From a virus, in IMG/VR virus record IMGVR_UViG_3300027759_000345, positions 1 to 28,097 of that record: 28,097 nucleotides of DNA; one strand, given 5' to 3'. A program made the translations under genes and the position numbers. The notes under the pieces are model-generated. The model worked only from the letters and a program-made list of their open reading frames with translations, was not told the DNA's origin and searched no databases. Below, one piece after another: positions 1 through 28,097 of the stretch. Each line of letters opens with the position of its first letter. The stretch's first letter is position 1.

Positions 1-2
1 CG

Positions 3-140
3 CAAGATGATGCGCTCGAACTCAAGGCACAGACCGGCGAGAATTACGACATCATTCACCAAGCGCGAGTATGGACGACCCAGACGTTCCATGAAGCGCA
101 CATGCTTTCGCTCGATATTCCACACATTGGGCGCGATTGA
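3..140 (+). CDS. C-terminal end of an unknown protein (5' partial)
   Basis: An open frame enters from the left window edge and stops at TGA 138-140, giving the last 45 residues of a protein (…QTGENYDIIHQARVW…HIGRD). It has no stop from base 3 onwards and lies on the same strand as the early operon. I do not recognise the family. The overlapping frame starting at base 7 looks arginine-rich and out of phase with the local composition, so this frame is preferred. Confidence 0.5.
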   Translation, partial: QDDALELKAQTGENYDIIHQARVWTTQTFHEAHMLSLDIPHIGRD

Positions 141-148
141 GATCAACC

Positions 149-168
149 GGGGAGGCTTTGGCCTCCCC
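149..168 (+). terminator. Perfect 8-bp hairpin, possible terminator or leader structure
   Basis: GGGGAGGC, loop TTTG, GCCTCCCC forms a perfect GC-rich hairpin between the stop at 140 and the start at 192. No clear U-tract follows (ACCTACCTT), so it may be a weak terminator or an mRNA-stabilising or translation-tuning leader for the next gene, whose Shine-Dalgarno (AGGG, 179-182) lies downstream of it. Confidence 0.5.
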
Positions 169-191
169 ACCTACCTTCAGGGAAAACAATC

Positions 192-440
192 ATGAGCAAG
201 ACGTACAACGGCTGGACAAATTACGCGACGTGGCGGGTAAATTTGGAACTCTTCCAAGATTATGATTCTGAGGATTGGGCTGAAGTTGATCAGAGCGATC
301 TTGCAGAAATCTTAAAAGAACGCGCAAACGATATGCTCGATAATCAAGCAACTGGATACGCTCTTGATTACGCGAGAGCATTTTTAGAAGACGTTAACTG
401 GTACGAGATTGCAGTATCCGTACTCGATTTGGAGCATTAG
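192..440 (+). CDS. Small conserved phage protein, DUF7249-like
   Basis: This 82-residue acidic protein opens with the motif YNGWTNYATWRVNLE, which I recognise from the DUF7249 group of short proteins in phages and plasmids. Function is unknown. The start has an AGGG Shine-Dalgarno 9 nt upstream, and the next gene begins 2 nt after its stop, so it is probably co-translated with the Sak4-like ATPase. No membrane segment or cysteine is present. Its place at the head of a recombination gene set suggests, but does not show, a role in DNA metabolism or host takeover. Confidence 0.8.
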   Translation: MSKTYNGWTNYATWRVNLELFQDYDSEDWAEVDQSDLAEILKERANDMLDNQATGYALDYARAFLEDVNWYEIAVSVLDLEH

Positions 441-442
441 AA

Positions 443-1117
443 ATGGCAATCAACATTAAACACACTGGCGGCCTTTCAACCAATGGCGTTAAGCTGTTGG
501 TCTATGGGCAGGCTGGCGCTGGCAAAACATCGCTGATTCAGACGCTGCCGACGCCAATCGTTCTCAGCGCCGAGGCTGGCCTGTTGTCGCTGCAAAGCGC
601 CAACCTGCCTTACATCGAGATCGTCGACATGGATTCGCTTCGCGAAGCCTATGAGTTTTTGATCGGACCAGACGGCGAGAAATTTGAAAGCGTGGCGCTC
701 GATAGCATCAGCGAGATCGCCGAAGTCTGCCTGATCCACGAAAAGAAAATCGCCAAAGACCCGCGTCAAGCATACGGCGCCATGCAAGAACAGATGGGCG
801 AGATTATTAGATTGTTTCGCGATCTTCCAGCCAAGCACGTTTATATGAGCGCGAAGTTGGAGAAAGCCACCGACGAAATGGGACGCATTCTTTATTCGCC
901 ATCGATGCCGGGAAACAAGACCGGCCAAGCGCTGCCGTATTTCTTCGACGAAGTGTTGGCGCTGCGGATCGAGAAAGACGCAGACGGTGGAACGCAGCGC
1001 GCGCTGATGTGCGACGGCGATGGGCTTTGGAACGCCAAAGATCGCAGCGGAAAGCTGGACGCATGGGAAGCGCCAGACCTTGGCGAGATCATCAAGAAAA
1101 TCGGAGCAAGATCATGA
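443..1117 (+). CDS. Sak4-like RecA-fold ATPase (phage recombinase)
   Basis: This 224-residue protein has a Walker A motif GQAGAGKTS at residues 22-30, a hydrophobic Walker B-like strand ending in VALDS (Asp87), and a conserved basic middle region. The layout is that of the short AAA/RecA-core proteins called Sak4 (PF13479 type), which in phages bind ssDNA and promote strand annealing, usually with a phage SSB-like partner. A DUF669 protein, the usual companion, lies two genes downstream, followed by a RecB/Cas4-like exonuclease. That context supports homologous recombination or replication-restart work in the cytoplasm. The stop overlaps the next start in ATGA. Assignment is by motif and neighbourhood; a general phage AAA ATPase is the alternative. 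Confidence 0.85.
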   Translation: MAINIKHTGGLSTNGVKLLVYGQAGAGKTSLIQTLPTPIVLSAEAGLLSLQSANLPYIEIVDMDSLREAYEFLIGPDGEKFESVALDSISEIAEVCLIHEKKIAKDPRQAYGAMQEQMGEIIRLFRDLPAKHVYMSAKLEKATDEMGRILYSPSMPGNKTGQALPYFFDEVLALRIEKDADGGTQRALMCDGDGLWNAKDRSGKLDAWEAPDLGEIIKKIGARS

Positions 1118-1494
1118 GCGATATTTACGCCGAGTGGATCGCCTGCAAAGACGCAGAGCGCAAAGCGGTAGATCGTCGCCGTGAGATTGAAGACGAGATT
1201 ATGGATCATGTCGGAAAATCAAACGCCGAAGGCACGCGCACGATCAGCATCTGCGCCACTAATAATTACGAGATCAAACTCGTAACGCGGTTCACGCGCA
1301 AAGTTGACGCAGATTTATTGCAGGAGATCGCCGCAGAGCATGATCTGAGCGAACATCTGCCGATCCTATTTCGTTGGAAGCCTGAACTCAATGTAAAAGC
1401 ATGGGACAAGGCATCCGACGAAATCACCAAGCCGCTTCTGGGAGCAATCACAACAACGCCCGGTCGCCCTTCATTCACCATCGTTAAGGAGTAA
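1114..1494 (+). CDS. Hypothetical protein between Sak4 and DUF669
   Basis: This is a 126-residue protein. The start at 1114 is chosen over a longer upstream reading because it gives the ATGA overlap with the preceding stop and a helical N-terminus (YAEWIACKDAERKAVDRRREIEDEI). An N-terminal charged helix is followed by a mixed beta-rich part (TRTISICATNNYEIKLVTRFTR). Similar small proteins occur between the recombinase and SSB-like genes in other phages (a DUF7173-like group is possible), but I cannot assign a function. Tight coupling on both sides suggests it acts with the Sak4/DUF669 pair. Confidence 0.75.
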   Translation: MSDIYAEWIACKDAERKAVDRRREIEDEIMDHVGKSNAEGTRTISICATNNYEIKLVTRFTRKVDADLLQEIAAEHDLSEHLPILFRWKPELNVKAWDKASDEITKPLLGAITTTPGRPSFTIVKE

Positions 1495-1499
1495 ACAGC

Positions 1500-2003
1500 A
1501 TGGCTTTTCTCAATCAGACGTTCAATCAGCAAGACATGCCTAAAGGCACTGGTGGCAATTATGAGCCGCTTCCTGCGGGCTGGTATTCAGCCAGCATCAC
1601 CGCTGCGGAAATCAAGCCAACGAAAGCTGGCACGGGCGAATATATCTCAGTGCGCTACGACATCATCGGACCATCGCACGAAGGCCGCGTGGTGTTTGGT
1701 ACGTTTAACATTCGCAACGCATCGCCGAAGGCTGAAGAGATCGGCCAGCAGCAACTCGGTGAACTAATGGCCGCAATCAATTTGCCGCAGCTATCCGATA
1801 CAGATCAGTTGATCGGATCAAATCTGCAAATCAAGTTGGCGATTGAGCGAAGTGAACAATACGGCGATAAGAACCAAGTCAAGGCGTATAAGAGCGTAAG
1901 TGGCACGATGCCTTCGTCTGGTGCTTCATCCATGCCGAAATCTGCGCCGCCGCTCTCAGCGCCTGCCGCCAAGTCGTCTTCGCCGCCGTGGGCGAAGAAG
2001 TAA
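1500..2003 (+). CDS. DUF669 family, ssDNA-binding-type protein
   Basis: This 167-residue protein has the DUF669 signature: an N-terminus reading FNQQDMPKGTGGNYEPLPAGWY, then alternating beta strands and a KNQVKAYKSV strand. The family is regarded as a phage ssDNA-binding protein partnered with Sak4-type recombinases. The last ~35 residues are a Pro/Ser/Ala-rich flexible tail ending PPWAKK. The layout resembles the disordered tail of SSB, but the tip is basic rather than acidic, so it would not be expected to recruit host proteins through the usual SSB C-terminal peptide. GGAG in the preceding gene end serves as Shine-Dalgarno. A strong terminator follows 8 nt after the stop. Confidence 0.85.
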   Translation: MAFLNQTFNQQDMPKGTGGNYEPLPAGWYSASITAAEIKPTKAGTGEYISVRYDIIGPSHEGRVVFGTFNIRNASPKAEEIGQQQLGELMAAINLPQLSDTDQLIGSNLQIKLAIERSEQYGDKNQVKAYKSVSGTMPSSGASSMPKSAPPLSAPAAKSSSPPWAKK

Positions 2004-2011
2004 CAACAACT

Positions 2012-2037
2012 GCTCCGGCATTCGTGCCGGAGCTTTT
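2012..2037 (+). terminator. Intrinsic terminator after the DUF669 gene
   Basis: GCTCCGGCA, loop TTCG, TGCCGGAGC is a perfect 9-bp stem closed by a stable UUCG-type tetraloop and followed by TTTT. It sits 8 nt after a stop and before the Shine-Dalgarno (AGGGAG, 2042-2047) of the next gene. It probably reduces transcription of the nuclease/helicase genes relative to the upstream Sak4/DUF669 genes, since no new promoter is obvious in the short gap. Confidence 0.85.
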
Positions 2038-2053
2038 CATCAGGGAGATGAAA

Positions 2054-3076
2054 ATGGCAAAGATTCCAGAGCCAACAAATTCAATTCAAAGCCTGATCGA
2101 TCAGCATCATGAGGCAAGCGCCAGCAAGCCGCGCCCGCATATGGGCGGATCGATGCTAGGCCATCCGTGTGATCGGTGGCTGTGGCTCTCGTTTAGATGG
2201 GCTGTGCAACCCATCTTTCCGGGACGAATCCTGCGCCTGTTCCGACGCGGTCACCGAGAAGAAGAAATCATCCTTGCCGATCTGCGTGCAATCGGGATCA
2301 ACATCCTTGAAGGCGAGCAAACGCGCGTCGATTTCGGTGCGCATGTGTCTGGCAGCGTCGATGCGATCATCGAAGGCGGAGTGCCGGGAGCGCCGCACAA
2401 ACGCCATATCGGCGAGTTCAAAACGCACTCGCTGAAATCGTTCAATGATGTCTCGACTAAAGGCGTTCAGAACTCCAAGCCCGAACACTGGGCGCAGATG
2501 CAAGTTTACATGAAAGGCACAGGGATTGACCGCGCGCTTTACGTGGCGATCTGCAAGGACGACGACCGGATTTATACTGAGCGCGTGCGCTACGACGCAG
2601 ACGCAGCCACAAAGCTGATCCAACGCGGCAAGCGCATTGCGGTTGATGATCGGATGCCGCCACCGCTCTCGACTGACGCGACGTGGTATCAGTGCAAGTT
2701 CTGCCCAGCGCATTCGTTCTGCCACGAGACGAAGACGACAAAGCATGTAAATTGCAGAACTTGCGCGCACTCGACTGCAAAACCAGATAGTTCGTGGACA
2801 TGCGAGCGCTTCGCTGCCGACAATATCCCGACCGAATATCAGCACGAAGGCTGCGAGCAGCACATTCTGCATCCTGATCTGGTGCCGTGGAAGATGAAAG
2901 ATTCGCCTTACGAAAATATCGCGATTTATGAAATTGCTGGGCAAGACGTGGCGAACGGATCGCCAGATGCAAACGTGTTTTCAAGCAAGGAAATCATTGC
3001 CAATCCTGAAGGCTGCGCCAATGAAGTCGTGCGCAAGATCAGGGGCGAGTGGCCGGGCGCGGAGATTGTGAGATGA
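2054..3076 (+). CDS. Cas4/RecB-like PD-(D/E)XK exonuclease with Fe-S cysteines
   Basis: This is a 340-residue nuclease. The ATG at 2054 is preferred over 2048 because it stands 6 nt from AGGGAG. The PD-(D/E)XK core is visible as GHREE (His67), GSVDAII (Asp103), GEFKTH (Glu121, Lys123) and QMQVYM (Gln148/Gln150). Cys39 (GHPCDR) and Cys214-x2-Cys217-x5-Cys223 match the four-cysteine 4Fe-4S arrangement of Cas4 and AddB nucleases. A second cysteine group follows (Cys234, Cys237, Cys250, Cys267), possibly a zinc site. The family trims DNA ends to single strands; with Sak4 and DUF669 upstream this is probably the exonuclease of the phage recombination system. The stop overlaps the next start in ATGA. 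Confidence 0.85.
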   Translation: MAKIPEPTNSIQSLIDQHHEASASKPRPHMGGSMLGHPCDRWLWLSFRWAVQPIFPGRILRLFRRGHREEEIILADLRAIGINILEGEQTRVDFGAHVSGSVDAIIEGGVPGAPHKRHIGEFKTHSLKSFNDVSTKGVQNSKPEHWAQMQVYMKGTGIDRALYVAICKDDDRIYTERVRYDADAATKLIQRGKRIAVDDRMPPPLSTDATWYQCKFCPAHSFCHETKTTKHVNCRTCAHSTAKPDSSWTCERFAADNIPTEYQHEGCEQHILHPDLVPWKMKDSPYENIAIYEIAGQDVANGSPDANVFSSKEIIANPEGCANEVVRKIRGEWPGAEIVR

Positions 3077-3525
3077 GACCGATTTATGAAAGCGAAGCCG
3101 ACCGCATTTTAGAGCGCGAAGTTATTTCGCGACTTGCGGCTCACTGGGGGCTTGGATACGCAAAAATGAAAATGTCTTGCGTGATAGATTTTGCGCTTCT
3201 TGATGGCAAACGAGTTGTTGCGGTCGCTGAAGTGAAGGGTCGCAATTATTCTAGCGCAGACATTGAAAGATTTGGCGGTTTAATCCTTAGCACAGGAAAA
3301 GTTCTGTCTGCAAAAGATTGGGTATCAGCCCTTCTGGTGCCTTTTGTTCTTGTGGTCAAACTGACGGATGGTGTTTTTTATCTTTCAATCAGAAACAATG
3401 AAGATTGGCCAGCAATGGTGATCGAAATGGCCTGGCGTCGGGATCGAGGCGATTTGCAAGACATTGAGCCGTGCTGTCTTTTTCCCATGAGCTTATTTGA
3501 AAGGCTGCAAGATGAAGCTCCGTGA
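3073..3525 (+). CDS. Small PD-(D/E)XK nuclease-like protein
   Basis: This 150-residue protein starts in an ATGA overlap. Residues 38-56 read VIDFALLDGKR followed by VVAVAEVKGR, which is the ID…(D/E)xK pattern of restriction-endonuclease-fold nucleases (Asp39, Glu53, Lys55). A beta-rich second half follows. No DNA-recognition domain is attached. It could be a Holliday-junction or branched-DNA nuclease, or an accessory endonuclease; the substrate cannot be read from the sequence. It overlaps the helicase gene by 14 nt. Its DNA appears more AT-rich than its neighbours, which may mean separate acquisition. Confidence 0.75.
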   Translation: MRPIYESEADRILEREVISRLAAHWGLGYAKMKMSCVIDFALLDGKRVVAVAEVKGRNYSSADIERFGGLILSTGKVLSAKDWVSALLVPFVLVVKLTDGVFYLSIRNNEDWPAMVIEMAWRRDRGDLQDIEPCCLFPMSLFERLQDEAP

Positions 3526-5104
3526 TTATCAGCAACGCGCCATTGACGATCTGTACGAATGGTTTCGCAACTCAACCGGCAATCCTTGCATGGTGTTACC
3601 GACAGGATCGGGCAAAAGCCATATCGTGGCCGAACTGTGCCACGGTGCTTTAATGAATTGGCCTGAGACGCAAATCTTGATGCTAACGCACGTTAAAGAA
3701 CTGATCGAACAGAACGCGCAGAAACTGCGCCAGCATTGGTCGGGAGCGCCGATGGGCATCTATTCGGCGAGCATCGGAAAAAAGCAGCTTGGCGAGCCTA
3801 TCACGTTTGCCGGTATTCAATCTGTGCGCGATAAGGCATCCGAGATCGGCCACATCGATCTGATCATCATTGACGAATGCCACCTTGTTTCGCACAAGGA
3901 CGAAGGCGGTTATCGAAAGCTGATCGGCAATCTGCAAGCGATCAATCCCATGCTGCGCGTTATCGGCTTGACCGCGACGCCGTATCGGCTCGGCCACGGG
4001 CTGATCACCGACAAGCCAGCCCTGTTCGATGATCTTTTGGAATCCGTGACGATTGAAGAACTCGTTTACAAAGGATTCCTTGCGCCTCTTCGCAGCAAGA
4101 TCACCGGCATAAAGTTTGATCTGTCTGGCGTGCATAAACGTGGAGGAGAATTTATCGAGAGTGAACTTCAAGCCGCAGTCGATAATGACGACAAGAACCA
4201 AGCTGTTGTTGATAAGGTCATATCGCTGGCGGGCAATCGCAAGGCGTGGCTGTTTTTCTGCACTGGCGTCAAGCACGCGCAGCATATTGCAAGCGTGCTG
4301 CAATCGCGCTGCATCAACGCTGAGTGCGTGACAGGAGAAACGCCAAAGAAGGAACGCGAGCGAATGATTGCAGATTTCAAAGCTGGTCGCCTGCAAGCAC
4401 TGACTAACGCCAACGTGCTTACGACCGGATTTGATTATCCCGACATCGATCTGATTGCGATGCTGCGCCCGACCATGAGTCCATCGCTTTACGTTCAGAT
4501 GGCTGGGCGAGGAATGCGACCGAAGAGCCACACCGATCATTGTCTGGTTTTAGACTTTGCAGGCGTTGTCGAAACGCATGGACCGATCACGGCAGTTCAA
4601 GCGCCGAAGAAGAAAGGCGATGGGACAGGCGAAGCGCCGTCTAAAGTCTGCGAGGCTTGCAACGAGATCGTTCACATATCGGCGCAAGTTTGCCCAGCGT
4701 GCGGCAATCCATTTCCTGCGCCACCGCCAAAGTCTATGAACTTGCGCGATGACGACATCATGGGCCTTGACGGGCATAATATGAATGTCAGTAAATGGGT
4801 ATGGCGCAAGCACATCAGTCGCACTAGCGGCAAAGAAATGCTCGCCGCTACTTATTACGGCTCAAATCTGTCTGACAAATCTGTTACTGAATACTTCCCA
4901 ATAACGCATGAAGGATATGCAGGAGAGAAAGCAAGGCGCGCCATTGCCGTAATTGCTAACCAAGCCGGAGCCGTATTAGATTTGATGCGAGTGCGAGACT
5001 TTGAACAAATGGCTGATGGATTATCGGCTGGACAATATCCAAAAACGATAGAATATCGTCAAGATGGAAAGTTTTTCCGCGTCGTTAAGAGGGAATGGGC
5101 ATGA
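3512..5104 (+). CDS. DEAD/DEAH-box superfamily 2 helicase with zinc ribbon
   Basis: This 530-residue protein begins at the ATG before LRDYQQRAIDDL. The SF2 motifs are complete: Q-motif-like LRDYQ (3-7), Walker A PTGSGKS (30-36), DECH (121-124), TATP (154-157), TTGFDYP (304-310) and QMAGRGMRP (329-337). Residues 380-397 form a CxxC…CxxC zinc ribbon (CEAC…CPAC). The architecture resembles the UvsW/RadD/type III restriction-like helicases found in phage replication modules, which remodel branched DNA or melt origins. No primase or DnaB-type helicase is visible in the window, so this may be the main phage helicase here. It shares 14 nt with the nuclease before it and 4 nt with the gene after it. 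Confidence 0.93.
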   Translation: MKLRDYQQRAIDDLYEWFRNSTGNPCMVLPTGSGKSHIVAELCHGALMNWPETQILMLTHVKELIEQNAQKLRQHWSGAPMGIYSASIGKKQLGEPITFAGIQSVRDKASEIGHIDLIIIDECHLVSHKDEGGYRKLIGNLQAINPMLRVIGLTATPYRLGHGLITDKPALFDDLLESVTIEELVYKGFLAPLRSKITGIKFDLSGVHKRGGEFIESELQAAVDNDDKNQAVVDKVISLAGNRKAWLFFCTGVKHAQHIASVLQSRCINAECVTGETPKKERERMIADFKAGRLQALTNANVLTTGFDYPDIDLIAMLRPTMSPSLYVQMAGRGMRPKSHTDHCLVLDFAGVVETHGPITAVQAPKKKGDGTGEAPSKVCEACNEIVHISAQVCPACGNPFPAPPPKSMNLRDDDIMGLDGHNMNVSKWVWRKHISRTSGKEMLAATYYGSNLSDKSVTEYFPITHEGYAGEKARRAIAVIANQAGAVLDLMRVRDFEQMADGLSAGQYPKTIEYRQDGKFFRVVKREWA

Positions 5105-5310
5105 GCAATCCGCAGTTGAAGAAGCATCCGACGCCACAGTTCGTAAAAGATTATTGGGCGTGGATGCAGGCTGGACCGCCGAAGTGCTGCCACACTTGCA
5201 ATTATTACGCGAGCGATGGCATGTGCGATAAGTTCCACATGGAGCCGCCTGAAGAGTTCGCCGCAACGCCGGGCGAATGTTCTGCATGGAAACCGGAAAT
5301 GCCGTTTTGA
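5101..5310 (+). CDS. Small Cys-rich putative zinc-binding phage protein
   Basis: This 69-residue protein has five cysteines in the pattern CCHTCNYYASDGMC…C followed by EPPEEFAATPGECSAW. Short proteins with a CHTC…C…EPP.EF…C.W layout recur in phage genomes and probably bind one zinc ion; function is unknown. The start at 5101 gives an ATGA overlap with the helicase stop and correct spacing to AGAGGG, whereas the ATG at 5095 is too close to it. Its location between a helicase and a nuclease suggests a DNA- or protein-binding accessory role. Confidence 0.75.
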   Translation: MSNPQLKKHPTPQFVKDYWAWMQAGPPKCCHTCNYYASDGMCDKFHMEPPEEFAATPGECSAWKPEMPF

Positions 5311-5663
5311 AAGCGCCGGTAAGGATTCCGACTGAGCATGAAGAACAGCGCGAACTAGTGAAATGGTTTCGCCAGACGTTTGATGGCGTTCGAATCTTTG
5401 CAATCCCTAACGGTGGAGCGCGAAACATCGCGACCGCTACGCGCCTAAAGGTCGAAGGCGTAAGCGCAGGCGTCCCTGATCTTTACGTTCCAGCGTGGCG
5501 TCTCTGGATCGAGATGAAGCGCCAGAAAGGCGGGCGCGTCGATCCTGCGCAAGCAGATTGGCACGCCTATCTCGAAACCTGTGGCGACATGGTAATTGTC
5601 TGCAAAGGCTCAGACCACGCTAAAGAACTGGTGCGCTCATACGTGGCTGCGCTCAGGAAATAA
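5277..5663 (+). CDS. VRR-NUC domain nuclease
   Basis: This is a compact nuclease of about 118-128 residues. The VRR-NUC fold is recognisable from EHEEQRELVKWFR, IPNGGARN, GVSAGVPDLY (catalytic Asp) and LWIEMKRQKGGR (catalytic Glu and Lys), then QADWHAYLE and a final CKGSDHA strand. Family members cleave structured DNA such as flaps or Holliday junctions. The start is uncertain: ATG at 5277 or 5286 overlaps the upstream gene by 34 or 25 nt, while TTG at 5307 gives a TTGA overlap and a better match to typical family N-termini. It closes the nuclease/helicase set before a short gap. Confidence 0.88.
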   Translation: MFCMETGNAVLKAPVRIPTEHEEQRELVKWFRQTFDGVRIFAIPNGGARNIATATRLKVEGVSAGVPDLYVPAWRLWIEMKRQKGGRVDPAQADWHAYLETCGDMVIVCKGSDHAKELVRSYVAALRK

Positions 5664-5666
5664 CGC

Positions 5667-5694
5667 TTTACAGTATCCGCCAATTCTGTATTGT
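5667..5694 (+). promoter_or_regulatory. Possible sigma-70-type promoter with imperfect dyad
   Basis: TTTACA (5667-5672) and TATTGT (5689-5694) are separated by 16 nt in the only sizeable non-coding gap (5664-5718) of the early operon. The flanks form an imperfect dyad: CGCTTTACAG at 5664-5673, answered by CTGTA (5686-5690) and AAGCG (5696-5700). The element could drive the DnaA-IV to GcrA gene group and be bound by a regulator. The calls are by eye, and both hexamers are imperfect. Confidence 0.35.
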
Positions 5695-5718
5695 TAAGCG
5701 ATAAACAGGGAGTGGAAT

Positions 5719-5967
5719 ATGCAGCCGATCTTTTTTACCGTTAACGACCTCGACCTGATCTTGTATCCGATCACGATCACGGAATGCACGCTGGACATTG
5801 AAGTCGATACAATGCGCGATTGGTATATTCAAAGCGTGTCCATTGTGACGACAGGGAACAAAGTTGTTCAGCTAGATCATGGAGATTGGATCGAGCGCGA
5901 AATTATCGCATCGGTTTATTCAGATCGTGATCTTTGCGCAGAGATCAAAGAAGCCTGCAAGGAGTAA
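5719..5967 (+). CDS. Hypothetical protein, 82 residues
   Basis: The start has a good Shine-Dalgarno (AGGGAGTGGAAT). The protein is acidic, without cysteines except two near the C-terminus and one near residue 23, and looks beta-rich (FFTVNDLDLILYPITITECTLDIEV). It ends in a helix. I do not recognise the family. It is the first gene after the probable promoter, and its stop TAATG overlaps an unused ATG of the next gene. Confidence 0.75.
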   Translation: MQPIFFTVNDLDLILYPITITECTLDIEVDTMRDWYIQSVSIVTTGNKVVQLDHGDWIEREIIASVYSDRDLCAEIKEACKE

Positions 5968-5972
5968 TGCAG

Positions 5973-6365
5973 ATGAACCACGCACTGAGAAAGGAAATTC
6001 ACGCTCGCCACATTGCGTTTTTAGATCGCTTGAAAGCTAAAGCAGTTGAAGCGCATTCAGAACCAATCAGTGCTCCAGTTGTTGAAGTTGAGAAACCAAA
6101 AGTTGAGCAATGGATTCCGCGTTGGCGGAAAAACGCATTTGCGATCTGCGCAAAGCATGATGTCGAGTGGGCAGACATTATGAAGCAAAATCGCGTTGGA
6201 AAGATCGTTCGCGCTCGACAAGAAATTTGCTGGGATATGGTCGTGAATCTCAAAATGAGTTTCAATCATGTTGCTGCAAAATTAGATCGCGATCATACAA
6301 CAGTGATGCACGCCGTAAACCGGCATAAAAAACTGTTGGAGGCTCAGAACAATGAGTGCGAATAA
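5973..6365 (+). CDS. Stand-alone DnaA domain IV (DnaA-box binding) protein
   Basis: This is a 130-residue protein. ATG 5973 is chosen because it lies 8 nt from AAGGAG, while 5967 is too close. After a charged linker (1-50), residues 53-122 match the C-terminal DNA-binding domain of the initiator DnaA, ending in RDHTTVMHAVNRHKK (residues 106-120); DHTTV is the DnaA signature that contacts the DnaA box. There is no ATPase domain. Such fragments are known in alphaproteobacterial phages and chromosomes. It could recruit host replication to a phage origin, compete with host DnaA, or act as a transcription factor; the sequence does not decide. It overlaps the next gene by 14 nt. Confidence 0.88.
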   Translation: MNHALRKEIHARHIAFLDRLKAKAVEAHSEPISAPVVEVEKPKVEQWIPRWRKNAFAICAKHDVEWADIMKQNRVGKIVRARQEICWDMVVNLKMSFNHVAAKLDRDHTTVMHAVNRHKKLLEAQNNECE

Positions 6366-6663
6366 ATACGATAGCGGCAAGCCTCCGCTCGATCTGCTTG
6401 ATCGATATGCGCTAGAGCAAATTTCATACGCCTTGCGATATGGCGCGACTAAGTACAATCGCCACAACTGGCGTGATGGAATATCGCAAAGTCGTTTAAT
6501 AGCCGCAGCGTTGCGGCACATCTTGGCTCATAACGACGGAGAAACATTCGATCAGGAAAGCGGATGCCAGCATCTGGCGCACGCTGCGTGCTGTATAATG
6601 TTTGCTATCAATATGCTCCAAACCCGTCCAGATTTGGACGACAGACCAAAGGAAAGATCATGA
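6352..6663 (+). CDS. DUF5664 / dATP-dGTP diphosphohydrolase-like protein
   Basis: This 103-residue all-helical protein opens with KYDSGKPPLDLLDRYALEQI and continues YGATKYNRHNWRDG, then an RHILAHNDGE stretch and a HLAHAACCIMF helix. This is the DUF5664 signature, the family described as dATP/dGTP diphosphohydrolase N-terminal domain, related to MazG-type pyrophosphatases. Acidic and histidine residues (HNDGE, HLAHA) are positioned for metal-dependent nucleotide hydrolysis. It probably cleans or tunes the nucleotide pool during phage replication. No PurZ or modified-base polymerase is in the window, so a 2-aminoadenine genome is not supported. It overlaps genes on both sides. Confidence 0.8.
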   Translation: MSANKYDSGKPPLDLLDRYALEQISYALRYGATKYNRHNWRDGISQSRLIAAALRHILAHNDGETFDQESGCQHLAHAACCIMFAINMLQTRPDLDDRPKERS

Positions 6664-6848
6664 CCGAACAGAATGGAAAATCACGCCGTGGCTTTGCCAG
6701 CATGACGCCGGAGCGCCGCAAAGAAATCGCCAGCATGGGCGGCAAAGCCGTCAATCCTGCAAATCGCGCTTTTACAAAAAGTCGCGACCTTGCTCGATCC
6801 GCTGGCAAGCAAGGCGGTAAGTCGCCTAAGAAAATGCCGACTGAATGA
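6660..6848 (+). CDS. KGG-motif (stress-induced type) small basic protein
   Basis: This 62-residue basic protein carries RRGFASMTPERRKEIASMGGKA and a C-terminal AGKQGGKSPKK. Repeats of the form (K/R)GFASM…GGKA are typical of the KGG family of general stress-type proteins, found in many bacteria and some phages. The Lys/Arg and Gly content suggests nucleic-acid binding, but biochemical function is not established. It starts and ends in ATGA overlaps with its neighbours. It is coupled to a nucleotide-pool enzyme and to a secreted enzyme, which gives no clear functional hint. Confidence 0.85.
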   Translation: MTEQNGKSRRGFASMTPERRKEIASMGGKAVNPANRAFTKSRDLARSAGKQGGKSPKKMPTE

Positions 6849-7285
6849 GAAGTGCGGCAATCGCCATATCTGTTTGGCTGTTGTCGTCTGTCTCAGCCAC
6901 CGCCAATGCAATCGTGGTGGCTGAGATCAGATCGCAAACCAGAGCAGCTATCGGCGAGCGTTGGGAAAGTGTGGCGGTGCGGATTGCATTCGTAGAGAGC
7001 CGATATAATCCGCGCGCTATTGGACCGAAGACAAAGCACGGTCGAGCGGCTGGAGTGTTTCAGGTCATGCCGGGAACAGCAAGAGCACTTGGATTTGATT
7101 ATAAGCGCCTGAATCAGATGCAATACGGGATCGCCGCTGGCGTGGCTCATATGCGCCTGTGCATTCAGTTTGGCGTGCAAACAGATGCCGAGATGGCCGC
7201 GTGTCATTTAAAGGGAGTCGGTGGATGGAAACGAAAGTCAAAGACACAATCAAAATATGTGAAAAACGTACTCAAGAATTTATAG
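6845..7285 (+). CDS. Secreted SLT-type lytic transglycosylase
   Basis: This 146-residue protein has an N-terminal signal peptide (hydrophobic 4-20, probable cleavage after SATANA near residue 22). The SLT fold shows the catalytic Glu51 in AFVESRYNP, then GVFQVMPGTARALG at 70-83 and IAAGVAHMR. The normal AAYNAG-like motif is altered to AACHLKGVGG. Family members cleave peptidoglycan without water, forming anhydro-muropeptides. In phages they are usually tail-associated for DNA entry; here the gene lies in the early operon, away from tail and lysis genes, so it may weaken the wall in the periplasm during infection. The first Met gives an ATGA overlap. Confidence 0.85.
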   Translation: MRSAAIAISVWLLSSVSATANAIVVAEIRSQTRAAIGERWESVAVRIAFVESRYNPRAIGPKTKHGRAAGVFQVMPGTARALGFDYKRLNQMQYGIAAGVAHMRLCIQFGVQTDAEMAACHLKGVGGWKRKSKTQSKYVKNVLKNL

Positions 7286-7485
7286 ACGAAACCGGAAAGA
7301 CATTCGGGCGATTGACAGTGATCGAACGGATTTACATGAAGAGCAAACCAAAAAGATCACGCGCTGTCTTTAGGTGCCAATGTTCATGCGGAAATTATAT
7401 CAGCATGTCTGGTTGGCTGCTGCGCAAAGGAACAATAAAAGAGTGCGGAGTATGCGCTCAAGTTTGGGAGAAGAAAGATGACTGA
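7225..7485 (+). CDS. Small zinc-ribbon protein, HNH/AP2-associated N-domain type
   Basis: This 86-residue protein starts at ATG 7225 inside the SLT gene (61-nt overlap), with AAGGGAG 9 nt upstream. It contains GKTFGRLTVIER, then FRCQCSCGNYISMSGWLLRKGTIKECGVC. This FGRLTV…C.CxCG…SCG.C pattern is the zinc-ribbon module usually found at the N-terminus of phage homing-endonuclease-like (HNH/AP2) proteins. Here no nuclease domain follows, so it is either a free DNA-binding module or the relic of a larger gene. The DNA is visibly AT-richer than the upstream part of the operon. Confidence 0.75.
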   Translation: METKVKDTIKICEKRTQEFIDETGKTFGRLTVIERIYMKSKPKRSRAVFRCQCSCGNYISMSGWLLRKGTIKECGVCAQVWEKKDD

Positions 7486-7660
7486 CGATATTGTAGCAAA
7501 GTTGCGCTTGATCTGTAAATGCGGGACAATCTATGAAGTGTGCAACTTGCCTATGGATATTTTTGAAGTTGTTAAGAGTGTCAATACTGCAAAATGCCCG
7601 ACATGCAGTAAAGGCGGAAAGACAGCGGCGGTATATGTAGAGAAAAAAAATGAACGATAG
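7478..7660 (+). CDS. Small four-cysteine protein, unknown function
   Basis: This 60-residue protein overlaps the genes on both sides by 8 and 11 nt and has a purine-rich ribosome site (GGGAGAAGAAAG). It has CKCG…C near residues 13-22 and CPTC at about 40-43, enough for a zinc ribbon. It ends in a lysine-rich tail. No family is recognised. Translational coupling in a row of overlapping genes is the main reason to accept it. Confidence 0.65.
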   Translation: MTDDIVAKLRLICKCGTIYEVCNLPMDIFEVVKSVNTAKCPTCSKGGKTAAVYVEKKNER

Positions 7661-8177
7661 AAACGCAGAAATCGTTAGACTTTGGAACGCTAACAAGAGC
7701 GCCACATTTATTTCAATGGAATTGAACATCACCCGCAACACCATCATTGGCGTTGTAACAAGGCTTCGCCCTTCTGGCATCATTACGCGGCCAATAGTGT
7801 TTGAATACTCAAAACGCGGGCGTCTTGGAAATATAGCAAAACACGGGCATAAATTACGCAAGCCAAGAGATCAAAAAATAAAACTGCCAGATCATCTGCT
7901 GACGGATGCGCCGATCATGTATCAAGATGAAAACAGTTCAGCCGCTAACGGATTGGCGCTAATTGATCTGGAGCATAATCAATGCCGTTTTCCGACCAGC
8001 CGGTTCAACGATCAGCATTATTTCTGCGGTGCTGTGACGCGCGATAGCAAAACCAATTATTGTTCTGAGCATCACGGAATTGTTTTTGTAAAAAAGCGCA
8101 AATTGACTCCTGCCGAAATAGCAGAAATCAAAAAGTGTCAATCTTTGAAACAGTGGTTAGCTGGCGCTCAACGCTGA
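7650..8177 (+). CDS. GcrA-like cell-cycle regulator
   Basis: This is a 175-residue protein. Residues 4-40 form the GcrA N-terminal helix-turn-helix (RNAEIVRLWNANKSATFISMEL…ITRNTIIGVVTRL); family members read TRNAVIGKVHRL at the same place. The C-terminus has CRFP (112-115), FCG (125-127) and NYCSEHH (136-142), the conserved metal-ligand-like part of GcrA that contacts sigma-70 RNA polymerase. In Caulobacter and relatives GcrA activates promoters carrying CcrM-methylated GANTC sites. A phage copy would be expected to redirect cell-cycle transcription or to activate phage late promoters; which is not visible. It is the last rightward gene and overlaps the convergent operon by 10 nt. This gene is the strongest host clue (Alphaproteobacteria). 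Confidence 0.88.
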   Translation: MNDRNAEIVRLWNANKSATFISMELNITRNTIIGVVTRLRPSGIITRPIVFEYSKRGRLGNIAKHGHKLRKPRDQKIKLPDHLLTDAPIMYQDENSSAANGLALIDLEHNQCRFPTSRFNDQHYFCGAVTRDSKTNYCSEHHGIVFVKKRKLTPAEIAEIKKCQSLKQWLAGAQR

Positions 8178-8377
8178 AAGAAATAGTTGGCGATCCATGA
8201 CACACTAGCGCCAAGGATTGCTGCAACGCCTATCAATGTGCGCCATCCGCCTTTGACTTGTGCAAAGTCTTCTCGTATGCAGCGCACATCTGTTTTCAGT
8301 TCTTTCATTTCGCGATTCAGAACTTCAAGTTGCGCCTTTACGCTGCCCATGTCTTGATACATTTCCAGATCGCTCAT
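8168..8377 (-). CDS. Small membrane protein, XhlA/holin-like
   Basis: This 69-residue protein starts at ATG 8377 (ATGA overlap with the o-spanin stop, GAGGG 7-8 nt upstream); the longer start at 8392 lacks this. An N-terminal coiled coil (VKAQLEVLNREMKELKTDVRCIRED) leads into one C-terminal membrane segment (TLIGVAAILGASVSWIANYFF). This is the layout of XhlA-type haemolysin/holin accessory proteins. As the last gene of the lysis cassette it is a holin candidate, competing with the membrane proteins at 9445 and 9956. Confidence 0.7.
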   Translation of the reverse strand: MSDLEMYQDMGSVKAQLEVLNREMKELKTDVRCIREDFAQVKGGWRTLIGVAAILGASVSWIANYFFQR

Positions 8378-8571
8378 TTCTTGCCCTCGCAAAATCCTTC
8401 GCGGCGGGCATTGTTTATCTTAACCTCAGTGATCGTTTGAGGCGTATCTTTAGACGACCACGAAATATCACGCCAGACGGTGCAAGACGACAGATCAGTC
8501 GCGCCTATGCCCATCACTTTCGAGCAGCCTGTCAGGACTAACAGCGGCAGAATCACCAGCATCAATCGCAT
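8374..8571 (-). CDS. Rz1-like outer-membrane lipoprotein (o-spanin)
   Basis: This is a 65-residue lipoprotein precursor with a short signal peptide ending in the lipobox LTGC (Cys16 lipidated). The mature part (about 50 residues) has two further cysteines in the pattern SSCTVWRDISWS…NNARREGFC, which recurs in small lysis lipoproteins of alphaproteobacterial phages. It is not proline-rich like lambda Rz1. The gene starts inside the Rz-like gene (77-nt overlap, different frame), the classic nested spanin arrangement. It would connect the outer membrane to the inner-membrane Rz partner and fuse the membranes at the end of lysis. Confidence 0.8.
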   Translation of the reverse strand: MRLMLVILPLLVLTGCSKVMGIGATDLSSCTVWRDISWSSKDTPQTITEVKINNARREGFCEGKK

Positions 8572-8725
8572 GTTGCGTCCTCTTTAGAATGTCCGACATT
8601 ACTTGAGCTTCATAATCGGAAACGGCGTCTGATCTGATTTTAACATAAACGCCGCTCAAGACCACTACAAGAGCGATAGCAATCATAGCGTATCGCCCAA
8701 GCGGGCTGAACAATAACGGGATCAT
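8495..8725 (-). CDS. Rz-like inner-membrane spanin (i-spanin)
   Basis: This is a 76-residue protein with one N-terminal membrane anchor (residues 11-30, YAMIAIALVVVLSGVYVKI) and a short charged periplasmic helix. It lies directly after the lysozyme (ATGA overlap) and contains the start of the Rz1-like gene. The size is below lambda Rz but usual for the short spanins of this phage group. Identification rests on topology, order and the nested lipoprotein gene rather than on sequence signature. Confidence 0.75.
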   Translation of the reverse strand: MIPLLFSPLGRYAMIAIALVVVLSGVYVKIRSDAVSDYEAQVMSDILKRTQHAIDAGDSAAVSPDRLLESDGHRRD

Positions 8726-9441
8726 GCGCCCTCCTCATCTAGCCTCTGTTTGCGGAAATACCAGACGGCGCCAGCAGCCGCAATGATAACCACCAAGATC
8801 AGCACAGTTGGGCTGAACGACCCAAGCATATCGCCGCCTTCGCGAACCATCGGCATGACCTCTTGCACCACTGCAATGGTGCCAAGCCCGCCAGCAGCAA
8901 CAGCCGCATTGGCTTCTTTAGATTGAACGATAGACTTTGACGCCTTGGGCTGATCCGGCGTGAATCGCGCCTGTGTATGAACCACTGGAACATCGGTATC
9001 AAGACCGCGCCACAACTTAACTTCTGCGCGACGACGACGAACCAACCCCGGAAGCTCTTTACCTCCGCCTTTAGTCCATTTCATAAACTCGGCTGGAACT
9101 TCGTCGAACTTCTCAGCGTTGACCTTCTTCAATAATGTAGACTTAGCAAGAGCGCCTACGCCAGCATTGTAAGCAAAATCAACAAGCGCATCAAATTGAC
9201 CTTGAGTAAGATTAACCTTGACATACTTTCTGACGCCATCCTCGTATTGTCCCATATCGCGCTTGAGGATTTCCTCGGCGTCATCTTTGGTGATTTCAAG
9301 ATCAGCGCTCACAATAGGAACGCCAGCCGCCGAAGTATGGCCGTAACCAATCGTCCAAACAGCCGCTGGGCATTTGTACGCCTTGAGCCTCAATCCTTCA
9401 AATTCTTTAACCGTTGCAAGACCTTCTGCGGACATTTTCAT
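8722..9441 (-). CDS. T4-type lysozyme (GH24 endolysin) with C-terminal membrane segment
   Basis: This is a 239-residue endolysin. The GH24 catalytic triad has the phage-lysozyme spacing E-8-(D/C)-5-T: Glu15 (EFEGLRLKAY), Cys24 where T4 has Asp20, and Thr30 in WTIGYGHT. GQFDALVDFAYNAG (81-94) and PGLVRRRRAEVKLW (131-144) complete the domain. Residues ~150-205 are a linker and 211-229 (PTVLILVVIIAAAGAVWYF) a transmembrane helix. It hydrolyses peptidoglycan at lysis. There is no N-terminal signal or SAR segment, so export should need a holin, while the C-terminal helix may tether it to the inner membrane. AGGAAAG supports the start. Confidence 0.92.
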   Translation of the reverse strand: MKMSAEGLATVKEFEGLRLKAYKCPAAVWTIGYGHTSAAGVPIVSADLEITKDDAEEILKRDMGQYEDGVRKYVKVNLTQGQFDALVDFAYNAGVGALAKSTLLKKVNAEKFDEVPAEFMKWTKGGGKELPGLVRRRRAEVKLWRGLDTDVPVVHTQARFTPDQPKASKSIVQSKEANAAVAAGGLGTIAVVQEVMPMVREGGDMLGSFSPTVLILVVIIAAAGAVWYFRKQRLDEEGA

Positions 9442-9444
9442 GGC

Positions 9445-9939
9445 TTACTTTCCTGTTTTGATGGCTTGAACTTCGCGTTCCAGAAGTGAAATCTTCTGTT
9501 CAAGATAGGCTCTGGCTAGAGCAGCATCGGATCGAATTGACGATCTGGCTTGCGCTGCATCGGCGGTCATCTCAAGGCGAGATTTTTCAATCGCAGCCAT
9601 AGATTTTTCACGGTCGAGCGTCATCGCTGCTCGCGCTAATGCCGCGTCGCGCTCAACTTTGTCGATCTTGTCGTTCAGTTGCTCGCGGATCACCGCCATA
9701 TCAATCGTAGTACCTTGAGGCGGAATAGCTTTGTTCTCAGACGTTACGACGACAGAGACTTTGGATTTAAGCTGGATGATCTCTGAGTTAGCAGATGACA
9801 AGCTATTCATGAGGTAGACGACGCAAGAGAACAGGATCGGCACGCCAGCGAATACAACTTTTTCAACTAGCGCACCCTTGCTGGCGCTTGCTGCCATGTC
9901 TTCTGAAATTTTAGCCTGTTTTTCTTCGGCGGTCGCCAT
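9445..9939 (-). CDS. Coiled-coil membrane protein, holin candidate
   Basis: This is a 164-residue protein with a single membrane segment at about residues 26-46 (EKVVFAGVPILFSCVVYLM). A long charged helical region rich in Ala, Arg and Asp (RDAALARAAMTLDREK, SDAALARAYLEQK) follows and should form a coiled coil. It is encoded 3 nt upstream of the lysozyme. One membrane helix plus coiled coil is compatible with a pinholin-like or antiholin-like role, or a lysis-timing partner. No family is recognised. Confidence 0.75.
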   Translation of the reverse strand: MATAEEKQAKISEDMAASASKGALVEKVVFAGVPILFSCVVYLMNSLSSANSEIIQLKSKVSVVVTSENKAIPPQGTTIDMAVIREQLNDKIDKVERDAALARAAMTLDREKSMAAIEKSRLEMTADAAQARSSIRSDAALARAYLEQKISLLEREVQAIKTGK

Positions 9940-9955
9940 TTATAACCATCCTTAT

Positions 9956-10426
9956 CTAGTTGATCAAAATGGCTAAGATAAACAACCCAGCCATAATTGT
10001 CGTCGCTACTATAAAGATCAATCCAAGCTGGATCAGATCATCACGCATTTGCTTGGCTTCGCGGGCTTTTTGTTCTTCAAGTTGTCTGTGTTGCTTTCGC
10101 ACCCGAATGACCTCTTTAAGAACCTCCTCCCAGCCTTTTACACCATAAATTGAAACGAAGTCGTTCTTTACTTTTTCTGCCCAATCCGCTGCTTGCTTAC
10201 GCTTTACAACAGCATCAAGAGCAATTTCTTCTGCGGTGACCTTGCTAAACAGTTTTGGCTTTGGTGGCGTTTTGCTTGCTTGAGTAAGTTTAGCAACCGA
10301 TCCGTACAGTTTAGCAATATCAACACACATAGAGTTGATGTCTTTGCCAATTTTTATTCCCTGCTGAACTGCGCTATACGCGGTTTTAGCCGCTCCAAAT
10401 ATCAGCGCAATCGTTGCAGGGTCCAT
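9956..10426 (-). CDS. Membrane-anchored phage protein of unknown function
   Basis: This is a 156-residue protein from ATG 10426 (GAGG upstream); the longer frame to 10486 overlaps the preceding gene and adds an unconvincing basic leader. The N-terminus MDPATIALIFGAAKTAYSAVQQGIKIGKDI resembles a group of small late proteins in marine and podovirus-like phages. A lysine-rich middle and a QLEEQKAREAKQMRDD coiled coil precede a C-terminal membrane helix (132-153). It may take part in lysis or virion assembly at the membrane. No enzyme motif is seen. Confidence 0.75.
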   Translation of the reverse strand: MDPATIALIFGAAKTAYSAVQQGIKIGKDINSMCVDIAKLYGSVAKLTQASKTPPKPKLFSKVTAEEIALDAVVKRKQAADWAEKVKNDFVSIYGVKGWEEVLKEVIRVRKQHRQLEEQKAREAKQMRDDLIQLGLIFIVATTIMAGLFILAILIN

Positions 10427-10430
10427 TCCA

Positions 10431-10745
10431 TCATTGCCTCGTTTGTGGGCGGAACGGATAACGCCAGAAACCAATCTCAGATGCACCGCCGTTTACAGAA
10501 ATCTCAGCAAAGTATTTCTTGCCAGATTTAATTTGTAATGTGCTGGCGACGATTAGTCTGTAAGTGCCATTGCTGGCGCTTACATAATTCATAGCCGCTG
10601 GCCATGCTTGCCCGGCAACATTGCTTCCACAGTCGTCCTTAATCGTCACGGTGACTGTGGCATCGTTGACGTAAGTTTGATCGATTGCGTCCTGCAAGCC
10701 TTGCAGTTCCAGCACGTTTGTATTGGCGACAAAGGCAACCATCAT
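10431..10745 (-). CDS. Small beta-sandwich-like virion protein (hypothetical)
   Basis: This is a 104-residue protein taken from ATG 10745, which gives an ATGA overlap with the upstream repeat protein. VTVTIKDDCGSNVAG…YVSASNGTYRLIV…LKSGKKYFAEI-type alternation looks like an Ig-like or carbohydrate-binding-like beta sandwich, a type often found next to tail fibres. Two cysteines are present after the usable start. It probably decorates the tail tip or helps the repeat protein fold; this is inferred from position only. Confidence 0.65.
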   Translation of the reverse strand: MMVAFVANTNVLELQGLQDAIDQTYVNDATVTVTIKDDCGSNVAGQAWPAAMNYVSASNGTYRLIVASTLQIKSGKKYFAEISVNGGASEIGFWRYPFRPQTRQ

Positions 10746-11770
10746 GCAACCCATCGGTTAATTGTGATCTCAGAAACGCCATCGAGTGCCGAATAAATAT
10801 CGACCTCAGTATCGTTCAGAGCCGCATAAATTTCAATCGATCCAAGCAACAGAGTGCCGGGAGCAAATGTATTTCCTATTGCTTGTGCTGTTGATGTTCC
10901 AGCTGCATTTGCAACAGCTTTTTGGATGCTACTTGCAATACCTACGACGTTACACGATCCATTGGCGTTCGCTGCGGTCGCCGCTGTTGATGCGCCAACG
11001 CCAAGTACAACAGACGTACCGGCTCCAACAGCTAAGGATGAAAAGATTAAGCCGCCAACGCCTGTAACTGTGCAAGACCCTGTGGCCGCACCTGAACCAG
11101 CGTTGATAGAAGCGCCAACAGATGCCGCCGTTGAAGTTCCTGTACTCGCCCCAGCGCCAGCAATGATTGTTTGCGATGCGCCTGTAACGCTGCATGATCC
11201 AACAGCCGATCCAACGCTGTTTATAACTGTTGAACTTGATGCAACAACCGTTGACGATCCAGCCGCAGCGCCTATTGCTGAGTTTGTAGATTTTCCAATT
11301 CCAAGAACAACAGCGAATCCTTCGGACTCGCCAATATGATCTCCGGGATTAATGCTATCGCCAACAGCTGTTACGGTTGATGATCCTGATCCGCTGGCAA
11401 TGCCATTTGTAAAAGCAACGCTAACAGCCTGAACAGTGCTAGAGCCGCTTGCATCCGCAATGGCGGTATTCGTAGACGCACCAATACCTGAAGCATCGCC
11501 AGCGCCAACCGCAGCCGCAGTTGAACTTATGATAGCGTCAGAAGAAGCCGACGCTACGCCTGATCCTGATGCACTTGCAACGCTTGCAAATGTTGAAGCG
11601 CCAACGCTAGAAACAACGCACGATCCATCTGCGCTTCCTACTGCGCTGATTATTGCATCGCTGATAGCCTCAACAATACACGATCCAACCGCTGCTCCAT
11701 CGCCTTCGCGAACTTCTGTTTGCTGAAAGGCGTTTTTCTGAAACGCATTTGATTGGAAGCCAAAAGGCAT
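10742..11770 (-). CDS. Twenty-residue-repeat Gly/Ala/Ser virion protein
   Basis: This is a 342-residue, low-complexity protein. Residues 1-17 (MPFGFQSNAFQKNAFQQ) form an NAFQ-type leader seen at the start of phage structural proteins. Residues 26-305 consist of about 14 copies of a degenerate 20-residue unit, roughly (A)xGS-S/C-xVxAVGxSI-xxAxGxA. The last 37 residues are a distinct acidic, aromatic domain (IEIYAALNDTEVDIYSALDG). The regular period with small residues suggests a beta-solenoid or other fibrous fold, probably part of the tail fibre. About five units carry a cysteine after GS. Function is unknown. Confidence 0.75.
   Translation of the reverse strand: MPFGFQSNAFQKNAFQQTEVREGDGAAVGSCIVEAISDAIISAVGSADGSCVVSSVGASTFASVASASGSGVASASSDAIISSTAAAVGAGDASGIGASTNTAIADASGSSTVQAVSVAFTNGIASGSGSSTVTAVGDSINPGDHIGESEGFAVVLGIGKSTNSAIGAAAGSSTVVASSSTVINSVGSAVGSCSVTGASQTIIAGAGASTGTSTAASVGASINAGSGAATGSCTVTGVGGLIFSSLAVGAGTSVVLGVGASTAATAANANGSCNVVGIASSIQKAVANAAGTSTAQAIGNTFAPGTLLLGSIEIYAALNDTEVDIYSALDGVSEITINRWVA
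10856..11695 (-). repeat. Degenerate ~60-bp coding tandem repeat
   Basis: About 14 units of 20 codons make up most of the repeat protein. Units agree in protein pattern (GSSTVxAVG, GTSTAASVG, GSCTVTGVG) but differ considerably in DNA, so the array is old and held by protein selection rather than a fresh tandem expansion. Confidence 0.7.
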
Positions 11771-11776
11771 GATTTT

Positions 11777-12241
11777 TTATCCTTGCGGAGCCACCGGCCA
11801 AATCACATTAAATGGATCAGTTTGGATGGTTATATCACGCAAAGCCTCGCGATATGTAATCCAAGCAAACGGATCAACCGGAGCATCTGCAAGCTGCGTC
11901 CAATCAGAAGCAGCAAGGAGATCATTTCGCTGCTTACGAACTATCGCCCATTGCTCTGCATCCTTTCTAGATTTATAGGAGGCTTCATCTTCTGCGTTTT
12001 CAAAAACAGGTGCCGCAATATATCTTGTATACCATTTACCATCTACGTCCTGCATAACTCCATCGCGAGACGAGTACTGATATGCGCTCAGATCGGCAGG
12101 CTGCGGTCCTTCAAAAACTGGATCAAGACCTAGCCACTCTATGATCTCAGGCGACGGATTTTCCGGCATCGAAATCTGCGGAAATGCAGAACGGATATTT
12201 GTAATAATTTCGCCAGTGTTGCGGATTCTATATTCGCTCAT
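11777..12241 (-). CDS. Tail-fibre assembly chaperone-like protein
   Basis: This is a 154-residue protein. The C-terminal half carries RKQRNDLLAASDWTQLADAPVD…WITYREALRDIT…WPVAP, the pattern of the phage tail assembly chaperone domain (PF16778-type) linked to tail fibres. The N-terminal part is acidic and tryptophan/proline rich. Such proteins are encoded next to the fibre they help to fold or are incorporated at the fibre tip. It sits just downstream of the 631-residue fibre, which is its likely client. Confidence 0.8.
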   Translation of the reverse strand: MSEYRIRNTGEIITNIRSAFPQISMPENPSPEIIEWLGLDPVFEGPQPADLSAYQYSSRDGVMQDVDGKWYTRYIAAPVFENAEDEASYKSRKDAEQWAIVRKQRNDLLAASDWTQLADAPVDPFAWITYREALRDITIQTDPFNVIWPVAPQG

Positions 12242-12251
12242 GCGATCAACC

Positions 12252-14147
12252 TCACGCTATTGCTAAGAAAAGGTATGCGCCGCCACTGACATTGATAGCC
12301 GCTAGAATAGCCGAGTTAAGCGCAAATCCTGTTGAAACTGTGGTCACAGCGCCAAGCGTTGCTACTTCCGCAGCGGTGGTGTTTAGAAGGAAGTAGGGGT
12401 CTGTTAAAGTTGTCATGCCGCGAGCCGTGTCATAAACGTACCAATCCCCTGTGCTATTTGTGCGTTTGATAAGCACAAACCTCGCGCCACCGGCACCAAA
12501 CCCGCAGTTGATGGTTTGCGTTGTTCCGTTACCGGTGTAAGAGCCAACCTTACTTACGCCGGGACATGTAGCAAAGAGGTAAGCGATGTTGTTTTCACCA
12601 GCCCCATTGATTAAACTTACTGTGTTACCAACTGTAAAATTTGTAGTTGTAGCAGAGGTGTTGTTCCAAATGTTAGAAGTTGACGAACTCGCATCAGTTT
12701 TATTTAAGATAAGATTGTTTGTATTTGGTATTGCAGTTCCGCCGACAGGTTTGTCTGCCCCGGTTGCTCTATTGATACCAATTATCAATTCAGGAGCTAC
12801 CCCTAAATTGTGGCTAACTGTTTGAACCGCGCCTGTTCCTGTCCAGCAGACAACATCAAAGAAACTTGGTGCTCGCTGAAAAAGATAGTTGATGAACGTG
12901 GCGCTGGAGTTGTTTGTAAGCGTTGATGTTGTGCCGACATTCACGCCGTCCATCACATCCCACGGATTGGCCTGCAATATCGTTACGCCTGCCGCAGTTT
13001 CTGCCGTTGTTCCAACCCCTGAAAGATAGCCCGTACTGGTCAGCCTCGACGAAATAAGATTCGCAACAACAGAAGCTCGATTTTTAATAATAACAGCGTC
13101 TGCGGTCTGACCCCCAGTAACGGTGGCGTTCGCCCCGGTGCCAGTGCGGGCATTTAGCCCAAACACCTTCGTCGCATCAGTTGGAACTTTCATCGGACCA
13201 CGACGTATGGCGACATAAGTATAGGTAATACCGGCGTCGCTTATCTGGTTAATAAAACCCGTAGACGTGACGTAAGCCTGAGCCGCAGTTGCTTCAACAG
13301 CAGTTGAATTTGCAATTAAATTTGCGTTAGCCGTGCTGGCATACATTCCTCGCATATTATCGATCATCCACCAATTCGAAGAGTTGGCGTATGCCTTCAA
13401 AAGTAGAAACTGCGGTTCCCAACCTAGATTTACAACCGTTCCAGTTGTTGCGGCAAACGTCCCAGTTGTAACAACGCTCTGCGTGCCATCAAGGCCAAAG
13501 CCACCAGCGTTGTGCGCCCATGCGTAAACGATGTAGGTCGCACTCGGAAGCGTTGACGCAAGAGTTGCCGTTGTGCCTGAAACAGTCAGGGTCAAGGTTG
13601 TGGACCCAGCCGCGGTCGAGTTGAACGCCGGATTGCGAGTAGGAGATGCTTGGTTCCAGCAAACCCAGCTTGCAACTGCACCTGTGGTGTTTTTAATTGC
13701 TACAAAACCCACAGTACCAAGCGAAGACAAATTAACAGTGCTGGCTGTTCCAGTCGTATGGACGACGGAGACAATTTCAAAGAACTTTGCCTGCTTACGG
13801 AAGGTCCATGAAGCGTATGTAGAGCCATTAGTATTTATTCCAACCGCTCCGCCCAGTGTAAAACCAGTTGTGTTAAACGACGTCAAGCTCGCGGCAAGAG
13901 AAGCCTCAATATCTGTCGTGTTAGTGTTTATTTCGTTTAACACGCCACGAGTTGTGTCAAAAAGGAAATGACCAGAAGCAAACCCTCTGTTTTTAATCCA
14001 AACCATGCCTCCTTTTGTAGATAGGTCAATCCCATTCGTAAATGGCTGCGTTGTGCCGTTGCCTGTGTAAAGGTACGTTGAAAAAACGTCTTCGACGTAA
14101 GCCTCTCCACCCTTAAAAGAGGCTGCTCTGAGTTTATCAGCAAGCAT
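12252..14147 (-). CDS. Tail fibre/spike protein with DUF7483-type repeats
   Basis: This is a 631-residue protein rich in Thr, Asn, Gly and Ala, with recurring modules that begin YTGNGTTQ (near residue 28 and again near 545) or WTGTGAVQ (near 430), followed by LGVAPELIIG / GWEPQFLLLK / GARFVLIKR strands and W-Y/V-DTARG motifs. This is the DUF7483 pattern of phage adhesins. It is probably the main receptor-binding fibre. Its start overlaps the upstream stop in TAATG. There is no pectate-lyase or endosialidase motif that I can see, and no visible peptidase cleavage domain at the C-terminus. Confidence 0.8.
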   Translation of the reverse strand: MLADKLRAASFKGGEAYVEDVFSTYLYTGNGTTQPFTNGIDLSTKGGMVWIKNRGFASGHFLFDTTRGVLNEINTNTTDIEASLAASLTSFNTTGFTLGGAVGINTNGSTYASWTFRKQAKFFEIVSVVHTTGTASTVNLSSLGTVGFVAIKNTTGAVASWVCWNQASPTRNPAFNSTAAGSTTLTLTVSGTTATLASTLPSATYIVYAWAHNAGGFGLDGTQSVVTTGTFAATTGTVVNLGWEPQFLLLKAYANSSNWWMIDNMRGMYASTANANLIANSTAVEATAAQAYVTSTGFINQISDAGITYTYVAIRRGPMKVPTDATKVFGLNARTGTGANATVTGGQTADAVIIKNRASVVANLISSRLTSTGYLSGVGTTAETAAGVTILQANPWDVMDGVNVGTTSTLTNNSSATFINYLFQRAPSFFDVVCWTGTGAVQTVSHNLGVAPELIIGINRATGADKPVGGTAIPNTNNLILNKTDASSSTSNIWNNTSATTTNFTVGNTVSLINGAGENNIAYLFATCPGVSKVGSYTGNGTTQTINCGFGAGGARFVLIKRTNSTGDWYVYDTARGMTTLTDPYFLLNTTAAEVATLGAVTTVSTGFALNSAILAAINVSGGAYLFLAIA

Positions 14148-14710
14148 TACGTCACCTGACCAACAAGCGCGCCGTAAATTGTGGTGCTAATCTTCCAAAG
14201 CTGAATCACGGTGTAGCCGCCAGATGGAGTAAGGACAGGCGCAGAACCTCCTACCCATACAATCGGCATTGAAGTCCAATTCACTGTAAATGGAGTTGTG
14301 TTGTCATTGACCATTAACGTAATTGATTGACCTTCAGCCCATGTTCCAGCAGTTGGAGTTGAATTGCCAGAAAGAGTCCAAGTTTGAATTGAAGCATTTG
14401 TTGGCGTTATTGCTGGAGTTGTTCCAGAAAGAATATGAATTTCTTCCGTATATCCATCCAAAATAACAGGAGCAGACAAATTTTTAGATGATAACGTTGT
14501 CCCAACACCAAGTGTCAAACTAGCAAGTGTTAATTCGCCGGATACGCCTATTTCTTCAGCGACTCCAGTTGCGGCAGTTGTTCGACCCATTAATTTAGCA
14601 GTCGCCATTAATAGATCGTGTTCATCATTCCAGTTGGAAGGGCGAACAATAGTTGTGTCTGCGTCATCTGACTTTAGACTTGCGAATTTATGCTTTAATG
14701 AAACAGCCAT
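14147..14710 (-). CDS. Hypothetical tail/fibre-associated protein
   Basis: This is a 187-residue protein from ATG 14710 (GAGG 7 nt upstream; the in-frame TTG at 14716 is less likely). The N-terminus (VSLKHKFASLKSDDADTTIVRPSNWNDEHDL) is a motif repeatedly found at the start of phage tail proteins that anchor fibres. The remainder is beta-rich (LDGYTEEIHILSGTTPAITPTN…IQLWKI). It is encoded immediately before the large fibre and probably links it to the tail tip. The enzymatic function, if any, is unknown. Confidence 0.75.
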   Translation of the reverse strand: MAVSLKHKFASLKSDDADTTIVRPSNWNDEHDLLMATAKLMGRTTAATGVAEEIGVSGELTLASLTLGVGTTLSSKNLSAPVILDGYTEEIHILSGTTPAITPTNASIQTWTLSGNSTPTAGTWAEGQSITLMVNDNTTPFTVNWTSMPIVWVGGSAPVLTPSGGYTVIQLWKISTTIYGALVGQVT

Positions 14711-14736
14711 CTTCAATCCTCAAGCATAAAGACGAA

Positions 14737-14768
14737 TGGCCGCTGAAAGATGCCCAGCGGCCAGTTTT
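14737..14768 (-). terminator. Hairpin, probable (bidirectional) terminator
   Basis: Perfect 9-bp stem TGGCCGCTG / CAGCGGCCA with a 9-nt loop lies in the 59-nt gap between two late genes. On the - strand it is followed by TTCGTCTTT; on the + strand by GTTTT. It may partly attenuate fibre transcription relative to upstream tail genes, or protect mRNA 3' ends. Confidence 0.65.
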
Positions 14769-14769
14769 A

Positions 14770-15198
14770 CTAATCTTCAGTGATCGTTGAAGCCGTCGTG
14801 AGACGAGGCGTCACATTAGCTGCAACGCTGATGTTGGGCGTAACGGTGCCAGAGTAGAGAATTTTTCCAGTTCCACTAACCGCAGTTCCAACTGCAAAAT
14901 AGCTGATTGTTGAAGTTCCAGCAGTACATTCTGGAAAGTCGATTGCCGCAACAGGCGAAACACTATTGGCCGTTATAGTCCAGCCTCCAGATGTACGAGC
15001 AACTGTCTTGCGAGTATATCCGGTATATGCCGTTTCGTTAGTCGTCTGAGTTCCAGCTTCTCCCGGATCAGCGGTATGCAGCGAAACATAAAGATTAGTC
15101 AAAGGCGACGACGTGGCATTGTCTGCAAGGTTGGCAATCGCCGTGCCGTTGAAGATCAGAAGAAGCAGATCATTTTCGAAGGTATTTGATTTCGACAT
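14770..15198 (-). CDS. Conserved tail fibre-type protein, 142 residues
   Basis: AAGGAAA precedes the start. The protein reads NTFENDLLLLIFNGTAIANLAD, then LYVSLHTADPGE, GYTRKTVAR and a beta-rich end. This family is widespread in phage genomes and usually labelled tail fibre or hypothetical protein; LHTADPG…TNETAYTGY is diagnostic of it. It is probably a small structural component of the tail tip. A stem-loop terminator follows its stop. Confidence 0.8.
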   Translation of the reverse strand: MSKSNTFENDLLLLIFNGTAIANLADNATSSPLTNLYVSLHTADPGEAGTQTTNETAYTGYTRKTVARTSGGWTITANSVSPVAAIDFPECTAGTSTISYFAVGTAVSGTGKILYSGTVTPNISVAANVTPRLTTASTITED

Positions 15199-15254
15199 AG
15201 CCGTTTCCTTTTCAATCGGCGCGATTTATTGAACTTGCCACACCATACCACAAA

Positions 15255-15277
15255 TTGAGATCGCCGCTATATCTCAA
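15255..15277. repeat. Perfect inverted repeat in an 89-bp intergenic gap
   Basis: TTGAGAT, 9-nt spacer, ATCTCAA. It lies between the genes at 14770-15198 and 15288-15629, in the largest gap of the late operon. It could be an operator-like dyad or an mRNA hairpin. It is not a good terminator because the stem is AT-rich and no T-run follows closely. Confidence 0.5.
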
Positions 15278-15287
15278 CGATACATTG

Positions 15288-15629
15288 TCATGCTTCAGGA
15301 TATGGGAAGCGTGCGCGGATTTCAGCGCGTTTGCTTGTCCATACTGCTTCTGTTGTTTCGCCCGCCTGCCATTTGAAAAACAGCGGATCGGATTCAACGC
15401 GATAAGCGTTTGCGCGCTGAACCTTTGCATTGGCGATGATCTGCTCAGGCGTCGGCACAACGGGAACATATAACGCTGGATTGAGTTTCAGCGCTTCGGC
15501 GTAAATCTCACGGCCATGCGGTTCAACATCGGCTGGATCAGCAGTGAACGGAATCCAGCCATATTGCGGATGCTGAATTTCGCAGTCGATGGCGCCATTG
15601 GCGGTGAAAACAGGATTGCGGATGTCCAT
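15288..15629 (-). CDS. Small tail-associated protein, assembly-type
   Basis: This is a 113-residue protein. The N-terminus describes a strand-rich head (DIRNPVFTANGAIDCEIQHPQYGWIPFTADPAD), the C-terminus a helical part (PTPEQIIANAKVQRANAYRVESDPLFFKWQAGE). Proteins with this QHP.YGWIPFTA…EADPLFFKWQ layout recur beside fibre genes in phages and are considered tail-fibre accessory proteins. It starts 1 nt after the upstream stop, with a further gap after its own stop. Confidence 0.75.
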   Translation of the reverse strand: MDIRNPVFTANGAIDCEIQHPQYGWIPFTADPADVEPHGREIYAEALKLNPALYVPVVPTPEQIIANAKVQRANAYRVESDPLFFKWQAGETTEAVWTSKRAEIRARFPYPEA

Positions 15630-15630
15630 T

Positions 15631-16056
15631 TTATGCAGTCCTCAAGAATAGTGACGAAACGCCAAGCCCAGTGGCCGATCCGCTGTTGCCGGGATTGATT
15701 CGACCCATGCAACGCCATGTCCCTGCTGGAGAGGTCAGAGCATTAGCTGTTGCAGTGAATCCGCCTGAATTATCAAACAGCAAATAATCAATCGCGCCTG
15801 AGTATTTTAATGTTGAACCAGCAACCGTTGTTCCCGGCGTAATAACATCGTCTGAATGTAAGAACGCATACGTTCCAAGCGTTCCATATGTTGCACCAGC
15901 AATCCCATCTCTAACCGCTGCAAACAAAACGCGAGGCGCACCAGCAGCGCCCTCTGATATTGCCACAGGGTTATCCCGCAGAGCAGTGATAACCGAGCCA
16001 CGCGGCCTGCCACCAGCCGCCACGGCGGTATTTGGTATAGTTGTCCATGTTGTCAT
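15631..16056 (-). CDS. Hypothetical tail-tip protein, Gly/Ala-rich
   Basis: This is a 141-residue protein beginning TTWTTIPNTAVAAGGRPRGSVITALRDNPVAI, a motif common at the N-terminus of small tail-tip proteins in siphoviruses. The remainder is beta-rich with many Gly and Ser. It starts directly adjacent to the hub stop (TAA then ATG). It is probably structural; the fold or partner cannot be deduced. Confidence 0.7.
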   Translation of the reverse strand: MTTWTTIPNTAVAAGGRPRGSVITALRDNPVAISEGAAGAPRVLFAAVRDGIAGATYGTLGTYAFLHSDDVITPGTTVAGSTLKYSGAIDYLLFDNSGGFTATANALTSPAGTWRCMGRINPGNSGSATGLGVSSLFLRTA

Positions 16057-17799
16057 TTATAGCCACCTGAATGGGCGTTCAACGCCGTCTAAGTCTGTGT
16101 CATCATCCTTAAGCCAATAGCCGATTGTGGCTTTTTGTGTTGGCGTGGCACTAGCCCATTCTGGGATGGTATCGTCAACCCATTCCCAAAGGATTCCAAC
16201 CATATCGTTGTCTTCAGCCACAAAATCATAAACGCTGCCGTTTATTTTTGCTTCAGCCGACGTGATGACCCACGTATTCTGCTTGGCTGCGCCGGTAAAA
16301 TCAACGTCCATGAAGTGACTGATCGTCAGATTATCGCCGGTCCAATATGCCGTTTCATCCGTCAAGCTGAACGATACTTCACGCCGAACATCTTGGAAAC
16401 GGTTAAGATAAGTTGCGGCCAGATTATTCGCAATGGCGTCTGTCTGGATAAACCGGCAAAACAATTCACGCACTTGAGGCTCGCCACCGTACTCAATTTG
16501 CTTATCGACATTGATGAAGACAGTTGCGCGCTCGTAATTAAACTTGTCAGTTACCGATCCAGTAATGCTGCGCTGGATATAATAGACATGGATTTGCGAG
16601 GCGCGTTCTTCTGGGATTTCTTTTACAGAAAACGAACCAGCGATGATGTTGGCATCATCGGTGATCAAAGGCGGTGCTGCGTCTGGGCGCTGCGAGCGCA
16701 GAATTATCTTCTGCACTCGCTCATCCCACCAGATGCTCACCAAAGCCTGAAGACAAATCTCGGCCACCAATTCTTCAACCTTATTTGTTTCAGTTAAATA
16801 AGCGGTGAAGATAAATTCTGGGCGCCATTCGTCGGCTTCAGATTGCCATGCTGCATAATCAATATAGCTAGAGCCGATCTTTCCCCATGTTGTCAATAGA
16901 TCGTATAATATCGCATCAAAGCGAACATTCTCGTAAGCAAGGACGCGCTGAACTTTTGCGTTCTGAGATGCTGTCGCAGCTTCTGTATTGAGCAACGCGC
17001 GAACAACTCCGCTGAACACTACATTATTAAAAGCGTTAATTGCTCGCGACGTATAGGAAACGACCTCGCTTCCGATCCTGAGATAGCCGCTCGATGGGTA
17101 ATCGGTCAGAACTGCACCAGCAACTTCGATGCTTGTCGCATCAACCGTCAAAGCGGTTGCAAGTTCTCCCGGCGAAAGCGTTGGCGCGTTGACGTTTGTA
17201 TCCGTGACTTTGCGCAGAATATCTTTAGCTGTAATCGAGACGCCGTTGCGACCGAAGTCAATCTTTTCGATTATGTATTCGCGCTTTGTCATTGCAGACA
17301 ATGCTTGTCCACGATAGCCTTCATAAATCCTGACGATAAATCCAACATGATTTGGATTGCGTGCCAACCATTTTGACCAGAACGAGCCTTGCAATGCTGG
17401 ATTATAAGATCGACTGCTTAGATATGGATCGGTGCCAATGTCGTTCCAAGGAAAATCTTTGATCGTGATCTGGCAAACGCCGCGATAGCCAAGCGGAGAT
17501 TTATTCTTGCTGCCAGATGCAATGTTGAGCATCGTCGGCGCAGTCTGATAAGACATGAGTGCAGGAATGCCAAGCGCCGGTTGATAAGCGCCAGCCGTAG
17601 TGATCCATTCATGCGCTAGATCGCGCACGAATTGAAGCGATAGAGTATTGACAAGATTAAGAGCAGATCGATATTTGCATGTTGTATTTGTATTGAAGCA
17701 TTTATCTCCGGTCGCCAAGCAAGGCGACGTTCCAAACACCCGCGAGCAAAGCGGCTGGATGATCTCGACCATTTCCAACGGTTCTTGGGCGAATGTCAT
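16057..17799 (-). CDS. Tail hub/tip protein with gpL-like cysteine motif
   Basis: This is a 580-residue protein. The N-terminus has Cys18-x8-Cys27-x6-Cys34-x6-Cys41 (PLCSRVFGTSPC, KCFNTNTTCKYR). Lambda gpL and the gene transfer agent hub use C-x8-C and C-x6-C pairs to bind a 4Fe-4S cluster, so these residues are probable cluster ligands. The middle part (IEKIDFGRNGVSITAKDIL…) resembles DUF2163/tail-hub domains, and the C-terminal half is beta-rich with WTGDNLTISHFMDVDFTG. It should form the hub below the distal tail ring and carry the fibres. It starts in an ATGA overlap with the distal tail gene. Confidence 0.8.
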   Translation of the reverse strand: MTFAQEPLEMVEIIQPLCSRVFGTSPCLATGDKCFNTNTTCKYRSALNLVNTLSLQFVRDLAHEWITTAGAYQPALGIPALMSYQTAPTMLNIASGSKNKSPLGYRGVCQITIKDFPWNDIGTDPYLSSRSYNPALQGSFWSKWLARNPNHVGFIVRIYEGYRGQALSAMTKREYIIEKIDFGRNGVSITAKDILRKVTDTNVNAPTLSPGELATALTVDATSIEVAGAVLTDYPSSGYLRIGSEVVSYTSRAINAFNNVVFSGVVRALLNTEAATASQNAKVQRVLAYENVRFDAILYDLLTTWGKIGSSYIDYAAWQSEADEWRPEFIFTAYLTETNKVEELVAEICLQALVSIWWDERVQKIILRSQRPDAAPPLITDDANIIAGSFSVKEIPEERASQIHVYYIQRSITGSVTDKFNYERATVFINVDKQIEYGGEPQVRELFCRFIQTDAIANNLAATYLNRFQDVRREVSFSLTDETAYWTGDNLTISHFMDVDFTGAAKQNTWVITSAEAKINGSVYDFVAEDNDMVGILWEWVDDTIPEWASATPTQKATIGYWLKDDDTDLDGVERPFRWL

Positions 17800-18581
17800 C
17801 CGGCATAACCTGTGACGTCAATGGAAACGGCGCGATAGGCTTTCACGCCCATGTTAGCAGGCTGAACGTCTGAACTCGTCCATACCCAGCCAACGTCGGT
17901 TGTGATCGATGCTGGATTGCCAGCAATGCCGAACGGATAAAGAGGGAGCGTTTTAGCAAACGGCTCAAACGTTGAATCGTACCAAGCTGCTTCCAGATAA
18001 TCCCACGAATATGAAGTCGTAATCGCTTGGCGCTTGGCGATCCTGCCTAGCCATTGCCCTGTCTCGCTGAACTGTTGCTGCGCTTCGGTGACGCGGTTCA
18101 GAGTGATCGGCTTGTGTCCACCATAGATCGGCATCGTCATTTGCAAGGCAACGCCAGCGCGGATGATGCCGATATATATTCCTGATCCTGAATCAACTGT
18201 GATGCGTAGTTGACGGATTGAATAAGGCGTTCCTGCATTATTGAACAATACGCATATAGCTGTATTGTCAGTTGGCGTAACAGTTGCGCGAGTCACATAT
18301 GTGCTTCCAGTTGTCGCTTCTGTTTGCACCGTAATTGTTCTTCCGCTGAGATTATGCGCAGCAATAAAAACGCAATCCACGTTTACGCTTGCAGCGGTTA
18401 ATAGCGTCCAAGTATTTGCGCCAGCCGCACAAGCCCAACGCTGCGCTGTGTAGTCGTTCGTTGCATATGTTCCATTTGTTCCGGTAGCCGTTAAAGTTCC
18501 AGTTATTGGAGCATAAAGAATCCGCGCATGGGTCAAAGGATAATTGCTTCCGACCGTATAGCCTGCCGTGTTTATCGTCAT
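17796..18581 (-). CDS. Distal tail-like protein
   Basis: This is a 261-residue protein placed between tape measure and hub, the normal position of the distal tail (Dit) ring protein. The N-terminal two thirds are beta-strand-rich (CAAGANTWTLLTAASVNVDCVFIAAHNLSGRTITV), similar to a carbohydrate-binding-like sandwich. The C-terminal part has QFSETGQWLGRIAKRQAITTSYSWDYLEAAW…PFAKTLPLYPFGI, which is the stretch I regard as diagnostic of this tail protein group. Function is inferred mainly from order. Both ends overlap neighbours in ATGA. Confidence 0.75.
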   Translation of the reverse strand: MTINTAGYTVGSNYPLTHARILYAPITGTLTATGTNGTYATNDYTAQRWACAAGANTWTLLTAASVNVDCVFIAAHNLSGRTITVQTEATTGSTYVTRATVTPTDNTAICVLFNNAGTPYSIRQLRITVDSGSGIYIGIIRAGVALQMTMPIYGGHKPITLNRVTEAQQQFSETGQWLGRIAKRQAITTSYSWDYLEAAWYDSTFEPFAKTLPLYPFGIAGNPASITTDVGWVWTSSDVQPANMGVKAYRAVSIDVTGYAG

Positions 18582-20326
18582 GCCATTACGCCTCTGATCT
18601 GCCCGCCATTACGTTGCGTGGAGTTTAGCTGATCTATGAACTGCCGCGCAAACTTTTCTCCAAAGCCCATTGGATCGTTTGCCATTGTGAATTGAAACGT
18701 GGTCGTTGGCGATGGAGCAGCAGCGCCTCCACCTCCAGCGCCAGCAGCCGCAGCGCCTCCGCCACCTCCACCGCCGCCTGATGAATTGACGCTTTTAATT
18801 GATGCAACCGCAGCAAGACCCTTTGCCGCAATCGCAGCATACGCCACAAACTTCTGGAACGGAGTCACAAGTGTAGGATCGGCCATAGCTTGCGTTGCAG
18901 CCGAGAACGTAGACATAAGAGCCTGCGCTATATAGAACGCCTTCGCTGCTGCCGCACCTTTCTTGCCACCGCTTTCGATGATGCTGGCGATGCTGCCAAA
19001 CGTGCTTGCCATGTTTCCAAGCGTTCTTGCATCTGTTGCGGCTTGCATCCGTTGCATATTTTGCTGATGCTTTGCATCGAGTGCTTCGATGACTGCATCT
19101 TGTTCAGCTTTTAGAGCAGCCTTTGCTTCACCATGCAAAGCTGTATCAGCCAATTCAATCGCGAACGCTTCTTGAAGCAACAGACGATTGCGCTCATAGC
19201 GAGCAATCAACAGTTGTTCTTCGGTCAACGTGCTGTCGATAATGAACTGCATCCGTCGCTGCATCTGCGCGGTCATGCCGTCGTCTTCGACTGCTGCTGG
19301 TTTTACTTTTGCCGCTTCGGCGTCGGATATTCTTTTAAGAGCGGCTGCTCGTTCTGCTTCTAGTTTAATTCTTGCTGCACCTTCAATATTTCCAGCAGCT
19401 AATGCTTCAGCGTAAGCATTTTCTAGTTTTGTTCTGTCAGATATTGGTGTTGGAGATATTCCTTGAATTGTTTTCATTGCTGCTTCAAATTTGCGCAATG
19501 ATTCAGCAGCACCAGAAATTTCAAGATCAAGATTTGCGGCTGATGCCCCTGCCTTGTTAAGTGCAACTGCTACGCCTTCGGCAGACGAAATAATTTTTAA
19601 TAGTTCGTTTGCATATTTCTGAATGGAAGCATCGTCTTGAAATTGAAGCGCCAATGCGGCAACAGCGCGTTCAAAAGTTTGTAAATCAGGAGTGCCTCTC
19701 TTAACGCTATCATTGAAGGCAAGAATAGGAGCCTGAAATGCTTCAAAGCCTTTTTTAAGAGTTGTTCCTGCGGCATCAACATTGCCAAACATAATAGTGA
19801 TTTCGTCCAACGCAGGTCGCGTTGAAGATATAGAATTAACGATTGCTTCTGATAATTGCTGAACTTTTTCTTGCAGACTTCTGATTGATTCTTGGCTTTT
19901 TACTTTTAAGACTTCATCTGATTTTTTTTCAAATTCTTCTAAGCCTTTAATGGCTTCTGGATACGCCAACCCAATCGCTTTGATAACTTCGGCGTGCTGC
20001 TTTAAGACTTCGTCAAGAGTTGCAATTTTGTCCAATCCGCTTGTTACATAAGTAACAATAGCACCTCCAAGCAAAGTAACAGCAGTTGCTGCCAGATTTG
20101 CAGGATTTACCAAATTCATCAAAGCGCCAGCAAGACGACCAGCAGCAGGAACAGTTGAGGATTCTATATTCTTTCCGGCTTGTTCCATCGCCGTTGCAGT
20201 TGTTCTGCCTGCTGAATCAGCAGCCGCTTCAACTTGCTTTAACGCAGTAACAGTCTCAGCAGAACCTTTTTTGATTCCGTCTGTGTTGGCGCTGATGACG
20301 ATCTCAATAGTTTTGTTATCGGCCAT
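18578..20326 (-). CDS. Tape measure protein
   Basis: This is a 582-residue, mainly helical protein located after the frameshifted chaperones, as in all siphoviruses. Hydrophobic stretches occur at about 65-100 (LAGALMNLVNPANLAATAV) and in the 490-510 region; the central part is coiled coil. At about 516-537 there is a Gly/Ala-only linker (eight Gly in a row, then AAAAGAGGGGAAA), followed by a conserved C-terminal tail (PMGFGEKFARQFIDQL). The length is short: at the usual 1.5 Å per residue it would predict a tail of roughly 85-90 nm. It starts inside the end of the fused chaperone frame (11-nt overlap). Confidence 0.9.
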   Translation of the reverse strand: MADNKTIEIVISANTDGIKKGSAETVTALKQVEAAADSAGRTTATAMEQAGKNIESSTVPAAGRLAGALMNLVNPANLAATAVTLLGGAIVTYVTSGLDKIATLDEVLKQHAEVIKAIGLAYPEAIKGLEEFEKKSDEVLKVKSQESIRSLQEKVQQLSEAIVNSISSTRPALDEITIMFGNVDAAGTTLKKGFEAFQAPILAFNDSVKRGTPDLQTFERAVAALALQFQDDASIQKYANELLKIISSAEGVAVALNKAGASAANLDLEISGAAESLRKFEAAMKTIQGISPTPISDRTKLENAYAEALAAGNIEGAARIKLEAERAAALKRISDAEAAKVKPAAVEDDGMTAQMQRRMQFIIDSTLTEEQLLIARYERNRLLLQEAFAIELADTALHGEAKAALKAEQDAVIEALDAKHQQNMQRMQAATDARTLGNMASTFGSIASIIESGGKKGAAAAKAFYIAQALMSTFSAATQAMADPTLVTPFQKFVAYAAIAAKGLAAVASIKSVNSSGGGGGGGGAAAAGAGGGGAAAPSPTTTFQFTMANDPMGFGEKFARQFIDQLNSTQRNGGQIRGVMA

Positions 20327-20887
20327 CTGATTTCTTCATCCATGCCTTGAGGTCGTCAACGTCGTTTTGCTTTAGTTTCCCTGCGTATTTCTTCGGCTCA
20401 TTGATCTGCTCAAACTGATCCATGTGCATGTGGTACTCTAGCCACCATTCTGAGATAGTCATTTCCCAGAACTCGCTTGGCTGGATTCCCCATTGTCGCG
20501 CCCATAGATACAGATTATTCCAGTCTAACGGCTTGACGCCCTCGCCTTCGACCGTTTTTAGGCTTGGACGTCCTGATTTTTTATTTCGCGCGCCTCTGGC
20601 GTGAACGCCTTAAGCGTTAACTGAATCAATTCTCCAACTTCGGCTTGATCGCCGTTCATCAGTTCTTCGTACACTTCATCTTCGGTCGCAACCGCTCCAG
20701 CAGCCGAAAGCATACGATGCAGGACAAACGCCATGTGCGATATTTGCGGAACGCCTTTGGCCGTATTAACCGCAATGGCCGTTAGGCTGATGTCGCCCAT
20801 TTCAATGGAGCGCATGAGCCGCATTGATGGCGTGACAAAATATTCTTTGCCACGCCATACAATTTTAATTTCCCTGAAGACTGCCAT
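20316..20887 (-). CDS. Tail assembly chaperone fusion (G-T type) made by -1 frameshift
   Basis: Reading the 20558-20887 gene to codon 104 and then slipping back one base at A-AAA-AAT continues for 86 codons to TAA 20316-20318. The product would have about 190 residues. The extension reads SGRPSLKTVEGEGVKPLDWN, then WGIQPSEFWEMT and LEYHMHMDQFEQ, with the W…G…P.EFW.MT signature of the gene transfer agent gp10.1/TIGR02216 tail chaperones. No good start codon or ribosome site precedes the second frame. In lambda, G and G-T keep the tape measure soluble and recruit tube subunits. The fused frame ends inside the tape-measure start. Confidence 0.8.
20558..20887 (-). CDS. Tail assembly chaperone (G type, gene transfer agent gp10-like)
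   Basis: This is a 109-residue protein: FREIKIVWRGKEYFVTPSMRLMRSIE, then a helical body with AAGAVATEDEVYEELMNGD. The N-terminus resembles the gene transfer agent gp10 / GTA_gp10-type chaperone domain. It lies between the tail-tube genes and the tape measure, where all siphoviruses place this chaperone. It is the unshifted, more abundant product. Its last codons (REIKNQDVQA) contain the slip site. The start follows the upstream stop by 3 nt. Confidence 0.85.
   Translation of the reverse strand: MAVFREIKIVWRGKEYFVTPSMRLMRSIEMGDISLTAIAVNTAKGVPQISHMAFVLHRMLSAAGAVATEDEVYEELMNGDQAEVGELIQLTLKAFTPEAREIKNQDVQA
20576..20582 (-). promoter_or_regulatory. Programmed -1 ribosomal frameshift site
   Basis: On the - strand the sequence is A AAA AAT in the 0 frame of the chaperone (codons 103-104, Lys-Asn), a canonical X-XXY-YYZ heptamer. 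Slippage by one base opens the long downstream frame. A palindromic GGACGTCC follows 3 nt later, but no strong stimulator hairpin is obvious. Confidence 0.8.
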
Positions 20888-20890
20888 TTT

Positions 20891-21280
20891 TTAGACCGCC
20901 GTAAATGTGATAACGCCAGAAGACTGAATGTTCGCCGTGAACGTGACAGCATCTTCCTGTTCACCACCAAGCTCCAAGCTGTTGAGATAGAAGTTTCCGG
21001 CGAACGTACCGATGCCTTCAACCTCAATGCTCCAAGCCGCCAGCAAGTTTGCAACTGCGCCGACTGCCAGAGCAAGCAACGTGCTGTCTTCAAGAATGCC
21101 CTCAACGTCGGCTTCAATAGAACGAACGCCAGCATCTGCAAGCAATGTTGTCCAACCAGCATCGCTCTTTTCGGTAATATCGATAGGCTCGTTGTTGATC
21201 GTCAGATTATCAGTGCGAGCGCCAGCAATAGAAACGCCGCCTTTTTTGATACGCAGTTTACGTCCAGCAGTTGCAGCCAT
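20891..21280 (-). CDS. Tail tube protein, short paralogue
   Basis: This is a 129-residue protein sharing most positions with residues 1-128 of the upstream tail-tube gene: GRKLRI, GARTDN, NEPIDIT, DAGW, LADAGVRSIEA, GNFYLNSLELG and EQEDAVTF are identical. It belongs to the TP901-1-like major tail protein type (SAGVRSIEA.VEG is diagnostic). It lacks the C-terminal Ig-like domain of its partner. Either this or the longer copy may be the main tube subunit; the short form would give an undecorated tube. AAGGAAAC precedes the start. Confidence 0.88.
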   Translation of the reverse strand: MAATAGRKLRIKKGGVSIAGARTDNLTINNEPIDITEKSDAGWTTLLADAGVRSIEADVEGILEDSTLLALAVGAVANLLAAWSIEVEGIGTFAGNFYLNSLELGGEQEDAVTFTANIQSSGVITFTAV

Positions 21281-21294
21281 GATTCAGTTTCCTT

Positions 21295-21969
21295 TTAGGT
21301 AACAGGTCCAACGATGTTCGAGAAGGCAATAGTTGAGCCTTCCGAATTGGTGGCAGTGACGACGCAACGGATGCGTTTTCCAAGTTGAGCGGTAAGCGCC
21401 AACGTGGTCCCGGTCGATCCGCTGATGTTTGCCCATGATGGGCTGTTGGGATCGGCGCTGGTGCCGTTCTGCCATTGGCGGGCGAATGTGATCGTAGCAT
21501 CGCCAGCCCATGTGCCATTGGTCGTGGTCAACGTGGAGACTGTGGTCGTAGTGCCGGTGACGGCAGGCGCAACCGTGTTGTAAGGCGCGATGGTGGCGGT
21601 GATGGCGCCAGAGCTTGCCAGCGTGGCTGAGAACGTCACCGCGTCCTCTTGTTCTGCGCCAAGTTCCAAACTGTTTAGGTAGAAGTTTCCGGTAAACGCA
21701 GCAATTCCATCAACGTCCAGAACGCAAGACTTTATCAGCAGGCTTGAAGACCCTGTGGCGTTTGCAATCAGCGTCGAATTTTTCAGCACGCCTTCGACCG
21801 TTGCTTCAATAGATCGAACTCCAGCATCAGCCAACATGGTTGACCAGCCTGCGTCGTCTTTGTCGGTTATGTCGATAGGCTCATTCGAAATTGTGAAGTT
21901 ATCAGTTCGCGCGCCGACAACTGTCACGCCATCTCGAATGATACGCAGTTTGCGGCCTGAAATTGCCAT
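21295..21969 (-). CDS. Major tail tube protein with Ig-like C-terminal domain
   Basis: This is a 224-residue protein. Residues 1-128 are the tube domain (GRKLRI, GARTDN, NEPIDIT, LADAGVRSIEA, GNFYLNSLELG, EQEDAVTF). Residues ~132-224 form a bacterial Ig-like domain of the kind NGTW…ITFARQWQNG…LTAQLGKRIRCVVTATNSEGS. Ig-like domains on tail tubes project outward and help bind cell surface sugars. The next gene downstream is a paralogue without this domain, 14 nt away. AAGAGG precedes the start. Confidence 0.88.
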   Translation of the reverse strand: MAISGRKLRIIRDGVTVVGARTDNFTISNEPIDITDKDDAGWSTMLADAGVRSIEATVEGVLKNSTLIANATGSSSLLIKSCVLDVDGIAAFTGNFYLNSLELGAEQEDAVTFSATLASSGAITATIAPYNTVAPAVTGTTTTVSTLTTTNGTWAGDATITFARQWQNGTSADPNSPSWANISGSTGTTLALTAQLGKRIRCVVTATNSEGSTIAFSNIVGPVT

Positions 21970-22008
21970 GCTGATAACCTCTTTCGATTGGCGATCCTAC
22001 CACAGGGA

Positions 22009-22437
22009 TCAGGTAAGCCACAATACGTTATAGCGCAGCATTATGCGCAGCGTCTTACCATCTGGATCGTCCATGTCCTGCGAATCTTGAAGCTCGGTCG
22101 TAATATGCGTTGCGCCGGTAATCGTTAGCGGCTGGCGCCGCAAGCGCGCATCTACCGCGTCGGCGATTTCTTTTATCTCCAGAACGGATCGGCTGCGCGC
22201 CCAGATGTCGATCTGAACAGATGCCGATCCACCGACCGAATCTTTAACATCGTAAGGCGAGATGACATTGTTGCCGATGGTGATGAACGGGAAATAGGAA
22301 TCATCGCCGCTATTCGCAGCTTGTGGAACGCTTGAGAATATAGAAACCAGCGGCGCATATTTAGTGCTTAACAATGACGTAACGCTCGCATTGTTGAGCC
22401 GATTATAAATTGCTTGGTGAAGCGCTTTTGCTTTCAT
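22009..22437 (-). CDS. DUF3168-type tail completion/terminator protein
   Basis: This is a 142-residue protein with the DUF3168 pattern: ALHQAIYNRLNN, then FPFITIGNN…, SVQIDIWARSRSVLEIKEIADAV and a final strand (TLRIMLRYNVLW). Members form the ring that ends the tail tube and joins the head (like lambda gpU). The order after the gp10-like gene and before the tube fits this. It begins in an ATGA overlap. Confidence 0.85.
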   Translation of the reverse strand: MKAKALHQAIYNRLNNASVTSLLSTKYAPLVSIFSSVPQAANSGDDSYFPFITIGNNVISPYDVKDSVGGSASVQIDIWARSRSVLEIKEIADAVDARLRRQPLTITGATHITTELQDSQDMDDPDGKTLRIMLRYNVLWLT

Positions 22438-22862
22438 TTGCTTAACGCCTTTATAAGTGCGTCGATGTTGGCGTTGAGACTTTTTCGCGCATCAACAACA
22501 GCATGAACCCATGATGGGCGTGCCTTCATCATCATTGTTCCGTATTCAAGATAATACGCATAATCTAAACGGCTTCCAATCTTCACCTGAAGTTTGTTTG
22601 TCTGTTCAAAGAATATGGAATTGACCAGCGTTCCTGTATCGGTGGCCGGTGCTTCTCCCGGCGCTGATGCCTGATGGCTAATGCTGCCGCGCGTGTAAAT
22701 TGCGCCTGTCTTTGGCGGTCCTTGAATTCTTTTCTTTACGTCTGTGATTGCTTCTAATCCAACCGCCGTCACCAGTTCAGAAACGCCTTTTTCAACAGCT
22801 TCGCCATATTGAACAATCATGGCTTGAACCGCAGCGACGTTCTTGACTGTTACCGTTCTCAC
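22434..22862 (-). CDS. HK97 gp10-like head-tail/tail completion protein
   Basis: This is a 142-residue protein from GTG 22862. GGAGG lies 8 nt upstream and the GTG overlaps the preceding stop (GTGA); the longer frame lacks a ribosome site. The helical N-terminus (VQAMIVQYGEAVEKGVSELVTAV), SAPGEAPATDTGTLVNSI and YAYYLEYGTMMMKARPSW are the signature of HK97-gp10 family proteins, which bind at the head-tail joint or act as tail chaperone/terminator. Confidence 0.88.
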   Translation of the reverse strand: MRTVTVKNVAAVQAMIVQYGEAVEKGVSELVTAVGLEAITDVKKRIQGPPKTGAIYTRGSISHQASAPGEAPATDTGTLVNSIFFEQTNKLQVKIGSRLDYAYYLEYGTMMMKARPSWVHAVVDARKSLNANIDALIKALSK

Positions 22863-23203
22863 GTTGCGACCCCTCCTTCGCAATCAATCTGGAGCCAACG
22901 ATCTGCAAACTCAAGATTATTGATAAAGCGAATTTGGTGCGCTTGTCCTCGGATCAGAACCCGGTCGCCTTCAATGATCGTGGTTGAGTAGCGCACCAGA
23001 ACGCGCACGCGAAGGCTCGCCTCGATCCTGTCTGAAACAAAACGCTCGCGCCCACTGAGCGGCTTGATATGGGCGCGCGTTGGGGCGCCACTGATCGCCG
23101 CCCATGTTTCCGTTTGACCGCCTGCGTTATCGCTAGCAAGCGTGCGGCGCTGGAACGTCACGGTGTGGCTCAACATGTTCGAACTCATTTCGCAGCACTT
23201 CAC
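22859..23203 (-). CDS. Head-tail adaptor (SPP1 gp16-like)
   Basis: This is a 114-residue protein. LSHTVTFQRRTLASDNAGGQTETWAAI…ARIKPL-like and GDRVLIRGQAHQIRFINN are the family's usual motifs. It forms the stopper ring below the connector that keeps DNA in the head. The start chosen is GTG 23203 with GAGG 7 nt upstream and a GTGA overlap; in-frame ATGs at 23188 and 23176 are possible. Confidence 0.85.
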   Translation of the reverse strand: MKCCEMSSNMLSHTVTFQRRTLASDNAGGQTETWAAISGAPTRAHIKPLSGRERFVSDRIEASLRVRVLVRYSTTIIEGDRVLIRGQAHQIRFINNLEFADRWLQIDCEGGVAT

Positions 23204-23970
23204 GGGCGCACCTCGATGATTTCAAAACTAACCGAAATGTCGGCGGTATTGGATGCAGCCTTGCCCATAAAGCCGATGTCCGTCAATTCTGGAAACGGTC
23301 CAAGCGGCTGATCAAAATGTATATCATGAACGCCTGCGATCTGAGGATATTCTTCGACGATCCGCATGGCTTCATATGGTGCAGCAATCTGCAAGATTTG
23401 CTGGCGCTGAAATAAAATCAGATTCACCTTCTTTTCGGCATCGCTTGAAATCTTGATTGAACTAATGAACGCTGTGCGATGGAGCGGAACGCTATATGCT
23501 GCAACCTGACTTTGAGCGCGCGGAAAATCTGTATTGGTTATCGTTGCCCAATCAGTTCCACCAGCCGCATTTTCAATCTTGATTTCGCCAGCATGGGAAG
23601 AAGCGGTCTGCGTGGCATACGTTCCAGACGCAGAAACGAAAACACGATATAGCCGAATGAATTGCTGAACAGTTGGCGCGCTTGCAGAAGCGCCATTTGT
23701 TGCAATCGTTTCGCTGATCTCAACGCCATCAGCGTTCAGCCCAGTTATGGTGATCGCGCGAGCGCCAGACCCGTTCGCCGTGTCGTTAGCGTTTCCGCCG
23801 GGATGGATTCGCAATGCAGTCGCCGCATTGGCTTGTGGCGTCTGATAGATGCCGCCGATGCTGATCGGCACGAATGTTCCGCCAACAACTTTATTGCGCC
23901 CGAACTTGTGATTTTTCGTGACGCCTTGGCCAATCCCGCGCGATATGTCCAGCCCGCCGGGGAACGTCAT
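23200..23970 (-). CDS. Unknown virion structural protein
   Basis: This is a 256-residue protein inserted between the connector and the adaptor genes. The N-terminal part is Gly/Asn/Ala-rich (SIGGIYQTPQANAATALRI), then GLNADGVEISETI and other beta strands; LRRVEEYPQIAGVHD-like helices are few. Such an insertion is not part of the minimal HK97/lambda gene order. Beta-rich composition and position suggest a head-neck decoration or whisker-type protein. I do not recognise the family. Confidence 0.7.
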   Translation of the reverse strand: MTFPGGLDISRGIGQGVTKNHKFGRNKVVGGTFVPISIGGIYQTPQANAATALRIHPGGNANDTANGSGARAITITGLNADGVEISETIATNGASASAPTVQQFIRLYRVFVSASGTYATQTASSHAGEIKIENAAGGTDWATITNTDFPRAQSQVAAYSVPLHRTAFISSIKISSDAEKKVNLILFQRQQILQIAAPYEAMRIVEEYPQIAGVHDIHFDQPLGPFPELTDIGFMGKAASNTADISVSFEIIEVRP

Positions 23971-24644
23971 ATGCGAGCCGCCTTATACATATTCAAGATC
24001 GAAGATGCGCCGCTCATTTGATAAGCATCGCCAGCCGAGCAGTTATCGCCTCGGTGTTCATACATATACGCGGCAAGCTGTTTGACCGCCTGCTTATACA
24101 TCATCGGGACGGTGCAAGGCTGCGCGCCATGCCCAGCGGTGTAGATGATCTGAATCGCATTGTTGGCACGCATTGCGCTTGGCCATGTTGCACCGCGCTT
24201 CAGCGTCAGGCGTCCGGGATTGCTATATGTGTCCACATCGAACGTGTTGGCGACGTTGACGACCGTTGCTGTGCCATCCTCGTCAAATGTGGTGACGCTA
24301 ACGATGCTCGCCAGCGGCCAGCGCGGGAGCGATACAGATGTCAAAGAATTTGCGCCATAGAGTTCGCTGATCGGAAACTGGCGAATCCCATCCCACCACG
24401 CTTCAGCGCCATTCGGCCAGTGATCGATGGTCATGCGGACGGTTTGCGTAACCATTGCCACATTGGTGGCTGTCTCGATATGCGTGCGAGAAGCGGTGAT
24501 ATAGTCGAGCGCGTCAGGAAAATCGTTTTCATCCGTGCGCAGATGCGCCCAGAGTTCTTCAGCCGTGATCGGCTCCTCTGCTGGCCCAGTGACAACCGTA
24601 TTGCCACGATCTTGATAAAGACGAATCGCCGGGCGCAATGTCAT
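23967..24644 (-). CDS. Head-tail connector (phiE125 gp8 / HK97 gp6 type)
   Basis: This is a 225-residue protein: GPAEEPITAEELWAHLRTDEN, then ITASRTHIETATN, and a late IQIIYTAGHG and MYKQAVKQLAAYMYEHRGD. The pattern is that of the phiE125 gp8 family, which builds the ring below the portal. Residues 60-170 hold an insertion with FPISELYGANSLTSVSLPRWPLASI, also usual. Position right of the tail genes and left of head genes fits. Confidence 0.85.
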   Translation of the reverse strand: MTLRPAIRLYQDRGNTVVTGPAEEPITAEELWAHLRTDENDFPDALDYITASRTHIETATNVAMVTQTVRMTIDHWPNGAEAWWDGIRQFPISELYGANSLTSVSLPRWPLASIVSVTTFDEDGTATVVNVANTFDVDTYSNPGRLTLKRGATWPSAMRANNAIQIIYTAGHGAQPCTVPMMYKQAVKQLAAYMYEHRGDNCSAGDAYQMSGASSILNMYKAARI

Positions 24645-24875
24645 TTAGATTGCCTTTCTTGGCCTGCCGCGCGGGCGCGATATTGTCTGAACTTCTGAGC
24701 CTTCGGCTTTCCACTCCAGACCAGCCGCGATGCTATGAATTCTTTGCGCTGCTCCAGCCTGTATAGCGCGTTCTGCGATGCTGCCGCTAACCACGTCGCC
24801 CAGATTGAAAACTACGACTGTGTGGCCGTCTGGCGCGATCCTGAAGCCCATCGGTGCAATGATCTTGGCTTCCAT
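24645..24875 (-). CDS. Hypothetical small protein, basic C-terminus
   Basis: This 76-residue protein directly precedes the connector gene. VFNLGDVVSGSIAERAIQAGAAQRI is a helix-rich part and SRPRGRPRKAI a basic, AT-hook-like end (RPRGRPRK). It may contact DNA in the head-neck region, but similar short genes also occur as structural accessories. No family recognised. A terminator hairpin lies upstream of its start. Confidence 0.65.
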   Translation of the reverse strand: MEAKIIAPMGFRIAPDGHTVVVFNLGDVVSGSIAERAIQAGAAQRIHSIAAGLEWKAEGSEVQTISRPRGRPRKAI

Positions 24876-24891
24876 ATTCCGCTCCCTTTGG

Positions 24892-24920
24892 AAAAGAGGC
24901 GGGACAAGCCCGCCTCTGTC
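24892..24920 (-). terminator. Intrinsic terminator downstream of the capsid genes
   Basis: On the - strand GAGGCGGG, loop CTTGT, CCCGCCTC is a perfect 8-bp stem followed by TTTT. It lies after the 147-residue decoration-like gene and should partly terminate transcription, leaving the capsid genes upstream at a higher level than connector and tail genes. Confidence 0.85.
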
Positions 24921-24923
24921 TTA

Positions 24924-25367
24924 TTACGTGGCCGCAACAGCGGTGCCAAGGAAAGTCGTCTTGGCTTGCGCGGGCATCTGAACGGTAGCCAAAATCTTGA
25001 CAACCGCGTTGGTGCCGGTGGTGCCGACGCCGTTCAGGCGCAGATAACGCTTCGAGCCTTTGTAGCCGATTGCGCCAATCAACTTGTCGTCATCTGCATC
25101 AGCGGTGACGGTGATCGAGATCACGCCATCGGTAGCATCAGCGGCGACAATCGAAGCAGCAGAAGCCGCAGTCGTCAGATCGCTGTGCTGGGCGGTGAAT
25201 GTGAAGCCAGAAGCATCGCCAGCATCGGTTACAGTCTGAGTAACCAGCGAGATCAAAGCGGCGTCAAAGCCACGCAGATCAACCCAAGACGACGCGCCCG
25301 GCGTGGTGCCGGAGAGCGTTACGGTACCCAGCAGCACTTGCTGCATATTAGATTTAATATCACGCAT
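24924..25367 (-). CDS. Probable head decoration protein
   Basis: This is a 147-residue protein, rich in Ala, Thr, Val and Asp, encoded after the major capsid gene and before a terminator, the usual location of abundant decoration proteins. Strands such as LGTVTLSGTTPGASSWVDLRG and GYKGSKRYLRLNG suggest a beta-sandwich. No cysteine. No family assignment is secure; another abundant head protein is possible. Confidence 0.7.
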   Translation of the reverse strand: MRDIKSNMQQVLLGTVTLSGTTPGASSWVDLRGFDAALISLVTQTVTDAGDASGFTFTAQHSDLTTAASAASIVAADATDGVISITVTADADDDKLIGAIGYKGSKRYLRLNGVGTTGTNAVVKILATVQMPAQAKTTFLGTAVAAT

Positions 25368-25399
25368 TTTTTTCGTCCTTCATCGAACGTGAATGGGAT

Positions 25400-25421
25400 G
25401 GGGCGACGTTATCGCCGCCCC
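25400..25421 (-). other. Hairpin between capsid and decoration genes
   Basis: GGGGCGGCG / CGTCGCCCC with a 4-nt loop (one mismatch) lies 7 nt after the capsid stop. No T-run follows on the - strand, so an mRNA-protecting or processing hairpin is more likely than a terminator. It would allow different decay rates of the two cistrons. Confidence 0.5.
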
Positions 25422-25428
25422 TGATTGC

Positions 25429-26724
25429 TTACGCGGTGAACTCGATCAGCTTGAGAGCTTCAAAGTTGACCACATCGCCGCCAACGCGCTTCGTGGTGTA
25501 GAACTCCACGTAAGGCTTGGCAGAGAAGGGGTCACGAAGCGTGCGGATGCCGATGCGATCAACGATCTGATACGCTTCGCGCATGTCGCCGACGGCAATC
25601 GACAAGCTGTCGGTGGCCGGATCAGGCATGTCCTCAAACGACGCAACCGGATAGCCCATCAGGAACGAAGGCTGGCCAGCGGCAATGCCGGGAGACCAGA
25701 GATACGCGCCATAGCTATCCTTGAGCTTGCGAGTCAAAGTCAACGTGGCGCGGTTCATAAACCACGTTGCGTTGGCGCGATACTGAGCCTTGAGACCATA
25801 CAGAGCATTGATCAGCACATCGCCGCCATTGGGAGCAGCCGCAAAGCCACCATCAACGCCGGTGATGAAACGCTGCATCGTGCCGGGCAAGGTCGTGCCA
25901 GACGCATAGGTCAGAAACCCACGCGGCTTGTTCACGCCAGAGCCGTTAACGAAAGCAGCCGCTTCGTCGCGCGAGAACTTTTCCGAAACCTTGGAAGCAA
26001 GCCATGCTTCCATGTTGATCTCGTTATCATCCAAGAGCTTCTGCGTTGCCTTCGGCTTGGCGTAAAGCTCATGCGTCGGGATGCGCCACTTACCAAGCTG
26101 CGGAGTGTTAGTTTCCGAACGCGCGTCGGTCTCGCCGACCCAGCCCGAAGATGCTTCGTCGAGATCAAACAAGCCTTCGAGCGCATCGCTCGAAATCACC
26201 TGAATGCTCGCATAGGCGCGCATGGGCGAGGATTCGAAGACCTTGGCGACGATGCGGCCAGACAGATCGGGATGAACGACGTAGCCGCCATCGGGATCGG
26301 AGCCAACCGAGAGCGCCTTGATTTCGTTCGCGCCGAGCGAACGCTCGTCCTTGCGCAGGAACGTGTCGAACGCCGCCTTGTAGGCGTCCAGATCAGAAGC
26401 GCCGTACTCGCGAACGTCCAGACCACGCGAGCGAGCAATGCCGCGCGCCCAGCTGAGAGCCTTCTGGTCGAGATCGACATGCGAGCCGCTGGCGTCGGTG
26501 ACAACGCGCGAGGAACGCTTGACGGCCAGAGCAGCATCGTCGGCGATCTTCTGAGCCTTGTCGAGATCGGCTTCGATCTTGCGGAGCTTTTCCTCAAGCA
26601 CCGGATCGGCTGCGCCTTTCTTGGCGATTTCAGCGATCTTGGCATCGTTAGCGGATTTGAACTCTTCAAAGCCACGGTTCAGGGATTCGATGGCGCTCAT
26701 GGCGCCCTTCATTTCATCAGACAT
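25429..26724 (-). CDS. Major capsid protein, HK97 fold
   Basis: This is a 431-residue protein. Residues 1-~70 form an acidic coiled coil (FEEFKSANDAKIAEIAKKG, EEKLRKIEADLDKAQKIAD), the scaffolding delta domain expected to be removed by the protease. The mature part follows near KALSVGSDPDGGYVVHPD, a motif found at the delta/shell boundary. FVNGSGVNKPRGFLTYAS and AMWFMNRATL-like motifs (ATWFMNRATL) are typical of the HK97 family. It makes the icosahedral shell. The start lies 8 nt inside the protease end. Confidence 0.95.
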   Translation of the reverse strand: MSDEMKGAMSAIESLNRGFEEFKSANDAKIAEIAKKGAADPVLEEKLRKIEADLDKAQKIADDAALAVKRSSRVVTDASGSHVDLDQKALSWARGIARSRGLDVREYGASDLDAYKAAFDTFLRKDERSLGANEIKALSVGSDPDGGYVVHPDLSGRIVAKVFESSPMRAYASIQVISSDALEGLFDLDEASSGWVGETDARSETNTPQLGKWRIPTHELYAKPKATQKLLDDNEINMEAWLASKVSEKFSRDEAAAFVNGSGVNKPRGFLTYASGTTLPGTMQRFITGVDGGFAAAPNGGDVLINALYGLKAQYRANATWFMNRATLTLTRKLKDSYGAYLWSPGIAAGQPSFLMGYPVASFEDMPDPATDSLSIAVGDMREAYQIVDRIGIRTLRDPFSAKPYVEFYTTKRVGGDVVNFEALKLIEFTA

Positions 26725-27523
26725 GATTCAGCTTTCCTGTGAGATTGTTGATGCGTTCAATGAGAGCAGAAATACCCTCGTCCTTCGCCTCGCCAGTCTC
26801 AGCATCCCGCTGATCGGTTATGGCCTTGAAGCCGTGCAATGTAATCGCAGCGGCGTCTTTACGAGAATATCCTGCTTCCCGCAGGAATTTCTCGAACTCG
26901 CGTTCGGTCGCAATGCTCTTGACCGATGTCACCTTAGCATCAGGCAGCATCGGGAACGTGACCAAACTAATCTCAAACAAATCTACTTCCATCAGCTTGC
27001 GCACGCGGCCATCGCCTTCAGCGACTGCTTCAACCGTGCGATAGCCGATGGACATGCTGTCAATGGCGCCAGCTCGCATCAGCGCCATAGCCTCGCGGCC
27101 TTTCTGGACATCCTTGAGCAGACGACCCTTCACGAACAGCCCGCGATCATCTTCTTCGATGTAATCAAAAACGCCGATTGGCTGCGCCATATCATGCTGC
27201 CAAAGCATCTTGACCCTGCGCCCGCTGCCAAGCGATTTGCGGAAAGCGCCGCGCTCAACAACGTCCATGCCTTGATCGATGATTCCGAAAACAGACGCAT
27301 AGCCTTCGAACATGCCATCTTCGTCTGGCTCTTTCTTCAAGCTCAACGATACGTTTTTGAAACTTATCATGGCATCATCCGATTTTGGTTTTTCATCATC
27401 CCAGATGGAATTGCACACCGCAAAGCGCTGATCGCCGTCTGGATACTTTTCGACATATCTGTCGAAACCCATGCAGCGGTCTATAAACTCTTGTCTGTTT
27501 TCAGTCTTGCTAGGCTTTGGCAT
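26717..27523 (-). CDS. HK97-type prohead protease with N-terminal extension
   Basis: This is a 268-residue protein. Residues 52-200 are the prohead protease: FEGYASVFGIIDQGMDVVERGAF, His110 (MLWQHD), Ser158 (DSMSIGYRT) and Glu184 (LFEISLVTFP) match the His-Ser-Glu layout of HK97 gp4. Residues 1-~45 are an extra module (FIDRCMG…PDGDQRFAVCNSIW) with Cys17 and Cys37, which also appears in other phage head proteins. It cleaves the capsid delta domain inside the prohead. About 50 residues follow the core. Confidence 0.93.
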   Translation of the reverse strand: MPKPSKTENRQEFIDRCMGFDRYVEKYPDGDQRFAVCNSIWDDEKPKSDDAMISFKNVSLSLKKEPDEDGMFEGYASVFGIIDQGMDVVERGAFRKSLGSGRRVKMLWQHDMAQPIGVFDYIEEDDRGLFVKGRLLKDVQKGREAMALMRAGAIDSMSIGYRTVEAVAEGDGRVRKLMEVDLFEISLVTFPMLPDAKVTSVKSIATEREFEKFLREAGYSRKDAAAITLHGFKAITDQRDAETGEAKDEGISALIERINNLTGKLNHV

Positions 27524-27558
27524 GGTGTCACCATATCATGAGACATTTAATTGAACAA

Positions 27559-28097
27559 TTAGCTTGAATTTCTAACGCGAGCCGCCGCGCGAGCGATGAT
27601 CGCATCAGTATCGACAACAAAGCCAAGCGCACATCGGCAGTTGATAACATTGCCGGCGCTTCCATTCGGATCGCCGGGAAACATCAGCGCTTCTGTTCCA
27701 CCATCTAACTTAGCAATCTGGAATGGCTGTTCAGCGCCAACGATTTGACCGTTTGCGCCAACGTGATCGAACAGATCGCCGTCTTCAGTTGTGCGCGTGC
27801 GCTTATCCTGCGCGCTGATCCATTCGCGATTCATTGGCAGATCGGTTTTCTTTGCTGCTTCGTTAGCGCCATAGTTGGCTGCGCCATGCGTTTCGGTTCG
27901 TGCAATGGTTCGCGCTCGCATCTTTGATATGGATTTAATCACTTCCAAAATAGATTTGACCGTTTCGCTTTGCGTTAGACCTTCAAGAAACGCTTGCGCA
28001 AGAGCGCGCACCAACCAGAGGCGCGTTGTCTTTTCAACGCCAATGATCCTTTGTCGGATTGTTTCGTTGTTGATATAGCGCAGCGCCGCGTTACGCA
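27559..28097 (-). CDS. MuF-type head morphogenesis protein, C-terminal part (5' cut)
   Basis: The frame is open to the right window edge, so at least 178 residues are encoded and the start is outside. ARTIARTETHGAANYGANEAAK, REWISAQDKRTR…DGDLFDHVGANG, and FPGDPNGSAGNVINCRCALGF are the hallmarks of the Mu gpF minor head protein family. Members sit in the head near the portal and may be injected. The gene lies just before the protease, as expected, or may be fused to the portal. Confidence 0.9.
   Translation of the reverse strand, partial: RNAALRYINNETIRQRIIGVEKTTRLWLVRALAQAFLEGLTQSETVKSILEVIKSISKMRARTIARTETHGAANYGANEAAKKTDLPMNREWISAQDKRTRTTEDGDLFDHVGANGQIVGAEQPFQIAKLDGGTEALMFPGDPNGSAGNVINCRCALGFVVDTDAIIARAAARVRNSS

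Follow-up and report, generated by a model that had tools for sequence, protein, structure and literature searches.

A tandem duplication of the tail tube gene in one virus lineage, with an Ig-like extension on one copy and a possible two-subunit tail tube

The window, by which we mean the whole 28,097-nt stretch of viral DNA that was analysed, encodes recombination and replication functions (Sak4-like, SSB, Cas4-type exonuclease, helicase) on the plus strand of its left part (443-5104); its lysis, tail and head genes lie on the minus strand (8722-28014). The virus sequence probably extends beyond the window, since an IMG/VR contig of 37,538 b (L001) is 99.99% identical to the window over the 12.4 kb compared. 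Two adjacent genes in the tail block, designated A (upstream) and B (downstream), are the subject of this analysis. The features at and around them are as follows:

22009..22437 (-), tail terminator, upstream neighbour of A (phrog_176, PF11367)
21295..21969 (-), A, tail tube protein with a predicted C-terminal Ig-like domain, 224 aa (PF06199, phrog_1407, AF2 model, Foldseek); tube part residues 1 to about 126, Ig-like part about 127-224
21295..21594 (-), predicted Ig-like C-terminal domain of A (beta-sandwich in the AF2 model)
21281..21297 (-), TAA stop codon of A followed directly by the Shine-Dalgarno sequence of B, AAAAGGAAA (read from the sequence)
20891..21280 (-), B, plain tail tube protein, 129 aa (PF06199, likeness to RcGTA Rcc01691)
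20558..20887 (-), GTA-gp10-like protein, probable tail assembly chaperone, downstream neighbour of B (phrog_2115, E 2.4e-7; PF11836 below its cut-off)
18578..20326 (-), tape measure protein, 582 aa (phrog_9483, phrog_1538)

The slot occupied by A and B, between the tail terminator and the chaperone and tape measure genes, is the same as that of the tube gene in nine annotated relatives, and genes for a terminator, a head closure protein and an adaptor are each present separately in the window. The gene at 23200-23970 (-), flanked by those for the head-tail adaptor and the head closure protein, encodes a 256-aa protein matching phrog_8198 (function unknown), and a similar protein lies at the same place in the related contig L227. 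Between the gp10-like and tape measure genes is a small frame with a WW motif (20316-20462, -), probably a second small chaperone gene whose start position is uncertain; its L227 counterpart is similar, with 63 aa and a TTG start. The start codon of B lies 14 nt past the stop codon of A in the window. Relatives share this layout of A stop and B Shine-Dalgarno sequence, with 9-18 nt between the genes; contig L018 falls outside the range with a listed gap of 0, its B start having been placed too far upstream.

A and B were aligned by BLASTP with 82 identical residues out of 125 (66%; 82% similar, E 7e-58). Both match Pfam family PF06199 (Phage_tail_2) well above the cut-off of 23.8 bits, with scores of 67.3 for B and 62.4 for A, and both match the RcGTA-like major tail protein family phrog_1407, each with an E value of about 1e-23; all 19 relatives of A examined match the PF06199/phrog_1407 family. 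Scores against the TIGR02126 (phgtail_TP901_1) equivalog, 28.2 bits for B and 35.8 for A, remained under the NCBIfam cut-off of 37. The closest solved structure to B by sequence and fold together is the RcGTA tail tube protein Rcc01691 (6tba), with a sequence E value of 5.6e-12 and, when the B model was used in a structure search, an E value of 1.4e-4, a probability of 1.00 and a TM-score of about 0.56. The top Foldseek match of A is lambda gpV, with a TM-score of 0.25 over both domains. A tube-type beta-sandwich with one helix is present in the models, which were built on shallow alignments of 19 sequences and are of moderate confidence (pLDDT 82.8 and 74.1). Because the TM-scores are low (A) to moderate (B), the fold identity rests on sequence and topology jointly. 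A and B are a true duplication of the tail tube gene, as the preliminary description had proposed from a likeness of about two thirds between neighbouring genes at 20891-21969.

The additional C-terminal segment of A, about 100 residues, is modelled by AF2 as a beta-sandwich with high confidence (pLDDT mostly 93-97, about 95). Five of the 19 A proteins weakly match IG_AIR9 (best E 0.0025); none of the 19 has a curated Pfam match above cut-off to the Ig families Big_1, Big_2 or FN3, and the domain has zero matches in the phage collection. We assign it an Ig-like fold by the predicted model. B consists of the tube domain alone, in keeping with the earlier placement of an Ig-like domain on the upstream copy only.

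The distribution of the pair was surveyed in IMG/VR with B, A and their relatives as queries. Both genes are carried by 91 contigs, in three of which one copy is partly cut, and A is upstream every time; the uncut pairs comprise 61 distinct protein pairs. Contigs of the family with a single tube gene (L022, L025, L079, L098, L118, L144) are all cut at an end, and no uncut family contig with one tube gene only was found among the IMG/VR matches examined. More distant relatives (about 28-42% identity) have one plain tube gene each; these comprise nine annotated phage records, a Mesorhizobium contig and the IMG/VR contigs L280 and L286. The Mesorhizobium contig has, between its single tube gene and a chaperone-like gene, a further gene (L265:5423-5839) whose product has a signal-like N-terminus. 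Each of the 19-21 matching records of the phage collection had a single tube-gene place, no cultured relative with an A/B pair was found there, and the sole match in the genome collection was the distant single-copy gene on the Mesorhizobium contig. Among 20 PF06199 matches in 142 sampled genomes of Mesorhizobium's class there were no tandem pairs; one of these genomes has two matches, located on separate contigs. As far as searched, the tandem pair in the phrog_1407/PF06199 tube family thus appears to be a trait of one lineage.

The aligned parts of A and B are 64.6% identical in DNA and 40% identical at third codon positions, with a dN of 0.28 and a saturated dS of about 2, so the DNA has diverged far more than the protein. 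Between relatives the median dN/dS is 0.071 for the tube part of A, 0.072 for its Ig-like part and 0.055 for B, and strong purifying selection is acting on all three domains. No decayed copy of A or B was found in any relative examined. The two statements of the preliminary description that DNA divergence outran protein divergence and that both copies are selected therefore hold, and the survey of relatives it had proposed turned up neither a degraded copy, which it had named as grounds for rejection, nor an exception to the pair other than contigs cut at an end. The idea of a redundant recent duplicate or an assembly artefact is scarcely credible: the 66% identity, the saturated synonymous sites, the 91 contigs with both genes and the low dN/dS of both all stand against it, the relatives refute it, and nothing was found in its favour.

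A tree was constructed from 19 representative pairs and nine single-copy outgroups. The A proteins form one clade (support 94/97), and a single B clade is compatible with the data (AU p 0.40). Grouping A with B of its own genome was rejected for the window (p 0.016), L148 (0.029) and L080 (0.041), whereas for L229 and L187 the AU test gave no rejection. One ancient duplication is the simplest account of these sequences. B is nearer to the outgroups and is more conserved (mean identity 0.71 vs 0.63 for A), which marks A as the more changed copy. Relative to B, A has an N-terminus one residue shorter and fixed differences at V19, S56, K64, C83, D96, A106, L118 and E119 (B numbering). A reading in which A makes the main part of the tube and B a minor or capping part is very unlikely, given that B is the better conserved copy, resembles the lone tube genes of relatives more closely and, as those genes do, adjoins the chaperone gene. 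Tubes in which every subunit bears an Ig-like domain do exist, in lambda, T5 and YSD1 (PMC8718954), and in 38 of 61 pairs A has the slightly stronger ribosome-binding site. The median Shine-Dalgarno energies are alike (-6.5 kcal/mol for A and -5.6 for B), however, and are thus uninformative on which subunit is commoner; ribosome-binding strength was dropped as a guide to the major subunit.

The two genes can also move apart. Contig L002 has a B protein 95% identical to that of the window and an A protein only 69% identical, implying that each of the two genes can be exchanged without the other and that tight matching between A and B is not required. In this comparison the boundary between the two genes is a recombination point. 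In L080 (IMGVR_UViG_3300035698_001417), A and B share 44 identical nucleotides at about codons 30-45, a tract that also has high third-position likeness and covers the putative stacking segment described below; it is a probable case of gene conversion. As a general cause of the likeness of A and B, gene conversion was rejected, L080 providing the one clear tract. At matched positions the codon likeness of A and B is 0.452, against 0.406 in a codon-usage control. The likeness of A to B within a genome is 0.579, compared with 0.541 across genomes, an excess reached in 0 of 20,000 shuffles (which ignore the relatedness of rows) and holding without L080. Contact between A and B would fit this excess, which gene conversion, shared composition or row relatedness could also produce.

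Conservation along the tube domain is uneven. Residues 28-51 form a strand, loop and helix in the modelled fold. For residues 28-39 the likeness of A to its same-genome B is 0.84, compared with 0.81 among A and 0.89 among B, and for residues 40-51 the corresponding values are 0.77, 0.70 and 0.75. At residues 82-92, in contrast, A and B of one genome have a likeness of only 0.33, and the C-terminal strand has diverged between them. A long loop links successive discs in the RcGTA tube protein (PMC7296036), and a loop holds the disc-to-disc contacts of the JBD30 tube (PMC11445458). From the modelled fold we infer that residues 28-51 hold the ring-stacking loop here, and both A and B would then most naturally be taken as able to stack in a tube.

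These observations suggest that an old tandem duplication of the tube gene gave rise to a two-subunit tail tube in this lineage. The tube fold and the putative stacking segment are retained in both proteins, and the two genes, which lie in one operon with good ribosome-binding sites, would both be translated. Both subunits would then enter the same tube around the tape measure protein, B as the ancestral plain subunit and A displaying its Ig-like domain on the tail exterior, where the domain could touch cell-surface sugars or neighbouring material. The ratio of A to B in the tube and the task of the Ig-like domain are parts of this proposal that we infer. Two kinds of subunit, not one, probably make up the tails of the lineage; the specific arrangement in which A and B stack in one tube with the Ig-like domain outside has about an even chance of being correct. 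Against it, the stacking segment would also be conserved if A made one or a few rings, and the separate exchange seen in L002 argues that A and B need no tight matching. A stricter version, in which the tube is an obligate polymer of heteromeric A and B rings or of regular alternation, neither subunit sufficing alone and the Ig-like domain being a dispensable addition, is unlikely. We know of no siphovirus with an obligate two-component tube.

The main rival to a tube of stacked A and B is a division of labour, in which most of the tube would consist of B, and A, an adaptor ring that has retained the tube fold, would account for one or a few special rings next to the head or at the tip; we regard this as a serious possibility, although on balance a doubtful one. 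Such a division agrees with the fixed differences of A and with the greater conservation of B, which also lies closer to the plain tube proteins that other phages have as their only form. For RcGTA, descent by duplication from a single gene has been proposed for the stopper, terminator, tube and distal tail proteins (PMC7296036). Retention of A without its Ig-like domain in one relative (L227, below) would fit as well. Weighing against special rings, A and B have equally good ribosome-binding sites, the putative ring-stacking segment of A is intact, and the terminator, head closure and adaptor are already encoded elsewhere in the window.

The A protein of L227 has no Ig-like domain; both tube genes are kept, and neither bears one. 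Only 12 nt separate them, leaving no room for a remnant. L227 A groups with the Ig-bearing A of L080 (support 97/92), and the deepest A branch (L187, L229) bears the domain, so that loss in L227, a single contig, is the simplest account. Since L227 retains the second tube gene without the domain, that gene is kept for something beyond decoration; going by this sequence, the pair is maintained for more than a supply of decorated and plain subunits. SPP1 makes plain gp17.1 and extended gp17.1* from one gene by frameshifting and mixes gp17.1 with the FN3-extended form 3:1 (PMC8718954). If A were simply B plus an accessory surface domain, with interchangeable tube parts and a fixed dose of Ig-like domains as the gain, the composition of A and the purifying selection on its Ig-like part would be explained. 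This reading is quite unlikely in view of L227 and of the tube parts themselves, which are separate lineages with fixed differences that predate the diversification of the family. The earlier proposal that duplication does here what frameshifting does in SPP1 is therefore retained in part: the duplication and the extension of A stand, and a simple replacement does not, as L227 keeps both genes without the domain. A frameshift origin of A was rejected, as a single continuous frame runs through its tube and Ig-like parts; B is encoded separately, from a start codon and Shine-Dalgarno sequence of its own, unlike an SPP1-type programmed frameshift product.

The pair resembles SPP1 in that, as known here from the genes, one phage has both a plain tube subunit and a subunit extended by a C-terminal Ig-type domain; it differs in that the two come from separate genes whose tube domains have diverged. 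Lambda gpV, T5 pb6 and the YSD1 tube protein share with A the order of tube domain and C-terminal Ig-like domain, but there one tube gene supplies all subunits, each of them bearing the domain. RcGTA Rcc01691 belongs to the same tube family as B and is likewise plain, and it is encoded by a single gene. Two tube genes per phage are already known: Gordonia cluster DJ phages (Chikenjars, FortCran) and actinobacteriophage clusters AM, AU, AW, BI, CC and EL have two major tail protein genes. In Chikenjars, the one cluster DJ phage that was rechecked, gp25 and gp27 are 41% identical and belong to phrog_2645 rather than phrog_1407. One gene lies between the cluster DJ copies, and their identity is lower, whereas A and B are direct neighbours with 14 nt between them. 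For cluster DJ the authors suggest that one copy was gained horizontally; here one old duplication is the simplest account. A precedent for mixed rings of paralogous tube-fold proteins is the Hcp2-Hcp3 heterohexamer of the Bacteroides fragilis type VI secretion system, as named in the title of entry 9vne; it is a secretion system tube, distant in sequence. What is new here is the different tube family, the adjacency of the genes, the single old duplication and an Ig-like domain that can be lost; our search covered open-licence full texts, and an earlier report is possible.

The siphovirus tail tube is usually treated as a single repeated subunit. With a duplicated tube gene kept in every uncut case, across at least 91 contigs, this lineage offers a natural case for the study of phage-tube heteropolymers. 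It bears on the purpose of a second tube subunit and on the importance of surface Ig-like domains, two questions that L227, with both genes and no Ig-like domain, separates from one another.
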